From a virus, in IMG/VR virus record IMGVR_UViG_3300012985_000013, positions 1 through 54,809 of that record: 54,809 bases of DNA; one strand, written 5' to 3'. Below, in pieces: positions 1 to 54,809 of the stretch (positions within the stretch are counted from its first letter, which is position 1; each line of letters begins with the position of its first letter). The notes under the pieces are model-generated. The model made no database searches. It was not told the DNA's origin and saw only the letters and a program-made list of their open reading frames with translations. Both the position numbers and the translations under genes were made by a program.

Positions 1-918
1 AGAGCCCGCGACCTCGGCCCAGTCGAAGTAGAAGCCGTCCTCGGCGAACTGCAGCGAGGACCACAGCGCGCCCTCACGGTCGTCGATCATCTCGCCGTAG
101 ATCTCCTGCTTCTCGAAGAACGTGCCCTCGAACTGCGACAGGATCTCCTTGGCCACGTTCGGTGCCAGGTTGTGGATGTTGGCGTACGTCGACACGCCGA
201 TGGCCCGGGTGTTCTCCTTCGCGATCAGAGTGCGCATGAAGTCGTTCGGCAGCGGCGTCGTCGTGGCGAGCGCGTGCGGCCGCCGGCCGATGCGCAGCGT
301 CAGCAGCGCCTGCCGCCACGCCTCGTCGGGGTCGTCCCAGTGCGCAGGCTCGTCGCCCCAGAGGAAGCCGAAGTTGCCGCCTCGGATGCGCTGCGGCTCC
401 TCGGCCGACATGAGCGTGGCGACGGCGCCGGACGCGAACGTGAAGCGCTTCTTGGCGGGCTCGTACTTGTACGCCTCGCCCGCCTCGATGCAGGCGTGGA
501 TCAGCCCGGATGGGCCCTCGATCATGACGTCACGAATGGCCTGGAAGGTCGGGCCGATCAGCAGCAGGTACGGGATCTTCTTCGAGATGTAGCGGGTGTA
601 CTCCGAGCCCGTGCGCGTCTTGCCGGAGCCGCGGCCGCCGCGCAACAGCCATGTCAGCCAGTCCATGCCGGGCGGCGGGTACTGGTCGCCGCGGGCATGC
701 GGGTAGGGGAACTTCCCGTGCGGCTTGCCGTCGCACTCGCGGTCGCCGCAGAACCAGACCTTGCGGTCGCCAGAGAGTCGCGCGTTGACGCGCGAGACGA
801 TCTCATCGGCGGACTTCGGTGCGACCCGCTTGAGGTACTTCGCGATCTCGTCGGGCGAGGCATCCGGGTTGAACTGGGAGGCGTCCTCCAGCCACCGCTT
901 CTCAGCGCTCAGCGCCAT
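1..918 (-). CDS. terL: Terminase large subunit (3'-truncated by window)
   Basis: This is the ATPase/nuclease motor that packages DNA into the procapsid. I translated 306 residues from an ATG at 918 and the frame runs off the left edge of the window. A Walker A motif, GRGSGKT, lies at about residues 95-101, and a Walker B-like FLWGDE lies at about 185-190, as in TerL ATPase domains. The nuclease domain is outside the window. The start overlaps the preceding small gene by 17 bp, and the terminase small subunit lies one gene further upstream. The family call is secure. The total length is unknown because of truncation. Confidence 0.93.
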   Translation of the reverse strand, partial: MALSAEKRWLEDASQFNPDASPDEIAKYLKRVAPKSADEIVSRVNARLSGDRKVWFCGDRECDGKPHGKFPYPHARGDQYPPPGMDWLTWLLRGGRGSGKTRTGSEYTRYISKKIPYLLLIGPTFQAIRDVMIEGPSGLIHACIEAGEAYKYEPAKKRFTFASGAVATLMSAEEPQRIRGGNFGFLWGDEPAHWDDPDEAWRQALLTLRIGRRPHALATTTPLPNDFMRTLIAKENTRAIGVSTYANIHNLAPNVAKEILSQFEGTFFEKQEIYGEMIDDREGALWSSLQFAEDGFYFDWAEVAGS

Positions 919-1273
919 CCGGCTCACCCCGCAGGTGCTCGATCTCCCACGACCCGTATCTCGTGCCGTCTGGATCGCTCACGCCGAAGCCATTGTCGCG
1001 CGTGACGCGGGGATCGATCTCGAACGCGACCGTCACCGGGACGCCGAGGTCGTGGCAGGCCATGGCGTAGACGGCGCGGCGCACGTACGCCTGCACCGAC
1101 ATCCGCCGCTCGCGCGCGGCCTGCCGCACGATGCTGTAGGCCGCGAGGATGAAGTCGGTGTCCACCCGGGCGGCGCCGGCGCGCTCGTTGCGGCGCGACG
1201 CCGGGAGTGCATCGATGTCGGCGATCAGCGACGCGGCGCGCTCCTCCCGCGACAGCCCGCCGCGTCGGCTCAC
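902..1273 (-). CDS. Conserved small phage protein between terminase subunits
   Basis: This 123-aa protein starts with a GTG that overlaps the terminase small subunit stop (GTGA). Its middle (about residues 40-75, TDFILAAYSIVRQAARERR onward) is predicted helical by eye and resembles packaging-associated or DNA-binding helices, but I recognise no domain. Its position between TerS and TerL suggests a packaging-related role, which is inference only. Confidence 0.75.
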   Translation of the reverse strand: MSRRGGLSREERAASLIADIDALPASRRNERAGAARVDTDFILAAYSIVRQAARERRMSVQAYVRRAVYAMACHDLGVPVTVAFEIDPRVTRDNGFGVSDPDGTRYGSWEIEHLRGEPDGAER

Positions 1274-1959
1274 CCGTACACCTCGTCTTCGTCGTCGTCG
1301 CCGGCCTCAATCGCGGGAATCTCGTCCAGCTGAATCACCTCGGCGTCCACGATGTCCTCGTGTCCGCTGCGGAGCACGATCGTATTGACGATCTTCTCCA
1401 GTTCGGCCTCGCTGGGCGTGAACTCCACCTTGGTCGGAGCCTTGGCCCCGGTGAGGGTAGCGATCATCATCAGGTCGTTGGACGCCTGCTGGTGCCATTG
1501 CAGCTTCCGTTCGTTCGGGATGCGGTTCCCGTCGTCGTCGACCAGGAAGTCGGCGTGACCCATGGCGACGGACTGCCTGAACTGCTCCTCGGCGCGCGCG
1601 ACGACGATCGCGCGCGTCAGGTCGAGTTCCTCCGGCGACAGCGTGGCGGCGACGGCGGCCTCGACAGCGCGCCGAGCGGCCGCTGCGTCGTCGAACTCGA
1701 GGATCTCGGCAATCTCCAGGTACGAGTGGCCCTTGACCTTGAGCTTGGCGGCCGCCTTGTTGCGGTCGGAGATGCCGCGGCGCACTTCGTCGCCCGTGAG
1801 CATCGGCTCGCGCGGCGGCAGCTGCGGGATGACGGCCGACTTCGGCTCGTCGCCCTCATCCTTCTCGCGGCGGCCACGCTTCGGCGCGTCGTCCCAGGGG
1901 TGCGTGCCCTTCTTCGGCGGATTGGGCTCCTCGAAGTCCATGTAGACCGCGTCAGTCAC
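1270..1959 (-). CDS. terS: Terminase small subunit
   Basis: This 229-aa protein most likely recognises the phage packaging site and hands DNA to the large subunit. Residues of about 60-110 (GDEVRRGISDRNKAAAKLK, then a YLEIAEILEF stretch) look like a helix-turn-helix of the TerS type. The C-terminal third (about 140-200) is a helical oligomerisation-like segment, and the extreme C-terminus is acidic (GDDDEDE). The start used is GTG at 1959, overlapping the upstream RHH gene stop. An internal ATG six codons in is an alternative. The call rests on the helix-turn-helix pattern and on position two genes before TerL. Confidence 0.78.
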   Translation of the reverse strand: MTDAVYMDFEEPNPPKKGTHPWDDAPKRGRREKDEGDEPKSAVIPQLPPREPMLTGDEVRRGISDRNKAAAKLKVKGHSYLEIAEILEFDDAAAARRAVEAAVAATLSPEELDLTRAIVVARAEEQFRQSVAMGHADFLVDDDGNRIPNERKLQWHQQASNDLMMIATLTGAKAPTKVEFTPSEAELEKIVNTIVLRSGHEDIVDAEVIQLDEIPAIEAGDDDEDEVYG

Positions 1960-2126
1960 GTCCTGCCCGCCCTTACTGCGTCGCTCACCGCCCGTCGGAC
2001 GAAGTCGGAGCGCGTCTGGGTGCCCCGAGCCTGGTCGACGGCATTGATCTCGGTCGTGGAGAAGCGCACGACGACCGTCTTGCCGCGGCTCTCGCCGCTG
2101 ACAGGAGGTCTACCCGTGCTCGCCAT
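1956..2126 (-). CDS. Ribbon-helix-helix DNA-binding protein
   Basis: This 56-aa protein has the classic Arc/MetJ/CopG pattern: a short strand (KTVVVRFSTTEINAV) followed by two helices (DQARGTQTRSDFVRRAVSD). RHH dimers normally bind short inverted repeats, so it is a candidate regulator of one of the operator families in this genome, though that is inference. The ATG at 2126 sits just downstream of a TCTGTGATAC leader motif shared with several other genes. The stop overlaps the GTG of the terminase small subunit. Confidence 0.8.
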   Translation of the reverse strand: MASTGRPPVSGESRGKTVVVRFSTTEINAVDQARGTQTRSDFVRRAVSDAVRAGRT

Positions 2127-2562
2127 GCGGGAAACGTATCACAGAAGTGCCCTCGCGCTCCGGCCGGTCGCGCTCGTCGGGCGGGTTGAGGGTCACGATC
2201 GGCGCCGACGGGCGCAGCAGGAGGTCGCCGTACTCCTCCAGCGCGATCTCGGCGTGGCGCAGGCGCGTGTCGTGCAGCCAGAGCAGCAGCCAGTGGCCTG
2301 GGAAGATGCGTCCCTCCCACTGCATGCCGTCGGCGTTGCGCAGGATCGTGATGTCGATGTAGTTCTCGCTGCCGCGGGTGCCGCTGATGGGCGCCTGGCG
2401 GTGGTTGTGCATCTCGATCAGCCGTGCGCCGCGCAGGGGAAGCTCGCGCTGCAGCGCCGCGACGCCGTCGATGCCGGACCTCGTGGTGCCGTCCCACTTC
2501 CAGCCGACGACCTGGAGCGTGGCGCGCTCCAGCGCCATGTCGAACATGCTCAGGTCAGACAT
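2110..2562 (-). CDS. Hypothetical phage protein
   Basis: This 150-aa protein starts at an ATG preceded by GGAGGT at good spacing. It overlaps the upstream gene by 8 bp and the downstream RHH gene by 17 bp, as expected in a tightly packed phage operon. I recognise no domain. The middle contains alternating hydrophobic strands (about residues 65-100, ENYIDITILRNADGMQWEG). Function is unknown. Confidence 0.75.
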   Translation of the reverse strand: MSDLSMFDMALERATLQVVGWKWDGTTRSGIDGVAALQRELPLRGARLIEMHNHRQAPISGTRGSENYIDITILRNADGMQWEGRIFPGHWLLLWLHDTRLRHAEIALEEYGDLLLRPSAPIVTLNPPDERDRPEREGTSVIRFPHGEHG

Positions 2563-2824
2563 TGATGACCTCCGTGGTGAACTCGTTCTCGTGGTTGCGC
2601 TGACGTGCGATCTCGGCGTGCTCGTACCAGCGCTCGAAGTCGCGACCCTCGGCCTGGTACTCCGAGCGGACGAAGGCGATAGGACGCTCGCAGACCTTGA
2701 GCCAGCGCGCATGGTCGCCGGTGGCGAGGTAGACGTCGCTGGCCCGCAGCCGCCGGTCGCGCGCGAACTGACGCATCTGCACCCACGACGTGAAGCAGAG
2801 GTAGACCGGCGACTGCTCAACCAC
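2555..2824 (-). CDS. Hypothetical phage protein
   Basis: This 89-aa protein starts at a GTG, with GAAGGGAA six bases upstream. The leader carries the motif TATTCTGTATCACATAAG, nearly identical to the leader of the plus-strand gene at 25407, and a 15-bp palindrome lies just upstream of that. This gene may therefore begin its own transcript. No domain is recognised. The protein is charged and soluble. Confidence 0.75.
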   Translation of the reverse strand: MVEQSPVYLCFTSWVQMRQFARDRRLRASDVYLATGDHARWLKVCERPIAFVRSEYQAEGRDFERWYEHAEIARQRNHENEFTTEVINV

Positions 2825-2842
2825 GCTGTTCCCTTCGACTTA

Positions 2843-2858
2843 TGTGATACAGAATAGC
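2843..2858 (-). promoter_or_regulatory. TATCACA leader motif (minus)
   Basis: Read on the minus strand, TATTCTGTATCACAT matches TAATCTGTATCACAT in the promoter region at 25368. Both are followed within 20-25 bases by GAAGGGAA and a start codon. TATTCT would be the -10 box. The -35 region overlaps the palindrome at 2861 and is not clear. Confidence 0.5.
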
Positions 2859-2860
2859 CT

Positions 2861-2875
2861 GCCCCAAGTTGGGGC
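2861..2875. repeat. 15-bp palindrome upstream of minus-strand gene
   Basis: The copy reads GCCCCAAGTTGGGGC, a perfect palindrome. It lies between the stop of the gene at 2877-3056 and the leader of the gene at 2555-2824. Confidence 0.85.
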
Positions 2876-2876
2876 G

Positions 2877-3056
2877 CTACCAGGGCAACGTCACGGGCTC
2901 GCGACGAACGTGCTCGGCGTCGAATGCGCGGCGTGCGAGATCGTGCGCCCAGTCCGGCAGGATGCCGACCTCGCCGCGGTAGCTGACCGCCGTGACGTAG
3001 TAGTCGGGCATCCGCTGGGGCGGGAACAGGCCCCGCCCCAGCGTGCACTCAGGCAT
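2877..3056 (-). CDS. Small hypothetical protein
   Basis: This 59-aa reading frame starts at an ATG at 3056 and overlaps the upstream gene by 8 bp, the same geometry as its neighbours. Its first 15 codons contain a perfect 12-bp-arm inverted repeat (3012-3042). No family is recognised. The operon geometry supports it being real. Confidence 0.6.
   Translation of the reverse strand: MPECTLGRGLFPPQRMPDYYVTAVSYRGEVGILPDWAHDLARRAFDAEHVRREPVTLPW
3012..3042. repeat. Inverted repeat inside a small gene
   Basis: CGCTGGGGCGGG and CCCGCCCCAGCG form a perfect 12-bp stem with a 7-base loop within the first codons of the gene at 2877-3056. The CTGGGGC/GCCCCAG core recalls the 15-bp palindrome, but in inverted arm order. 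It could be a translational hairpin. Confidence 0.55.
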
Positions 3057-3528
3057 CCCGCAACTCCGGCCGCAGCCAGTACGTGATCGTCGCCCGGTTC
3101 GAGTCCCATTCGACCTGGTCGTCCATCTCGGTCACGGGGAACCATGCCATGCCCGCCGGCGGCTCCGGCAGCATGTCCAGCATTGCGGTCCACTCGACCA
3201 GCAGCTTCCGGTTGAACTCGTCGATCTGCTCACGGACCAGCCTGTCGAAGGGAGTCTCCTCGATGAAGAGCGCCGAGAATCGATCGTCGACCTCCCCCGC
3301 GTAGAGCTTGTCCAGCGAGATGATCTCGTCGACCCATGCGACCGGCGCGTCAGGCCCGCGCGCGGGCAGATGGAGCGTCGTCGGCACCGTGTTATGCAGC
3401 GTGGGGCGGCCGGCGGCGCGGATCCTGCCCATGACCTGCTCGTGGTGCATGGCCCGGACGCGCTCGTGCGCGCGGCGCAGGCCGCTGTCGCAGCCGCGCT
3501 CGGAGCAGAGGTGGTGCGTGTACGTCAT
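3049..3528 (-). CDS. Hypothetical phage protein
   Basis: This 159-aa protein starts at an ATG that overlaps the preceding stop (ATGA). The upstream in-frame methionine at 3588 is less likely because it lies deep in the previous gene. Residues of about 85-120 form an amphipathic helical region (PFDRLVREQIDEFNRKLLVEW). No domain is recognised. Confidence 0.75.
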   Translation of the reverse strand: MTYTHHLCSERGCDSGLRRAHERVRAMHHEQVMGRIRAAGRPTLHNTVPTTLHLPARGPDAPVAWVDEIISLDKLYAGEVDDRFSALFIEETPFDRLVREQIDEFNRKLLVEWTAMLDMLPEPPAGMAWFPVTEMDDQVEWDSNRATITYWLRPELRDA

Positions 3529-3731
3529 CGGGTCCGTCCCATCTGGCGGTCGTACCCCGCCTGCCACTCGTCGTGCGACATCCGCCACGCTGACGGATCC
3601 TCGGGCTCGGCGCGCCGCGGCGCCTGCGAGCCCATCGCGGCCAGCGTCGCACGGCCGGCGGCCGCCGTCGGGCGCACGAACACGTCACGCAGCACGGCGC
3701 CGAGGAACGCCATGAAGCTGAGGAAGATCAC
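3525..3731 (-). CDS. Small protein with hydrophobic N-terminus
   Basis: This 68-aa protein begins MIFLSFMAFLGAVLRDVFV, a short hydrophobic stretch that could be a membrane anchor, followed by a charged tail (SHDEWQAGYDRQMGRTR). The GTG start overlaps the previous stop. Function is unknown. Confidence 0.65.
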   Translation of the reverse strand: MIFLSFMAFLGAVLRDVFVRPTAAAGRATLAAMGSQAPRRAEPEDPSAWRMSHDEWQAGYDRQMGRTR

Positions 3732-4108
3732 CGCGCCGCCTCCTCCACGGCGGCGATGAACGCCTCGGCGTCCTCGCGGAACAGCGTCACCGTCACCGGG
3801 ATGGTGACCTGCACGATGTCCTCCCGGAGACGTGCCATCCGCACCTCGGCGCCTTGCAGCATGATCGGGTCACCGATGCCGGCGTCGTGCTCCTTGAGGC
3901 CGAAGACGCGCGCGAGCGTCGACCACAGCCGGTTGGACTGGTCGCGGTTCAGTTCGTCGGTGCGCTGCACCGTCATCCGCGTGCGGTTCTCCTCGATCGT
4001 CTTCTCGGCGCGCTCGAGATCGACGAAGCTGTGACGCCACGGCGCGCGCACCATATCGTCCTCGATGCTGACAGCGCGCGTCTCGATGTGGCCGATGGTT
4101 TCAGGCAT
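3728..4108 (-). CDS. Hypothetical phage protein
   Basis: This 126-aa protein uses the ATG at 4108, chosen because GAGGAGAAGG lies just upstream. An earlier in-frame start at 4132 lacks this. The middle is helical and charged, and the C-terminal 35 residues alternate strands and helices (VQVTIPVTVTLFREDAEAF). No recognised domain. Confidence 0.75.
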   Translation of the reverse strand: MPETIGHIETRAVSIEDDMVRAPWRHSFVDLERAEKTIEENRTRMTVQRTDELNRDQSNRLWSTLARVFGLKEHDAGIGDPIMLQGAEVRMARLREDIVQVTIPVTVTLFREDAEAFIAAVEEAAR

Positions 4109-4265
4109 GGTCCTTCTCCTCGCTCTGGCCACGGTGCGTGCCGTGGCCCTGGTTGTTCTGGTGATCCGCCAGGATCTGCAGGCGGCGCTCGCGGCGGACG
4201 GTGCGCGCGACGGCGCGCGACCAGCCGCACGGGCAGGTGATGATGCGGACGGTGGACGGTGTCAT
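4101..4265 (-). CDS. Small CxC-containing protein
   Basis: This 54-aa protein begins MTPSTVRIITCPCGW, has a CPCGW motif near the N-terminus, and is rich in Arg and His afterwards. It could be a partial zinc-binding protein, but only one cysteine pair is present. It overlaps both neighbours by 4-8 bp, which supports it as a real gene. Confidence 0.6.
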   Translation of the reverse strand: MTPSTVRIITCPCGWSRAVARTVRRERRLQILADHQNNQGHGTHRGQSEEKDHA

Positions 4266-4582
4266 GCGCGCTCCCGGGTGATGATGTGGACTAGGTGCTC
4301 GTCGACGAGGTCGGCACCCTCCACGAGGGCGACGCTCATGCCGCGCATACGCTCCTCGAGGAACCGCCGGTCGCCGTGCAGGTATGTGATGCGGCCGCCG
4401 CTCGGGAAGCGCAGCTGCATCGTCGGCTCGACCCGGCGCTCGACGTACTCGCCGAACCCGAGTTCGTGCATGAGCCACGTGTCGTCGTCCAGCTGATCGC
4501 GGGCGACGCTCCGCAGCGGGAACAGGCACAGGGCGCTGCGGCCCATCGTGGCGAGGGTCAGGCGCTGTGGCAGCACGCTCAT
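4262..4582 (-). CDS. Hypothetical phage protein
   Basis: This 106-aa protein starts at the ATG at 4582, overlapping the upstream stop by four bases. Longer in-frame starts are low-complexity out-of-frame shadow of the neighbour. The sequence is mixed alpha/beta with no known motif. Function is unknown. Confidence 0.7.
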   Translation of the reverse strand: MSVLPQRLTLATMGRSALCLFPLRSVARDQLDDDTWLMHELGFGEYVERRVEPTMQLRFPSGGRITYLHGDRRFLEERMRGMSVALVEGADLVDEHLVHIITRERA

Positions 4583-5055
4583 GCCAGCTTCTCCACGAGA
4601 CGCAGCAGCCTCTTCATCTTGCGCCGCAGCTTGCGGGTGCGGCGGCGCTCCACGTTCAGCGCGCGCGTCAGTTCGTCGTTGCGCTTGTCCAGCCACTTCG
4701 CCCGGACGAGCAGTTCCTCGGGATCCAGTTCCTCCAGCTGCTTCGCCGGCGCCGTGAACTGAATGCCGCCGCGGCGCGTGGTGATCTCCCCGAACAGCGG
4801 GTAGGCGACGGCGGCTGGCGCGCGCCAGCCGCCGTCGGCGATGACCTGCAGGGGCACGTCGAGATTCTCGGCGAGCTTGCGGCGAGCCTCTTCGCGCGCG
4901 GTTTCGACGCCATCAGCCGGGCAGGTGCACTGGGCGGCGTCGATCGCCCGCCAGTAGCTGAACGTGTCATCCGGGGCGACCCAGTTACCGCGCAGGGACA
5001 GCAGACAGGGCGCGGGGTGCAGGAAGTGGTCGGGGACGGTGGTGGTATCGGTCAT
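4579..5055 (-). CDS. Hypothetical protein with C-terminal basic coiled coil
   Basis: This 158-aa protein starts at an ATG behind the GAAGGGAACC ribosome-binding sequence typical of this phage. The last 55 residues are a highly charged helix ending in RRRTRKLRRKMKRLLRLVEKLA, likely a coiled coil or nucleic-acid-binding helix. The N-terminal half has no recognised domain. Confidence 0.75.
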   Translation of the reverse strand: MTDTTTVPDHFLHPAPCLLSLRGNWVAPDDTFSYWRAIDAAQCTCPADGVETAREEARRKLAENLDVPLQVIADGGWRAPAAVAYPLFGEITTRRGGIQFTAPAKQLEELDPEELLVRAKWLDKRNDELTRALNVERRRTRKLRRKMKRLLRLVEKLA

Positions 5056-5384
5056 GAGGGGTTCCCTTCGGTGGTGGTGACAGGCATCTCGACGACGAGC
5101 CGCGACCACGGGATCTTCGGCTTCGAGGTGTCCTCGATGAAGTCGCCGTCCTCGTCCAGCACGGCCTCGCCGTTCTCGTCCTCGACCAGCGGGTACTCCT
5201 CGAAGTGCTCCCAGCGGTGCTCGGAGCGGAGGTTGCCGTCCTCGTCGGGGGCGAGGAGGTGGCCGGCGGCCTGCGCGCCGCGCATCGCCATGCCGATACC
5301 CATCTCCAGGACGCGGGCGCGGAGGTCGACGTTGTCGTAGGTGGCGCGCCCGACCGTGAAGGTCTGGCCGTAGGTGAGGATCAT
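5052..5384 (-). CDS. Hypothetical acidic phage protein
   Basis: This 110-aa protein overlaps both neighbours by 4 bp. It has an acidic middle (VEDENGEAVLDEDGDFIED) and no recognised domain. The ATG start follows GAAGGGAACCGCGC. Function is unknown. Confidence 0.75.
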   Translation of the reverse strand: MILTYGQTFTVGRATYDNVDLRARVLEMGIGMAMRGAQAAGHLLAPDEDGNLRSEHRWEHFEEYPLVEDENGEAVLDEDGDFIEDTSKPKIPWSRLVVEMPVTTTEGNPS

Positions 5385-5599
5385 GCGCGGTTCCCTTCGA
5401 CGTGAATCTCGATCGTGGCGGTGACGCCCACGGTGTCTTCGAGGTGGCCTCGGCTGGCTTCGATCAGGCGCTGGACCATCTCGTCGCTGATGGTGGTGTC
5501 CAGCGGCAGCACGATGGTGGCATACGGCGCATTCAGGTCGTCACTGTCGGTCAGCGGCGCCCAGATGACGGTGCGGCTGTGGACCTTGCGGTCGCTCAT
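5381..5599 (-). CDS. Small hypothetical phage protein
   Basis: This 72-aa protein starts at an ATG preceded by a GGAG-type site and overlaps the next gene by 4 bp. Alternating strands and one helix are visible (SDEMVQRLIEASRGHLEDT). No recognised domain. Confidence 0.7.
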   Translation of the reverse strand: MSDRKVHSRTVIWAPLTDSDDLNAPYATIVLPLDTTISDEMVQRLIEASRGHLEDTVGVTATIEIHVEGNRA

Positions 5600-5739
5600 C
5601 GGGGTTCTCCAGTCTCGGGGTCGATCGGTCGGTTGTCGGCGGCCTCGTCCAGCAGCGCGAGGATCCGCGCCCGCTTGTCGGCGTAGGGCTCGAAGCCGGT
5701 GTTGCTCAGCACGACGGTGATGTCGGGCCCGCGGCGCAT
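5596..5739 (-). CDS. Small hypothetical phage protein
   Basis: This 47-aa protein starts at an ATG sharing one base with the upstream stop (TGATG). Longer upstream starts in this frame overlap the wHTH gene and are rejected. It has no recognised motif. Confidence 0.62.
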   Translation of the reverse strand: MRRGPDITVVLSNTGFEPYADKRARILALLDEAADNRPIDPETGEPR

Positions 5740-6224
5740 CAGCGCACCTCGCCGGTGGCGAAGTCGACGGCGTCCATGAGGTCGGGATCGGCCTGCTCGC
5801 CGCGCCAGTCCGGCTGCGGGGTCTGCCGGCGCATCGCCGTCCACTCGCTGCGGGAGCCGCGCCACCCGTACCAGGGTGACACCTGCCAGCAGCGACCGGA
5901 GATGCGGTGGATCCAGCCGTCCTCGACGAGCTTCTTCATGGCGCGGTAGACGTTCTGCCGGCTGATGCCGGTGAGGCGGCCGATGTCGGCCTGGGTGAGC
6001 AGCGCGTATGGCGCGGAGACGCGGTACTCGGCGAGGATGGTGCCGAGGATGACCTGCTCGGTCTGCGTGAAGATCCGAGGGGCCTTCACGAGCACGTAGG
6101 TGTCGACCATGACGTATGCCGGTCCTTCCTGCTCTGAGGGCTTGCGCCGCTTCGCTTGCTTCACCTCGACGACGGTGCCGTCTTCGTACGTCTTCTGGAC
6201 CAGCGGCCCCTGGGTCTTGCTCAT
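5739..6224 (-). CDS. Winged helix-turn-helix protein, RepL-like
   Basis: This 161-aa protein has a clear winged HTH at about residues 50-125: a helix TEQVILGTILAEY, a recognition region LTQADIGRLTGISRQNVYRA, then a wing (DGWIHRISGRCWQVSPWYG) and a WRGS motif. The pattern recalls plasmid RepL/MarR-type proteins, in which the segment after the wing reads like NPxxxxRGS. It is the first gene of the leftward small-gene run, so it may be a regulator of that operon or a replication-related factor. The assignment as a DNA-binding protein is firm, the RepL comparison is tentative. Confidence 0.8.
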   Translation of the reverse strand: MSKTQGPLVQKTYEDGTVVEVKQAKRRKPSEQEGPAYVMVDTYVLVKAPRIFTQTEQVILGTILAEYRVSAPYALLTQADIGRLTGISRQNVYRAMKKLVEDGWIHRISGRCWQVSPWYGWRGSRSEWTAMRRQTPQPDWRGEQADPDLMDAVDFATGEVR

Positions 6225-6291
6225 GGCCCTCCTCAGAGGCGTTTGGTGCTAGCAGAGACTACATTAGTATTCCCGCCAGACACCATGGGGC

Positions 6292-6305
6292 AGTCTGGGC
6301 AGACT
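6292..6305. promoter_or_regulatory. Perfect 14-bp palindrome upstream of leftward operon
   Basis: AGTCTGGGCAGACT is its own reverse complement and lies 68 bp upstream of the wHTH gene start. It is a plausible operator for that gene or another regulator. A direct repeat (AGACTACAT) overlaps its right half and recurs 45 bp to the left. Confidence 0.4.
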
Positions 6306-6536
6306 ACATGGCCGATCCGGGGTTTCCCCTACTCCCGACTGGCATCGGAGGGGTCTGGAGGAGGGTTCTTGTGTCTTATCTTCTTCTCCCATACCAGCCA
6401 CCTCGTCCTGGGCATCCCGTACTTCTGTAATACAGATATCCTACGGCCCGGCGGGGAATTCTGTATCACATATATCCCAGAAAATGGCGAGCATCCGGGG
6501 GAACGGAGAGCGAGCACCACCGCGCAACGGCGCGAA

Positions 6537-6576
6537 ACGGGCCCGGTCCCCCCTCAACAGGTAGGGCCGGGCCCGT
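6537..6576 (-). terminator. Hairpin terminator after regulator gene
   Basis: The arms ACGGGCCCGG and CCGGGCCCGT form a strong GC stem. It lies 20 bp beyond the stop of the minus-strand gene at 6597-7487, so it probably insulates that single-gene transcript from the leftward operon. There is no clear U-tract. Confidence 0.65.
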
Positions 6577-6596
6577 ATGCACGGTCCGTCACCGTG

Positions 6597-7487
6597 TCAA
6601 GCGGACACCGCCTCCCGCTTGCGGGGCGTCGCGGAACGCTTGCGTGCGGGGCGGGCGGGCGTGTCCTGCCCCTTGTCCTGCCCCTTGTCGGCATCGCCGT
6701 AGAGGCGCGTGACGGCCGCTTCGTCGGCGTCCGACTCGACGGATGCGAGCATCGATGCGAGCGCGTCGGGGTCAGCCGCGTTGACGGCCGCGAGGATTCG
6801 CGAGAGGGCGGATGCCGTGGCCGCATCCGCGAGGATCGATGCCGCGCCGCCCTTACGCGTGACGCGGTCGGCGATGACCTGGAGGAGGGTGAGCGTCCCG
6901 GCCGCGCTGAGGTCACGCTTACGGTCCGCGTCGGTGCGCCCATCGGCGGGGTCGGACTTAGGCGCGGCGGTCTTCCGGTCCGCCTCCGTTTCGGTCACGT
7001 CGGGCGTGCCGCCGACGGCGCGCGTTCCGCTCGCGGGCTTTGCGGTCAGCTCGCCGGTGCGCGCCTGGCGGAGTTCGTCGCGGACCGCCGCGACAGCCGC
7101 GTAGGCGGCATCGCCGTCGGTTGCCGCGTGCGCCATGTCAGCGGCGCGGGTGACGTCGGCCGCGCCGCCGTAGCTTGCGATGGTGTACAGCACGTGCACG
7201 ATTGCGTCGGACGCGTCCCCCACGTGGGACCAGTCGCGGGTGCCGATACGCGTGGCGACCGTGTGCAGACGCGACGCGTTGCCCTTACTGGTGCCCGTGT
7301 AGTACTCGACGGCGCGGGACGACATCCCGTGTTCGATGACCAGCACGTGCACGGCGCGGACCGCTGCCGCGATGCGCGACGCCGACGGCTCGAGTCCGGC
7401 GACGGCGCGGGCGGCGCGCTCGACGGCGCGGCGCACCTTGACGTCGAGGTCGGCGGCGGGAGCGATGGTGACGATTGCCTTAGGCAT
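6597..7487 (-). CDS. Putative DNA-binding regulator of the divergent control region
   Basis: This 296-aa protein is transcribed alone, from its own strong promoter (7553-7581), which carries the shared CTAG inverted repeat, and it is closed by a hairpin terminator. Residues of about 50-80 (GMSSRAVEYYTGTSKGNAS and the following helix) read like a helix-turn-helix. The remainder is Ala-rich and helical, with a basic Lys/Arg tail (KGQDTPARPARKRSATPRK). Its place beside divergent promoters that share an operator is what one expects of a repressor or autoregulator. I do not recognise the family, and it is not a typical ParB or a lambda-type repressor. The regulatory role is inferred from context. 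Confidence 0.6.
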   Translation of the reverse strand: MPKAIVTIAPAADLDVKVRRAVERAARAVAGLEPSASRIAAAVRAVHVLVIEHGMSSRAVEYYTGTSKGNASRLHTVATRIGTRDWSHVGDASDAIVHVLYTIASYGGAADVTRAADMAHAATDGDAAYAAVAAVRDELRQARTGELTAKPASGTRAVGGTPDVTETEADRKTAAPKSDPADGRTDADRKRDLSAAGTLTLLQVIADRVTRKGGAASILADAATASALSRILAAVNAADPDALASMLASVESDADEAAVTRLYGDADKGQDKGQDTPARPARKRSATPRKREAVSA

Positions 7488-7503
7488 TTCTTCGATCCTG
7501 TCT

Positions 7504-7518
7504 GCCCCGATTTGGGGC
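7504..7518. repeat. 15-bp palindrome GCCCC-N5-GGGGC
   Basis: The copy reads GCCCCGATTTGGGGC. It lies 17 bp upstream of the regulator start (7487) and 35 bp downstream of the P1 -10 box, so it would be a leader hairpin in that mRNA. Confidence 0.85.
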
Positions 7519-7541
7519 GGTTGGGTGCCGCTCCGTGTGAG

Positions 7542-7581
7542 CGACTAGGACAACAGTAAGTCCTAGTCGGCTACGTGTCAA
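7542..7581 (-). promoter_or_regulatory. Promoter P1 with CTAG operator, regulator gene
   Basis: On the minus strand TTGACA (7581-7576) and TACTGT (7558-7553) are separated by exactly 17 bp. The inverted repeat CGACTAGGAC-N8-GTCCTAGTCG (7542-7569) brackets the -10 box, with CTAG cores 18 bp apart. A bound dimer would block polymerase. The promoter faces the gene at 7487, suggesting autoregulation. Confidence 0.8.
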
Positions 7582-7595
7582 GTGCGCGTCGGCGT

Positions 7596-7610
7596 GCCCC
7601 ACATTGGGGC
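7596..7610. repeat. 15-bp palindrome GCCCC-N5-GGGGC
   Basis: The copy reads GCCCCACATTGGGGC. It lies between the divergent promoters, 15 bp upstream of the P1 -35 box. Confidence 0.85.
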
Positions 7611-7675
7611 GGCGGGCCCGCGCTAGGTGGCAGGAATGCTACGGGCGTAGGCATCGTGATGCCGGCGCGAGGGCC

Positions 7676-7690
7676 GCCCCAGGTTGGGGC
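7676..7690. repeat. 15-bp palindrome GCCCC-N5-GGGGC
   Basis: The copy reads GCCCCAGGTTGGGGC. It lies 19 bp upstream of the P2 -35 box, mirroring the copy upstream of P1. Confidence 0.85.
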
Positions 7691-7709
7691 GCGGGCACTG
7701 GTACAACGC

Positions 7710-7754
7710 TTGACACAACGGCTCAACTAGTGTAGAGTTGTTTACTAGTTGAGC
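7710..7754 (+). promoter_or_regulatory. Promoter P2 with CTAG operator, first rightward operon
   Basis: TTGACA (7710-7715) and TAGAGT (7733-7738) are 17 bp apart. The inverted repeat GCTCAACTAGT-N12-ACTAGTTGAGC (7721-7731 and 7744-7754) brackets the -10 box, with CTAG cores 18 bp apart, as at the sister promoters. The flanking bases differ from the GACTAGGA type. The transcript leader contains the 15-bp palindrome at 7800. Confidence 0.8.
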
Positions 7755-7799
7755 CGCGGAATGTCGCGGATTTCGGGGCCGGTCGCGGCCTCATCGAGT

Positions 7800-7814
7800 G
7801 CCCCAGATTGGGGC
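7800..7814. repeat. 15-bp palindrome GCCCC-N5-GGGGC
   Basis: The copy reads GCCCCAGATTGGGGC. It lies in the P2 leader, 16 bp before the ATG at 7831 and immediately before the GGAAAGG ribosome-binding sequence. Confidence 0.85.
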
Positions 7815-7830
7815 GGAAAGGTGCGTCATC

Positions 7831-7950
7831 ATGGCACGCTACAGGCGGGTTGCACGGCTGAGGATCGCCCTGGCGCTATGGGCCCTGTCCGGCGGATACG
7901 GCATCGTCGGCGGCATCGCGGCGCGCCTGGCGGCAGGAGTGGATCGATGA
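7831..7950 (+). CDS. Small membrane protein
   Basis: This 39-aa protein has one hydrophobic segment (IALALWALSGGYGIVGGIAA) and basic residues before it. It is the first gene after promoter P2 and the leader palindrome, with GGAAAGG upstream of the ATG. It overlaps the next gene by ATGA. Its presence in a run of three tiny membrane proteins suggests an early host-envelope role, which is unproven. Confidence 0.65.
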   Translation: MARYRRVARLRIALALWALSGGYGIVGGIAARLAAGVDR

Positions 7951-8165
7951 CGCGCCGACAGAGCTACGTCACCCCGGCGCGCCAGACGCGCCTACGTATC
8001 ACCCCGCGTGGACTGGCGCTGGTCAATCTCGCATTGGCGCTCGCCCTCGCGGCGGCCGTGGGGTGCCTCGCCCTGGCGGCGGCAAGCCTCGCCACGGATG
8101 CGCCGCCGACGTGCGAGGGGCGGACCGTCGTCGACGCGGGACCGTGCGCGGGAGTGTCGCGATGA
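7947..8165 (+). CDS. Small membrane protein
   Basis: This 72-aa protein starts in an ATGA overlap. A basic N-terminus (MTRRQSYVTPARQTRLR) precedes a long hydrophobic helix (residues of about 28-55) and a short tail with two cysteines (CEGRTVVDAGPC). It is predicted to be a single-pass membrane protein with the tail outside. Function is unknown. Confidence 0.7.
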   Translation: MTRRQSYVTPARQTRLRITPRGLALVNLALALALAAAVGCLALAAASLATDAPPTCEGRTVVDAGPCAGVSR

Positions 8166-8305
8166 CGCGCCGCGCCTACGACAGGACCAGGTGGGACCGG
8201 CTGCAGGCGTGCGCGCTCACCGTGGGCATCGCCCTGAGCGGCACGGTCGCCGCGGGTGTCGCCCTCCTCCTGCCTGCCGCCGTCGCGATCGGACTGTTCC
8301 GATGA
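8162..8305 (+). CDS. Small membrane protein
   Basis: This 47-aa protein starts in an ATGA overlap. It has a basic N-terminus (MTRRAYDRTRWDR) followed by one long hydrophobic helix to the C-terminus. It shares the MTRR start and topology with its upstream neighbour, which may mean a duplication. Confidence 0.65.
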   Translation: MTRRAYDRTRWDRLQACALTVGIALSGTVAAGVALLLPAAVAIGLFR

Positions 8306-8544
8306 CCATCAACGAAGATCGCCCCAACCTGGGGCGCGCCGAGCTACCGACGTTCGTCCTGGCCCGCACGCCCAGCCGTCGACCGACGCTGCAGCACGTC
8401 TTCGTGCTCAACGAAGATGGGCGCGAGGCGTCGGCGTGCGGACTGGACCTGACCCAGTGGAGCCGCGCCTACCAGCCCGCTCCGATCCGCGCCATCCTGT
8501 GCATGAAGTGCGCTCGTATCACCCTCGATGGAGGTCTGTCATGA
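8302..8544 (+). CDS. Small CxxC protein with NEDRPNLG leader
   Basis: This 80-aa protein begins MTINEDRPNLGRAELP, where the RPNLG is encoded by a 15-bp palindrome. A similar start occurs in other genes here. The rest is unknown, with a CMKC near the C-terminus that could bind metal if paired with other residues. It overlaps both neighbours by 4 bp. Confidence 0.7.
   Translation: MTINEDRPNLGRAELPTFVLARTPSRRPTLQHVFVLNEDGREASACGLDLTQWSRAYQPAPIRAILCMKCARITLDGGLS
8321..8335. repeat. 15-bp palindrome inside a start region
   Basis: The copy reads GCCCCAACCTGGGGC. It starts 19 bases after the A of the ATG at 8302 and encodes RPNLG in frame. Confidence 0.85.
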
Positions 8545-8624
8545 CTCAGCAGTCCAGCGGTCCGCGCCCGCCGTTCGAGCCCGCGCCCCGCCCCCGCCCG
8601 CGTCCGCGCCAGACGGCGGCGTGA
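8541..8624 (+). CDS. Tiny proline/arginine-rich ORF
   Basis: This 27-aa reading frame starts in an ATGA overlap with GGAGGT upstream and encodes a Pro/Arg-rich tail (EPAPRPRPRPRQTAA). The geometry is that of a real gene, but the length and low complexity leave doubt. Confidence 0.4.
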   Translation: MTQQSSGPRPPFEPAPRPRPRPRQTAA

Positions 8625-8625
8625 C

Positions 8626-8892
8626 GTGGCTGTCAACGAAGATCGCCCCATGTTGGGGCACGTCATCGCCGAGAGGTTCTCGACGCTGCGCGTGGCCAAC
8701 CTGGAACTGAACAGGTGGCAGCGCATGGTCGACCGCGGCATCGAGCGTCGCATCCCGCGCGAGATCCGCGAGGCAGCGCGCCTCGCGGACGAGGCGCTCG
8801 ATGCCCTGATGTTCGGGGTCACCGCGCACGAACTGCAGTGGGCGCACATGCCCGACGAGTGCCCGATCTGCAAGGGGGAGGTGCAGCTGTGA
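8626..8892 (+). CDS. Small protein with NEDRPMLG leader and CxxC
   Basis: This 88-aa protein has a GTG start and begins MAVNEDRPMLGHV, matching the leader of the gene at 8302. The middle is a charged helix (REIREAARLADEALDAL) and the end has a CPIC pair. The palindrome at 8645 encodes RPMLG. Function is unknown. Confidence 0.72.
   Translation: MAVNEDRPMLGHVIAERFSTLRVANLELNRWQRMVDRGIERRIPREIREAARLADEALDALMFGVTAHELQWAHMPDECPICKGEVQL
8645..8659. repeat. 15-bp palindrome inside a start region
   Basis: The copy reads GCCCCATGTTGGGGC. It starts 19 bases after the first base of the GTG at 8626, the same offset as in the gene at 8302. Confidence 0.85.
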
Positions 8893-9086
8893 CCGTCAAC
8901 GAACGGCCGCGCGCCGAGATCCTCGACGCGCCGCACATGCGCGACAATCGCCTGTTCATCGCCGAGACGACGGACTACCCGATCTCGGGCGACAAGATCG
9001 CCGTGTTCCTCGACGACCCCGGGCACGGGCGCGTGCGTCGCATGGAACTCGGCGACCTGCTCTGGCCGCGGGTGCGCGGTGAGTGA
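8889..9086 (+). CDS. Small protein with NERP leader
   Basis: This 65-aa protein has a GTG start overlapping the previous stop and begins MTVNERPRAEIL, so it retains the NERP leader without an intact palindrome. The remainder (ISGDKIAVFLDDPGHGRVRR) looks like a small beta-barrel fold. Function is unknown. Confidence 0.68.
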   Translation: MTVNERPRAEILDAPHMRDNRLFIAETTDYPISGDKIAVFLDDPGHGRVRRMELGDLLWPRVRGE

Positions 9087-9249
9087 GGTCGAGCGCCCCA
9101 AGGTGGGGCAGACGTGGCTGCACGAGGCGAGCGGCTACTGGTATCGCTGCACCCGCGCGTGGCCGGCGATCGTCTTCCAGGGCTACGGTCGCACCCGCCG
9201 GCCGAGTGAGCGCGCCCTGGCCTCCGGCGCCTGGCGTCGGGTGCTGTGA
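9079..9249 (+). CDS. Small aromatic-rich protein with ERPKVG leader
   Basis: This 56-aa protein has a GTG start overlapping the upstream gene by 8 bp and begins MSEVERPKVGQTW. The rest is Trp/Tyr/Arg-rich. The palindrome at 9095 encodes RPKVG. It is last in the first plus-strand operon. Function is unknown. Confidence 0.62.
   Translation: MSEVERPKVGQTWLHEASGYWYRCTRAWPAIVFQGYGRTRRPSERALASGAWRRVL
9095..9109. repeat. 15-bp palindrome inside a start region
   Basis: The copy reads GCCCCAAGGTGGGGC. It starts 16 bases after the first base of the GTG at 9079. Confidence 0.85.
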
Positions 9250-9314
9250 GCACAGTCAATGAACATCATTGTCCCCTTGCGTGAGAGGCTCACTTGCTCC
9301 ACGCTGTGTCCTAG

Positions 9315-9354
9315 TTGACACAGGGGACTGACTAGGATACTGTTTTTCCTAGTC
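9315..9354 (+). promoter_or_regulatory. Promoter P3 with CTAG operator
   Basis: TTGACA (9315-9320) and TACTGT (9338-9343) are 17 bp apart. The inverted repeat GACTAGGA-N9-TCCTAGTC (9330-9354) brackets the -10 box, with CTAG cores 17 bp apart. It drives the gene at 9413 and probably the genes after it. Confidence 0.82.
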
Positions 9355-9382
9355 ACGACAGCCTGGCTGGCTGTCAACGAAC

Positions 9383-9397
9383 GCCCCAATCTGGGGC
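9383..9397. repeat. 15-bp palindrome in leader
   Basis: The copy reads GCCCCAATCTGGGGC. It lies 40 bp after the P3 -10 box and directly before the AGAAGGGAA ribosome-binding sequence of the gene at 9413. The bases just before it (GTCAACGAAC) match the NERP-coding starts, so a former start codon region may have become leader here. Confidence 0.85.
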
Positions 9398-9412
9398 AGA
9401 AGGGAACCCGCC

Positions 9413-9706
9413 ATGCAGACCTACATCGCACGGCTCACCGACCGGGGATCGCTCAGCGAGCCCATCATCTGGCGCACCGAGTCCATCGCCGAGGCGCGCG
9501 AACTGCTCGCCAACGTCGGCAGCTGGCAGACCGCGCCCGACAGCGGCGACCAGATCCTGCTCAGCGACTCGGCGTTCGTCGACGTCTTCGACTACCCGAC
9601 GCACGCCAAGGATCCCGACCTGGCCCTCGTCATCGAGGACCAAATGCCCCGCCTCACGTTCTCCATCGGAGTGCGCGGCGGCATCCGGCGGGAGGCCCAC
9701 CGATGA
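9413..9706 (+). CDS. Hypothetical phage protein
   Basis: This 97-aa protein is the first gene after promoter P3, with AGAAGGGAA upstream of its ATG. It has mixed strands and helices and no recognised domain. It overlaps the next gene by ATGA. Confidence 0.75.
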   Translation: MQTYIARLTDRGSLSEPIIWRTESIAEARELLANVGSWQTAPDSGDQILLSDSAFVDVFDYPTHAKDPDLALVIEDQMPRLTFSIGVRGGIRREAHR

Positions 9707-9948
9707 CCGTCACAATCGAGCAGGTGTCGCTCGCTCTCAACATCTACGGCGAGCCGTACGTGAACGAAGGAGACTCACCTCGCTGGGCGCTGTACGCCGA
9801 CAGCGACTCGGGCGTGGTGACCGCCGCCACCCTGGCATCCGGCGATATGCCCAAGGATCACCCGCTGTATGGCGCGGAGGATGAGTGGCTGTACGGCGAC
9901 GACGTCCTCGAGTTCCTGGCACGAGAGGACGTGGTGGCAGATGTCTGA
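9703..9948 (+). CDS. Hypothetical acidic protein
   Basis: This 81-aa protein overlaps both neighbours. It is acidic, with a helix near the end (GDDVLEFLAREDVV). No domain is recognised. Confidence 0.72.
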   Translation: MTVTIEQVSLALNIYGEPYVNEGDSPRWALYADSDSGVVTAATLASGDMPKDHPLYGAEDEWLYGDDVLEFLAREDVVADV

Positions 9949-10318
9949 CTCAGGCCGCCCCAACCTGGGGCACCTCGTCGGTCGGCAGGTCCGCCTCACC
10001 GGCGAGGCGTGGGACGGTGCGACCTACCCCTCGCGGTGGAGCGTCCACACCATCGTCCGCATCGACGACAACGGCATCCCGCGCATCCATCACGAGGGCC
10101 ACAACTGGCTCGTGATCCTGCCCGACACCAAGGAGTCGCCCGCCATGCGCCGAGACTGGTCGGCCGTGCTGACCGAGCCGAGCGACGCCGTCGCCCGGCT
10201 GCAGAAGTGGGCGCGCGACGTGGCGCAGCTGCTCGCCGTCGAGGGTCAGCGATGGACCGAAGAACTCGAGGCGCTGCGCGTCATCGAGAACGATCTGGAC
10301 CTGGAGGCACAGCGATGA
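9941..10318 (+). CDS. Hypothetical protein with LVGRQVRLTG motif
   Basis: This 125-aa protein begins MSDSGRPNLGHLVGRQVRLTG. The palindrome at 9957 encodes RPNLG. The segment LVGRQVRLTG is shared with the gene at 10806 (LVGRKVRLTG), which suggests a common small N-terminal beta fold. The C-terminal half is a long charged helix. Confidence 0.74.
   Translation: MSDSGRPNLGHLVGRQVRLTGEAWDGATYPSRWSVHTIVRIDDNGIPRIHHEGHNWLVILPDTKESPAMRRDWSAVLTEPSDAVARLQKWARDVAQLLAVEGQRWTEELEALRVIENDLDLEAQR
9957..9971. repeat. 15-bp palindrome inside a start region
   Basis: The copy reads GCCCCAACCTGGGGC. It starts 16 bases after the A of the ATG at 9941. Confidence 0.85.
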
Positions 10319-10611
10319 TCCGCATTCTGCTGCACGCCGTGCAAGACGCCCGCCTGCTGGAGCAGGTCGCCGGCATCCTCGAGACGGCGGTCGAGGTCGA
10401 CCCTGACCACTGGGACAAGGTGAAGGATCAGCCCGGCATCGTCGACCACTACGGCCACCACACCGACACGCGATCGTCGACCGTGCTGGTCAAGGAGTCC
10501 TGGTCGCCCTGGTACTACCGGCTGACCATCCGCCCCGGCGAGAACGCGGTGTACGACAACCTCGCCGCCCTCATCGCATCCACCCTCGTCGCCACCCCGG
10601 CGACGGTCTGA
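10315..10611 (+). CDS. Hypothetical phage protein
   Basis: This 98-aa protein starts in an ATGA overlap. It contains an N-terminal helix (QDARLLEQVAGILETAVEV) and a His-rich middle (HYGHHTD). No domain is recognised. A palindrome follows its stop. Confidence 0.72.
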   Translation: MIRILLHAVQDARLLEQVAGILETAVEVDPDHWDKVKDQPGIVDHYGHHTDTRSSTVLVKESWSPWYYRLTIRPGENAVYDNLAALIASTLVATPATV

Positions 10612-10613
10612 CC

Positions 10614-10628
10614 GCCCCAACCTGGGGC
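10614..10628. repeat. 15-bp palindrome in intergenic leader
   Basis: The copy reads GCCCCAACCTGGGGC. It lies between the stop at 10611 and the AGAGAGAAG ribosome-binding sequence of the gene at 10645. Confidence 0.85.
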
Positions 10629-10644
10629 AGAGAGAAGCACCACC

Positions 10645-10809
10645 ATGGCCACCATGACCAACGAGCAGCGCCGCGTTCACCGTGCGCTCGGCAGCGCAGA
10701 GAAGCGCCTCATCCACCTCGTCGTGTTCGAGGCGGATCCGAAACAGATCGCCCGCACCGAGGCCACCGTGAAGCGGCTGACCTCTGCCTGGAAGGCGTGC
10801 CAGCGATGA
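10645..10809 (+). CDS. Small basic helical protein
   Basis: This 54-aa protein has an ATG 16 bp after a palindrome and an AGAGAGAAG ribosome-binding site. It is a basic helical protein (TEATVKRLTSAWKACQR) without a recognised domain, and it overlaps the next gene by ATGA. Confidence 0.65.
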   Translation: MATMTNEQRRVHRALGSAEKRLIHLVVFEADPKQIARTEATVKRLTSAWKACQR

Positions 10810-11267
10810 CCGACCTCGTCGGCCGCAAGGTGCGCCTGACCGGCGCTGGCTACGCCAAGTACATGTTGGCGCAGAGCGTACGCACGGTCGCCGTGGATGA
10901 CTCTCGCGTCGACGGGACCGTCGGATGCCGGACGGGAGACGGCTTGCTTTGGACGTGGCTCAACGATCGCGACCACGAGTTCGCCGGTGTGCTGCTGCCC
11001 AAGCGTGTGCGCATCTGGGTCTACTCGTTCGCCGTCCCGGACTCACTCAGCGGGTTCGAGTGGGGCCCCGTCGACGACGATCCGATCGGGGCCGCACGAC
11101 TGCACGCTCTCTTCGACGAAGAGGCGGCGAACCCTATCGGGTACGGCGCTCTCGTCGAGATGCACCTCGCGCTCGACGGCGCGGCGAACATGACCGACTA
11201 CATCGACGGCGAACTGCAGGATGCAATCGCTCTCGGCCTGGTCGGCAAGATCATCGGGAGGTACTGA
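10806..11267 (+). CDS. Hypothetical protein with LVGRKVRLTG motif
   Basis: This 153-aa protein begins MTDLVGRKVRLTG, paralogous at its N-terminus to the gene at 9941. The C-terminal two thirds contain mixed strands and acidic helices (DPIGAARLHALFDEEAAN). Function is unknown. Confidence 0.75.
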   Translation: MTDLVGRKVRLTGAGYAKYMLAQSVRTVAVDDSRVDGTVGCRTGDGLLWTWLNDRDHEFAGVLLPKRVRIWVYSFAVPDSLSGFEWGPVDDDPIGAARLHALFDEEAANPIGYGALVEMHLALDGAANMTDYIDGELQDAIALGLVGKIIGRY

Positions 11268-11554
11268 TGAGCGACCTCGACCTGCGGTCCATGTTCCCGG
11301 AGTGGCTCAGCTTCACCGGCGAGGACATGAAGCTGCGCCGCAAGCGGGAGGTGACCACGCCGTTCCGCAGGTGGGAGATCCTGCCGCGCTACGGCTCGGC
11401 CGAGTCCGACCGCTGGACCATCATCGGCGCGCCGGCGCCCGGCCCGAGCAACCCGGCCCGCGACTACGAGGACGGCCAGTACCCGTCGCTCGCCGCGGCG
11501 TACGACGCCCTCAACCAGTGCCTCGCGCACGACGACGGCACCAGCGAGAAGTGA
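11267..11554 (+). CDS. Hypothetical phage protein
   Basis: This 95-aa protein shares one base with the previous stop (TGATG), with GGGAGG upstream. It is basic in the N-terminal half and ends with a helix (AAAYDALNQCLAHDD). No domain is recognised. Confidence 0.72.
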   Translation: MSDLDLRSMFPEWLSFTGEDMKLRRKREVTTPFRRWEILPRYGSAESDRWTIIGAPAPGPSNPARDYEDGQYPSLAAAYDALNQCLAHDDGTSEK

Positions 11555-11573
11555 GCAAATCGCTCAACCAACC

Positions 11574-11588
11574 GCCCCAGGTTGGGGC
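11574..11588. repeat. 15-bp palindrome in intergenic leader
   Basis: The copy reads GCCCCAGGTTGGGGC. It lies just before the AGAAAGAGCAGGG ribosome-binding region of the gene at 11604. Confidence 0.85.
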
Positions 11589-11603
11589 AGAAAGAGCAGG
11601 GAC

Positions 11604-12245
11604 ATGAGCAAGTTCCAGAACGCATACGACGAGCAGGCGTACAGCCTGTCGCTCGACGCGACCCAGGACTCGGACGGCGACCAGGCGTCGCCGCTCGGGT
11701 GGTTCGGGTGCCTCACGCTCGACGTCGACGCCGACGGCGAAGGGATCGTCGAGCACTACGGCACCCGCCACCTACTGGTGCACGAGTCGAGCGAGGGCTT
11801 CGTCACGGTGATGCCGTTCGCTGACGGCGACCTGCGCGACCGCCGGTTCAAGGATCTGCAGCAGGCGTACGAACTGTGGGAGGCGGGCGTCGCTGACGCC
11901 GAGATCAAGCTGGCGATCGACAACTACCTGCAGGCCGCCGTGTTCACGTCGAAGATCGTGGACCCGTCCGTGCCGTGGTCCGGCGAGGCCCAGGTGCAGG
12001 CGCGGGACGAGGTCATCGAGTTCGTGACCTCCAACATCCGGGAGATCCGCCAGTTCCAGGAGGCGACCGGCCATGGCTGGGAGCAGATCGGCATCGACTT
12101 CTGCCTGACCCGCAACCACGAGAGTGCTGGCTTCTGGATGCGCGACCACGCCGGGGCCGCCGGCAAGGCGCTGACCGACGCGGCCCGGATGTGGGACGAG
12201 GTCGACGTGGAGATCGACGACAACGGAGAGCAGGTGTTCGCATGA
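11604..12245 (+). CDS. Conserved phage hypothetical protein (DFxLTRNxxxAGFW motif)
   Basis: This 213-aa protein contains, near residues 165-185, GIDFCLTRNHESAGFW. That motif resembles the DFWLTRNGHGAGFWDR signature of a widespread phage accessory family of unknown function. The N-terminal 110 residues are acidic and form a separate segment. It may therefore be a two-part protein. It overlaps the next gene by ATGA. Confidence 0.75.
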   Translation: MSKFQNAYDEQAYSLSLDATQDSDGDQASPLGWFGCLTLDVDADGEGIVEHYGTRHLLVHESSEGFVTVMPFADGDLRDRRFKDLQQAYELWEAGVADAEIKLAIDNYLQAAVFTSKIVDPSVPWSGEAQVQARDEVIEFVTSNIREIRQFQEATGHGWEQIGIDFCLTRNHESAGFWMRDHAGAAGKALTDAARMWDEVDVEIDDNGEQVFA

Positions 12246-12634
12246 GCAAGATCGAGTGGATCACAGCGCCGCAGATCGAGGTCGGCGGCAGCGCGCGGCC
12301 GGACTCGGTGACCGACGAGCACGGCATCCAGAACAGCGTGGCGATCATCACGCTCACGAACCGGCACAGCGGCGACGCTGTCGTCATCGAGGGTCGGCCC
12401 GAGCATCTGCTCAACCTGGCCCGCGCGCAGCTGCGCGTCGCCGAGCAGATCGTCGAGGCGACGATGCGTGACCCGCAGCTGCGATCGATGTACGGGCTGA
12501 CCGCACACGTCGGAACGGTCGAGTTCATCGCCGAGGCGCGGGCTCTCGGGGCGGACGACGGGGCTGTCGCCAGGGTCATGCTCGATGAGCGAGCGCCCCA
12601 AGTTGGGGCGGTGGGGGAGGAGGACCGTGGCTGA
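12242..12634 (+). CDS. Hypothetical phage protein
   Basis: This 130-aa protein starts in an ATGA overlap. A strand-rich N-terminus is followed by a helix (PEHLLNLARAQLRVAEQIVE). Its last residues are encoded by DNA containing the palindrome at 12595 and the ribosome-binding region of the next gene. Function is unknown. Confidence 0.73.
   Translation: MSKIEWITAPQIEVGGSARPDSVTDEHGIQNSVAIITLTNRHSGDAVVIEGRPEHLLNLARAQLRVAEQIVEATMRDPQLRSMYGLTAHVGTVEFIAEARALGADDGAVARVMLDERAPQVGAVGEEDRG
12595..12609. repeat. 15-bp palindrome before a GTG start
   Basis: The copy reads GCCCCAAGTTGGGGC. It lies inside the 3' end of the gene at 12242 and 17 bp before the GTG at 12627. It also falls ten bases into an alternative ATG frame, which would begin MSERPKLG. 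Confidence 0.85.
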
Positions 12635-12929
12635 CCACCGCTTCGTCGTCACCGTCTCGGGATGCACGGCTGAGCAGGCCGAGCAGGTCATGAGCGAGCG
12701 CATCAACGTAGACGAGGACTACGGCTTCGAGTACACGATCGGCTGGGAGGGGACCGCGCCGACAGGGTATGTCGTCGGCGCACCGGACACCACGCCGAAT
12801 GGCGGGGGCTACTGCGGCGAGATGGACGACAACTTCGTCTGCACCCGCGAGCCCGACGGTCACTCGCAGCACGCCGCCGGCAATGGGTACACGATCGCTC
12901 ACGTGTGGGGAGAGCCCGATGCCTCGTGA
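12627..12929 (+). CDS. Hypothetical phage protein
   Basis: This 100-aa protein is placed at the GTG at 12627 because GGGGGAGGAGGA lies directly upstream and the overlap with the previous gene is then only 8 bp. A longer start at ATG 12585 would give an MSERPKLG leader resembling other genes here. The protein has a strand-helix start (RFVVTVSGCTAEQAEQV) and a pair of cysteines further on. Function is unknown. Confidence 0.7.
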   Translation: MADHRFVVTVSGCTAEQAEQVMSERINVDEDYGFEYTIGWEGTAPTGYVVGAPDTTPNGGGYCGEMDDNFVCTREPDGHSQHAAGNGYTIAHVWGEPDAS

Positions 12930-13185
12930 GCGGGGCGGGTGGCTCACGCCGGACGCCCTCAAGACGGCCGGCATCTGCGAGCAGTGGGCGCATGAGCAGT
13001 CTGACTTCCGCAACGAGGTGAGCCTGTGCCACGACGAGCGGCAGGGTGGCTACGTGGTGCAGCACGTGCACATCCGATTCACCGACGGCGTGCGCGAGGT
13101 GCACGCCTGGCAAGTAGGCGAGCGCATCCACCTGGCACGGCGCCAGTTCCGCAAGGTTGTCCAGTCCCTCGGAGGTCGGGCATGA
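12919..13185 (+). CDS. Hypothetical phage protein
   Basis: This 88-aa protein overlaps the previous gene by 11 bp. It has a helical N-terminus with one Cys, strands with several His (VVQHVHIRFTDG) and a basic helical C-terminus. Function is unknown. Confidence 0.7.
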   Translation: MPRERGGWLTPDALKTAGICEQWAHEQSDFRNEVSLCHDERQGGYVVQHVHIRFTDGVREVHAWQVGERIHLARRQFRKVVQSLGGRA

Positions 13186-13373
13186 AGTGGGTCATCTACT
13201 GGTGCACGGTGCTCGCCATCATCCTGCTGTTCGCGCTGCATAGCAGTGAGGGCGTCGCGGACGATATGCCGCCCGCGGTGTTCGGCCTGCTCCATGGTGT
13301 CGCCGCCGTCCTGGTTGGCGTCGTCGTGCAGCAGTTCTACATCGCGATCACCAAGCGCGAGAAGGGGGATTGA
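13182..13373 (+). CDS. Small two-helix membrane protein
   Basis: This 63-aa protein has two hydrophobic segments (WVIYWCTVLAIILLFALH and AVFGLLHGVAAVLVGVVVQQF) linked by a short acidic loop, and a charged C-terminus. It ends exactly in the -35 box of promoter P4. It is likely a small inner-membrane protein of unknown role. Confidence 0.72.
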   Translation: MKWVIYWCTVLAIILLFALHSSEGVADDMPPAVFGLLHGVAAVLVGVVVQQFYIAITKREKGD

Positions 13374-13410
13374 CACAAGGCGGTGACTAGGATAGAGTTC
13401 TTTCCTAGTC
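13370..13410 (+). promoter_or_regulatory. Promoter P4 with CTAG operator
   Basis: TTGACA (13370-13375, containing the previous stop codon) and TAGAGT (13393-13398) are 17 bp apart. The inverted repeat GACTAGGA-N10-TCCTAGTC (13385-13410) brackets the -10 box, with CTAG cores 18 bp apart. It drives the DUF932 gene. Confidence 0.82.
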
Positions 13411-13439
13411 AAGAAGTGGAGCATCCGCTCCGACGAACC

Positions 13440-13454
13440 GCCCCAATCTGGGGC
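13440..13454. repeat. 15-bp palindrome in leader
   Basis: The copy reads GCCCCAATCTGGGGC. It lies 41 bp after the P4 -10 box and directly before the GAAGGGAA site of the gene at 13473. Confidence 0.85.
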
Positions 13455-13472
13455 ACCACGAAGGGAATCATC

Positions 13473-14498
13473 GTGACCATCACGGCAACCACCACCACCT
13501 CCACGCTCGCCGGCTTCATGGCCGGTCGCCACTGGATCGGCCACGCCGAAGCCGCCGAGAAGTTCGACGGCGCCGTGCCGCGGCAGGCTGCGCTCGACCT
13601 GCTCTCCTACCCGCTGGCCGAGGGCAACGTCAAGGTCGAGGTCATCACCGAGGATGGCGTGCTCGTCATCGACGACCCGAAGCGCAAGGCGATCGTCCGC
13701 GTCGACACCGGCAAGGTGTTCAACTACACGGCGCTCGGCTACAAGATCCACCAGCCTGACGAGTGGCTGCTCAAGCACATGGAACTCATCACCGACGGCG
13801 GCCTCGAGATCGGCACCGTCGCGGTGACCAAGGGCGGGGCGCTCGCCATGCTGCAGGCTGAACTGCCCGAGGCGCGCATCGCCACCGCGCCCGGCGCTGA
13901 GCCGGTGCCGCACCGCCCGCACTTCATCGCGGCCACCAGCCACGACTCGTCGATCGCCACCACCTACGGCGCGGGCACCAAGGTGCTCGTCTGCGAAAAC
14001 CAGCTGGGCGTCGCGTCGTTCATGAAGGGCGGACTCATGGACGTGTTCGTCAAGATCCGCCACTCGGCCAACTCGCTGGACCGGGTGTTCGAGATCCGCC
14101 AGCGCCTCGGCCTGGTGGTCGAGGAGATCGGCGACGCGTTCGACCTGGAGTTCCGCACCCTCGTCAGCCAGCACGTCAGCGACGCCCGGTTCTACGAGAT
14201 CGTGAAGGACTTCACGGGCGAGGACCGCGCGAAGGAGGGCCGGTCGAAGACCATCGCCACCAACAAGGGTGACGCGCTGCGCAACATGTGGAAGAACGAC
14301 CACCGCGTGGCGCCGTGGCGCAACTCGATGTACGGCGTGCTCGCCGCGTTCAACACGGCGTCGCACCACGACGGTGCGTTCGGCCGCGACGAGGAGAAGC
14401 GGATCGAGCGCAACACGGTGCGCACGATCGAGGGCGGGTGGGACGAGTTCGACACGAACGTCCTGCGCATGGCCGGCGCGAAGCTGCTGGTCGCCTGA
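13473..14498 (+). CDS. DUF932 phage/plasmid-like protein
   Basis: This 341-aa protein matches the DUF932 (phage/plasmid-like, TIGR03299) family in length and layout: an N-terminal segment with WIGHAEAAEKFDGAVPRQAA, a central beta-rich region, and a C-terminal part with KTIATNKGDALRNMWKN and VLAAFNTASHHDGAFGRDEEKR. The family is common on phages and plasmids and its biochemical role is unknown. The GTG start follows AAGGGAA. It is the first gene behind operator promoter P4 and is followed by a terminator, so it looks independently controlled. Confidence 0.85.
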   Translation: MTITATTTTSTLAGFMAGRHWIGHAEAAEKFDGAVPRQAALDLLSYPLAEGNVKVEVITEDGVLVIDDPKRKAIVRVDTGKVFNYTALGYKIHQPDEWLLKHMELITDGGLEIGTVAVTKGGALAMLQAELPEARIATAPGAEPVPHRPHFIAATSHDSSIATTYGAGTKVLVCENQLGVASFMKGGLMDVFVKIRHSANSLDRVFEIRQRLGLVVEEIGDAFDLEFRTLVSQHVSDARFYEIVKDFTGEDRAKEGRSKTIATNKGDALRNMWKNDHRVAPWRNSMYGVLAAFNTASHHDGAFGRDEEKRIERNTVRTIEGGWDEFDTNVLRMAGAKLLVA

Positions 14499-14512
14499 CC
14501 TGACTCATCACG

Positions 14513-14545
14513 GTGGGCGGGGGATGTAGACGGGCCCCCGCCCAC
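14513..14545 (+). terminator. Hairpin terminator after DUF932 gene
   Basis: The arms GTGGGCGGGGG (14513-14523) and CCCCCGCCCAC (14535-14545) are perfectly complementary with an 11-base loop, 14 bp after the stop codon. No U-tract follows. Confidence 0.7.
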
Positions 14546-14552
14546 GACCACC

Positions 14553-14567
14553 GCCCCAGATTGGGGC
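14553..14567. repeat. 15-bp palindrome in leader
   Basis: The copy reads GCCCCAGATTGGGGC. It directly precedes ATGAAGGGAACC, the ribosome-binding region of the gene at 14583. Confidence 0.85.
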
Positions 14568-14582
14568 ATGAAGGGAACCGTA

Positions 14583-14948
14583 ATGCTGTACATGAACGAC
14601 TACGACGTCGAGATGGCGCGCCGCACAGCGGAGCGCGAGGGTTGGACGGTCACGCTCGATGCGATCGCCACGCTCAAGCGCCTCGTCGAGTGGGCTGACA
14701 CCCACTCCGACGGCTGGGCCTACTGGCCGAAGCCCGCTCGAGCCGCGAACCAGCTGATGCAGCGCATCCGGGAGCAGGAGAACAAGCTCTACTCCAGCCG
14801 CGAGGAATACGACATGACGTACAACGACCGTGATGCCGCACTCCGTCCGATCAAGGCTTTCCTCACCCGGCAGATCACCGCTGGGAATGCGACCGAGTCC
14901 GACCGCCTGTGGATCCTCGAGGGTCTGCGCTCCGAGGATGTGGTCTGA
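14583..14948 (+). CDS. Hypothetical helical protein
   Basis: This 121-aa protein is assigned the ATG at 14583. An earlier ATG at 14568 would place the GAAGGGAACC ribosome-binding sequence inside the coding region. The sequence is helical and aromatic (WADTHSDGWAYWPKPAR). No domain is recognised. Confidence 0.74.
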   Translation: MLYMNDYDVEMARRTAEREGWTVTLDAIATLKRLVEWADTHSDGWAYWPKPARAANQLMQRIREQENKLYSSREEYDMTYNDRDAALRPIKAFLTRQITAGNATESDRLWILEGLRSEDVV

Positions 14949-14949
14949 G

Positions 14950-15558
14950 ATGAGTCCACTCACCCGACGCGCCACCATGGCGTACCGCGCCGCCACCGCC
15001 CACCAGATCGACGCCGGTCACCGCTGGTACGTCGACGCGCACACCGTCGCCGCCAGCCAGGCTGAGACGTACGGCACGACCATCGAGGTCGCCGCCGGCG
15101 TGCTCGCCGCGACCTCACCCCGCCTGGGGTGGGGGCCAAACGTCATGATCGCCGAGCGGATGCTGGCATCCGGCGGCACGCTGGAGCGCGGCGCACTCGG
15201 CCGCTCGCTGGCCACCGCCCGTGCGATCTGCGCCGGGGGCGACCCCGACAAGATCCTCCGCGGTCCGAAGACGAACGCGTTCTACCACGCGATCATCACC
15301 GCGGGCGGGTCGCCGACGCCGGTCATCGACCGTCACGCCTGGGACATGCTGGTCGGCCAGCGCCAGGCGCCGCCCCCCAATTTGGGGCAGTACCGGCAGG
15401 CCGCTTCCGTCATGGAGCGGGCTGCCGACATCCTCGCCGTCGGCGTGCACGAGGTCCAGGCTGTGACCTGGCTGGTGCAGCGTGCGAAGTTCTGGAACGA
15501 GGGCGCGTTCGACCTGACCGCCCGCAAGCCGATGCTCGAGGGAGCGGCAACATGGTGA
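14950..15558 (+). CDS. Conserved phage protein, possible HhH glycosylase-like fold
   Basis: This 202-aa protein contains ATSPRLGWGPNVMIAERML (about residues 55-75), ILRGPKTNAFYHAI and TPVIDRHAWDMLVG (about 125-140). The order 'helical core, KT, then DRH' recalls helix-hairpin-helix DNA glycosylase-like phage proteins, but I cannot confirm a catalytic Lys/Asp pair, so this is tentative. A variant palindrome sits inside the gene at 15374. Confidence 0.7.
   Translation: MSPLTRRATMAYRAATAHQIDAGHRWYVDAHTVAASQAETYGTTIEVAAGVLAATSPRLGWGPNVMIAERMLASGGTLERGALGRSLATARAICAGGDPDKILRGPKTNAFYHAIITAGGSPTPVIDRHAWDMLVGQRQAPPPNLGQYRQAASVMERAADILAVGVHEVQAVTWLVQRAKFWNEGAFDLTARKPMLEGAATW
15374..15388. repeat. 15-bp palindrome, first-base variant
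   Basis: The copy reads CCCCCAATTTGGGGC and differs from the consensus at the first base. It is inside a coding region and encodes PPNLG in the same frame as the start-region copies. Confidence 0.65.
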
Positions 15559-15902
15559 TGTTCAGCAGCGTGGTCCGCGAGGATGTCGAGCCGGACTGCC
15601 CCTACTACCAGCGCACGGGCAACCAGAAGTGCAACCGCGGGTGCTGGCAGGAGCCGTCATGCATCACGGATGAGCCGCTCGGCGGGTGGCTCAAGCCGCA
15701 GATCAACGAGCCGAACCCGATCCTGCTCTGGCATCGGGAGACGACACGAGAGGGCTGGTCACCCATCGCCGCCCGATACACGCTCGACCACTGGCCAGCC
15801 ACCATCGGTGCCCTGCCCGACCTGGGCATCATCACGTACACCCCCGAGCAGGAGGAGCATGCACGCCGCGTGCTCACTCGGCTCGCCAAGCTGGGAGCCT
15901 GA
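15552..15902 (+). CDS. Hypothetical Cys-rich protein
   Basis: This 116-aa protein has four cysteines in the first 40 residues (CPYYQ, CNRGCW, PSCIT), possibly a metal site. The rest is mixed alpha/beta with a final helix (EEHARRVLTRLAKLGA). It overlaps the previous gene by 7 bp. Function is unknown. Confidence 0.72.
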   Translation: MVMFSSVVREDVEPDCPYYQRTGNQKCNRGCWQEPSCITDEPLGGWLKPQINEPNPILLWHRETTREGWSPIAARYTLDHWPATIGALPDLGIITYTPEQEEHARRVLTRLAKLGA

Positions 15903-15903
15903 C

Positions 15904-16548
15904 ATGACAGAGACGAAGTACCCCGCCGGTCAGCGGCCGCGCATCCGACTGCAGGGTGTGACCGGCGTGCGCGAGCCCGTGCTCGTACGGATCAACAGCC
16001 GGTCGGCCTACTTCCGCAGTCGCTATGTCGTCGGCGAGATGGCGTGCAACGCGGACGAGGTCGAGATCATCCGCCACGCCGACGGCACGCCCGTCCTCGA
16101 GACGGAGCACTGGCCGCCGCTCACCCCGTACGACACGGGCCAGCGGCTGCAGCCCGAGGTCTGGGTGACGCCGGACCGGCGCCGCCCCGAGGAGCACGAC
16201 CCCGATCGCTACGGTCGGGTCGACTTCAACAACGACGAGAACGCCACCGACGTCACGGTCTGGGTGGAGCGCGGCGAGAGCGGCGGAACCGTCATCAACA
16301 TCGACGGGCACAGCGAGATCGAGCGCGTCGTCGTGAACGCGATGGACAACACGGTTGACCCGGTCATCGACCTCGGCAGCGACGTGCCCCAGGTTGGGGC
16401 ACTGACTGCCGAGCGGCTGGTCGAACTGCTGCGCAAGCACGGCGAGGGTGGCGACTGGATAGACACGGACGCCAGCCACAGCGACGTCGTGATCGACGGT
16501 CGCTTCGACCTGTCGGCGATCGTCGCCGCGATCAACGGGGAGGACTGA
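15904..16548 (+). CDS. Hypothetical phage protein
   Basis: This 214-aa protein follows the previous stop by one base. It is acidic and strand-rich (DATDVTVWVERGESGG, TVINIDGHSEIERVV) with a C-terminal region of helix and acidic strands. A 15-bp palindrome in the middle encodes PQVGA, in a different reading frame from the other coding copies. Function is unknown. Confidence 0.74.
   Translation: MTETKYPAGQRPRIRLQGVTGVREPVLVRINSRSAYFRSRYVVGEMACNADEVEIIRHADGTPVLETEHWPPLTPYDTGQRLQPEVWVTPDRRRPEEHDPDRYGRVDFNNDENATDVTVWVERGESGGTVINIDGHSEIERVVVNAMDNTVDPVIDLGSDVPQVGALTAERLVELLRKHGEGGDWIDTDASHSDVVIDGRFDLSAIVAAINGED
16386..16400. repeat. 15-bp palindrome inside coding region
   Basis: The copy reads GCCCCAGGTTGGGGC and lies mid-gene in the gene at 15904. 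Confidence 0.85.
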
Positions 16549-16549
16549 C

Positions 16550-16798
16550 GTGGGCGACATCGACTTCCCTGGCCACGTGCCGCAGCCGCAGCGCAAGCTC
16601 GTCATCGAGATCGCTCTGGGTGAAGGGATGGACACACCCGAACAGGTGCGCATGGCGGTCGACGACGCGATGTGGGTGCACGGAGGCATGGACCTGGCCG
16701 GCACCCGCGCGCGCTTCGACCTACTTCCACGCGCTCCGCACGGCGAACTCAGGAATGGATACGACCGCAAGGTCGGGGAGTGGAGGATCACCTCATGA
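16550..16798 (+). CDS. Small hypothetical phage protein
   Basis: This 82-aa protein has a GTG start one base after the previous stop and overlaps the next gene by ATGA. Residues of about 20-60 have a strand-helix pattern (KLVIEIALGEGMDTPEQVR). Function is unknown. Confidence 0.7.
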   Translation: MGDIDFPGHVPQPQRKLVIEIALGEGMDTPEQVRMAVDDAMWVHGGMDLAGTRARFDLLPRAPHGELRNGYDRKVGEWRITS

Positions 16799-17169
16799 AG
16801 ACGAACACCGAGCGCCTGGCCGACGCCCTCAAGCAGGTCGACGACAGTAGCTACCAGCACATCGACGACTTCTCCCTGGTGGTCGACGGCTACTACGAAC
16901 GCGAGCCGCTCGACGGCGCGATCGACACGCACCTCGTGCCGCTGGCCAGCATCAGCAAGCGGCAGGAGCCCGACGCCCTGTTCCTCCGGGAGACGTGGGC
17001 TACAGGCACTACCGGCGACGGCCGTGAGTTCGAGATCAGCCGCACCGGCGTGACCCTGATCCTCGCGATCGGCAAGTTCGGCGCGGCCGAGCGCGAGACG
17101 CACACGATCACGCTCACCGACCTGGCGCCGGCGTGGCTGCGCGCCGTGGAGGCGGACGGCGATGAGTGA
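16795..17169 (+). CDS. Hypothetical phage protein
   Basis: This 124-aa protein starts in an ATGA overlap. It is acidic with strands (DFSLVVDGYYEREP, TGVTLILAIGKFG). No domain is recognised. Confidence 0.72.
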   Translation: MKTNTERLADALKQVDDSSYQHIDDFSLVVDGYYEREPLDGAIDTHLVPLASISKRQEPDALFLRETWATGTTGDGREFEISRTGVTLILAIGKFGAAERETHTITLTDLAPAWLRAVEADGDE

Positions 17170-17398
17170 GTTCAGCGAGTTCCAGGGCGTGACGCCGCGC
17201 GGCTTTGGGTACTCCGAGTTCCCCACGAAGCGGGGCTACAACGGCGGTCCACTGCAGGTGCAGGAGTCCAGCCTCGCGTACGAGCGATGCCTGTGGGTCG
17301 GACAGGACGATCACCGTGCACACCTCGAGGAGGAGCAGGTGCGCCAGCTGCGCGACCTGCTCACCGCGTGGCTCGAGGAGGGGGAGGATCGTGGCTGA
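17162..17398 (+). CDS. Small hypothetical protein
   Basis: This 78-aa protein overlaps the previous gene by 8 bp. Its N-terminal half is aromatic and Gly-rich, and its C-terminal half is an acidic amphipathic helix (EEEQVRQLRDLLTAWLEEGED). The pattern suggests a small adaptor or inhibitor, but nothing is recognised. Confidence 0.7.
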   Translation: MSEFSEFQGVTPRGFGYSEFPTKRGYNGGPLQVQESSLAYERCLWVGQDDHRAHLEEEQVRQLRDLLTAWLEEGEDRG

Positions 17399-17738
17399 GC
17401 AGACCGCCAAGATGTACGTGCCCACCTCCGAACTCAAGGCGTGCATGCGCGTGTCGGTCCGGCCGAATGAGCCGCTGCGCGAGGTGCTCGACGTCATGCT
17501 GCTGACCTCGGACGGCGTGCGGCGCGTAACGTTCTCGGACCCAGTGCCGGGCCGGACGATCTCGAAGTCGTTCGCTGCGACGGAACTGCACGAGGTGCAC
17601 CTCACCCTCGACGAGGTGGTGGCAGAGCACAACAGGCTCAGCCGCGAGGAGACGGCCGCGTTCGAGCGCGGCCTTGACCTGGGCAAGCAGCGCACCAAGA
17701 TGGCCGCGCTGGCTCGGTCGCTGGGGCGGCGAGTATGA
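17391..17738 (+). CDS. Hypothetical phage protein
   Basis: This 115-aa protein has a GTG start with GAGGAGGGGGAGG upstream and overlaps both neighbours. It contains a strand-rich core and a basic helical C-terminus (DLGKQRTKMAALARSLGRRV). No domain is recognised. Confidence 0.72.
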   Translation: MAEQTAKMYVPTSELKACMRVSVRPNEPLREVLDVMLLTSDGVRRVTFSDPVPGRTISKSFAATELHEVHLTLDEVVAEHNRLSREETAAFERGLDLGKQRTKMAALARSLGRRV

Positions 17739-17917
17739 CCGGCCCGTACAAGATCCGGCACACCATGCAGTACAGCGAGATCGTCTACTACTCGGCGACC
17801 GGGGTTGAGGTCGAACGCGAGCGCGTGCATGACGACCACACGTATGACTCGGGGGAGCCGGAGCCACTCACCGAGCAGGAGATCGCTGACTGGATGCCGG
17901 ACGAGGAGGAGGGATGA
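17735..17917 (+). CDS. Small hypothetical protein
   Basis: This 60-aa protein starts in an ATGA overlap. It is Tyr-rich at its N-terminus and acidic at its end (EQEIADWMPDEEEG). No domain is recognised. Confidence 0.66.
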   Translation: MTGPYKIRHTMQYSEIVYYSATGVEVERERVHDDHTYDSGEPEPLTEQEIADWMPDEEEG

Positions 17918-18132
17918 CCGTCGAGTTCACGCCGGACGACGGCAGCACCGATCGATTCGTGGTCGACGGCTATGGCCGCGAGGTCGGCATCGTCGACACG
18001 AAGACCAAGAGGTTCGCCGCGTTCCATGGCAAGGACGCGGTCGATCTCAAGCGCCGGCTGGAGTACGTGGTCAGCCGACTCAACGATGGAACGGACACCC
18101 CGACGGGGTACGTCTGGGAGGAGATGGAGTGA
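17914..18132 (+). CDS. Small hypothetical protein
   Basis: This 72-aa protein starts in an ATGA overlap and looks like a small beta-sheet plus helix fold (GREVGIVDTKTKRFAAFHG, then a helix). Function is unknown. Confidence 0.7.
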   Translation: MTVEFTPDDGSTDRFVVDGYGREVGIVDTKTKRFAAFHGKDAVDLKRRLEYVVSRLNDGTDTPTGYVWEEME

Positions 18133-18443
18133 CGACGCCGACACGGCTCAGCCGCAAGCGGCTGGAAGCGCTCATCGACTTCGCCGAGCGCGGCCTGGAG
18201 GATCAGGCGTACAACGTGCGCGAGGACGCGGGCATCGATCTCACCGAGACGGAGGCCGACCTCTCCACCCAGCTGCGCGAGATGGACGAGGACGACATCA
18301 TCTTCTACGAGAAGAGCGACCTGCGCGAGATGCACGAGCGGCGCAGGGCCGCGGAGGCGGCGATCGAGATTCTCAGTCGCCGCCTCCACCCGGAGTGGTA
18401 CGAGGCAGCGCCCCAATCTGGGGCAGGACAGGGGCAGTCATGA
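18129..18443 (+). CDS. Charged helical protein
   Basis: This 104-aa protein has a GTG start overlapping the previous stop. It is strongly helical and charged (RKRLEALIDFAERGLEDQAY, DLREMHERRRAAEAAIEIL) and probably a coiled coil. The 15-bp palindrome at 18410 lies at its 3' end. Confidence 0.7.
   Translation: MTTPTRLSRKRLEALIDFAERGLEDQAYNVREDAGIDLTETEADLSTQLREMDEDDIIFYEKSDLREMHERRRAAEAAIEILSRRLHPEWYEAAPQSGAGQGQS
18410..18424. repeat. 15-bp palindrome at gene end
   Basis: The copy reads GCCCCAATCTGGGGC. It lies within the 3' end of the gene at 18129, 16 bp before the possible ATG at 18440. Confidence 0.85.
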
Positions 18444-18496
18444 CCTGGAATCACCCCGACAACCCCGTGCCGGATGAGCACGACGAAGACCTCTGA
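18440..18496 (+). CDS. Tiny acidic ORF
   Basis: This 18-aa reading frame starts in an ATGA overlap and follows the palindrome at the usual 16-bp spacing. It encodes an acidic peptide (MTWNHPDNPVPDEHDEDL). It could be a leader peptide for the surface-protein gene that follows 17 bp downstream. Support is positional only. Confidence 0.35.
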   Translation: MTWNHPDNPVPDEHDEDL

Positions 18497-18512
18497 GAGA
18501 ACAGGAGAATCC

Positions 18513-19847
18513 ATGCAGAGGATCATGAAGGGAGCCGTCGCGATCACCGCGGCGCTGCTCGTCGCCGCGCCCACCGCGGCGTTCGCCACCACGCAGCAGG
18601 ACGAGGCCGCGGCCGAGATCTGCTACGAGGACAGCACCAAGACCGAGATCACCTACGCGCTGCAGCGCAGCGACTGGGTAGCCGGAGTGCCGGAGGTTCC
18701 GGCGGTGCCTGAGTCGTACGCCCCGCAGGGGAACTACGGCGACACGCGATCGGCCGGCCACTACCAGGCCGAGTCGGGCGCGCTCCACATCTGGACCGAC
18801 GACGCATCATCGCAGGCGAAGGTCGCCGGCTACCTCGCGACGTCGATCCCGCTGGCCAGTGTGACGAGCGCGACTCTGGACTACACGCTCGTCAACGGCA
18901 TCACCCCGGGCACACAGCTGGTGGTCGACATCGACGGCGACGGCGCGGGCGACGGCATCCTCGTCGGCGAGCCGGTGTACGGCGGCGACTTCTGGCTGAG
19001 CAACAGCGCGAGCGCAGCGTTCAAGGCACTCGCCCCGCAGGTCGGCGGCGGCTTCGGCTCGGAGAACCACGGCCTGCTCACAGAGTGGGCGGCCGCGGCG
19101 CCGGATGCCACAGTCGTGGCCGTCGGCTTCTCGCTCGGCTCTGGCGTGCACGGCGAGGGCTACGTCAACGGCCTGGTCGTGGCGGGCACCACGTACTCGT
19201 TCGTCTCGTACAACGCCGGGACGCCTGGCGTGCCCGGAGTGCCCGAGCACTACACGGACTGGTACGAGGTGTCCACGGGCCAGGGCGAGACGCTGCCGGA
19301 TGATCGCGCCGACGGCGAGGAGTTCCAGACGGATGCCCTCTACCGCTACGTGGTGACTGGCGAGGTCGAGGTTCCGACCCGGACCGAGGTCGAGTGCCCG
19401 GCGCAGCCCGAGCCGCTGACGGGCGTGGACTACGAGTCGGCGCCCGGAGTGTGCATCGAGCCGCTCGATGGCACTGCGACCGTCGAGGTCTACGCCACCG
19501 CGTGGACCCAGGCGTACACGTGGGACACCGATGGTGAGGCATGGGTGCTGGGCGACAAGGTGTTCGAGCGTCAGGTCTTCGACCACGCCGAGGCTGTGCC
19601 GTCCGATGAGTGCGAGCCGGAGGTGGTCGTCGAGCCCACGCCGGATCCGACGCCGAGTGCGGAGCCCACGCCGACGGCAACACCGGAGCCCACCGTCCCG
19701 CCGCAGCCGACGGCTGGCGAGGACACCCTCGCCGCGACCGGTGGTGACAATGGCGCGGTCGCGCTGCTCACGGCGGGCGCGCTGCTCATCGCCGGCATCG
19801 CGATCACTGCGGTGCTGGAGATCCGCCGCCGCCGCACGGACCGGTAG
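18513..19847 (+). CDS. Secreted cell-wall-anchored surface protein (LAxTG)
   Basis: This 444-aa protein has a signal peptide at residues of about 1-26 (a basic start, a hydrophobic core and an AFA cleavage site). A long beta-rich ectodomain is followed by a Pro/Thr stalk of about 40 residues (PTPDPTPSAEPTPTATPEP). At about residue 406 comes LAATG, a hydrophobic helix and an RRRRTDR tail. This is the classic order of a sortase substrate, and LAxTG is the motif used by actinobacterial class E sortases. It would be displayed on the infected host. Superinfection exclusion or altered host surface properties are possible roles, but neither is shown. AGGAG precedes the ATG and a terminator follows, so it is a discrete cassette. 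Confidence 0.85.
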   Translation: MQRIMKGAVAITAALLVAAPTAAFATTQQDEAAAEICYEDSTKTEITYALQRSDWVAGVPEVPAVPESYAPQGNYGDTRSAGHYQAESGALHIWTDDASSQAKVAGYLATSIPLASVTSATLDYTLVNGITPGTQLVVDIDGDGAGDGILVGEPVYGGDFWLSNSASAAFKALAPQVGGGFGSENHGLLTEWAAAAPDATVVAVGFSLGSGVHGEGYVNGLVVAGTTYSFVSYNAGTPGVPGVPEHYTDWYEVSTGQGETLPDDRADGEEFQTDALYRYVVTGEVEVPTRTEVECPAQPEPLTGVDYESAPGVCIEPLDGTATVEVYATAWTQAYTWDTDGEAWVLGDKVFERQVFDHAEAVPSDECEPEVVVEPTPDPTPSAEPTPTATPEPTVPPQPTAGEDTLAATGGDNGAVALLTAGALLIAGIAITAVLEIRRRRTDR

Positions 19848-19853
19848 CAGAAC

Positions 19854-19886
19854 GGGAGGGCCGGACACCCGAAGTCCGGCCCTCCC
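19854..19886 (+). terminator. Hairpin terminator after surface protein gene
   Basis: The arms GGGAGGGCCGGAC and GTCCGGCCCTCCC are perfectly complementary (13 bp) with a 7-base loop and begin 7 bp after the stop codon. Confidence 0.8.
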
Positions 19887-19904
19887 TACCCCAAGGAGTA
19901 CATC

Positions 19905-20057
19905 ATGCACGACGATGAACCGCTCGACCTCGGCGAGATCGAGCCCGGCCAGGTCGCACGGTGGAAGTCGCGCGACGGCAAGACGATCTTCGCCCCGGAC
20001 GGGGAGCACGCCGACGACTGCAGCTGTCGAGTCTGCGACCCGCATGCCCATGAGTAG
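19905..20057 (+). CDS. Small acidic CxxC protein
   Basis: This 50-aa protein has CAAGGAG upstream of its ATG and follows the terminator. It is acidic, with an ADDCSCRVCDPHAH segment that may bind metal. It overlaps the next gene by 8 bp. Confidence 0.62.
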   Translation: MHDDEPLDLGEIEPGQVARWKSRDGKTIFAPDGEHADDCSCRVCDPHAHE

Positions 20058-20304
20058 GCGTCGCATCCCCTGGTCCGAGGTCGCCGCGATGGCGCGGCAG
20101 GCCGATGGCGTCTGGCGCCTGCACCCCTCGCTCGCCACCGCCGACCCGCACCTGCTGCAGCACGCACGCCGGCGCGTCCGCGCGCTGCGCCCCACACCCA
20201 CCCACGTCTACGAGTTCGCTCGTGGCGAGGTCGGAGAGGACTCTCTCGGCCGCCCCCTGTTCGCCATCTACATCCGCTACGTCCCGAAGGGAACCGACCC
20301 GTGA
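20050..20304 (+). CDS. Hypothetical basic protein
   Basis: This 84-aa protein overlaps both neighbours. It is rich in Arg and has a helical middle (HLLQHARRRVRALRPTP) and a strand-like end (LFAIYIRYVPKG). No domain is recognised. Confidence 0.68.
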   Translation: MSRRRIPWSEVAAMARQADGVWRLHPSLATADPHLLQHARRRVRALRPTPTHVYEFARGEVGEDSLGRPLFAIYIRYVPKGTDP

Positions 20305-20588
20305 CCGACACACTCAGCCTGCCTGACCCCGGCGAACACCGATACTGGGAGATCAAGCACCAGCCCCAGAAGAAGGCGACGCCACTGCGCCTCGAACTGC
20401 GCGAGCACACGCACAAGGACGGCGTGCGACACGTCGAGTCGTGGACCAGGCTGATCGGCTACGACGACACGGTCGCCCTGCCCAGCAAGGTCGCCGAGTC
20501 GGCCGAGAAGATCCTCGAGGTCGCCGGCCGCGTCGACGAGTTCGTCGGCATGCACCACAACAAGAGAAGGATCGAGGAGTCCGCATGA
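20301..20588 (+). CDS. Hypothetical phage protein
   Basis: This 95-aa protein has a GTG start in a GTGA overlap and shows a strand-rich start and a C-terminal helix (KVAESAEKILEVAGRVDEFV). No domain is recognised. Confidence 0.7.
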   Translation: MTDTLSLPDPGEHRYWEIKHQPQKKATPLRLELREHTHKDGVRHVESWTRLIGYDDTVALPSKVAESAEKILEVAGRVDEFVGMHHNKRRIEESA

Positions 20589-20875
20589 GCACGCGAACCG
20601 AACTGCAGCCCCACATCCGCCCGGTCTACGTCGACCCACACCTGCACGAGGAGGTGAAGAAGTACGCCGATACTCACGGCACGAGCGTCTCCGAGGTGCT
20701 GCGCGACGCGATGGCCGGCTTCACGGCGGGCAGCTACCCGGCGCGTCGGCGCATCTTCAAGCGCGTGAACATCTGGGTGGAGCCCGAGGAGTACGCCGCC
20801 TTCGTGAAGAAGGCGAAGGAGTCGGGAGTGACAATCCGTCACGCCCTGGAGATCGCAATGGAGGAGACGCTGTGA
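20585..20875 (+). CDS. Tandem ribbon-helix-helix DNA-binding protein
   Basis: This 96-aa protein contains two copies of a strand-helix-helix pattern. The first (about residues 10-45) is RPVYVDPHLHEEVKKYADTH with SVSEVLRDAMAGF. The second (about 60-96) is KRVNIWVEPEEYAAFVKKAK with TIRHALEIAMEE. A tandem RHH protein could bind a palindrome as a monomer. It is a good candidate for binding either the CTAG operators or the 15-bp palindrome, though neither link is shown by the sequence itself. Confidence 0.78.
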   Translation: MSTRTELQPHIRPVYVDPHLHEEVKKYADTHGTSVSEVLRDAMAGFTAGSYPARRRIFKRVNIWVEPEEYAAFVKKAKESGVTIRHALEIAMEETL

Positions 20876-21168
20876 GCCAGATCTCGATCGAGATCACGCC
20901 GGGCCCGGACCCGGAGCACCCCGAGAACGGGGCGTCAGGGACGATCGACATCATCGATGCGTCCGAGCAGACCGCAGTGTCGCTGATCCTGATGTACCTC
21001 GAGAACTTCATCAGCCACGGCATCCGCGCCCAGCTGGATGAGGCGATGCCGATGGGCAACACGGAGGTGCTCGACGCGCTCACGATCCAGAATGCGCGCC
21101 TGTCGCTGCTGCACGAGGTGATGCATCTGCCCGCATCCGACACGGCATCCGTGCAATTCGACTACTGA
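20872..21168 (+). CDS. Hypothetical phage protein
   Basis: This 98-aa protein has a GTG start in a GTGA overlap. An acidic, Pro-rich N-terminus (ITPGPDPEHPENG) is followed by helices (TAVSLILMYLENFISHG). No domain is recognised. A palindrome and a terminator hairpin follow it. Confidence 0.7.
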   Translation: MSQISIEITPGPDPEHPENGASGTIDIIDASEQTAVSLILMYLENFISHGIRAQLDEAMPMGNTEVLDALTIQNARLSLLHEVMHLPASDTASVQFDY

Positions 21169-21171
21169 TCT

Positions 21172-21186
21172 GCCCCAGTTTGGGGC
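21172..21186. repeat. 15-bp palindrome after operon end
   Basis: The copy reads GCCCCAGTTTGGGGC. It lies 4 bp after the stop at 21168 and just before a larger terminator hairpin. Confidence 0.85.
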
Positions 21187-21193
21187 AGAAAGA

Positions 21194-21239
21194 CGTATCG
21201 CCCCCGCGGACCTTGAGGGTCAAACGCGGGGGCGATACG
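21194..21239 (+). terminator. Strong hairpin terminator
   Basis: The arms CGTATCGCCCCCGCG and CGCGGGGGCGATACG pair perfectly over 15 bp, and the loop contains an additional GACC/GGTC pair. This separates the small-gene operons from the replication genes. The remainder of this gap to 21315 holds a weak stem GGGTT/AACCC and no convincing promoter. Confidence 0.78.
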
Positions 21240-21315
21240 CTGAGACTCGTTCACTGACCCGAGGCCAGTATTCCTGGTCCTGGGTTCATGCGCAACCCAC
21301 GAAGGGATATTTGTC

Positions 21316-21591
21316 ATGCGTAATTCGCCCACTACATCTGGTGGCCAGTCGTCTTCCCTGCCCCAAGATGACGGACGAACACACGTGTTCGTGATCTTCC
21401 CGGACAACTCCGGCTACCAGGTGTCGTTCGGACACTGGCCCTTCCGCGCTGACGCCGAGCAGTTCAAGGCCGCCGTCGAATCCGACGGCACCGGGCGGCG
21501 CGTCGCGATCAACCCGGAGGGCGTCTGGGACAACGTCGTCTCGTGGACCGCAGGCGACAGCATCGCCGCGCGAGTGGCGGCAGTAGCGTGA
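21316..21591 (+). CDS. Hypothetical phage protein before replication genes
   Basis: This 91-aa protein has CGAAGGGA upstream of its ATG. It contains a strand-rich core (THVFVIFPDNSGYQVSFG) and a short helix. No domain is recognised. It overlaps the replication-initiator-like gene by GTGA. Confidence 0.72.
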   Translation: MRNSPTTSGGQSSSLPQDDGRTHVFVIFPDNSGYQVSFGHWPFRADAEQFKAAVESDGTGRRVAINPEGVWDNVVSWTAGDSIAARVAAVA

Positions 21592-22439
21592 GCGTCGACG
21601 CTAGCCTGTTCGGCGACTCGGACTTCATCGCGGTGCGCGCTGCACTGATCGCCGAGGTCGGCGCGGTCGAGGCGATTGTCCTGACCCGCATCCACTTCCG
21701 CGCCAGCGAGTCCTACCGCCACGCCTATGAACGTGATGGCCAGTGGTGGTGGCGGGCGCCGGTTCCCACGATCTCGGAAGAGACGGGGCTCAGCGAGAAG
21801 CAGGTGCGACGGGCCCTCGATGTGCTCGCTGCGGCCGGCCACATCATCGCGGAGCAGCACCAGATCGAGGGTCGGTATGACCGCGCAAAGTCGGTGCGCG
21901 TCAGCCTTACTGGTGGGCAGATGCATCTGCCCCAGAGGGCCGATGAACATCTGCCCCAGGGGGCCGATGTTCCTTCTATGAAGAAAGTAGAAGACACTCC
22001 CCCTACCCCCTCAGCTGATGACGAGCACTTCATCGTCTCCGACTGGTTCGAGGAAGCCTGGAAGGCATGGCCTCGCAAGGACGGCAAGGCCGCCGCGAAG
22101 AAAGCGTGGCTCAAGGCGTCTCGCCTGCACGAGCGCGCCGTCCGTCACGGCGAGGTGCCCGGGGCCCAGGCCAACACCGCATCGTGGGGCATGCAGGCCC
22201 TGCTGCGCGACACCGTGAAGCGATTCGCGGCGGCGTATCAGCGCACGACCGCCCCGAAGTTCATCCCGCACCTGTCCTCCTGGCTCAACCAGGAGCGCTG
22301 GACCGACCCGCTGCCTGTCGACCAGACTCGCGGCGCGTACAAGCCGGAGCCACAGCAGCCGGCCACGCCCAAGATCCCGTTCGGCCACCGCCCCGTGTGG
22401 AAGGACGGCTACATCGTCGGATCGGAGCCCATCGAATGA
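21588..22439 (+). CDS. wHTH replication initiator / organizer-like protein
   Basis: This 283-aa protein has an N-terminal winged HTH (about residues 20-110: EVGAVEAIVLTRIHFRASES, then TISEETGLSEKQVRRALDVL and a wing). A linker with HLPQRADEHLPQGAD repeats follows, then a C-terminal region that includes FEEAWKAWPRKDGKAAAKKA. This order, and the DnaB helicase three genes downstream, match phage replisome-organizer proteins. The linker-coding DNA holds a perfect palindrome and direct repeats, so the origin may lie inside the gene, as in lambda O. The family label is inferred. Confidence 0.78.
   Translation: MSVDASLFGDSDFIAVRAALIAEVGAVEAIVLTRIHFRASESYRHAYERDGQWWWRAPVPTISEETGLSEKQVRRALDVLAAAGHIIAEQHQIEGRYDRAKSVRVSLTGGQMHLPQRADEHLPQGADVPSMKKVEDTPPTPSADDEHFIVSDWFEEAWKAWPRKDGKAAAKKAWLKASRLHERAVRHGEVPGAQANTASWGMQALLRDTVKRFAAAYQRTTAPKFIPHLSSWLNQERWTDPLPVDQTRGAYKPEPQQPATPKIPFGHRPVWKDGYIVGSEPIE
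21915..21995. repeat. Candidate replication origin: palindrome and direct repeats
   Basis: GGGCAGATGCATCTGCCC (21915-21932) is a perfect 18-bp palindrome. It overlaps the first of two 22-bp direct repeats (21924-21945 and 21948-21969, one mismatch, period 24). The next 25 bp (TTCCTTCTATGAAGAAAG and onward) are unusually AT-rich for this genome. The arrangement of iterons plus an AT-rich element inside an initiator gene is typical of lambda-type origins. The period equals eight codons, so protein repeats could be an alternative explanation. Confidence 0.6.
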
Positions 22440-22777
22440 CCTCGTTCGTCCCCCTCACGCACATCTTCGTCGTCAATGCCGACGGGTCCGGCCACCTCGC
22501 CGCTGTCGGTCACACCCTCGAAGATGCTGTGTACATCTCCAGCGCACTCGAGGACGCCTACCCGGGTAGCACCGTCGTAATCGACCCCCCCACGTTCGGT
22601 CTGATGCAGAACATTCTCAAGTGGAGCCCGCGCGGCTTCACGGATGCCGCCAGGGCCGTCCCGTGGCGCGACTTCCTCGTGGAGCGTGCCAAGCATGACT
22701 CTCTCCGCGAGACATTCGCCGCCCTCTACCAACACGTCGAGACGCCCAACGGCTACGACCGATGGGAGATGCGGTGA
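22436..22777 (+). CDS. Hypothetical phage protein
   Basis: This 113-aa protein starts in an ATGA overlap. It contains a HIFVVNADGSGH segment and mixed alpha/beta secondary structure. It resembles small phage proteins seen next to replication genes, but no domain is recognised. Confidence 0.7.
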   Translation: MTSFVPLTHIFVVNADGSGHLAAVGHTLEDAVYISSALEDAYPGSTVVIDPPTFGLMQNILKWSPRGFTDAARAVPWRDFLVERAKHDSLRETFAALYQHVETPNGYDRWEMR

Positions 22778-22884
22778 TCTGGCACAAGCTGTTCCACCGC
22801 GTGACCATGCTCCAGATGACGAGCCTGTCCCGGCCGCGGCTCTGGCTGTGCTCCTGCGGGAAGAAGTGGAACCCGTCGCTGTGA
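22774..22884 (+). CDS. Tiny basic CxC protein
   Basis: This 36-aa reading frame has a GTG start in a GTGA overlap and ends in WLCSCGKKWNPSL. It overlaps the helicase gene by GTGA. Overlaps on both sides support it as a real short gene. Confidence 0.5.
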   Translation: MIWHKLFHRVTMLQMTSLSRPRLWLCSCGKKWNPSL

Positions 22885-24170
22885 GCGCACAGACCGACGT
22901 GATGGCCGCCGAGCAGTCCACGCTCGGTGGCATGATGCTCAAGCGCAGCGTGTGCGAGGACGTCATGGAGACGCTGTACGCCAGCGACTTCCAGGCGCCG
23001 CGGCACGAGGTCATCTACGAGACGATCGTGCGCCTGTTCAACGGCGGACACCCGACCGACACCGTCGCCGTCACCGACGCGCTCATCACCGCAGGGCTGC
23101 TGCAGCAGGCGGGCGGTGCTGACTACCTGCACACGCTCACCTCCGTCGTCCCCGTCGCCGTGCAAGCGCCGTACTACGCGGCCATCGTGCACGACGCGGC
23201 CGTGCTGCGGCGGATGGGGGAACTCGGCGCGAGCATGCAGCAGTGGGCGCAGCGCGGCGGCGATCCGACGACGATGGTCGAGACGGCGCGGGCGAAGATG
23301 GACGACGTGCTCGGGATGCGCAAGCAGTCGCTCGTCTACGTCGGCGACCTGATCGACGAGATCGTCGCCGACGCCGAGCGACCGCGCCGCGTCTACCCCT
23401 CGCCGTGGTCGTCGCTCGACCCGACTCTCGGCGGCGGCTTCCGCCCCGGCGCGCTGTACGTCCTGGCCGCGCGGCCCGGCATCGGCAAGACGGCCATCGC
23501 GCTGCAGATCGCGTCGGCGCTCGCGGATGCCGGACCCGTGGCGTTCTCCTCGCTGGAGATGCCGCGCGAGGAACTCGTGCGACGCATCATCGCGCAGGGT
23601 GCGGAGATGCCGCACCACCTCCTCGAGGCGGGCCGGCCGATGCCCGAGTTCTTCAAGGCGAAGATCGAGCAGTGGCAGCTGATGGCGCCGCACGCCGTCG
23701 CGATCGACGACCGCGGCACCGTCACGGTCGGCGACATCCGGGCGCACGCCCGCGCCGTGAAGCGGCCCGCCGGCAAGCTCGCTGGCGTGGTCGTTGACTA
23801 CCTGCAGCTGATGGGCGGCCCCGCCGGCGTCAACCGCCAGGAGGTCGTGGCCGAGAACGCCCGCCAGATGAAGCTGATGGCGCGCGAACTCGACTGCCCT
23901 GTGGTCCTGCTGAGCCAGCTGAACCGCGACCCGGAGAAGCGCATGGACAAGCGCCCGCAGCTGTCGGATCTGCGCGAGTCTGGCGCGATCGAGCAGGACG
24001 CCGACGTCGTCATGATGCTGTACCGCGACCCCGATTTCGAGCAGGCGGGGGGCAACGAGGTTCCGCTGCCGATTCCGCTCGAACTCGCCGTGGCGAAGAA
24101 CCGCCACGGCGCACCGATGACCCACACCCTGATGTGGGAGGGCTCGCAGATGCGGGCGTACGACCGATGA
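22881..24170 (+). CDS. dnaB: Replicative DNA helicase, DnaB-like
   Basis: This 429-aa protein is a replicative hexameric helicase that unwinds DNA ahead of the fork. The N-terminal domain (about residues 1-110) starts AAEQSTLGGMMLKRSVCEDV. Walker A is at about 196-204 (ARPGIGKTA), Walker B at about 303-310 (VVVDYLQLM), followed by LLSQLNRDPEKR and AKNRHG near the C-terminus. Length and motifs match DnaB. It follows the initiator-like gene, consistent with helicase loading at the candidate origin. Confidence 0.95.
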   Translation: MSAQTDVMAAEQSTLGGMMLKRSVCEDVMETLYASDFQAPRHEVIYETIVRLFNGGHPTDTVAVTDALITAGLLQQAGGADYLHTLTSVVPVAVQAPYYAAIVHDAAVLRRMGELGASMQQWAQRGGDPTTMVETARAKMDDVLGMRKQSLVYVGDLIDEIVADAERPRRVYPSPWSSLDPTLGGGFRPGALYVLAARPGIGKTAIALQIASALADAGPVAFSSLEMPREELVRRIIAQGAEMPHHLLEAGRPMPEFFKAKIEQWQLMAPHAVAIDDRGTVTVGDIRAHARAVKRPAGKLAGVVVDYLQLMGGPAGVNRQEVVAENARQMKLMARELDCPVVLLSQLNRDPEKRMDKRPQLSDLRESGAIEQDADVVMMLYRDPDFEQAGGNEVPLPIPLELAVAKNRHGAPMTHTLMWEGSQMRAYDR

Positions 24171-24448
24171 AGGAGATGGAGATGGAGCAGAACGACCCCA
24201 TGCCCGCGACGGACGCCGTTGCGATCATCGCGGAGACGGACGAGCCGGAGCCGATGCGGCCCGGGAAGACGTACTACGTCAACGCGAACGGCGTGCTGAC
24301 GGAACTCCCGCCGGCCGCGCCGGCGCCGACGTGGCGACGCGCGAACCGTGGTGAACTGGCGATCTGGTTCGCACTCGGGATGGGCGCGATGGTCGTCCTT
24401 ACGGTGATCGCGGCGGCGGTCTGGACGATCGTGGCGGTGGCGCTGTGA
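24167..24448 (+). CDS. Small C-terminal membrane-anchored protein
   Basis: This 93-aa protein has an acidic N-terminal half and a C-terminal hydrophobic helix (ELAIWFALGMGAMVVLTVIA and onward to the end), predicted as one membrane span. It overlaps its neighbours by 4 bp. Several nearby in-frame ATG codons leave the exact start uncertain. Confidence 0.68.
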   Translation: MKEMEMEQNDPMPATDAVAIIAETDEPEPMRPGKTYYVNANGVLTELPPAAPAPTWRRANRGELAIWFALGMGAMVVLTVIAAAVWTIVAVAL

Positions 24449-24750
24449 CGTTCTACAAGCCGATCCTCGCGACCAGCCGTCCACTCAGCAAGGGTCGCGC
24501 CTGTCCGCGCTGCGGCGGCGTGATGAGCGACCGCCACCCCTCGCTCCAATGCGCGGACTGCAACGACATCGTCCGCCTGGAGAAGTCGTACGCCCGATGG
24601 GGCGTCGACCTCCTGCTCATGACCGAACTCGAGTTCCTCGAACTGGAGGAGGCATCAGCGCACAACCGCAAACACATCCTTCGCCGCATCGGCAAGAAGC
24701 ACCAGGCCATGAACGCACACCCCAGCATGCAAGGAAAGGCAGCAGCGTGA
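24445..24750 (+). CDS. Zinc-ribbon protein
   Basis: This 101-aa protein has a GTG start in a GTGA overlap. It contains CPRCGG and CADCND about 18 residues apart (residues of about 20-40), a classic zinc ribbon. A helical C-terminal half follows (LLLMTELEFLELEEASAHNR). It sits among the replication genes and may assist DNA or protein binding, though the target is unknown. Confidence 0.76.
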   Translation: MTFYKPILATSRPLSKGRACPRCGGVMSDRHPSLQCADCNDIVRLEKSYARWGVDLLLMTELEFLELEEASAHNRKHILRRIGKKHQAMNAHPSMQGKAAA

Positions 24751-25244
24751 GCACACTCGAACTGACCCGACGGGTCGAACAGATCACGAGCGAGATCGGA
24801 CTCGCCGATAACTTCGCCGTCCGCATCGGCTACAACGAGGCTGACATGCTGTTCGTCCAGATCCGGTGCTGGCGCAAGGACATCATCACCGGCGAGATGG
24901 GCGCCGGCTACGGCGGCAAGGCGTACATCTCCGAGCACGCCACGGACTCCGAGATCGTGCAGACGGTGTTCGGCCTATACAAGGGGTACTACGAGCACGA
25001 GGCGCGCGAGTCGTTCCAGTGGCGCGGCCGCCGGGTGTTCGGCCCGCACATCGCGACCGAGGCGCTGTGGGATGTCGCGCGCCGCGTCGACGTGCGGTCG
25101 GCACGGCATGTCGAAGACGCCGGCCCGTGGCTGCAGCCGGATGCCGCCGAGAAGCTGGCAGCCTGGCGCGCCGAGGATCCCGAGGCCCGCGCCACGATGT
25201 TCCCGTCGCGCGAATGGCGCGACTTCGCGGCGGCGAGCGTGTGA
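24747..25244 (+). CDS. Conserved actinophage hypothetical protein
   Basis: This 165-aa protein has a GTG start in a GTGA overlap. It contains GAGYGGKAYISEHATDSEIV, then YEHEARESFQWRGRRVFGPH (about residues 75-105). That order resembles a protein often present in actinophage replication regions and without a known function. Confidence 0.78.
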   Translation: MSTLELTRRVEQITSEIGLADNFAVRIGYNEADMLFVQIRCWRKDIITGEMGAGYGGKAYISEHATDSEIVQTVFGLYKGYYEHEARESFQWRGRRVFGPHIATEALWDVARRVDVRSARHVEDAGPWLQPDAAEKLAAWRAEDPEARATMFPSREWRDFAAASV

Positions 25245-25348
25245 TGGACGACGAGGAGGATCGGGTCGGTGCTCTCACCCTGATCCATCAGCAGTACGGC
25301 ATCCCGGACGCGCGGCCGGAGTGGCTGCGCGTGAGCACCGTCGATTGA
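25244..25348 (+). CDS. Tiny hypothetical protein
   Basis: This 34-aa reading frame starts one base after the previous stop frame (TGATG) and encodes a small acidic protein (MDDEEDRVGALTLIHQQYG). Its stop codon overlaps the -35 box of the next promoter. Confidence 0.5.
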   Translation: MDDEEDRVGALTLIHQQYGIPDARPEWLRVSTVD

Positions 25349-25373
25349 CGCAAGGAGTGAAAGGGAGTAATCT
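25345..25373 (+). promoter_or_regulatory. Promoter with TATCACA leader motif
   Basis: TTGACG (25345-25350) and TAATCT (25368-25373) are 17 bp apart. The -10 box runs directly into GTATCACATAAC, which is almost identical to the leader of the minus-strand gene at 2824. The CTAG operator is absent, so this promoter belongs to a different class. It drives the genes starting at 25407. Confidence 0.7.
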
Positions 25374-25406
25374 GTATCACATAACTCGCAGCGAAGGGAA
25401 CACCGC

Positions 25407-25619
25407 ATGACAGCTGGTGAAGCACGAGTCCGACAGGCCAAGTTCGTCGTCTTCCAGGACGCGCCGACCGACGAGGAGCGGCTGGCCGCCGTGCTCGTGA
25501 CACGCGACCCCGACACCGGCGCGACCAAGGTCTACACCAAGGACGTCCCCGGACGACCGCAGCCCGACCCCGAGATCGTCGCCATGCTCGCGCAGAGCGT
25601 CGCTCTCCAGAACCTGTAG
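25407..25619 (+). CDS. Hypothetical phage protein
   Basis: This 70-aa protein has GCGAAGGGAA upstream of its ATG and is the first gene after the promoter at 25345. It is mixed alpha/beta with no recognised domain. Confidence 0.72.
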   Translation: MTAGEARVRQAKFVVFQDAPTDEERLAAVLVTRDPDTGATKVYTKDVPGRPQPDPEIVAMLAQSVALQNL

Positions 25620-25627
25620 GAGCACAC

Positions 25628-25933
25628 ATGCGACGAGGAACCACACTCCTGCCGACGCCTGACGGCACCCGGCACCAGACCGTCGAGGTCATCCACCTCC
25701 AGACGAGCCAGGACATCATCGACCTGCGCGAGGACGAGGCATTCCACGAGGGCGCGATGAGCGTCCTTCGATTCAAGACGGCGCCCGCCCAGGGCTTCAT
25801 CTCGCACGACGGCCCGCCCCGTGCATTCAGTGGCATCCGGTTCATGCCGGGTGCCTACATCACCAAGGACGAGGCGGGAAACTTCTCCTTCCTCCGAGAC
25901 GAGAACGCGTTCCGGGAGGGCGCCACCGCATGA
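25628..25933 (+). CDS. Hypothetical phage protein
   Basis: This 101-aa protein has TAGGAG upstream of its ATG. It contains a strand-rich middle and DEAGNFSFLRDENAF near its end. No domain is recognised. It overlaps the next gene by ATGA. Confidence 0.72.
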   Translation: MRRGTTLLPTPDGTRHQTVEVIHLQTSQDIIDLREDEAFHEGAMSVLRFKTAPAQGFISHDGPPRAFSGIRFMPGAYITKDEAGNFSFLRDENAFREGATA

Positions 25934-26580
25934 CCATCAGCATTCGCATCAGCCGTAGCGAACCCCCCGTCGAACGCCCTGTCGGCGGCCTCGTCGGCGC
26001 GTTCGTCGGCGGCACGCAGTACATCCAGCAGGGATCGACCGACGTCGAGATCACCGCTGATGAGGCAGCATTCGAGACGGCCGGCGAACTGGCCGGCTGG
26101 GTCGAGGAGGTCGCGCCCGTCGCAGCATCCACGTTCCGCCACGCGGCGCTGGGCGAGATCGTCGCGTTATTCACCGACGAGGCGGCCGGTCCGAACGTTG
26201 CCGACCTGCGCACCACGACCGAGGCGGAAGCGGATGCCAACGCCGAGGGTTACGTGGGCAACGGGGATGCCGACGACTTCGTGGACGAGGATGCCGAGTA
26301 CGGCATCGTCATGCCGTTCACGATCGTGCAGAGCAAGGGTGGCCCCCACGAGGACAGCGCTTTCACCTCCGGCTACCGGATGGGCACGGCTGACATGACG
26401 CTCAGCACCCTCAACCACCTCGGGGCGCTGGCGTGGGACTACTTCGCCCGGGTCGAGGAGCACGACCAACTCGATCTGATCGCGATGCGTCACGGCTACT
26501 CGGTCACGATGGTGGAACTCACGGACGGGTGGGCAACGTTCGACTTCCGACGTGTCGTGCCAACGAGACAGGCCGAATGA
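25930..26580 (+). CDS. Hypothetical acidic phage protein
   Basis: This 216-aa protein starts in an ATGA overlap. It is acidic in the middle (NGDADDFVDEDAEYG) and has strand-helix segments at both ends. No domain is recognised. Confidence 0.73.
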   Translation: MTISIRISRSEPPVERPVGGLVGAFVGGTQYIQQGSTDVEITADEAAFETAGELAGWVEEVAPVAASTFRHAALGEIVALFTDEAAGPNVADLRTTTEAEADANAEGYVGNGDADDFVDEDAEYGIVMPFTIVQSKGGPHEDSAFTSGYRMGTADMTLSTLNHLGALAWDYFARVEEHDQLDLIAMRHGYSVTMVELTDGWATFDFRRVVPTRQAE

Positions 26581-26751
26581 TGCGCGGGGCCATTGAGGCG
26601 GTGTCGACCGAGGATCGCTACTGGGACAAGGTGGATCGCTCCGGTGGCCCCACCGCTTGCTGGCCGTGACATACCAGAGAACACTCGCATCCAGGTGCGA
26701 ACTAACACCGAGTCTCGCAAGTGCCGCACGTGCGAGAGAGAGAAGGGCTGA
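26577..26751 (+). pseudogene. HNH endonuclease remnant with internal deletion
   Basis: A frame from the ATG at 26577 encodes RYWDKVDRSGGPTACWP, the typical N-terminal signature of phage HNH homing-type endonucleases (W-KVD-SGGP-CW-W). It stops at once at TGA. In a shifted frame the next 90 bp encode NTRIQVRTNTESRKCRTCER, the typical C-terminal zinc-knuckle end of the same family. The catalytic HNH core is missing, so this is a decayed gene with a deletion of the middle. Confidence 0.75.
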
Positions 26752-26754
26752 ACC

Positions 26755-27330
26755 ATCGCCGGAGAGACAATCGTGACTGTGGTCGGAAACTTGACTGCAG
26801 ATCCAGAGATCAGGTACACGCAGAACGGCCTGCCCGTCGCGAACTTCACGATCGCGTCGACGCCGCGCCACTTCGACCGTCAGAGCAACGAGTGGAAGGA
26901 CGACGAGGCGCTGTTCCTGCGGGCGAGCGTGTGGCGCGACTTTGCCGAGAACGTCGCGACGTCGCTGACCAAGGGCATGCGGGTCATCGCGACCGGCCGC
27001 CTCAAGCAGCGCTCGTACGAGGACCGCGAGGGCAACAAGCGCACCGCGATCGAACTCGAGATCGACGAGATCGGCCCATCGCTGCGCTACGCCCAGGCTG
27101 TCGTGCAGAAGATCCAGCGTGACGGCATGACGCGCCAGCAGCCGAGCGCCCACCAGCAGGCGCAGGACGAGGCGTGGGCGACGCCGCCGGCCGAGCAGTA
27201 CCAGGAGCCGTGGGCGACCCCCGGGTCAAGCCAGGCTGCCCAGCAGCAGCCGCTCGACGGCGTCGGGCTCAGCGGCTCGCAGGATGCCTGGGCGACGCCG
27301 AACGACTACGGCGACGACACCCCGTTCTGA
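26755..27330 (+). CDS. ssb: Single-stranded DNA-binding protein
   Basis: This OB-fold SSB protects single-stranded DNA in replication and recombination. [38 protein letters not shown] and [20 protein letters not shown] are typical SSB segments. The C-terminus is Gln/Pro-rich and ends in DDTPF, the acidic tip used to recruit partners. The family usually starts MAGET-, and here the matching codon is ATC at 26755 ([12 protein letters not shown]) behind GAGAGAAGGG. A GTG at 26773 is the alternative, giving 185 aa. It lies right after a decayed HNH gene. Confidence 0.9.
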
Positions 27331-27336
27331 CAGACC

Positions 27337-27394
27337 GAGGGGCGGTGCGTTACGCGAAGCCCTTGGTGGATCAAGCCTCTGTCCACCGCCCCTC
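27337..27394 (+). terminator. Possible hairpin after ssb
   Basis: The arms GAGGGGCGGTG (27337-27347) and CACCGCCCCTC (27384-27394) are complementary, with a 36-base loop. The long loop weakens the case for termination, so it may only attenuate read-through. Confidence 0.45.
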
Positions 27395-27414
27395 CCCACC
27401 CCGAAGGGAATGAC

Positions 27415-27597
27415 ATGGCACTTCTCGTGCTGGACGGCTCGGGCGACACGCTCGGCCAGATCGAATCTCTCGACGAACTCGACAAGGCGCCCGACTGGGA
27501 GAACGCCCTCGGTCGAACCGTCCGTCAGATCGCCAACGCGAACGACGGCTACATCGAAGACGAAGACGGCAGCGTCGTCTGGGACGGGGCGGAGTAG
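27415..27597 (+). CDS. Small acidic protein
   Basis: This 60-aa protein has CGAAGGGAA upstream of its ATG. It is acidic and ends in DGYIEDEDGSVVWDGAE. The last base of its stop overlaps the next GTG. No domain is recognised. Confidence 0.7.
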   Translation: MALLVLDGSGDTLGQIESLDELDKAPDWENALGRTVRQIANANDGYIEDEDGSVVWDGAE

Positions 27598-28157
27598 TGG
27601 GGCGCTACGTTGGCATCGACGTCTCCCTCACCGCGACCGGCATCGCCGTCGTCGACCGCAACGCACACTCGGTGGTGCACACGGTCAGGAGCAAGGGGGC
27701 GAGGGGTGCCACGCTCCCGCAGCGCGGTTCCCGCCTCCGGGATCTCCAGCGGGCCATCGTCTCCCACCCGCGCGCGGCGCTCGCCACGGTGGTCGCCGTC
27801 GAGACGCCCGCCTACAACCAGACCGGCGGCTCGCACCACGACCGCTCCGGGCTGTGGTGGCTGATCGTCGACGACCTGCAGGAACTCGGCTACGACGTCG
27901 TCGAGATCAGCACCACGACGGTGAAGAAGTACGCCACTGGGAAGGGTAACGCCAGCAAGGACGAGGTGCTCGCCGCCGTCGTCCGGCGCTACCCGAACAT
28001 CGCGGTGACCAACAACAACGAGGCCGACGCGCTCATCCTCGCCGCGATCGTCGCTCGCCTGTACGGCGAGCCGATCGAGGAGAACCTGCCGCAGTCGCAC
28101 CTCGTGGCGATGGACGTCCTGCGCCCCAATGTGGGGCAGGAGGTCGATCCGGCATGA
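27597..28157 (+). CDS. RuvC-like Holliday junction resolvase
   Basis: This 186-aa protein has an RNase H-like fold. GIDVSLTATGIAVVD at residues of about 6-20 supplies the first catalytic Asp (about residue 8), VAVETPAYNQTGG an acidic residue at about 68, and NNNEADALILAAI the final Asp (about 143). Length and motif order match actinophage RuvC-like resolvases that cut branched DNA before packaging. The 15-bp palindrome lies at its 3' end. Confidence 0.87.
   Translation: MGRYVGIDVSLTATGIAVVDRNAHSVVHTVRSKGARGATLPQRGSRLRDLQRAIVSHPRAALATVVAVETPAYNQTGGSHHDRSGLWWLIVDDLQELGYDVVEISTTTVKKYATGKGNASKDEVLAAVVRRYPNIAVTNNNEADALILAAIVARLYGEPIEENLPQSHLVAMDVLRPNVGQEVDPA
28124..28138. repeat. 15-bp palindrome at gene end
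   Basis: The copy reads GCCCCAATGTGGGGC. It lies 16 bp upstream of the next ATG (28154) and encodes RPNVG at the end of the resolvase gene. Confidence 0.85.
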
Positions 28158-28672
28158 GGTACACGCCCGAGATCGAGCAGGCCATCCACGCGCAGATCGC
28201 GGCAACGCCTGACGCCGAGGTGATCCTGCCGGACTGGGCGTACTGGAAGGGCATCGACCAGCCCTGGATCTACTACGAGTCGATGCCCATCCCCCTGGTG
28301 AAGGTGCTGTACGCCGACCTCATCGGACCCATACCCAAAGGGTCCGGGCTGCAGCCCCGCCCGGGGACCAGCCGCCGCAGCGTGAACCCGCACCTGTGGC
28401 AGCTGGTCCCCACCCCGAAGTCCCGCGCCGAATGCCCGAACCACCACCCCTACACGGAGGACGACTACATCCCCGGTGTCGGACACCGGTGCTTGACTTG
28501 CCGCGCAGCCAAGCTGCTCGGCACCGAGAGCCCGATCGACAAGAACCGCGAGAAGACCACCTGCCCGAAGGGGCACAAGCTCGTGAGGCGCAAGAACGGG
28601 CGGCGACGCTGCCTCGAATGCCCACGTGAACAGACGGCCCGCTGGCGGGCCAAGCAGAAGGGAACCGCATGA
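28154..28672 (+). CDS. Zinc-finger protein, HNH-tail-like
   Basis: This 172-aa protein has two Cys/His clusters: CPNHH with HRCLTC (about residues 98-117) and CPKGH with RRCLEC (about 137-157), followed by a basic end (REQTARWRAKQKG). Paired CxxxH and CxxC knuckles of this type are common at the C-termini of phage HNH endonucleases, but no HNH core is visible here. It is therefore a zinc-finger DNA-binding protein of unknown role. Confidence 0.72.
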   Translation: MRYTPEIEQAIHAQIAATPDAEVILPDWAYWKGIDQPWIYYESMPIPLVKVLYADLIGPIPKGSGLQPRPGTSRRSVNPHLWQLVPTPKSRAECPNHHPYTEDDYIPGVGHRCLTCRAAKLLGTESPIDKNREKTTCPKGHKLVRRKNGRRRCLECPREQTARWRAKQKGTA

Positions 28673-28929
28673 GAGCACGGCAGTACGGCTACGCCTACAA
28701 CGTCGCCAGCCTTGACGAGGGGAAGCCCGAGGCTCTCAAGAGCCTCGACACCTACATCCGCAAGCACAGCATGGCGAACGTCGATCCAAAGCCGGGGGAA
28801 CCGAGCCGGCTCCCTCCCCTCCCTGACGGGGTGGCGATCGACGAGACGCAGGTTCAGTGGTTCCCCTACAAGCACGGCGGCCAGCACCTACAGGCCGTGT
28901 ACGAGTTCGATTACCCGGAGGCATCATGA
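28669..28929 (+). CDS. Hypothetical phage protein
   Basis: This 86-aa protein starts in an ATGA overlap and ends in one as well. It begins MRARQYGYAYNVASLDEG. It is associated by position with the exonuclease. No domain is recognised. Confidence 0.7.
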   Translation: MRARQYGYAYNVASLDEGKPEALKSLDTYIRKHSMANVDPKPGEPSRLPPLPDGVAIDETQVQWFPYKHGGQHLQAVYEFDYPEAS

Positions 28930-30038
28930 CCACCACGCTCACCGACGAACGTCCCATCCCGGGGCCGGTCTGGGACAAGAGCAAGCCCGAGACGCGCCAG
29001 CCGTGGCTCGACTTCCGTGCCCCCGGTATCACGGCGACGCAGATCCGCGACTGGGGCAATGCCTCGAAGCGCCGGAAGATCATCGACGAGAAGGTCAGCG
29101 GCGTGTTCGAGGATCTCTCGCACCTGCCCTACGTCGCGCACGGCAACCGTCGCGAGCCCGTCATCGCCGAGTGGGCGCAGGGCCGGTTCGGCATCACCCC
29201 CTGCGAGAACACGTTCGCCCGCCCTGACAATCCGCGGCACCTCGCCTCGCCGGATGGCATCTCACTGGACCCGTTCACGCGAGAGCTTCTCATCGGCGCC
29301 GACGCCGTGGTCATGGAGATCAAGACGTCGAAGAACGACCTGACCCCGGGCCTCATGGACGAGGGGCGCCACCTCATCGAGGTCGGCGTCGGCTCGCCGT
29401 TCGACCGGGCTGGCTACTACATCCAGATCCAGTGGCAGATGTACGTGATGAACGCCACGGCGACGCTGTTCGTCTACGAGCAGCACGACGACATCGTCAA
29501 CCCGGAGACGGGCACGTTCACGCCGCTGGGCCCGCCGGAGTACGCGTGGATCCAGCGCGACGACGCGCTCATCCAGGTGCTCGTCGACACCGTCGCGCCG
29601 CGGGCGCTCGCGGAGATCGACGCGGCGCGCGTCGCCCTCAAGCCGGATGACCTTCCGCCGGCCAGCACCTTCCCCAGCGAGGACGCCGTGCTCGTGCAGG
29701 AGGTTGTGCTCGCCCGCACCGCGGCGTCGACCGCTGAGACGTCCCGCGAGCGCGCCTGGAACACACTGCAGGAGAAGTACGTCGGCGAGGGCAAGCCCGA
29801 CATCGAGAAGCTGGACCTCGGCTTCGCGTGGTTCACCGTCTCGACAAGCACGCCGGCGCCGAAGGTCACCCGTCGCGTCGAGACGGACTGGAGCGCGGTG
29901 AAGGCCGGACTGACCCCGCTGCAGGTGAAGAAGCTGGATGCGCTGATCGAGAAGCACACCAAGGAGGTCGTCACGACGACGCCCGGCAAGCCCACCCAGA
30001 AGATGACCATCACCGAGAAGAAGGGCAAGAGCGCGTGA
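28926..30038 (+). CDS. RecE/YqaJ-like exonuclease (PD-(D/E)xK)
   Basis: This 370-aa protein has the PD-(D/E)xK exonuclease layout: GITATQI near the start, GNRREPVIAEWA (about residues 77-88), ASPDGI (about 107), VMEIKTSK (about 128-135) and a helix with Q and Y (YYIQIQWQMYV at about 163). It should resect DNA ends so that RecT-type protein can anneal strands. It lies three genes before recT, the classical exonuclease-annealase pair. Confidence 0.88.
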   Translation: MTTTLTDERPIPGPVWDKSKPETRQPWLDFRAPGITATQIRDWGNASKRRKIIDEKVSGVFEDLSHLPYVAHGNRREPVIAEWAQGRFGITPCENTFARPDNPRHLASPDGISLDPFTRELLIGADAVVMEIKTSKNDLTPGLMDEGRHLIEVGVGSPFDRAGYYIQIQWQMYVMNATATLFVYEQHDDIVNPETGTFTPLGPPEYAWIQRDDALIQVLVDTVAPRALAEIDAARVALKPDDLPPASTFPSEDAVLVQEVVLARTAASTAETSRERAWNTLQEKYVGEGKPDIEKLDLGFAWFTVSTSTPAPKVTRRVETDWSAVKAGLTPLQVKKLDALIEKHTKEVVTTTPGKPTQKMTITEKKGKSA

Positions 30039-30358
30039 ACGCAGGAACCGCAGTCACCAAGCCCATCCAGAAGCAGTTCATGCGGTGGGAGGGCGGCGCC
30101 GCGGCGGCCACACCGATCATCGACTGGGTGCTCGCGAACGGCGGCACGGTTCGCTATCACGAGCCGACACCTCACGACCTCTACAAGGGGACCGCGCTCG
30201 AGACGGTCGAGCCGGAGCACCTCGTGATCGACACGCTTGAGGGCATCATGCGCGCCGACGTCGGCGACGTCATCATCCGCGGCGTGCGCGGCGAGTTCTA
30301 CCCGTGCAAGCCCGACGTCTTCGAGCGCACCTACGACGTGTTCGAGGAGCCCGCATGA
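30035..30358 (+). CDS. Conserved phage protein (RADVGDVIIRGVRGEFYPCKPD)
   Basis: This 107-aa protein has a GTG start in a GTGA overlap. Near its end it has GVRGEFYPCKPDVFERTYD. A similar PGD-type motif with YPCKPDIF occurs in a widespread phage family often called PGDYG-like. Its function is unknown. Confidence 0.78.
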   Translation: MNAGTAVTKPIQKQFMRWEGGAAAATPIIDWVLANGGTVRYHEPTPHDLYKGTALETVEPEHLVIDTLEGIMRADVGDVIIRGVRGEFYPCKPDVFERTYDVFEEPA

Positions 30359-30729
30359 TCCGCCACATCATCATCGGCGGCCGCCAGGTCGGCAAGACGC
30401 AGCGCGTCCTGGAGCACATGCTCGAGAACAGCGACACCGTCTACGTCGCCCACACCGCGCACGCCGCGCAGGTCGCCTACGACCGCGTCATCGACTCGCT
30501 CGAAGAGCGCGGCACGACGTGGGACGACAGCGTCAAGCGCCGCTTCCGCGAGCGCTTCATGTCCTGGGAGCAGGCCGCCGACCCGCGCCGGTTCGGCCGA
30601 CCGCGCCCGGTCGTGATCGACAACGCCGACCTCATGCTCCAGGCCATCTTCGGGCGCATCGACATCATGACGATGGGCGCCCCGCTCGACCTCCAGATCC
30701 TCAGCTACGAAGGGAACCCCGATGACTGA
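30355..30729 (+). CDS. Small P-loop NTPase-like protein
   Basis: This 124-aa protein begins MIRHIIIGGRQVGKTQ, a Walker A motif (GGRQVGKT), and later has PVVIDNAD (about residues 83-90), a Walker B-like strand. It lies between the exonuclease and recT, so a recombination or DNA-handling role is plausible, though it is short for a helicase. Confidence 0.75.
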   Translation: MIRHIIIGGRQVGKTQRVLEHMLENSDTVYVAHTAHAAQVAYDRVIDSLEERGTTWDDSVKRRFRERFMSWEQAADPRRFGRPRPVVIDNADLMLQAIFGRIDIMTMGAPLDLQILSYEGNPDD

Positions 30730-31759
30730 CCAGCCCAGCAAGGAGATCGCGCGCGTCGGCACGTACGCGACGACGTCACTCAGCGAGCGCCAGCGCTACG
30801 CACTCGCCCTCTCCGAGGCGGGCGACCTCGTCCCGAAGAACTTCTGGACGAAGCCCGCACCGGCGCCCGGGGGCGGCCTCATCCCGGCGCACCCCAACCC
30901 GGGTGCGATCCTCTACATGCTCGAAGTCGCCGCGATGCTCGGCGTGAACCCGATGGTCGGGCTTACGAACATCCACATCATCGAGGGGAAGCCGAGTCTG
31001 TCGGCCAACCTGCAGGCTGCGCTCGTGCGCGAGGCTGGCCACAAGATGCGGATCACCGTACAGGGTGAGGGCGAGAATGCCGTCGCAATCGTCCAGATCA
31101 TCCGTTCTGACGACCCCGACTTCACCTTCGAGGTCCGCTGGGGCCGCGCCGAGGCCACCGCCGCCGGCGTGCTGAACAAGGACAACTGGAAGAAGTACTA
31201 CCGCGCCATGCTCAAGGCCCGCGCGATCACCGAGTGTATCCGCGAGGCGTGCCCCGAGGTGCTCATGGGTGCGACGTACTCGCCGGACGAACTCGGCGCG
31301 GCGACCGACGACCAGGGCGAGCCGGTCGACCTCCAGCAGGTGCCGACGCACGACAGCATGTCGAGCGGCGCACCCGCCGGCGCGCCGCGGCCGGAGACGC
31401 CGATCGTCGACACGCGCCCCACCGACGCGGCCGCGGCCGCATCCGACAGCGACAGCCCACGCGACTGGGGCAAAGCGATCACCGACCTCACCAGCAAGGC
31501 CGAGGCGCAGGCGCTGTATCGCGAAGCGCGCGCCGGCGGGCTCCTGGAGACTCCGGTGAAGATCGGACGACGCAAGCCTCGCCCACTCGGCGAGATCATC
31601 ACCGAGGTTGGTCAGGCGTTCGCCGAAGCTGAGGCCGCCAGCGAGCAGCCCGAGCAGCAGGAGGATGTCGTGCACGCCGAGGTCGACGGCGACGAGGGCG
31701 CACCGGCCGTGCTCGGCGACGACGACCCGAACGTCCAGGATGCCGAGATCATCGGCTGA
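30722..31759 (+). CDS. recT: RecT-family single-strand annealing protein
   Basis: This 345-aa protein anneals complementary DNA strands during phage recombination. The RecT core includes GAILYMLEVAAMLGVNPMVG (about residues 60-80), IIEGKPSLSANLQAALVREAG, WKKYYRAMLKARAITECIRE and CPEVLMGATYSPDELG (about 179-195). The C-terminal 120 residues are an acidic, Ala/Pro-rich tail. The exonuclease is encoded just upstream. Confidence 0.9.
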   Translation: MTDQPSKEIARVGTYATTSLSERQRYALALSEAGDLVPKNFWTKPAPAPGGGLIPAHPNPGAILYMLEVAAMLGVNPMVGLTNIHIIEGKPSLSANLQAALVREAGHKMRITVQGEGENAVAIVQIIRSDDPDFTFEVRWGRAEATAAGVLNKDNWKKYYRAMLKARAITECIREACPEVLMGATYSPDELGAATDDQGEPVDLQQVPTHDSMSSGAPAGAPRPETPIVDTRPTDAAAAASDSDSPRDWGKAITDLTSKAEAQALYREARAGGLLETPVKIGRRKPRPLGEIITEVGQAFAEAEAASEQPEQQEDVVHAEVDGDEGAPAVLGDDDPNVQDAEIIG

Positions 31760-31799
31760 CCTCGCGACGCTGTACGGCGATCTGCGGGCCTAGAAATCT

Positions 31800-31843
31800 C
31801 GCCAGCGCCGGTTGGACCAGGGGGGCTCCAATCGGCGTTGGCG
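31800..31843 (+). terminator. Hairpin after recT
   Basis: The arms CGCCAGCGCCGGTTGGA and TCCAATCGGCGTTGGCG pair over 17 positions in RNA with two G-U pairs and a 10-base loop. It lies 41 bp after the recT stop. Confidence 0.65.
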
Positions 31844-31882
31844 GGCTAACGTCGCGAGGATGGCGTGGGAAACGGAGGGAAC

Positions 31883-32083
31883 GTGTCGACCATCAGATGG
31901 GTCGAAGTGATCGACGATGGCCTCATGCGCGAGATGACGCGTAGTCAGGTCGAGCACCTCGCTCGCCAAGCGAAACGCGAGGAGTTCGATCGCAGGCACC
32001 CACGATGCGATGTCTGCGGTCAATTCCTCGGGGGCACGTCGCATTTCTACCAGGACTACTGGGGGGAGTGGGATCACGTATGA
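31883..32083 (+). CDS. Small CxxC protein
   Basis: This 66-aa protein contains CDVCGQFLGG in its C-terminal half, a possible half zinc ribbon. It starts at a GTG just behind CGGAGGGAA. A second GTG six codons upstream is the alternative. It overlaps the next gene by 4 bp. Confidence 0.66.
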   Translation: MSTIRWVEVIDDGLMREMTRSQVEHLARQAKREEFDRRHPRCDVCGQFLGGTSHFYQDYWGEWDHV

Positions 32084-32352
32084 GCAAGTACAAGTTCTAC
32101 GAACCCGACCCGGGGACACTGCCGGAGATCGACGGCGTCATCACCGCCGACGGCCTCGTCGCGAAGGGTCCGAAGTACGCACGGAAGATCAACGGCAAGG
32201 TCCAGATCACCGCCGAGGGGCACGCCCTGCTCGGCGACCAGCTGCGGGCGCGAGCCCGCGAGAACGAAGGGAAATGGCATGGAGTCACAGGAGTCCACGA
32301 CACAGCACCACCCCAGCCTGGGATTCGAGAGCTACCACGGGACGCGCGGTGA
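32080..32352 (+). CDS. Hypothetical phage protein
   Basis: This 90-aa protein starts in an ATGA overlap. It has a strand-rich N-terminus and a basic helical part. Its last 24 codons overlap the next gene by 74 bp, more than elsewhere in this genome, so the C-terminus is the least certain part. Confidence 0.6.
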   Translation: MSKYKFYEPDPGTLPEIDGVITADGLVAKGPKYARKINGKVQITAEGHALLGDQLRARARENEGKWHGVTGVHDTAPPQPGIRELPRDAR

Positions 32353-32821
32353 CAGCGGGTCGGCCGCCAGCCGCGAGGCGGCGCAGGCCGACTACGACAA
32401 CGGCGTGACGAACCGGCTGCAGCTGCAGATCCTCGACGCCGCTCTCGCCCGCGGCCGCCGCGGTGTCACCGCCGCCGAGATGCGCGAGTTCACGCAGGAG
32501 CACCACGGTCGCGTGTCGAGCGCGATCACGAAGCTGCATATTGCCGGCAAGCTCGTCGCCTTGACGGAGCGCCGCGGCCACGGCGGCATCTACGTCACGC
32601 CCGAGAATGTCGACGGTCGCGAGACGCGCCCGTACAAGCGGCAGCGGAAGGAGCCGAGCGAGGAGGAGATCGTCGGCGTCATCCTGGCCCACCCGCAGAC
32701 CATCCCCCTGCGCGGTAATCGCGACTTCTTCTGGCATTGCGGGTGCGGCTGGGCGTCCAAGCTGGGCCAGCAGGACCACCGCCACCACGTCGCCGAGAAG
32801 ATCGCGGAGGCGCTGTCATGA
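32279..32821 (+). CDS. Winged HTH protein with zinc-like C-terminus
   Basis: This 180-aa protein has a winged HTH (about residues 42-108): a helix NRLQLQILDAALARGRRGVT, then AAEMREFTQEHHGRVSSAITKLHIAGKLV and a wing (RRGHGGIYVTPEN). It resembles a HTH family common near the right end of actinophage early regions. GAAGGGAA precedes the ATG. The end includes HCGCGW. Confidence 0.8.
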   Translation: MESQESTTQHHPSLGFESYHGTRGDSGSAASREAAQADYDNGVTNRLQLQILDAALARGRRGVTAAEMREFTQEHHGRVSSAITKLHIAGKLVALTERRGHGGIYVTPENVDGRETRPYKRQRKEPSEEEIVGVILAHPQTIPLRGNRDFFWHCGCGWASKLGQQDHRHHVAEKIAEALS

Positions 32822-33087
32822 GCCAGCTGGACGACAAGATCCGTGAGATCGAGAAGTACGCCGGCAGTGAGGGCCCGTACTGGGCCCGCCTCCTCGAGGT
32901 CTGCCACGGCGACGTGCGCAGCGCGGCGATGCTCGACCTCGCGCACGACGGCGACACGTGGTGGCCCGACATGCGGCGTCGGCCGTTCGCCGGCGACGAG
33001 GAACTCAAGATGCTCTACCGCGAGATGGCGCAGGCGCAGACCCGTCTGCGCCAGGCGATCATGAAGAGGCTCTGGGGGGACCGATGA
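32818..33087 (+). CDS. Hypothetical helical protein
   Basis: This 89-aa protein starts in an ATGA overlap. It is helical throughout, with an acidic and Trp-rich middle (DLAHDGDTWWPDMRRRPFAG). No domain is recognised. Confidence 0.7.
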   Translation: MSQLDDKIREIEKYAGSEGPYWARLLEVCHGDVRSAAMLDLAHDGDTWWPDMRRRPFAGDEELKMLYREMAQAQTRLRQAIMKRLWGDR

Positions 33088-33395
33088 CCGACCAGCTACT
33101 CGCGCAGCTACGCGAACTGCACCACGATGCGCCGAAGATGCGCTGCGGCGCCCGCAAGACTGAGACGGTCGAGCACCAGTTCAGCGGTCGCATCTCCACC
33201 GCGCTGCTCGTCTGCACGCTCGACGTCGGCCATGACGGCGACGAGCACAAGGACGCGATCTGCTGCTGGCGATTCCACACCTTCACTGGTGCCGACCCGA
33301 TGCCCGAGGATGTGTGGCGCGGGGAAAGCTGTTCCTGCGGCTCGCTGAGTTGCAAGACGCGAGCCCTGCTCGACGAGGCCGGCGTCCCTGGGTAG
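33084..33395 (+). CDS. Hypothetical Cys/His-rich protein
   Basis: This 103-aa protein is the last of the plus-strand arm. It has many Cys and His residues (CTLDVGHDGDEH, CCWRFH, CSCGSLSCK), probably a metal-binding fold. A 15-bp palindrome and the bidirectional terminator follow. Confidence 0.72.
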   Translation: MTDQLLAQLRELHHDAPKMRCGARKTETVEHQFSGRISTALLVCTLDVGHDGDEHKDAICCWRFHTFTGADPMPEDVWRGESCSCGSLSCKTRALLDEAGVPG

Positions 33396-33397
33396 CC

Positions 33398-33412
33398 GCC
33401 CCAATCTGGGGC
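33398..33412. repeat. 15-bp palindrome at arm end
   Basis: The copy reads GCCCCAATCTGGGGC. It lies 2 bp after the last plus-strand stop and directly before the bidirectional terminator. Confidence 0.85.
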
Positions 33413-33418
33413 ACGAGA

Positions 33419-33451
33419 AGACCCCCCGAGGGCATCGCTCTCGGGGGGTCT
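33419..33451. terminator. Bidirectional terminator between converging arms
   Basis: The arms AGACCCCCCGAG and CTCGGGGGGTCT form a perfect GC-rich stem between the last plus-strand gene and the last minus-strand gene. Its position at the only convergent junction supports termination in both directions. Confidence 0.85.
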
Positions 33452-33478
33452 GATGCGAAGGGAATCCGCGCGGCCAGT

Positions 33479-33943
33479 CTACTCGAGGCGGTCCGGCGTA
33501 CGGGTCACGTCAGCAGGGTTTGTGGGCACCGCGCCGGTCACGGCGTCGTGCACGACCTGCTGGGCGACGGCCGAGGCCACGGGCACCGCGGCATCCGCGA
33601 TTGCTGCCTGCTTCTCCTCGGCCTCCATGGCTGCCTTCGCGGCGGCGCCGCGCTGCAGATTGGGTGCGACCTGCTTCCAGAAGTTCTGGTACGAGGTGAT
33701 CGACACGACGAGGATGAGCAGGATCGTCGACACGATCGACAGGCCCTCGAACGCACCGGTGATCCAGGCGGTCACGATGCCGGCCACCGCGGCGAACGCG
33801 AACGCAACGAGCGACTTCGCCCACTTCGGCCACGTCGCGTTGACAATGAGGTTCAGCACCAGAGGTGCCAGGAAGCCGATGATGAGCGCGAGCATCGCCG
33901 CGTCGGTCATACCCTCGGGGATCTCGATGTTCATGGTGCCCAT
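33479..33943 (-). CDS. Holin-like membrane protein
   Basis: This 154-aa protein has hydrophobic segments at about residues 14-35, 45-65 and 70-90 (LALIIGFLAPLVLNLIV, SLVAFAFAAVAGIVTAWITG, IVSTILLILVVSITSY), followed by an Ala-rich soluble tail. Its place at the end of the lysis cassette, two genes after the endolysin, fits a holin that permeabilises the membrane. An internal ATG three codons in is an alternative start. Confidence 0.75.
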   Translation of the reverse strand: MGTMNIEIPEGMTDAAMLALIIGFLAPLVLNLIVNATWPKWAKSLVAFAFAAVAGIVTAWITGAFEGLSIVSTILLILVVSITSYQNFWKQVAPNLQRGAAAKAAMEAEEKQAAIADAAVPVASAVAQQVVHDAVTGAVPTNPADVTRTPDRLE

Positions 33944-33949
33944 TCTCTC

Positions 33950-34351
33950 TTAGACGTCCTCGTTGATGGTAACGGGCGGCTGCGGTGCCGTCTGCTCCAG
34001 TTCGTCCGGCATGAAGCGGTGGATCCACATCAGCAGCGTGCGGATGTACGAGATCGCCGCCCAGTACTGCCGGTTGCGGCGGTCCAGTGAGGCCTGCAGT
34101 TCGGCGACCGTCGTCTCCAGTTCGCCGAGACGTCGCTGCATCGGCTCGAGAAGCACCTTCGTCTGCGTCTCGATGATCGACTGCCAGCGCTTGGCCTCGG
34201 CGTCGTCCTCTGCGATCTCGGTAGTCTGCACGCCGATCTTCTTGTCGTGCTGCAGCCGGCGCCACGCGACGATGCCGCCCGTGCCGAACAGGCCAACAAC
34301 GATAACGCCCGCGAATGTCCAGACCGGTGACCAGTCAAACATCCCCCGCAT
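33950..34351 (-). CDS. Membrane protein with coiled coil in lysis cassette
   Basis: This 133-aa protein has one transmembrane helix (about residues 10-28, PVWTFAGVIVVGLFGTGGIV), then a long charged coiled coil with LEPMQRRLGELETTVAELQA (about 65-95). This layout is common in actinophage lysis cassettes. The exact function (holin, antiholin or spanin-like) is unknown. Confidence 0.7.
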   Translation of the reverse strand: MRGMFDWSPVWTFAGVIVVGLFGTGGIVAWRRLQHDKKIGVQTTEIAEDDAEAKRWQSIIETQTKVLLEPMQRRLGELETTVAELQASLDRRNRQYWAAISYIRTLLMWIHRFMPDELEQTAPQPPVTINEDV

Positions 34352-34751
34352 CCCCCCGAGTCGCTTCGTGCTGCTCCCTCAACTTAGCGGCGTGCGCGGC
34401 GCACAGCAGCGCACGCGCGCAGAAGGATGCGGCAAGAGCGGCCAGGAGGATCGTTCCTGGGAGCGCTTGGATGTTCCGGTAGCTAGCGGCTACCGACATC
34501 AAGACGAAGGGGGTGAGCGATGCCGCGGCGAACCATGCCGCGATCCACTCCCACCGGAAGCGGTTCCATGCCGCACCAGCACCAGCGACCCCCGATGTCG
34601 CTACCACCGCCGCCCCGAACACATCACCGAGGATGTTGCTCGGGTCATTCACCACGATGCTCGCGATTCCCCCCAGCGTCACCAGCCACCACGCGGTCGC
34701 GAGGGCCGCGCGGACGATCAGCCGCTGACGAGGGGGGAGCCACGAGTACAT
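34335..34751 (-). CDS. Multi-pass membrane protein in lysis cassette
   Basis: This 138-aa protein has about four hydrophobic segments (ALATAWWLVTLGGIASIVV, VFGAAVVATSGVAGAG, WIAAWFAAASLTPFVLMSVA and ILLAALAASFCARALLCA). Located between endolysin and coiled-coil protein, it is likely a holin or accessory membrane protein. Confidence 0.7.
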   Translation of the reverse strand: MYSWLPPRQRLIVRAALATAWWLVTLGGIASIVVNDPSNILGDVFGAAVVATSGVAGAGAAWNRFRWEWIAAWFAAASLTPFVLMSVAASYRNIQALPGTILLAALAASFCARALLCAAHAAKLREQHEATRGDAGDV

Positions 34752-34757
34752 CTGGGG

Positions 34758-35600
34758 CTAGCTGCCTGTCTTGCTGGGCGCCTTGAGGATCGCGAGGATC
34801 TCGTCGGACTTCGCCACCGCCTCGCGGCGGCGCGACCAGACTCCGTTCGCCTCCAGCTTCCCCGTTTCCGGGTTGAGCACCTGGCCCGTGGTCGTGTTGA
34901 CCACGTTGCGCGGGATGCCCATACCGTCGAGGTAGTCCAGGAACGACGCCGTGTTGAGCTTGTGCAGTTCGTCTGTGGCCGAGTTCACCATGCGGGTGAT
35001 GTCGGCCTGCGCCTGCGTGGCGTTGTGGCTGATGAACTCCTCGCCGATGGCGTAGAAGTGCTTTCCGTTGAGCAGGATCGACTGCGTCATCCCGTCCTCC
35101 TTGTTCTTGCCGCCGTCGCTCGGCGGGGTCTTCCAGACGTTCTTCACCTTGAAGTGCCAGCCCTCGCCGAAGCCATCACCCTCGGCGACGAGGTCGAACT
35201 CGGCGGCGTGCGCACGGATCCATCGCCCGCGCGTCGACGACGCCGTCATGACGCCGGCATCCGCGCCGGTGTCGCGGATGTCGACCGCGCCGTTGCTGCC
35301 CTGGATCTGGTGGTTGGCCTGCGGCGAGTTCGGCGCGGCCACCGTGCCGAGCGGCGAGATCCGATACCAGAGCACGCCGTTCCACCAGCGCGTGTCGTAG
35401 ACACGGCGGCCGTTGACGTTGCCGGCGGTCACGTAGCGCGCGCGGAAGATGGCCTCCTGTTCCGCCTCCAGGCGCACGCCGGATGAGACGATCACTCGCA
35501 CGCCGAAGTTCCTGAACAGCGCGTCGTTCAGCCGCTCGATCTGGTAGGCCATCCACGGCGTCAGGCGCGCGCCGTCGCGCCACACCCACTGCTCAGCCAT
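34758..35600 (-). CDS. lysA: Endolysin, M15 peptidase (VanY-like)
   Basis: This 280-aa protein cleaves peptidoglycan cross-bridges at lysis. The N-terminal half is a zinc peptidase of the M15 / D-Ala-D-Ala carboxypeptidase type: SSGVRLEAEQ, then NHQIQGSNGAVDI (the HxxG and AxD zinc ligand region) and EGWHFKV (the WH ligand). The C-terminal 90 residues probably bind the cell wall. It overlaps the upstream small gene by 8 bp. Confidence 0.86.
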   Translation of the reverse strand: MAEQWVWRDGARLTPWMAYQIERLNDALFRNFGVRVIVSSGVRLEAEQEAIFRARYVTAGNVNGRRVYDTRWWNGVLWYRISPLGTVAAPNSPQANHQIQGSNGAVDIRDTGADAGVMTASSTRGRWIRAHAAEFDLVAEGDGFGEGWHFKVKNVWKTPPSDGGKNKEDGMTQSILLNGKHFYAIGEEFISHNATQAQADITRMVNSATDELHKLNTASFLDYLDGMGIPRNVVNTTTGQVLNPETGKLEANGVWSRRREAVAKSDEILAILKAPSKTGS

Positions 35601-35874
35601 CGCTCGGCTCCTCCCGGTCCGTCTCCAGGCCGCCGCCGGTCGACTGCGACACGGTGTACTCGATCGGCGTCGCCGTGACGATCACCAGCCGGTCGTCCTC
35701 GCCGAGTGCAAAGGCGTCAGCCAGACCGTCCTCGTCGATGTCGCCGATGTCGATCGGGATCTGCGGATCCCGCACGCCGCTCTTGCGCCACGCGAGCAGC
35801 GCGGCGACCGTGACTTCCTTCTCCTCGTCGCTCATGCGCGCAAGGAACTCGTCGGCACGCTCTGTGTCCGTCAT
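35593..35874 (-). CDS. Hypothetical acidic protein
   Basis: This 93-aa protein precedes the endolysin. It contains IDIGDIDEDGLADAFALGED. It has no recognised domain and ends in an acidic tail. Confidence 0.7.
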   Translation of the reverse strand: MTDTERADEFLARMSDEEKEVTVAALLAWRKSGVRDPQIPIDIGDIDEDGLADAFALGEDDRLVIVTATPIEYTVSQSTGGGLETDREEPSDG

Positions 35875-35903
35875 GGATTTCCCCTCTCAGTCGATCGATT
35901 CTC

Positions 35904-36158
35904 TCAGTCCATCGGCTGAATCGCTGCGCGAATGTCCGCGTCGGAGATCACGCCGGTGTCGCGACCGGGGTCCGCGATGTTGCCAGCGATGGCGCTGTCC
36001 CACTTCTCGGCCCACCCGGGCGAGGCCGCGATCCTCCAGATGCGCTCATCGACCCAGCCCGGGTAGGGCTCATCCTTCTCCTGCTCTGCGGCGCAGGCGA
36101 TGAGGCGCGACCGGAATGAATTGCTGGCGACGATGGCGGCCATGCTCAGGTAGGACAC
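35904..36158 (-). CDS. Hypothetical phage protein next to tail fibre
   Basis: This 84-aa protein contains VASNSFRSRLIACAAEQEKD and PGWAEKWDSAI. Similar short helical proteins are frequent near tail fibre genes, but the function is unknown. Confidence 0.7.
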   Translation of the reverse strand: MSYLSMAAIVASNSFRSRLIACAAEQEKDEPYPGWVDERIWRIAASPGWAEKWDSAIAGNIADPGRDTGVISDADIRAAIQPMD

Positions 36159-36179
36159 GAGGAAACTCCTTGGGTGGGG

Positions 36180-37262
36180 CTACAGCGGGGTCTTGATGGT
36201 GGGGAGGATCACGGAGTTCTGGACGCCGCCGCCGATTGCGATGGTGCCGCTTGCGACGTAGGGGGAGAACTGGATAGTGCCGGACGTGTTGATGCGCCAC
36301 TGGCATGCCCCGAGGGTGCCGGCTACGCCGATCGCACCTGCGTCGCCGACACCCGCGGACGGGCGGAAGCCAGAGGGCAGCGTGCCGATGGTATAGAGCG
36401 TGCCCGCCGCCACGGCCAGCGCGCTCGTGCGGATCAGGATGGAGCCAGAGATCTCCAGGACGCCGCCCTGCAGGCGGTACTGGACGTTCATGAAGCCGGA
36501 TTCTGTAGCCCACCCCGATGCCAGCGTGAGTGTCGCCCACCCGCTGCCCAGGTTCGCCGGCGTCACCGCGCGGGTCGTGTCGGATCCCGCCTGCGCCTCG
36601 GCATCGGTAGCGAGTTCGACCAGGCCAGAGCGGGAGGTTGTCGCGGTGACAGAGGCCAGGCCCGCGGGCGTCACGGCGCGCACCGCATCCGTACCAGTCT
36701 GAGTCTCAGCGTTGGTCGCCAGTTCCACAACGCCGGACGCGCTGGTCGTCGCGGCCCCGGGGAGCGCGGCAGCCAGACCGGCTGGCGTCACGGCTCGAGT
36801 GGCGTCGGTCCCGGTCTGCGTCTCAGCCGTCGTGGCGAGTTCCACGATGCCCTGCAGGGCCGTGGTTGCCACCGGAAGATCGGCAGCTACGCCGATGATC
36901 TGCACCCAGTCAGTCCAGGTGCCGTTGTAATAGGAGCGCCGGTACTGCTTGCCGTTGAGGTAGTCGGTGTACACCTGCAGCACGAAGTCATTGGCGTACG
37001 TGGACCCGGAGACTTCCAGGTGGCCGGCACGGCTGGCCACCGGATAGTTCAGCGCCAGCGTGGCGTTGGCGTTGCTGCCCTGCAGATACCAGCCGGTCGC
37101 GGTGATGGTATTCAGGTCAATGCCCGCGCCGAGCGATGACAGGTCGGCGGCGAGACGGCTGGGGAGGCTGAACGTCTTCGCGAGCCTCGCCTCGAGCGCG
37201 TCGAGGCGCTGACGCATCCGATCGAAGACGCCCTGCGGCGTGCGGCCCCATGCGTCGCTCAT
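36180..37262 (-). CDS. Tail fibre / receptor-binding minor tail protein
   Basis: This 360-aa protein has an N-terminal helical segment (FDRMRQRLDALEARLAKTF), then a beta region. At about residues 135-240 there are three copies of a 28-residue repeat of form G(I/V/L)VELAT-AE-Q-G-D-TRAVTPA-L, typical of phage fibre stalks. The C-terminal 120 residues form a beta-rich tip (LEISGSILIRTSALAVAAG) with MNVQYRLQGG. The repeat and location at the tail-lysis junction support a fibre that binds the host surface. Confidence 0.84.
   Translation of the reverse strand: MSDAWGRTPQGVFDRMRQRLDALEARLAKTFSLPSRLAADLSSLGAGIDLNTITATGWYLQGSNANATLALNYPVASRAGHLEVSGSTYANDFVLQVYTDYLNGKQYRRSYYNGTWTDWVQIIGVAADLPVATTALQGIVELATTAETQTGTDATRAVTPAGLAAALPGAATTSASGVVELATNAETQTGTDAVRAVTPAGLASVTATTSRSGLVELATDAEAQAGSDTTRAVTPANLGSGWATLTLASGWATESGFMNVQYRLQGGVLEISGSILIRTSALAVAAGTLYTIGTLPSGFRPSAGVGDAGAIGVAGTLGACQWRINTSGTIQFSPYVASGTIAIGGGVQNSVILPTIKTPL
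36548..36850 (-). repeat. Tail fibre coding repeats (three units)
   Basis: Three in-frame units of about 85-115 bp encode ELATxAExQxGxDxxRAVTPAxL. They lie at about 36780-36850, 36665-36735 and 36548-36627. They reflect stalk repeats of the fibre gene and not a mobile element. Confidence 0.75.
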
Positions 37263-37263
37263 C

Positions 37264-38514
37264 TCACTCCTCGTCCGAGTCGGGCTTGGTCGCCGGAGTC
37301 AGCGTGACCTGGATGTTCTCGCCCTCTTCGCCCGTCTCCGTCACAGTCACGATGTCGATCTTCTGCATCTGCGCGATCTCGCGGTAGTTCAGCGAGGCGC
37401 GCAGCGGAACCTGCACACCCGGGACCAGCGAGTTCAGGCCGACGCCGTCGGGCAGGATGATCGTCGAGTTGTCGGGGATGCGCACCTCGATCGGTGCCGG
37501 CGTGCGCCCGGACGTGTTGCGGCGCGCCTGCGAGTCGAGGTCCGCCTGCGATGGGGCATCCGTGGCGCTCTCGTCATAGAGCGTGTACATCGTCGTCCAC
37601 GGGCCGTAGTACGCCAGATTCTTGAGCGACAGCGCTGAGCCGTACGCGCCGTCCTGGCCGACCGAGTAGGCCGCCTGGTTGTGGTCCGCACCGTACTCGG
37701 TCACCATGACGTCGTCGGTGAAGCTGGAACTGGTCATCGTCTGCAGCACGCCGAGATTGCGCGACGTGTCCCAGATGATGATCCGCCGGCCGACGGCGGT
37801 GAAGTCGATGCCGCGCTGGCGCGCGAGATCCTGCAGATGGGTGCCCACGGTCATCTGGAACGGCAGCGTGTCCATCGTCGTGCGCGCCTCGTTCGGGAAG
37901 TGACGGACATCCAGGTACGGCAGGATGTTCGTCGACGGCCAGATGGAGTCGTCCTCGAACGCGGGGATCGTGATGGCCCAGCCGCCCGTCGTCTCCGTCG
38001 CGACACCGCCCGCGTCTCGCCATGCCTGCACGTCAGCAGCAGCATCCGGCATCGTGGTTGGGTAGAACATCGAGCGGCCATGGCTCATCTCGTACTGGAT
38101 GATGTTGCCGATGCGCGTCGTCACCTCGGTCGATCGCGAGACGCCGCCGAGTGTCGAGTTCTGCCACGCCTGCGTGAGCGGCTGGGCGAAGAGGTACTGC
38201 GTGACGTCCTTCGCGTAGAACTCGGCGAAGTCGACACCGGTCGCGATGCGGTGCAGCGGACCCTCCCAGACCCGCTCCTGCTCGCGGAAGATCACGAGTT
38301 CATGCCGGTGCGCCCGCGCCTCTGCGAGCAGCTTCCTATTTTCACTGAGGTCGCAGTTGCCGCCATCGATGCGGATCATGCCCTCGGACGTGTTGTCGCG
38401 GACGCGCTGGTAGTTGACCTTCGAGAGGTTCAGCGCGGGCCCGAGGGGTCGCGACCCGCCGCGGTCGAAGATCTGCGCCGAGTGACGCTGAACGCACGGC
38501 GTGCTGTGTGACAT
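37264..38514 (-). CDS. Minor tail protein, tail-hub (Tal)-like
   Basis: This 416-aa protein is next to the distal tail genes. Its middle contains ELVIFREQERVWEGPLHRI and VDFAEFYAKDVTQYLF, as in siphophage tail hub proteins. The overall composition is strand-rich. It is the fourth gene after the tape measure, a usual position for a baseplate hub. There is no sign of a peptidase domain. Confidence 0.78.
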   Translation of the reverse strand: MSHSTPCVQRHSAQIFDRGGSRPLGPALNLSKVNYQRVRDNTSEGMIRIDGGNCDLSENRKLLAEARAHRHELVIFREQERVWEGPLHRIATGVDFAEFYAKDVTQYLFAQPLTQAWQNSTLGGVSRSTEVTTRIGNIIQYEMSHGRSMFYPTTMPDAAADVQAWRDAGGVATETTGGWAITIPAFEDDSIWPSTNILPYLDVRHFPNEARTTMDTLPFQMTVGTHLQDLARQRGIDFTAVGRRIIIWDTSRNLGVLQTMTSSSFTDDVMVTEYGADHNQAAYSVGQDGAYGSALSLKNLAYYGPWTTMYTLYDESATDAPSQADLDSQARRNTSGRTPAPIEVRIPDNSTIILPDGVGLNSLVPGVQVPLRASLNYREIAQMQKIDIVTVTETGEEGENIQVTLTPATKPDSDEE

Positions 38515-38524
38515 CGGCTTCCCC

Positions 38525-41146
38525 CTACATGCGCTGCGTCACCACGACGCGCGCATCCAGGTTACCGGCGGGCGCCTCGAGCGGGACGTCCATCGTCACC
38601 ACGTACCCGATCCCGCAGCTGAGTTCCGGCCAGGTCGCCGGGACGCCGCCGGTGCCGTAGAGCAGGCGGTTCGCGGGGATCGAGGCCGCGCCGTTCACCG
38701 ACGCCGACACGCGCTGCGTCACGCCATCCAGTGTGATCTCTGTGTTCGGCGGGATGTAGGTGAGGATCTGCTCAGCCTCCCATTCATCCTCGGTCACGAG
38801 TTCCGGGTCCAGATTGCTCGGGTTCGAGTAGTAACGGATGCGCACTTGACGCTCGGCATTCGCCTGCGTCGACAGCACGAGCGTCGGCAGCGTGGACGCC
38901 CACTGGCGCACCTCCGTGGCCGGGATCAGCAGCGTGTAGCGCCGCCAGACGCCGACCTCGTCGATGCAGTCGACTGCGATCGTAGGTAGGGCCGGCGGCG
39001 TCGGCAGCGGCGGGCAGTCCGGGTCCGCCAGCGGATCCGTCGGCGCGACGGTGCGCTCATAGCGCGCCGACACCGAGGCATTCGGCGTGCCGAGCCACTG
39101 GTAGTCGTAGCTCAGCGTGTCGGTCGTGCCACCGGAGAACCAGTCGAACAGCGAGGCCAGGGTAATCATCGCCGAGTCGGCGTCCAGCCACTCGCCCGAC
39201 AGCCACGGCGAGAAGCCGGTTCCCGACACATCCCGCGCGCGCACGGCAGCCGTGACCGCGCCCGCCGGCGCCGTGCCGGAGGCGATCAGGCGCGTCCAGC
39301 TGGTGGTGCTGGTGACCACGACCTCGTCGCCCGCGCCGCGCGGGGTGACCTCCGCGCCCGCGGCGTCGAACCACAGGATCTCGGCGTAGAGGCGCTGACT
39401 CCGCGACGGCTTCACGTAGATCGAGCCGACGTAGAGCGCATCCGCCTGCACGGCGGCACGCTTGGATCCGGCGGAGCCGGAAGACGTCATGCCCAGCACC
39501 TTGCCCGGTCCCGTCGCGTCCGCGATGACGTTCATCCGAGCGGCGTACGAGTTGTTGCGACCGCCCGAAACACGCTGCAGTCGCACCGCGCCACCGCCAG
39601 CCGGCACGCCAGCGTCCCAGCCATTCACATTGAAGCCGTTGGCCAGGCTGGTCGAGTTGCTCGCCGTCCCCGTCCACGAGAACGTCAGGTCATCGCGGGC
39701 CGCCGTCGAGCCGTCGAAGTAGTCGCCCGGGTTGGTGTTCGGGTTCGGCTGGAAGACGGTGATCCAGTTCGAGAAGGGCGACTGGTAGGTGCCGAACCAT
39801 GCCGACGCGCGCCACTGGTACGAGGTGCCCGGAGTGAGCCCCGACACCGACAGCGTGTTACTCGTGGTGTCGGTGCTGGTAGCGGTGCCCGTGCCGATGC
39901 GCCGCTCCACCGTGTACTTCGTCACGCCGGTCGCGCCGCCGGGCGATGTGAGCGAGACTGTCGCGCTCTGACCCGAGGCGCTTGGCGAGACAGTGATGCC
40001 GGGCGCGCCATCGGGCAGCGTCGTCGCGGTGACGACGTTAGACCACGCGGCCGTGGCGTCTGCCGTCTTCGGGCGTACGCGGAACCAGTACGCGGTCTTC
40101 GCCGTCAGGCCTGTGATCGTCCTGAAGAGGCCCGTCACCGACAGCGTCGTCGCACCCGAGAACGAGGAGTTGGTCGCGTACTGCAGGTCGAAGTCGCTCG
40201 TGCCCTCGCTCGCAGTCCAGTTCGCGTACACCGAGGTGGGCTGCACCGTGTTGATGACCAGCGTGACCGCGGGCAGCGTCGTCACAGCCTGGGTCACAGA
40301 CGACCATGCCCCCGCGCCGGACGCCGTCTTGGCGCGGACGCGGAGGTAGTACCTCTCGCCGGACTTGAGGTTGCTCAGGGTGTACGTCTGGGCCGTTGTG
40401 GCAATCGTCGTCGCGCTGGAGAATGAAGAGTTGGTGGCGTACTGCAGGTCATACCCGGTGACGGCGTCGCCATTGCCGGTGTCCGACCACGCCGACTTGA
40501 TCGCGTCCTTCGTGATCGACGAGACGACAGGTGCACCCGGGGCGACTGGCAGGGTGGGCGAGAAGAGTTCGGCCGACTTGGGCCCGTAACCATTGGCGTT
40601 GTGCGCGTAGACGACCCAGTAGAACTTCTGGCCCGGGGCCATATCGTTGACCTGGCGCGAGGTGACGTTCCCGGCATTCGGGATGTCGAAGTACCCCGAG
40701 CTGTCGGCGGGCGACTTCGTGTTGACGCGCAGGAGCATCTGGTCGATGGCCGCCCCGCCGTTGCTGGGGATCGTCCATGACAGCGTCTGCGTGTTCGGGC
40801 CGATAGCCGAAGCGCTGGGCTTCCCAGGCTGACCCGGTGTCGTCGAGCGGTTCACCGATGCGGACAGCGATGCCGCACCACCGAGGCCCGACGTGCCGGT
40901 GGCTGCCTGGTTGAACGTCACCGTCTGGTTCGTGGTGACCGTCCACGTGCCCAGGACGCGGTAACCGAAGCCTGCGGGCAGCGAGACGGTGCCGCCCACC
41001 GAGGAGCCGTTCACGGTGCCCGACCAGTTGTACTGGCCGACGTTCGTCGCCGGGTCCGTGCACTGGATGATGAACTGGATGGTCGACCCGTTGTCACGGA
41101 TAATCATCGTGCCGGCGGTGCCGACGGAGCGCGTGGTGTCTGCCAT
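38525..41146 (-). CDS. Minor tail protein with fibronectin type III domains
   Basis: This 873-aa protein contains about four FN3-like domains (residues of about 103-200, 203-295, 295-380 and 380-470), recognisable by TxxTLSWTxP and YxVxxRAxxxxGxGxWS patterns. Two of these share YDLQYATNSSFS-type segments. A carbohydrate-binding-like beta-sandwich region follows (about 470-670, beginning near GDYFDG). The C-terminal 200 residues are unique. FN3 domains are common in tail proteins that contact host cells. Confidence 0.84.
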   Translation of the reverse strand: MADTTRSVGTAGTMIIRDNGSTIQFIIQCTDPATNVGQYNWSGTVNGSSVGGTVSLPAGFGYRVLGTWTVTTNQTVTFNQAATGTSGLGGAASLSASVNRSTTPGQPGKPSASAIGPNTQTLSWTIPSNGGAAIDQMLLRVNTKSPADSSGYFDIPNAGNVTSRQVNDMAPGQKFYWVVYAHNANGYGPKSAELFSPTLPVAPGAPVVSSITKDAIKSAWSDTGNGDAVTGYDLQYATNSSFSSATTIATTAQTYTLSNLKSGERYYLRVRAKTASGAGAWSSVTQAVTTLPAVTLVINTVQPTSVYANWTASEGTSDFDLQYATNSSFSGATTLSVTGLFRTITGLTAKTAYWFRVRPKTADATAAWSNVVTATTLPDGAPGITVSPSASGQSATVSLTSPGGATGVTKYTVERRIGTGTATSTDTTSNTLSVSGLTPGTSYQWRASAWFGTYQSPFSNWITVFQPNPNTNPGDYFDGSTAARDDLTFSWTGTASNSTSLANGFNVNGWDAGVPAGGGAVRLQRVSGGRNNSYAARMNVIADATGPGKVLGMTSSGSAGSKRAAVQADALYVGSIYVKPSRSQRLYAEILWFDAAGAEVTPRGAGDEVVVTSTTSWTRLIASGTAPAGAVTAAVRARDVSGTGFSPWLSGEWLDADSAMITLASLFDWFSGGTTDTLSYDYQWLGTPNASVSARYERTVAPTDPLADPDCPPLPTPPALPTIAVDCIDEVGVWRRYTLLIPATEVRQWASTLPTLVLSTQANAERQVRIRYYSNPSNLDPELVTEDEWEAEQILTYIPPNTEITLDGVTQRVSASVNGAASIPANRLLYGTGGVPATWPELSCGIGYVVTMDVPLEAPAGNLDARVVVTQRM

Positions 41147-41159
41147 GGTGATCGCCTCC

Positions 41160-43616
41160 TTACGGGACCGTGACGGCCAGGGTGTCGGCGTAGAGGCGCA
41201 CGACAGCGGCGCTCGCCCAGGACGTCACCGCCAGTTCTGCGCGGACGATGACGTTGGTCGCGCCGGCGGGCGGAACGAGGCTCGGCACCGACATCGACCC
41301 CCCGGAGGAGCCCTGTGATCCGAGAGCGTCCGTGCGCAGGACCGCATTGCTTCCATCTCGCCAGATGGCGAAGTAGCTGATGCTGCCGATCGACGCTGTG
41401 CCGCTGCCAACGCTGGCCGTCGCCCACAGGTTCACCGAGTAGCGCGCCCCTGCAGGGCCGCCGAGCGTGACGGCCTGCTCGATGCGCAGCTTGCCGTTGG
41501 TCCCCGCGGCCGTGGCGGTGAACTGAGCGAGGGCGCTCGCTACGCCGACCAGGGCGATAGCCGTGCTGCGCGTCGCCGCGGCGACCGTTCCACCCGCCGT
41601 GAGCACGGCATCCCCGCCCGAAGTCCAGCCCGTGATGTTCGTCTCCACCGACGGGTTGGTCGAGTAGTTCGTGGCCACGACGATGGCCGCCGCCGCATCC
41701 GTGCCGTTCATGATGAACCGGATGTCAGAAGGGGTGCCGCCGGTCGGACCCGTGTTCCAGAGCAGGTCGTACTCGATCAGGATGCGGGCGGTGACGGCGC
41801 CGGTCGGCTTCGTGGTCGTGACCGCGTACTTGACGCCAGCCTTCATCGTTGCCGACGAGGTTGTCGTCCCCATGACGACATCCGAGCCGACCTGCGTGCC
41901 ACCGCTGTTGAGCCAGCGCAGCGTCGCCTTCATCTGCTGGGCGTCAGCGGCCTCGCCGGTGGTCAGAGTGAAGCGGCCGAACGTACGTGCGTTGACGACA
42001 GCGAGATCAGCGACGGATGATGCGTCGATGTCGTGGTACAGCGTGGCGCGCGCGGTCCCGAACGCATCTGATCCACCGGCGGTTCCGAGCACGCGGCCCT
42101 GGAATGCCTTCCCTGAGCCGTAGTCCACCCGGCTCGTCGTGAAGTACGAGGCCGGGGCTGCGCCCGAGAGCGCGGCGATGCTGCCCGTCCAGCCGGACGT
42201 GTTCGTAGCGAGGTCGGGGTTCGCTGACAGCCCGCCGTCCAGTTCTGCGCTCGGGTACGGCGCCAGGTTGTAGGCGATGTCCTGCACCACCGTCGGCGTC
42301 AGCGGCGGGACTTCGATCTCCTTGGGTAGGCCGTAGACCCACGGCACGCCGGCGAGCAGCGTGAACTCGACGAGGCGGCCGACGTGCACACCGTCGCTGG
42401 ACTCCGCATCCTGGACCACGAACGGGCCGGAGACGCAGCGTACGCTGTGCAGGAAGCGACGGAAGGTGTCGACGTAGGGGATGTACGTGTCGTCCCCTTC
42501 GGGCACCTCGTAGGTCGTGCGCGTGGCCCGGTTGCTGGGCGCGTCGTTGACCGTTCCCGTCCAGGAGTAGTCGATGAGGTCCGTGCCTTCGGTGTCGCCG
42601 TCGAAGTAGTCGCCACTGTCCAGGCCCACCGAGAAGCGCGAGCCAGAGATCCACGAGCCCGCCTGCAGTTCATCGTCGGTGGCGTACAGCCAGACCTTCA
42701 CCTTGGTCGCCGTGGCGGGGGCGACGGGGGATGCCGACACGCGGGTGGGTGCGGCAGTGTTCGTCGACACGACGACGTCGGGGGACTGGCCGGTGCCGAC
42801 ACTGACGTCGGAGGCGTTGAGGAAGTCCCAGCGCAGATGCACCGTGACGCCCGACGTCGCCGCAGCGTCGACCGCGATGGGCGCGACCTGGCCACCGACG
42901 ATGGGCGCCGCCTGTGCGTTCGTGCCCGCGATGGCGATGCCGGCCGACGCCGTTGGCGCGGTGGTCCACGAGACGCGGCGGGCGGGCACGCCGCCGAGGC
43001 CGGTCACCAGCGACGCCAGGCCGGTGCCGCCGCCGAACACCGCAGTCCAGGAGGCATCCGCGATCGGGTTGCGCGCACGGTTCACCGCGACGGTCGTCCA
43101 GTCTGTGTACTCCGTCGTCGTGCGGCGCGCGGGCGGGCAGTCCACGAAGAACGCGGCATCCGCCTCGCCGCAGACGCCGCCGTGCTGCCCGCAGGCGTTG
43201 GGCTCGAGCACATTCCGCAGCCAGGTCATGCCGAGTTCCAGCGCATCGTCGCCGAGCGCCGTCATCCACGCGCGCACGCGCACCTCGCGCGCGGCGTGCC
43301 GGTAGCCGGTCACCGTCGCGCCGTCGCCGTTCAGCTGCACGACGTTCGCCTGCCGCGTCGAATCGCTCAGGCCCAGGATGTCGATGCCGAGCAGTCCGTA
43401 GAAGCGGCTCGACGTGTCCGGGTCGTCCGCGTCGTACCACGGGGCCTCGTCGATGTTCGCGTAGGTGTATGGCCCGTTGTCCTCGACATCACCCAGGGTG
43501 TGGCACTCCGGGTCGATCAGCCAGTCGACGGCGCAGTCGGCCGTCGAGGCGTAGCCGTAGGCTCGCGACGAGTTCACGACCTCGTTGCCGCCGACGGCCA
43601 GGTAGTGGTCGAGCAC
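41160..43616 (-). CDS. Minor tail protein, Dit/baseplate-like
   Basis: This 818-aa protein directly follows the tape measure, where distal tail (Dit) proteins usually lie. The N-terminal part (about residues 1-160) has ADCAVDWLIDPECHTLG and RVRAWMTALGDDALELG. The remainder contains beta-sandwich domains with GDYFDG (about residue 340) as in the FN3 protein. It may be a Dit fused with carbohydrate-binding modules. Confidence 0.78.
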   Translation of the reverse strand: MLDHYLAVGGNEVVNSSRAYGYASTADCAVDWLIDPECHTLGDVEDNGPYTYANIDEAPWYDADDPDTSSRFYGLLGIDILGLSDSTRQANVVQLNGDGATVTGYRHAAREVRVRAWMTALGDDALELGMTWLRNVLEPNACGQHGGVCGEADAAFFVDCPPARRTTTEYTDWTTVAVNRARNPIADASWTAVFGGGTGLASLVTGLGGVPARRVSWTTAPTASAGIAIAGTNAQAAPIVGGQVAPIAVDAAATSGVTVHLRWDFLNASDVSVGTGQSPDVVVSTNTAAPTRVSASPVAPATATKVKVWLYATDDELQAGSWISGSRFSVGLDSGDYFDGDTEGTDLIDYSWTGTVNDAPSNRATRTTYEVPEGDDTYIPYVDTFRRFLHSVRCVSGPFVVQDAESSDGVHVGRLVEFTLLAGVPWVYGLPKEIEVPPLTPTVVQDIAYNLAPYPSAELDGGLSANPDLATNTSGWTGSIAALSGAAPASYFTTSRVDYGSGKAFQGRVLGTAGGSDAFGTARATLYHDIDASSVADLAVVNARTFGRFTLTTGEAADAQQMKATLRWLNSGGTQVGSDVVMGTTTSSATMKAGVKYAVTTTKPTGAVTARILIEYDLLWNTGPTGGTPSDIRFIMNGTDAAAAIVVATNYSTNPSVETNITGWTSGGDAVLTAGGTVAAATRSTAIALVGVASALAQFTATAAGTNGKLRIEQAVTLGGPAGARYSVNLWATASVGSGTASIGSISYFAIWRDGSNAVLRTDALGSQGSSGGSMSVPSLVPPAGATNVIVRAELAVTSWASAAVVRLYADTLAVTVP

Positions 43617-43625
43617 CGCGATCTC

Positions 43626-46600
43626 CTATCCTGCGACCTGCTCGGCGAGGCGCTGCAGCACTTCCTGCGCACTGCGGCGCGGGTCGCCCGCTTCCTCGAT
43701 CACGATAGCGCGTTCGGAGATGGTGACCTGCTTGCCGCCACCGACCGTGCCGCCGCTCGCCATGGCAGGGGTCGCCGTCTTGCCCTGCGCGATCGCCGAC
43801 AGCCAGCGTACCGACTCGTCGACCTGCGACAGCGGTCGGTTCAGCGGGACGATGGCCTCGGGGCCGGCCTCGCCGGCGAGGATCGTCGTAGGCCCGTACA
43901 GCGTGCCACCAGAGGCGTACGCCTGCAGGCCGCCCGGCGTGCGCGCGCCGACGTTGACCCAGAGGTTCTTGCCGTTCCAGTCCTGGTAGAAGCCATTGAC
44001 GACGCGCCGCGCCTGCGAGTCGTCGGCGTTGATGTACGTCGTGATGTTGTCGGGGATGAGCCCGAGTTCGTCGGCGTACTTCTCCGCAGCTTCCTGCGTG
44101 AATCCCAGCTGCTTCATCTGGTTGATGAGCGCGTCGCGGCCCTTGTTGATCGCGTCGCGGGCGGCGTTCTGGTCGCCCGTCTGGTCGTACAGCGCGCCGG
44201 CGTAGTCGAGCGTCGACTGCGCGAGGTCATCGACGGCCGCCTGGTTATCGCGCCCGGCCTCCGTGTTCAGGTCGAACTCGGTCCGCGTGTCGTTGAGCGC
44301 CGCCCCGTTGTCGGTGATGGCCTGCGTGAGGTCGTCGACGGCGGACTCGAACTCGCGCTCAGCAGAGCGGGTGTCCAGGGCTGTCTCGCCGAAGCCGGTG
44401 ATGGCGTCCGACAGCCCGTCGATGGCGTCCTTGCTCTCTTCGCTCTTGCCCTTGAGCGAGTCGAGCGCCGTCGTGGTGTCCTCAGACGCCTTCCTGGCAG
44501 CCTCCTGCTTCGGTGTCTGCCCCTCCAGCGCCAGAGCTATGAGGTTCTGGTTCGTGGCGACCTCGCCGGCGGCCGTGGCCTGCAGCTGCAGCTGCTCCTT
44601 GAACTTGGGCATCGAGTCGAGCATCGCGAGGATCTCGTCGTTCGACGCGCCCGCCTCCTTGGCCCACGCGGAGAACTGCTCCGAGGCGGCCGGCAGGTTC
44701 TCCGTCGCCAGGGATGCCAGGGGGCCGTCGAGTTCGCCCAGCGTGGCTCGCAGGTCGTGCGCAGCGTCGTCGGCGTCGCTCGCGCCCAGGGTCCAGCCCG
44801 ACCAGATCTCCCCGCCGTTGGCGTTCTGCTCCGTGATGCGCTGCAGCGCCTCGCCGAGGTTGTCGGCAGTCAGCTTCGTGCCCTCGAACTGCTTGCCCAT
44901 GTAGGAGAACTCGTCGTAGACGGTCTTCGACGACTCGGCGAGCCCCTGGTTCGCGCCGACGGCCTCGGTCGCCTTGCCCTCCCAATCGTTCATGTCGCGG
45001 ATGGCGTTATGGATCGCCTCAGAGACGGCCACGATGCCCGTGATCGCGATCCCGGCCATGCCCGCCTTGCCCAGCGCGCCCTTGAGACTGCCGCCGAGCT
45101 TGGACGCGGCTCCACCAGCGATGTCAGCCGCTCCGGCGAGCCCCGCCAGCTGCGACGTGAGCCCGATCAGCTTGAGTCCGCCGATGGCCGAGCCGACGGC
45201 GATGAGCCCGCCGGCGATCAGCTGCAGGGACTCCGGCGGGATGGCGCCGATGATGTCGGCGAGCGCCTGCACGACAGGCGTCGCGGCCGTCACGACAGCG
45301 CCGAGCGCGGTCGCGACCACCGGCAGGATGTCGGAGGCCACCCCGGACAGTTCGGTCGCGAGATCGTCGAGCGCGGGCAGCAGCGGCGACAGGGCGTCCC
45401 CCGCTTCGGCGAGCGCCTGGGCGATGAGGCCGAAGGGGTTGGCTGCGCCGAGGATCTCCAGGATGTCACCGAGCACGGGCATGAACTGCCCGAGGTCGTC
45501 GAGCAGATCGGTGGTGCGCTGCACGGATTCCGGTGTGACGAGGTCGTTGAGCGCCCGTCCGGTGGCGTCCAGCAGGGGGCCGAGGTGGGAGAACACGGCG
45601 TCCGTGTTCTTCATCCACTGCTCGAAGCCGTTCGATCGGGTGAAGTCGTCGAACCGCTGCACGAGGGTGCCGATGTAGTCGACGGTCTTCTGTACCAGGG
45701 GATTCGCTTCGTTGAATGCCCGGATGAGTGCGAGCCCGAGGGTGCCCGCGGACCGCGCGACACCGTCGATCAGGGGCACGCTATTGCCGATGAGCCGGTT
45801 GATCTCCTCGAACCCCTCCGTCCCCGGCGCGACGGCCCGGGTGAAGTCGTCGATCAGGGATCCGAGTTCGCGACCGACGTCCTCCATCGCTGGCGTGATG
45901 TCCTCGAGCGTGCCCTGCAGTCGGGAGAAGGATCCCTCCATCTCGCCGAAGGCAGCCGTCGCGACGGCGTCGTTGAAGTCGCCCACAGCGTTGCGCAGAT
46001 CGACGAATTCGCCGATCACGGGCCGCATCTGCTCCGGGGCCTTGTCGAGATCCTGGAAGAGGTTCACGAGGATGGACCCCGCACCCGCGATGCCCGGGAT
46101 GAGCCCGGCCAGTACGCCGCCGAGCGCGATCAGCCCGCCGCCGGCGGCCGACCCGAGCGCCGCGATGTCCTCCGCGCCGGCGGCGATGGCGCCGATGATG
46201 AGGGTCCACTGTCGCGCGTTGTGCGACATGTCGCCCCAGCCGAGGAACGAGTCGTGCGCCTCGTCGGCCGACTTCTTGACCCGCTTCGTGGAGTCGTTGA
46301 GGTTGTCCATGTCGATGATCGAGTTGCGCACACCCTTGTGGATGGCGTCTTCGATCTGCTTCGCCACGGCACCGAGTCGCTCGCGCTCGGCGCGCTCGTT
46401 CTGCAGCGTCTTCTCGCGCTCGATGCCATCGAGCTTCATATCCAGTGCGGCCTCATGGCTGCGCCGGGACTGCTCGTCGATGGCGTCCGCGAGGTTGTTG
46501 GTGTCGATGGCGGCTGAGCGCTGCGACAGCGCCCACTCGTCGACCTGGCGCTTGGCCGCGTTGAACTGCGTTCCGGTGATCTCGTTCTCATCGCGCAGCG

Positions 46601-46970
46601 TGCGCAGCTGCTTCTGCAGTTCGCCGGCGGCCAGGCCGGCGTCATCGTACTTCTTGACGAAGACGTCCAGGAAGCCCGGATCCAGCCGGAGCCCCTCGAA
46701 GTTCGACCGCGCCTTCTTGAGGAAGGACTCGAGGCGGCTCGACAGCGCCGTGCCGTAGGCGGTGCCGTCCTTGCGACCGTTCTTCGTCCAGGTGTCGTAG
46801 GAGCGCTGGCCGGACTTCGACAGCGTGTCGCGAAACGACTTGTTCCACTCCTTGTCGTAGCCGTCGCCGGCGGCGGCTCCGGCCTTGCGGCCGATGTTCT
46901 CGGCCTCCTGCGGCGTGCGACGACCGTCGAGCGTGGCCGTGAAGTCCACCCGACCGATCGTGTTCGACAC
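43626..46970 (-). CDS. Tape measure protein
   Basis: This 1114-aa protein sets tail length and probably forms a channel at DNA ejection. It is the longest gene, mostly helical, with a hydrophobic Ala/Gly-rich region (about residues 250-310, LIIGAIAAGAEDIAALGSAA onward) and further hydrophobic helices near 570-640. It starts at a GTG behind AGGAGG and follows the chaperone frameshift genes. The C-terminus (PTTILAGEAGPEAIVPLNRP) is a common TMP end. Confidence 0.93.
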   Translation of the reverse strand: MSNTIGRVDFTATLDGRRTPQEAENIGRKAGAAAGDGYDKEWNKSFRDTLSKSGQRSYDTWTKNGRKDGTAYGTALSSRLESFLKKARSNFEGLRLDPGFLDVFVKKYDDAGLAAGELQKQLRTLRDENEITGTQFNAAKRQVDEWALSQRSAAIDTNNLADAIDEQSRRSHEAALDMKLDGIEREKTLQNERAERERLGAVAKQIEDAIHKGVRNSIIDMDNLNDSTKRVKKSADEAHDSFLGWGDMSHNARQWTLIIGAIAAGAEDIAALGSAAGGGLIALGGVLAGLIPGIAGAGSILVNLFQDLDKAPEQMRPVIGEFVDLRNAVGDFNDAVATAAFGEMEGSFSRLQGTLEDITPAMEDVGRELGSLIDDFTRAVAPGTEGFEEINRLIGNSVPLIDGVARSAGTLGLALIRAFNEANPLVQKTVDYIGTLVQRFDDFTRSNGFEQWMKNTDAVFSHLGPLLDATGRALNDLVTPESVQRTTDLLDDLGQFMPVLGDILEILGAANPFGLIAQALAEAGDALSPLLPALDDLATELSGVASDILPVVATALGAVVTAATPVVQALADIIGAIPPESLQLIAGGLIAVGSAIGGLKLIGLTSQLAGLAGAADIAGGAASKLGGSLKGALGKAGMAGIAITGIVAVSEAIHNAIRDMNDWEGKATEAVGANQGLAESSKTVYDEFSYMGKQFEGTKLTADNLGEALQRITEQNANGGEIWSGWTLGASDADDAAHDLRATLGELDGPLASLATENLPAASEQFSAWAKEAGASNDEILAMLDSMPKFKEQLQLQATAAGEVATNQNLIALALEGQTPKQEAARKASEDTTTALDSLKGKSEESKDAIDGLSDAITGFGETALDTRSAEREFESAVDDLTQAITDNGAALNDTRTEFDLNTEAGRDNQAAVDDLAQSTLDYAGALYDQTGDQNAARDAINKGRDALINQMKQLGFTQEAAEKYADELGLIPDNITTYINADDSQARRVVNGFYQDWNGKNLWVNVGARTPGGLQAYASGGTLYGPTTILAGEAGPEAIVPLNRPLSQVDESVRWLSAIAQGKTATPAMASGGTVGGGKQVTISERAIVIEEAGDPRRSAQEVLQRLAEQVAG

Positions 46971-46984
46971 GTCGCCTCCTCTGG

Positions 46985-47619
46985 CTACCCTCCGGGCTGG
47001 AGTTTCTGCTGCGCGGCGCGGAACATGCGCATCTCTTCCTCGACCACTTTACGGCTTGGCCGCGAGTCCGTGGGGAACAGAGGCTCTTCGATCTCGGCGA
47101 GCCATAGCTCGCGCGTCGGATAGACCTCGGGATCGAGTCGCTCCAGGGCCCAACTCTGGATGAAGTTCAGGAATCGGTGGAGGGGGAGCTTGATCGGGTC
47201 GATCCCTTCCCGGGCGTACGCGCCGTCGATCTCCGTCCACCAGTGCTCTGCGATCGAGAGGAGCCGGTGGACGGCGCCGTAGGGCGTCCGGTGAACTGGG
47301 CGATCAGCTGGTCCAGCAGCCCCTGCTCGTTGCGGCCCTCGTCGTTCTCGCCCCAGCCGCCGATGAGGTCGTTGCGATCGATCGCACCCTTCATCAGCAG
47401 GTCGTAGAGGTACTCGCGCACGTCGCTGCCCATGAACGCCTCGATCATGTCGAGTGCGCCGAGGGTCGGGTACTGGCGGATGCGCGAGGCGAGGATCTCG
47501 GCCTGCGCCGAGGTGATCCGGCGGGCCTCGACGACGCCGAGTTCGCCGCCCATGTCGACTTCGACGACGTCCTCCTCGCCGCGCTCTGCGGCGGCCGCGA
47601 CCCTGAATTCGATGCCCAT
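46985..47619 (-). CDS. Tail assembly chaperone, long form (-1 frameshift)
   Basis: The first chaperone frame (47619-47167) overlaps a second frame that continues to a TAG at 46985. A -1 slip near GGACGCCCTACGG (about 47280-47290) would give GRPYGAVHRLLSIAEHWW and then a typical G-T extension ending MRMFRAAQQKLQPGG. The product would be about 211 aa. The exact slip site is not canonical and not determined. Confidence 0.72.
47167..47619 (-). CDS. Tail assembly chaperone, short form
   Basis: This 150-aa protein assists tape measure folding before tail assembly. It starts at the ATG at 47619 behind GAAAGGGG. Residues of about 35-110 include ITSAQAEILASRIRQYPTLG and LMKGAIDRNDLIGGWGEN, typical of the G protein. 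The last 30 residues after GRPTAPS are Ser-rich and likely low in function, since the frameshift bypasses them. Confidence 0.8.
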   Translation of the reverse strand: MGIEFRVAAAAERGEEDVVEVDMGGELGVVEARRITSAQAEILASRIRQYPTLGALDMIEAFMGSDVREYLYDLLMKGAIDRNDLIGGWGENDEGRNEQGLLDQLIAQFTGRPTAPSTGSSRSQSTGGRRSTARTPGKGSTRSSSPSTDS

Positions 47620-47643
47620 GGACACCCCTTTCGTCGTGAGAAA

Positions 47644-47674
47644 TGTATCACGTAATAGCGCCACAACTTGGGGC
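47644..47674 (-). promoter_or_regulatory. Leader/promoter region of the tail chaperone gene
   Basis: In minus orientation a variant 15-bp palindrome (47660-47674) is followed by TATTAC and GTGATACAT. This arrangement resembles the leader at 2843-2875, which has a palindrome, TATTCT and GTATCACAT. A promoter here is plausible, but the -35 box is not clear. Confidence 0.45.
47660..47674. repeat. 15-bp palindrome, one-mismatch variant
   Basis: The copy reads GCCACAACTTGGGGC, with one arm mismatch. It lies 41 bp upstream of the tail chaperone start. Confidence 0.6.
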
Positions 47675-47677
47675 AGA

Positions 47678-48091
47678 TCAGAACGCGCCGTTGCGGCGCG
47701 CGACGCGCTGGCAGGCGCGGTCCATCCACGGGTTCGCGGCCTGCCCCTTCACGCTCGTGCGCTTCACGCGGGCGGTCGATCCGCGCCGCCGCGGCACCCA
47801 CAGGTAGTCGCCGTGCGGGAAGATGCGCCCAGCGACGCCCTCATGCACCCACTCGGCGTGCTCTGCCGTATTCCAGATGGTCGCCTCTGCGCGGTAGCCG
47901 CCGCCGCGCGCGCCAGACAGGAAGGACTCGTGCGATCCCTTGAGGTCGCCGGAGCGTGACGGCGCCTCGCGTACGCAGGCGCGGTGCATGGCGAGCCGCA
48001 GCTTGTCCAGCCAGATGCCGCCCTGGCCGCCCTTCTGGAACTGCCGCTGCAGGTTCGCGCGGTAGACGGTGACGCGGTACGCGAATGCCAT
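47678..48091 (-). CDS. Tail completion / neck protein, HK97 gp10-like
   Basis: This 137-aa protein has ANLQRQFQKGGQGGIWLDKL and a NTAEHAEWVHEG segment followed by FPHGDYLWVPRR. A C-terminal basic end (RTSVKGQAANPWMDRACQRV) completes the pattern, which resembles HK97 gp10-like tail-completion proteins. The ATG at 48091 nearly abuts the previous stop. Role is inferred from pattern and position. Confidence 0.76.
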   Translation of the reverse strand: MAFAYRVTVYRANLQRQFQKGGQGGIWLDKLRLAMHRACVREAPSRSGDLKGSHESFLSGARGGGYRAEATIWNTAEHAEWVHEGVAGRIFPHGDYLWVPRRRGSTARVKRTSVKGQAANPWMDRACQRVARRNGAF

Positions 48092-48092
48092 G

Positions 48093-48629
48093 TCACGCCC
48101 AGCCGATGAAGCCCTGCCACATGCCGCCCGACTTGCCGGCGGCGTTCTCGAGCGGCTGGAACGCCCCGAGCCGCACGAGGATATCCCGCCGCGGCGTCGC
48201 GCCCGCCTGGACCTTCGGCAGGCAGCACAGCAGCGCACGCTTGGCGGCGTGCATGTCGCTCGCGTAGAGGCGCTGCGCGTCGAAGAGGGCCTGCTTGTCG
48301 GGGAACATCGCCCGCGCCTCCGCGCGCGGCGCAGGACGGGCGACGCCGATCTCCACCTCGTATGCGATCGGGGTCGCGCACGTCGAGACACCGTCGTCGG
48401 GCAGCGGGAAGACGGGTGACGGATAGGCCGTGACCAGACGGACCCACGCCACGCCGGTGTCGCACCCCTCGCCCCCGATGCCGAGCGGCGGCGGCTGCGC
48501 GCCGACCCACAGGCCGCAGTAGCAGAGGCCGGGGCCCTTCGCGGCGGCCAGTTCGGAGCACAGGCAGTCCGAGAGCCGGGCGATCACCTCGAAGATCGGG
48601 TCGTCGACGAGTTCGGGGTCCAGGTTCAT
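48093..48629 (-). CDS. Head-tail connector / tail terminator-like protein
   Basis: This 178-aa protein has Cys-rich segments (SDCLCSELAAAKGPGLCYCG) and AYEVEIGVARPAPR, similar to short tail-terminator-type proteins in actinophages. Position between the head adaptor and gp10-like gene supports a connector role. It overlaps the upstream gene by 4 bp. Confidence 0.7.
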   Translation of the reverse strand: MNLDPELVDDPIFEVIARLSDCLCSELAAAKGPGLCYCGLWVGAQPPPLGIGGEGCDTGVAWVRLVTAYPSPVFPLPDDGVSTCATPIAYEVEIGVARPAPRAEARAMFPDKQALFDAQRLYASDMHAAKRALLCCLPKVQAGATPRRDILVRLGAFQPLENAAGKSGGMWQGFIGWA

Positions 48630-49450
48630 GCCGTCCTCGTCGGGGTGCGGTAGACGTCGGGGGACGCCACGATGACGGGCGTCTTGAGCCCGGCCGGATT
48701 GTAGATGCGCACGACGGCCTGGACCTCCGGGATGGCCGGGATGGCGTCGGCGAGCGCCTGCGGGTCGAGGTCGTACGACTCGCCCGAGCGCGTCATGCTG
48801 GTCACGTACAGCGGCAGCCGGCAGTCATTCGAGTTGGCGCATGCCAGCAGGTACTCATTCGCGAGCACGCCGGCAGCGACGTTCGTGAGCATGTTCGGGC
48901 GCGCGCCGCGGTAGTAGGTGACCGAGAAGCCGGCGTCATCCGCGAGCGCCATGTCCTGGCAGACCGGCCACTCCTCGCCGTCGGTGCGCACCAGGCGGTT
49001 GCCGTTCATGACCTTGTAGGCCGACGGCGCCAGTACGACGCCGTCCACGCGCACCTCGACGATGCCGCCGACGGGCCCCGGGAGTTCGACGGCCGACAGC
49101 GTGTCGCACTCGCAGCCGCCCGGGCGGCAGCCGCAGGCGTTGTACCACTGGCCGCCGGAGACGTACGGGTTCAGCATGCCGATCTGCGGTGCCGCGCCGA
49201 CGTTGCCGCCGCGCGCGATGGCGGTGCGGTACGTGCGACCGACGGGCATGCAGCGCTCCGCGCACGGGCGCACCGTGATCGGACAGGTGCCGATGCGGTA
49301 GAGCGTCCACGCTGCCAGCAGCGACCACGCGAACGCCTCGGCCACCTCGATCTTGGGGCCCATGTCGGGGTCGGCTCGCTGAGCAGCGAGTTCGACCGCG
49401 GTCCACCTGCAGGACCAGTCCGTCGATGGGGGGTAGCAGATGTCGGCCAC
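48626..49450 (-). CDS. Head-to-tail adaptor protein
   Basis: This 274-aa protein has an aromatic and Cys-rich core (PPSTDWSCRWTA, YRIGTCPITVRPC, WYNACGCRPGGCECD) and VEVRVDGVVLAPSAYKVMNG (about residues 130-150). The last part has segments for subunit contact. This Cys-rich family is a common head-tail adaptor in actinophages. It is the first gene after the major tail gene in this genome. Confidence 0.74.
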   Translation of the reverse strand: MADICYPPSTDWSCRWTAVELAAQRADPDMGPKIEVAEAFAWSLLAAWTLYRIGTCPITVRPCAERCMPVGRTYRTAIARGGNVGAAPQIGMLNPYVSGGQWYNACGCRPGGCECDTLSAVELPGPVGGIVEVRVDGVVLAPSAYKVMNGNRLVRTDGEEWPVCQDMALADDAGFSVTYYRGARPNMLTNVAAGVLANEYLLACANSNDCRLPLYVTSMTRSGESYDLDPQALADAIPAIPEVQAVVRIYNPAGLKTPVIVASPDVYRTPTRTA

Positions 49451-49481
49451 AGCGACTCCTCTCCTCGCTCAGGATACGGCA

Positions 49482-49512
49482 GGAGGGGTGCCCCAGGTTG
49501 GGGCACCCCTCC
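49482..49512 (-). terminator. Terminator hairpin built on the 15-bp palindrome
   Basis: The arms GGAGGGGTGCCCCA and TGGGGCACCCCTCC pair over 14 bp with a 3-base loop. The centre is the exact 15-mer GCCCCAGGTTGGGGC. It lies between the major tail gene and the adaptor gene and could lower expression of the genes after it. Confidence 0.78.
49490..49504. repeat. 15-bp palindrome in terminator
   Basis: The copy reads GCCCCAGGTTGGGGC and forms the core of the hairpin at 49482-49512. Confidence 0.85.
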
Positions 49513-49524
49513 GTGGCGCGCCGA

Positions 49525-50478
49525 TCAGGCGAACGGTACCGTGACCGTGGTCGAGGCCCAGGTCACGCCGTTCTGGCTCGCGAGCACCGTGTAGGTGCCA
49601 GCCTCCTCGTAGACGTGCGACCCGGCACCCGGCACGGCGACGTAGTCCCAGCCGCCGTCCCCGAAGTCGTACCAGACCGGGCCGGTCGACACCGGCGCGA
49701 CGACGAAGTCCGCCGTCATGCCCGTGGTGTCGCCGGTGTCCTCGGTGGCCGTGACGCTCGTGAGAGCGGGCAGGGTCGGGTTGAGGACCGGGCGGGCGCC
49801 GATGGCCTCGGTGGGCGGGGCGACCGTGGTCGTCTGCATGCGCAGCGCCGCGGTGCGCGACACCGGCTGGAACAGCGGGCCGGCGACGCCAAGCTCGTCA
49901 AGCTCGACGGCGTACGGGCCGTTGCCCCACTGGTTGCCCTCGCGGGTGGAGGCGCCGGTGATCTGGAAGTTGATCGCGCCGTTCTCCACCGAGAGGTCGC
50001 CGACGATGCCGCCGACCAGGCGGGGCAGCAGGAGGTAGCCGTACTCGCCCTGGGCGTTCGGGTCGTCGCAGACGTCCGCGCCCTGCGAGCCGACCCAGAC
50101 CTCCAGCGCGAAGCCCTCGTCGTCCAGCTTGATCTTCGTGTCGATCTCGAGGCCGACCACCGTGCCGTTCGCGTCGAGCACGAGCGTCTGCTTGGTCATG
50201 ATCTCGAAGTACTCGAAGTCCACGCGGCAGAACGTGACGTCGATCCCGTAGCCGGCAAGCTCGGTGACCGACGGCTCGTACACGCAGCGCTTGCCGCCGA
50301 AGTTCGGGACGTTGATCTCGTCGGTGTCGACCGTGTTGGCGGTGAACGCCACAGTGACGATCCCCTCCGAGACGGCCTGGTTGTACTCGCCGGCGACGAT
50401 GCGGCCGCAGTTGTCGAGGCGCGTGACGCGCGTCGACCGGCCGCGAACCGGCGTCAGAGTGCGAGAGGTACGGGGCAT
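49525..50478 (-). CDS. Major tail protein with C-terminal PKD-like domain
   Basis: This 317-aa protein forms the tail tube. GGIVGDLSVENGAINFQITG (about residues 158-177), then TREGNQWGNGPY, are typical of actinophage major tail proteins. A C-terminal domain (about 225-317) holds VWYDFGDGG, HVYEEAGTYTV and a final strand, as in PKD/Ig-like domains displayed on the tail surface. Its placement before the connector genes is unusual. It is followed by a terminator. Confidence 0.82.
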   Translation of the reverse strand: MPRTSRTLTPVRGRSTRVTRLDNCGRIVAGEYNQAVSEGIVTVAFTANTVDTDEINVPNFGGKRCVYEPSVTELAGYGIDVTFCRVDFEYFEIMTKQTLVLDANGTVVGLEIDTKIKLDDEGFALEVWVGSQGADVCDDPNAQGEYGYLLLPRLVGGIVGDLSVENGAINFQITGASTREGNQWGNGPYAVELDELGVAGPLFQPVSRTAALRMQTTTVAPPTEAIGARPVLNPTLPALTSVTATEDTGDTTGMTADFVVAPVSTGPVWYDFGDGGWDYVAVPGAGSHVYEEAGTYTVLASQNGVTWASTTVTVPFA

Positions 50479-50481
50479 GGC

Positions 50482-50922
50482 TCAGTCCTCCTTCGGGACG
50501 TCGTCGCCGGCGGGCTCGCCGGACTCATCGGTGAGCGCCGGTGCGGCGTCGAGCACCGCCTGCATCTGCTCGACCTTCTCGGCCTTGGTGCCTTCGAGGG
50601 TCAGGCCCGGGAAGTGCTCGGCGCCGAACGCGTCGATGTCTGCCACGGTCGCCTTGTCGGGGTCGGGCAGTTCCGGGATCGCGGTGGCTTCGAGGTGGAT
50701 GGGCTCGCCATCCGCGCTCTCGCTCACGATCTCATCGGCCTCCTCCGACTCGACGACGGAGTCGCCCAGCGGGATCAGGAAGCCGCCGAGGGCGGTGCTG
50801 GTGAGGACGGCGCTGGCGTCCAGCCCGCGCTCCTCTGCGAGTGCGAGCGCCTTAGCGGCGTTCTCACGTCCGCGTCCCGAGAGCAGTTCGTAGCCCTCGG
50901 GGATCTCGACCTTGGGGGTCAT
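50482..50922 (-). CDS. Head protein with SAP/HeH-like C-terminus
   Basis: This 146-aa protein has an acidic middle and a C-terminal region (about residues 90-130, ATVADIDAFGAEHF and GTKAEKVEQMQAVLDA). That region resembles the short HeH/SAP-type helix-extended-loop-helix domain found in head genes. It lies between head and tail genes, so a head or neck role is inferred. Confidence 0.7.
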   Translation of the reverse strand: MTPKVEIPEGYELLSGRGRENAAKALALAEERGLDASAVLTSTALGGFLIPLGDSVVESEEADEIVSESADGEPIHLEATAIPELPDPDKATVADIDAFGAEHFPGLTLEGTKAEKVEQMQAVLDAAPALTDESGEPAGDDVPKED

Positions 50923-50937
50923 CTCTCTGTCCTCTCG

Positions 50938-51705
50938 TTACGGGGTCGTGTCGACGTCGACCGCATAGCGGAAGTCGCAGTCCACACCGATGGCGTAGAC
51001 GCGCTCCGCGATGGCGGCGCCGAGGTTCTCGTGGAGCAGCATGGCCGCCGCGCGCACCTCGGAAGAGGCGTACACGGCGAGCCCGCCGATGGCGATGATG
51101 CGGGTGTTCTGGTCGTCGACCGCGGATCCGGTTGCCAGTACCCAGTTCCCGTTCGCGGTGACGAGGCGGCCGTCCTCGCGCTCCAGCACGCCCTCGGCGT
51201 ATGCCAGGTCGGCGGCGACGCGCGACATCAGGATGATCGGGGCGCCGACGTAGTTCACGTCTGCGTGGTCTTCGACCTTGCCGATGGCCTCGGCGTACGT
51301 GGCACCCGTACCAGGCGTGGGGGCGGCGGCCGCCCAGTTCCACAGCACGGACTCGATCGACCGGTCCTCGCCCTGATCGAGCAGGGTCCGCGCCTGGTCG
51401 AGGTAGGACTCCTCGTCGTCGCCACCGAGGTAGCACTCGACGCCGGCGTATCGCGCGAACGGATCACCGATGGTCGTGAACTGCGAGATGCCGTCGAACG
51501 TCTTCGGGGCGTCCCCGATGACGTCGTCGTAGCAGCCTGCGCGCGTCGTCTTCGGAAGACCGCAGCCCGAGCTTTCCCAGGCCAGCCCCCCGGCCTGGTT
51601 GACGACCGCGAGCCGGTCGACGGGAATGAAGGCGCCGCCCTCGATGACCGTCTTGATGCCGCCCTGGCGGGGACGCCGGGTCGGTGCCTGTACCTGCAGG
51701 GCCAT
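50938..51705 (-). CDS. Head structural protein after major capsid
   Basis: This 255-aa protein immediately follows the major capsid gene after a terminator. Segments like RQGGIKTVIEGGAFIPVDRL, GRLVTANGNWVLATGSAVDD and VVNQAGGLAWESSGCG suggest a capsid-related beta-rich protein. I do not recognise the exact family. It could be a capsid accessory or a minor capsid protein. Confidence 0.7.
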   Translation of the reverse strand: MALQVQAPTRRPRQGGIKTVIEGGAFIPVDRLAVVNQAGGLAWESSGCGLPKTTRAGCYDDVIGDAPKTFDGISQFTTIGDPFARYAGVECYLGGDDEESYLDQARTLLDQGEDRSIESVLWNWAAAAPTPGTGATYAEAIGKVEDHADVNYVGAPIILMSRVAADLAYAEGVLEREDGRLVTANGNWVLATGSAVDDQNTRIIAIGGLAVYASSEVRAAAMLLHENLGAAIAERVYAIGVDCDFRYAVDVDTTP

Positions 51706-51727
51706 AACCCACTCCTCTCAGGTTGGT

Positions 51728-51758
51728 GCCGGGGTGCCCCAGGTTGGGGCACCCCGGC
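51728..51758 (-). terminator. Terminator hairpin after major capsid gene
   Basis: The arms GCCGGGGTGCCCCA and TGGGGCACCCCGGC pair over 14 bp with a 3-base loop. The core is the same 15-mer as in the hairpin at 49482. It follows the major capsid gene by 8 bp, which would fit attenuation after an abundant gene. Confidence 0.8.
51736..51750. repeat. 15-bp palindrome in terminator
   Basis: The copy reads GCCCCAGGTTGGGGC and forms the core of the hairpin at 51728-51758. Confidence 0.85.
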
Positions 51759-51765
51759 TAGACGG

Positions 51766-53469
51766 TTACGCGGCGGCCGGTGCGCCGATCGACGGGTAGC
51801 CCGAAGCACCGAGGTACTTGAGGCCGACCGTGACCTTGACGCCGAAGCCGCGGGTGTTCGCGACCGCGATGCCCTCCTCCATGAAGGCCGCCGTGTACTC
51901 GTTCTGCGTGAGCAGATCGTGGTCATACACCGCGGTGAGGTTCACGACGTCGTGCGAGAGGCGCGTGAACGCGCCCGCCGGCCACATCGCGAACTCGGCC
52001 TGCGCCGGGTACTCGGTCCAGTTGTTCGTGCCGCCGACCGTGCTGGTCGCGCCGGAGTTGAGCATCTGGTAGTCGTACACGTACTGGAACCGGATGCCAC
52101 GGATGGCGAACCAGTTGTCGATGTCGGCGTCCGTGATGTTGAACGGGTCGGTCAGGCCCAGGCGGCGCGACAGGTCGTTGCGGAAGACCGAGCGGAACCA
52201 GTAGGGGGCGAGGCCCTCCATGGTCGCGTTCGGGTCCATGGCCAGCGCCTGGCGGATCCGGTTCGCCTGCAGTTCGGCCGCCGCGAGGGCGTCCGCCAGC
52301 GGCGAGTTGTTGGTGCCGATCTCGACCCAGTTCACCGAGTTGGTGATGAGGGCGAGGATGCGCGTGATGGTCGATGCGCTCTTGCGGCGCTGGTGGCCGA
52401 GGTTGAGCAGCGACAGCACGCGCGACACCAGCTCGGGGTACGCGGCCTCGGTCAGCAGCGGCGCCGTGGCGCAGAAGCCGACCGCATCCAGGCGCACTTC
52501 CTGGAAGGGCGGGCACTCCAGGGCGTAGCACGGCTTCACCGCGCCGGCCTCGACCTGCGTCTCCGTCAGGATGAACCCGGCGTCGGCGTCGGCGAAGATG
52601 GTCATGAAGTCGGGGCCCTTGGTGAACTGGATGCCACCACGGCGAGCGGTCACCTCGGGGACGTCGATCAGGCCAGCGGCCGTCTCGTAGCCCGAGAGGG
52701 TGTAGTCGATCTCCGAGGGGGCGCACCAGCCGCCGGCCGCGATGAGCGACTGGCCCAGGTTCGACTCCTTGCCCGCGCTGTAGATGATGTCCATCTGCTG
52801 CTCGAGCGACATCTCCTTGTTGACCTCGTAGTCGCGGGCCTCCCGCTTGAACGTGGCCACGCCGAACTTCTGGGCGCGGGGCGACATCTGGTAGACGCCG
52901 GCCTTCATGTCGGACGGGTTCGAGCCGTTGAACGACCCGACGCGGGCGAGGAATGCCTCGGCCAGCTGCTCGCGCGACGTGATGGCCGAGCCCGAGTCGA
53001 TCCCGGGGACGTTCGCCGAGGCGGTGATCGAGAACGGGCTCTTGGGCTCGACGTCCTTCTTGATGATGACCTCCGGAGCCTTGCGCGACGCGGCGCGCGC
53101 GACAGGGCGCTTGGTGCCGGATGCCACGACGACCTCGGGCTCGGCCTCGACTTCGGCTTCGACCACGGCGGCGGGCTCCTCGGCGGGCGCGGCGTCGACG
53201 TCGGCGACGGATCCGGCGCGCTCCTGCAGCGCCGCGATGCGGTCTGCGCGGGAGGTCGCGGCCTCGTCGATCTCGCTGACGCGGGCGTCGATCCCGTCCA
53301 CGTGGGACAGGACGGCCTCGAGGGTGTCGAGTTCCTCGTCCGACGCCTCGGCGCCGAGCGCGTTGAGGCGGTCGATCTCCGAGCGGGCGCGGACGCGGGC
53401 TTCGAGAAGGGCGTCGCGGTCGAGGTCGGCGATGTCCGGCACCTCGAACTTGGGGGCTTCGTCAGCCAT
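51766..53469 (-). CDS. Major capsid protein with N-terminal scaffold-like domain
   Basis: This 567-aa protein builds the HK97-fold capsid. Residues of about 1-130 form an acidic helical region with DLDRDALLEARVRARSEIDR, like a scaffold or delta domain. The capsid part starts near 150, with GGWCAPSEIDY and VPEVTARRGGIQFTKGPDF (about 265-295) and ends near GLKYLGASGYPSIGAP. These segments are typical of actinophage major capsid proteins. ATG is preceded by AAGGAGCAAC. Confidence 0.9.
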   Translation of the reverse strand: MADEAPKFEVPDIADLDRDALLEARVRARSEIDRLNALGAEASDEELDTLEAVLSHVDGIDARVSEIDEAATSRADRIAALQERAGSVADVDAAPAEEPAAVVEAEVEAEPEVVVASGTKRPVARAASRKAPEVIIKKDVEPKSPFSITASANVPGIDSGSAITSREQLAEAFLARVGSFNGSNPSDMKAGVYQMSPRAQKFGVATFKREARDYEVNKEMSLEQQMDIIYSAGKESNLGQSLIAAGGWCAPSEIDYTLSGYETAAGLIDVPEVTARRGGIQFTKGPDFMTIFADADAGFILTETQVEAGAVKPCYALECPPFQEVRLDAVGFCATAPLLTEAAYPELVSRVLSLLNLGHQRRKSASTITRILALITNSVNWVEIGTNNSPLADALAAAELQANRIRQALAMDPNATMEGLAPYWFRSVFRNDLSRRLGLTDPFNITDADIDNWFAIRGIRFQYVYDYQMLNSGATSTVGGTNNWTEYPAQAEFAMWPAGAFTRLSHDVVNLTAVYDHDLLTQNEYTAAFMEEGIAVANTRGFGVKVTVGLKYLGASGYPSIGAPAAA

Positions 53470-53696
53470 GATGTTGCTCCTTGGTAGCAGGGTGGGCGGG
53501 GTCGGAAAGACTGAACTGAATCCGTGAACGGATGAGTCTCCGGCGGCCTACGGCTACCAGTGGTACAACTTCTGAGCAGATCGTCGCACACGGACCGAGC
53601 AGAATGCAACACGCGCGCGCGACACGCCGTGCGCTAGGCTGACCCTGCCGGCCTCGGGAACCTCCGGGGCGAGGAACCCCGCCCGGGCCGGCTCCA
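53470..53696. other. Intergenic region upstream of major capsid gene
   Basis: These 227 bp separate the plus-strand tRNA from the minus-strand major capsid gene. Because a strong terminator at 54145-54187 lies between the capsid protease and capsid genes, a promoter for the capsid gene is expected here. I could not find a convincing -35/-10 pair on the minus strand. Confidence 0.4.
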
Positions 53697-53768
53697 TGCC
53701 CCGTGGCGCAATGGCAGCGCGGCGTCCTGTTAAGACGAGGGTTCCAGGTTCGAGTCCTGGCGAGGCAG
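53697..53768 (+). tRNA. tRNA-Asn (GTT)
   Basis: An acceptor stem TGCCCCG/CGAGGCA (one mismatch), an anticodon stem CGTC-CTGTTAA-GACG with anticodon GTT, and a T arm CCAGG-TTCGAGT-CCTGG can be folded. This gives tRNA-Asn. It lies in the plus direction inside the minus-strand late region. The single acceptor mismatch leaves it open whether it is fully active. Confidence 0.85.
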
Positions 53769-53834
53769 CAAGGTCGGTCGCCAGATGGGATCGCAGCCTT
53801 CTCCGCACGTTCATCGACATGCCGAGGAGGCATC

Positions 53835-54110
53835 ATGTCCAACCAGGTCCGCGCCCGCTTCTGGGTCCAGACGATCACGAAGCAGGCCGTCTCGAAGGGC
53901 AACGTCGCGACGCACGTCGGCCTCGCGCCTGTCGTCCGCGGCACCGGCCAGCCCGGCTACGACCCCGAGGCGAACACCGACTGGTCGAAGTACACGCCGT
54001 CGGGCGAGATCCGCCTCACCATCACGAACGAGGCCGCGGCCGCGGAGTTCGAGGCCAATCTCGGCCGCGATGTCGCGATCACGTTCGACTTCGTCGACCA
54101 GCCGGAGTAG
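53835..54110 (+). CDS. Small plus-strand protein inside the late region
   Basis: This 91-aa protein starts at an ATG behind GAGGAGG and contains VGLAPVVRGTGQPGYDPEAN and SGEIRLTITNEAAAAEFEAN, a beta-rich fold. It runs opposite to the structural genes and sits between the tRNA and a bidirectional terminator. It therefore looks like an inserted accessory (moron-like) gene. I recognise no defined function. Confidence 0.72.
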   Translation: MSNQVRARFWVQTITKQAVSKGNVATHVGLAPVVRGTGQPGYDPEANTDWSKYTPSGEIRLTITNEAAAAEFEANLGRDVAITFDFVDQPE

Positions 54111-54144
54111 GGTGGCAGGCTCACGCACAGGTCGCCCCCGGCCG

Positions 54145-54187
54145 CCACGAAGCCCCCGGCTCTTTCTGCTCTCCGGGGGCTTCGTGG
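54145..54187. terminator. Bidirectional terminator hairpin
   Basis: The arms CCACGAAGCCCCCGG (54145-54159) and CCGGGGGCTTCGTGG (54173-54187) pair over 15 bp with a 13-base loop. It lies between the plus-strand small gene and the minus-strand gene at 54201, so it can stop transcription in both directions. Confidence 0.82.
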
Positions 54188-54200
54188 TTCTCGACAGTGG

Positions 54201-54362
54201 TCAGGCCGGACGAACCCGCGTCCCGGGCTGCTTGGATGCCGCCATGCGGGCATCCGTTTCCGTCGAGTAAACCTGGATCACCCGACCGTCGGTGCCGACG
54301 TGCTGGTAGGTCTGGCTGCCAGCGGACTTCTTGCTCCCGCCGCATCCGCATGAGCGTGGCAT
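54201..54362 (-). CDS. Small Cys-rich phage protein
   Basis: This 53-aa protein begins MPRSCGCGGSKKSAG, a Cys/Gly-rich start, and ends in a short beta-helix part (GRVIQVYSTETDARMAASKQ). Small proteins with such starts are common after capsid proteases in actinophages. It shares one base with the upstream stop. Confidence 0.7.
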   Translation of the reverse strand: MPRSCGCGGSKKSAGSQTYQHVGTDGRVIQVYSTETDARMAASKQPGTRVRPA

Positions 54363-54809
54363 CAGTGGATCCTCTCGATTCGGGCCTGGGCATCCGCCAG
54401 GCGCAGGCTTCTGGTCCGTGCATGCAGGGCCTCCACGCGCTGCTCGCGACGGAACTGCGCGCGGACCTGCTCGGCGACGCGGGCGACGAACTGTTCGTGC
54501 GTCTCGCCGCCGTGCTCGATCTCCGGCTCGACGATGCCGAGGCCCAGCGCCGACATCTGCAGGTCGCCGTGGCCCTCCCACGCTTCGCCGGCGGATGCCG
54601 CGAGCGAGTAGCCCGGCGTGTTCACCGACACCGCGGCCACGAGGTCGAGGCCGTAGCGCGGGAAGCGCCGCCAGTCGCCGGAGAGTGCGCCGATCGCGCG
54701 GATGTCGTCGATGACGTCGTCCGCGACCCCGGCGCGCAGCACGCCCGAGTACCAGATGCCGTGCGCGTCCTCGCCGACGTTGACGAACGCGAACACGGCA
54801 TCGGTCTGG
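54362..54809 (-). CDS. Capsid maturation protease-type protein (5'-truncated)
   Basis: This is the C-terminal part (about 149 codons) of a larger protein whose start lies beyond the right edge. The frame is open to the window end. TDAVFAFVNVGEDAHGIWYS, then GALSGDWRRFPRYGLDLVAAVSVNTPGYSL are typical of the actinophage capsid maturation protease family. The last 60 residues form a charged helix (VARVAEQVRAQFRREQRVEA). It belongs before the major capsid gene in the late order. Confidence 0.75.
   Translation of the reverse strand, partial: QTDAVFAFVNVGEDAHGIWYSGVLRAGVADDVIDDIRAIGALSGDWRRFPRYGLDLVAAVSVNTPGYSLAASAGEAWEGHGDLQMSALGLGIVEPEIEHGGETHEQFVARVAEQVRAQFRREQRVEALHARTRSLRLADAQARIERIH

What the first reader, a model, noticed from the sequence alone, without database searches (positions are those of the whole stretch)
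18513..19847. Phage-encoded sortase-anchored surface protein (LAxTG)
The gene encodes a signal peptide, a large ectodomain, a Pro/Thr stalk and an LAATG-hydrophobic-RRRR sorting signal. It is a separate cassette with its own ribosome-binding site and terminator among early genes, not a virion gene. Display of a phage protein on the infected cell wall could block superinfection or alter host adhesion. The ectodomain has no fold I recognise.
Basis: partly seen in the sequence, partly recalled or inferred. Interest (0 to 1): 0.78.

Follow-up and report, generated by a model that had tools for sequence, protein, structure and literature searches.

The report
Phage protein anchored to host wall
A virus of soil bacteria carries a gene for a protein that its host's own sortase should fasten to the outside of the infected cell; other Microbacterium phages, some of them strictly lytic, carry similar proteins with interchangeable outer parts, most likely to keep rival phages out.

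Summary
ORF 18513-19847 (+) encodes 444 aa: signal peptide, a folded ectodomain, a Pro/Thr stalk, and LAATG–hydrophobic–RRRR. It is the only one of 365 window ORFs with such a tail; shuffled tails gave 2 in 109,500. It lies among rightward early/replication genes, opposite the leftward late operon. The phage encodes no sortase or integrase. Its endolysin matches only Microbacterium phages. Class E sortase exceeds its cut-off in 176 of 200 genomes of the host family, and native LAxTG-type signals match in 82 of 100.

(1) Residues 66-235 fold confidently (pLDDT 94, pTM 0.89) into a β-sandwich weakly resembling carbohydrate-binding modules. It is a domain of actinobacterial secreted and sortase-anchored proteins, so it is probably of host origin. 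(2) The same architecture with unrelated ectodomains occurs in at least 12 other Microbacterium phages of six named genera, some obligately lytic. (3) Phages Gina and Jayden, with flanking proteins 91-96% identical, carry unrelated ectodomains at the same locus but a 76% identical sorting tail.

Best explanation: host-sortase display of a swappable, probably glycan-binding shield that limits superinfection. Anchoring is well supported; function is inferred. It is a new variant of a known kind.

The parts
18503..18507 (+). ribosome-binding site AGGAG, 5 nt before the ATG
   Evidence: sequence
18513..19847 (+). gene of the LAxTG surface protein, 444 aa
18513..18587 (+). signal peptide, predicted cleavage after AFA (residue 25)
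   Evidence: sequence; hydropathy rule; no SignalP available
18708..19217 (+). ectodomain, residues 66-235: CBM-like beta-sandwich with a DxDxDGxxDG calcium-type loop (residues 139-148)
   Evidence: AlphaFold2 pLDDT 94.3, pTM 0.89; VIA-align Z 8.4 to CBM11; conserved in 22 cellular and viral sequences
19410..19628 (+). second module before the stalk (about residues 300-372), shared with Magritte gp249
   Evidence: blastp E 3e-10 over a stretch that includes it; low-confidence part of the model
19629..19727 (+). Pro/Thr/Glu stalk
   Evidence: sequence
19728..19742 (+). LAATG sortase motif (residues 406-410)
   Evidence: LAXTG is the class E sortase signal (PMC5148588)
19755..19817 (+). hydrophobic segment of the sorting signal
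   Evidence: mean Kyte-Doolittle 2.44 over 15 residues
19824..19835 (+). RRRR positively charged tail
   Evidence: sequence
19854..19886 (+). 13-bp perfect hairpin after the stop codon, possible terminator without T run
   Evidence: z -6.1

Best explanation
The gene makes a secreted precursor early in infection. The signal peptide sends it through Sec; the host's class E sortase cleaves LAATG and links the protein to the cell wall, so the infected cell displays a CBM-like beta-sandwich domain on a stalk. The domain derives from surface proteins of the host's own bacterial family and probably binds a glycan of the cell envelope. Its most likely job is superinfection exclusion: it masks the glycan receptor, or interferes with the tail at DNA injection as CwpV does, so that related phages cannot enter the already infected cell. 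Shown here: architecture, early-type location, host-family sortase, homology, fold, ectodomain exchange with retained anchor. Inferred: anchoring itself, glycan binding and exclusion.
For: Complete precursor architecture far above chance. Same architecture in phages with a homologous ectodomain (Megan, Nicole72, Gina; 45-53% over residues 36-302) and in unrelated-ectodomain phages Krampus, Mercedes, Leaf, Magritte, Jayden, Margaery, Quhwah, Metamorphoo and Terij. Native class E sortase and LAxTG-type signals in the host family. Gina/Jayden ectodomain swap with a 76% identical tail between flanks 91-96% identical: the anchor is kept while the exposed part is replaced, as expected for a part facing rivals or a variable target. 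Fold nearest to carbohydrate-binding modules. Phage copies group with Agromyces LADTG proteins (96/87) that lie among housekeeping genes. No integrase found in the window, and cluster EC relatives are described as obligately lytic (PMC7302621), so benefit must fall within one infection cycle, which favours excluding competitors over lysogenic conversion. Precedents: wall protein CwpV with variable exposed domains blocks DNA injection (PMC4737114); phage lipoprotein Ltp (PMC3952083).
Against: No experiment on any member. CBM resemblance is weak (best Z 8.4; Foldseek E 7e-3 to GH12), and such Z values are common for beta-sandwiches. Surface-protein type does not follow host or tail tip strictly: Jayden and Quhwah share the type (76%) but have different hosts and tail tips (26-54%), and Gina and Jayden share a host and most tail proteins but differ in type. 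That does not favour strict self-recognition. The exact host strain is unknown.
Confidence: 0.45

Rival explanations
1. The anchored domain works as an adhesin: infected cells stick to each other, to neighbours or to a surface, which helps progeny meet new hosts. Superinfection is not affected.
For: Homologous domains sit in large multi-Ig, SLH or LAxTG surface proteins of actinobacteria that look like adhesins; CBM-like fold; phage-encoded SasX is linked to intercellular aggregation (PMC10232760).
Against: In a lytic cycle there is little time for adhesion to pay off; swapping of the whole ectodomain at one locus fits a moving antagonist at least as well.
Confidence: 0.2
2. It is a moron for the host, useful during slow or carrier-state infection (nutrient binding, protection from predators or antibodies), with no role in phage competition.
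For: The domain is host-family derived and chromosomal in related bacteria; own ribosome-binding site and hairpin.
Against: No integrase in the window; several carriers belong to clusters described as obligately lytic.
Confidence: 0.15
3. It protects released progeny: by coating the wall of the dying cell it stops new virions from re-adsorbing to the parent cell and its debris.
For: Wall-linked protein stays on debris; glycan-binding-like fold; same receptor-masking logic as superinfection exclusion.
Against: The location among early genes suggests early expression; no direct evidence.
Confidence: 0.12
4. It is a virion protein (capsid or tail decoration) that happens to carry a membrane-type tail.
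For: Weak fold similarity to a viral turret protein (8qpg, Z 7.9) and to tailspike domains.
Against: Signal peptide plus a complete sortase signal conserved across phages; gene lies on the strand opposite to the late virion operon, among early genes.
Confidence: 0.03

Closest known systems
Microbacterium phage Megan gp43, Nicole72 gp44, Gina and Teamocil gp86 (annotated hypothetical or membrane protein)
   Same: Same ectodomain (45-53% over residues 36-302), signal peptide, stalk, LAQTG and RRR tail
   Different: C-terminal modules differ; LAATG instead of LAQTG; different genome position; uncharacterised
Class E sortase substrates (LAXTG; Streptomyces chaplins; NCBIfam NF058582, SCO1860 family)
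   Same: LAxTG, hydrophobic segment, arginine tail
   Different: Encoded by a phage; sorting-signal model score below cut-off (17.2 of 27 bits)
SasX of the staphylococcal phiSPbeta-like prophage
   Same: Phage-encoded, wall-anchored surface protein (PMC10232760)
   Different: Prophage gene with LPXTG and a class A sortase (own knowledge); aggregation/colonisation role; no ectodomain relation known; here lytic-type phages and class E
CwpV of Clostridioides difficile
   Same: Wall-attached protein with exchangeable exposed domain; blocks phage DNA injection (PMC4737114)
   Different: Host-encoded, attached by another kind of anchor, repeats instead of a CBM-like domain
Ltp of Streptococcus phage TP-J34
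   Same: Phage-encoded protein outside the cell membrane; superinfection exclusion (PMC3952083)
   Different: Lipoprotein, temperate phage, small helical fold (own knowledge)
Carbohydrate-binding modules CBM11/4/16/6
   Same: Beta-sandwich, Z 8.4 over 133 residues to CBM11 1v0a
   Different: 7% identity, no Pfam CBM match, ligand unknown

Membership tests
Sortase-anchored (LAxTG, class E type) surface protein | N-terminal signal peptide | tested here: met
   Sequence and hydropathy rule; not SignalP
Sortase-anchored (LAxTG, class E type) surface protein | C-terminal LAXTG, hydrophobic stretch, positive tail | tested here: met
   2 of 109,500 shuffled tails pass
NCBIfam NF058582 (Microco_LAVTG sorting-signal domain) | Score above the curated cut-off of this one model | tested here: not met
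   17.2 bits against 27, E 0.004; so it is not filed under this model, although it has the general sorting-signal anatomy
Sortase-anchored (LAxTG, class E type) surface protein | Class E sortase in the host | tested here: inconclusive
   176 of 200 genomes of the Microbacteriaceae over cut-off; exact host not known
Sortase-anchored (LAxTG, class E type) surface protein | Covalent link to peptidoglycan | not testable with these tools
   Needs cell fractionation
Superinfection exclusion proteins (Ltp, CwpV type) | Located outside the membrane of the infected cell | tested here: inconclusive
   Predicted from signals only
Superinfection exclusion proteins (Ltp, CwpV type) | Expression lowers entry of related phages | not testable with these tools
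   Experiment needed
Carbohydrate-binding module | Beta-sandwich fold | tested here: met
   AlphaFold2 model pLDDT 94
Carbohydrate-binding module | Membership of a known CBM family | tested here: inconclusive
   No Pfam match; best Z 8.4, Foldseek E 7e-3
Carbohydrate-binding module | Binds a carbohydrate | not testable with these tools
   Ligand unknown

The most novel reading that the evidence does not exclude
Obligately lytic actinophages have a general, so far unnamed class of host-sortase-anchored surface shields: a fixed export-and-anchor frame whose ectodomain is swapped at one locus between close relatives, drawn from host surface-protein domains and used in competition between phages at the surface of infected cells.
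Probability: 0.35. Interest if true: 0.82.

Novelty: new variant of a known kind. Interest (0 to 1): 0.62.

Why it matters
Known phage surface proteins that exclude rivals or alter the host are mostly lipoproteins or membrane proteins of temperate phages, or prophage genes such as sasX. A wall-anchored protein that uses the host's own sortase, in phages with no sign of lysogeny, and with an exposed domain exchanged wholesale between near-identical genomes, suggests that competition at the infected cell's surface also shapes lytic phages. The class is common in Microbacterium phages: 84 database records, counting duplicate accessions, match its modules. Hosts and phages exist in laboratory collections, so the idea is directly testable. 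The finding also names some misannotated genes and an unnamed actinobacterial domain.

Tried and rejected
Pfam, PHROGs and PADLOC gave no family for the protein. Plasmids: no match. Single-sequence scan of IMG/VR: none; the alignment-based scan gave two. Sequence profile against PDB: nothing significant. Foldseek and VIA: many beta-sandwiches with tied, weak scores, so no CBM family can be named, and families not listed are not excluded. Viral fold library: the top match is Megan's homologue. I tested whether the surface-protein type goes with the tail tip as a sign of self-recognition. Gina's last minor tail protein follows Megan/Nicole72 as the surface protein does, but Jayden/Quhwah contradict a strict link. 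The 84-aa gene next to the tail genes is shared by all carriers of this ectodomain, but also by phages in which the ectodomain search found no match, so it was dropped as evidence. Integrase, serine recombinase and sortase searches in the window: none. Literature searches found no paper naming sortase-anchored proteins in Microbacterium phages; the main genome survey does not contain the words sortase or LPXTG.

Full report
1. The thing itself. The window is an IMG/VR virus record of 54,809 bases. The ORF at 18513-19847 (+) encodes 444 aa: signal peptide, ectodomain, Pro/Thr/Glu stalk, LAATG, hydrophobic segment, RRRR. An AGGAG ribosome-binding site lies 5 nt before ATG 18513. A perfect 13-bp hairpin follows the stop (19854-19886, -32.7 kcal/mol, z -6.1), without a T run. 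Among 365 ORFs of at least 60 aa in the window it alone has a sorting signal by a fixed rule; 2 of 109,500 shuffled tails pass the rule.

2. Surroundings. Genes on both sides are rightward and non-structural: replication initiator, DnaB-like helicase, RecE-like exonuclease and RecT-like annealing protein, named by PHROGs and by similarity to annotated Microbacterium phages. Endolysin, minor tail, capsid and related genes are leftward from about 34 kb (read against the annotation). So the gene is not in the virion operon. No tyrosine integrase, serine recombinase or sortase was found in the record; the record may be incomplete. All 241 phage records matched by the endolysin are Microbacterium phages, which points to a Microbacterium host.

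3. Relatives in phages. Six records of four Microbacterium phages (Megan, Nicole72, Gina, Teamocil) carry the ectodomain at 45-53% identity over residues 36-302. Signal peptide and tail are kept in the aligned proteins of Megan, Gina and Nicole72; LAATG becomes LAQTG, followed by a hydrophobic stretch and RRR. Searches with Nicole72 gp44 and with a sorting tail gave further records, together 84 when duplicates of accession are counted. Translating twelve of these proteins shows signal peptide and LA[QAE]TG tail in every one: Megan, Nicole72, Gina, Krampus, Mercedes, Leaf, Magritte, Jayden, Margaery, Quhwah, Metamorphoo, Terij. They fall into two ectodomain classes: class A, as in the window, and class B, in Krampus, Mercedes, Leaf, Jayden, Margaery, Quhwah, Metamorphoo and Terij. 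Magritte is a composite that shares modules with both. The six named genera are Quhwahvirus, Metamorphoovirus, Mementomorivirus, Krampusvirus, Neferthenavirus and Rogerhendrixvirus.

4. Ectodomain exchange. Gina and Jayden, both Quhwahvirus on M. paraoxydans NWU1, have nearly identical flanks: upstream protein 91%, sigma-factor-like 95%, ParB-like 93%, glycosyltransferase 96%. The surface protein between them has ectodomains without significant similarity (best blastp E 0.11), while the 42-residue sorting tails are 76% identical. Across twelve other genes Gina is mostly closer to Jayden, yet its surface protein is 67% and 62% identical to those of Nicole72 and Megan against 32% to Jayden. This is exchange of the exposed part with the anchor function kept.

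5. Host side. Class E sortases display proteins with LAXTG signals (PMC5148588). NCBIfam's class E sortase model exceeds its cut-off in 176 of 200 genomes of the family of an Agromyces genome, i.e. the Microbacteriaceae. A Micrococcales LAVTG sorting-signal model matches in 82 of 100. The host machinery is therefore nearly universal in that family; the exact host strain was not tested.

6. Origin of the ectodomain. Eighteen cellular loci encode the domain, mostly Actinomycetota: Agromyces, Herbiconiux, Cryobacterium, Frigoribacterium, Naasia, Blastococcus, Geodermatophilus, Klenkia, Nocardioides, Nakamurella; plus MAGs labelled Acidobacteria and Patescibacteria. The 'Acidobacteria' genome (G012) is drawn as a member of the same family as Agromyces, so its label is doubtful. 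In cells the domain occurs in small secreted proteins with a CKxGGWxTSTxPxFxNQGxCVSSF tail, and in LAxTG or SLH multi-domain surface proteins. It is found in 12 of 200 Microbacteriaceae. In a tree, phage copies and two Agromyces LADTG proteins form one group (96/87), and the window copy pairs with Agromyces (93/85). The Agromyces genes sit among housekeeping genes such as methionine synthase and glutamyl-tRNA reductase. Exchange between phages and family hosts is the simplest reading; direction is inferred.

7. Fold. With 22 homologous sequences, residues 66-235 give a model with mean pLDDT 94.3 and pTM 0.89: a beta-sandwich. Best structural neighbours are CBM11 (Z 8.4, 3.5 A over 133 residues), a viral turret domain, tailspike domains and CBM16/4/30/6; Foldseek gives GH12 enzymes at E 7e-3. 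Such values are usual for beta-sandwiches, so the CBM-like reading is a lead. The conserved loop D139-x-D-x-D-G-x-x-D147-G looks like a calcium site (inference). The rest of the ectodomain (residues 27-70 and 238-370) is of low confidence.

8. Mechanism. Export and anchoring are strongly indicated. The role is inferred. Superinfection exclusion is preferred for three reasons: several carriers are described as obligately lytic (cluster EC, PMC7302621), the exposed domain is exchanged wholesale while the anchor stays, and there are working precedents. CwpV, a wall protein with variable exposed domains, stops phage DNA entry without affecting adsorption (PMC4737114). Ltp is a phage-encoded surface lipoprotein for exclusion (PMC3952083). 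Adhesion, host benefit and protection of progeny from debris are live rivals. The surface-protein type does not strictly follow host or tail tip, which weakens a strict self-exclusion version and fits better with competition against a mixed set of phages.

9. Novelty. Phage-encoded wall-anchored proteins are known (SasX, PMC10232760) and surface exclusion proteins are known. I found no report of class E (LAxTG) anchored proteins in phages in the papers searched; many journals are not held. Hence 'new variant of a known kind'. If exclusion is shown, a whole class of swappable shields in lytic actinophages would follow.

Noticed in passing
L044:1804-3129 (Quhwah gp85); H72 Paschalis gp81; L054:1679-3310 (Potty gp57): Public annotation calls these 'glycosyltransferase' (Quhwah, Paschalis) and 'DnaE-like DNA polymerase III alpha' (Potty). 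Quhwah gp85 translates as an LAxTG surface protein with no glycosyltransferase match in Pfam; Paschalis and Potty match the surface-protein tail or module at the same relative position.
   Followed up: partly
window 35904-36158 (-): 84-aa protein next to the tail genes, shared by all phages with this ectodomain and by other Microbacterium phages in which the ectodomain search found no match; function unknown.
   Followed up: partly
L048:16467-17255 (Gina last minor tail protein): This tail protein, like the surface protein, is closer to Megan/Nicole72 (76-77%) than to Jayden (about 50%), while most other genes are closer to Jayden. Possible co-transfer.
   Followed up: partly
L011:5902-6540: An IMG/VR contig encodes a secreted protein that ends soon after this domain, with no sortase signal.
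   Followed up: no
L002:21184-22810, L008:3277-4906, L044:3214-5060: In Quhwahvirus the surface gene is followed by a short gene annotated sigma factor, then a ParB-like nuclease, a glycosyltransferase and UDP-glucose dehydrogenase, perhaps an envelope-modifying group.
   Followed up: no
L014-L016, L018, L020-L023, L025, L027, L030, L031: Small secreted actinobacterial proteins combine this domain with a C-terminal CKxGGWxTSTxPxFxNQGxCVSSF motif; no Pfam or NCBIfam family covers the domain in the examples scanned.
   Followed up: partly
L024 (JABBOD010000001.1): MAG labelled Acidobacteria is drawn by the genome tool in the same family as Agromyces (handle G012); the label is probably wrong.
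   Followed up: no
window 1-13000 (+): Rightward ORFs in the left arm; the four largest gave no PHROGs match and four others no Pfam match.
   Followed up: no
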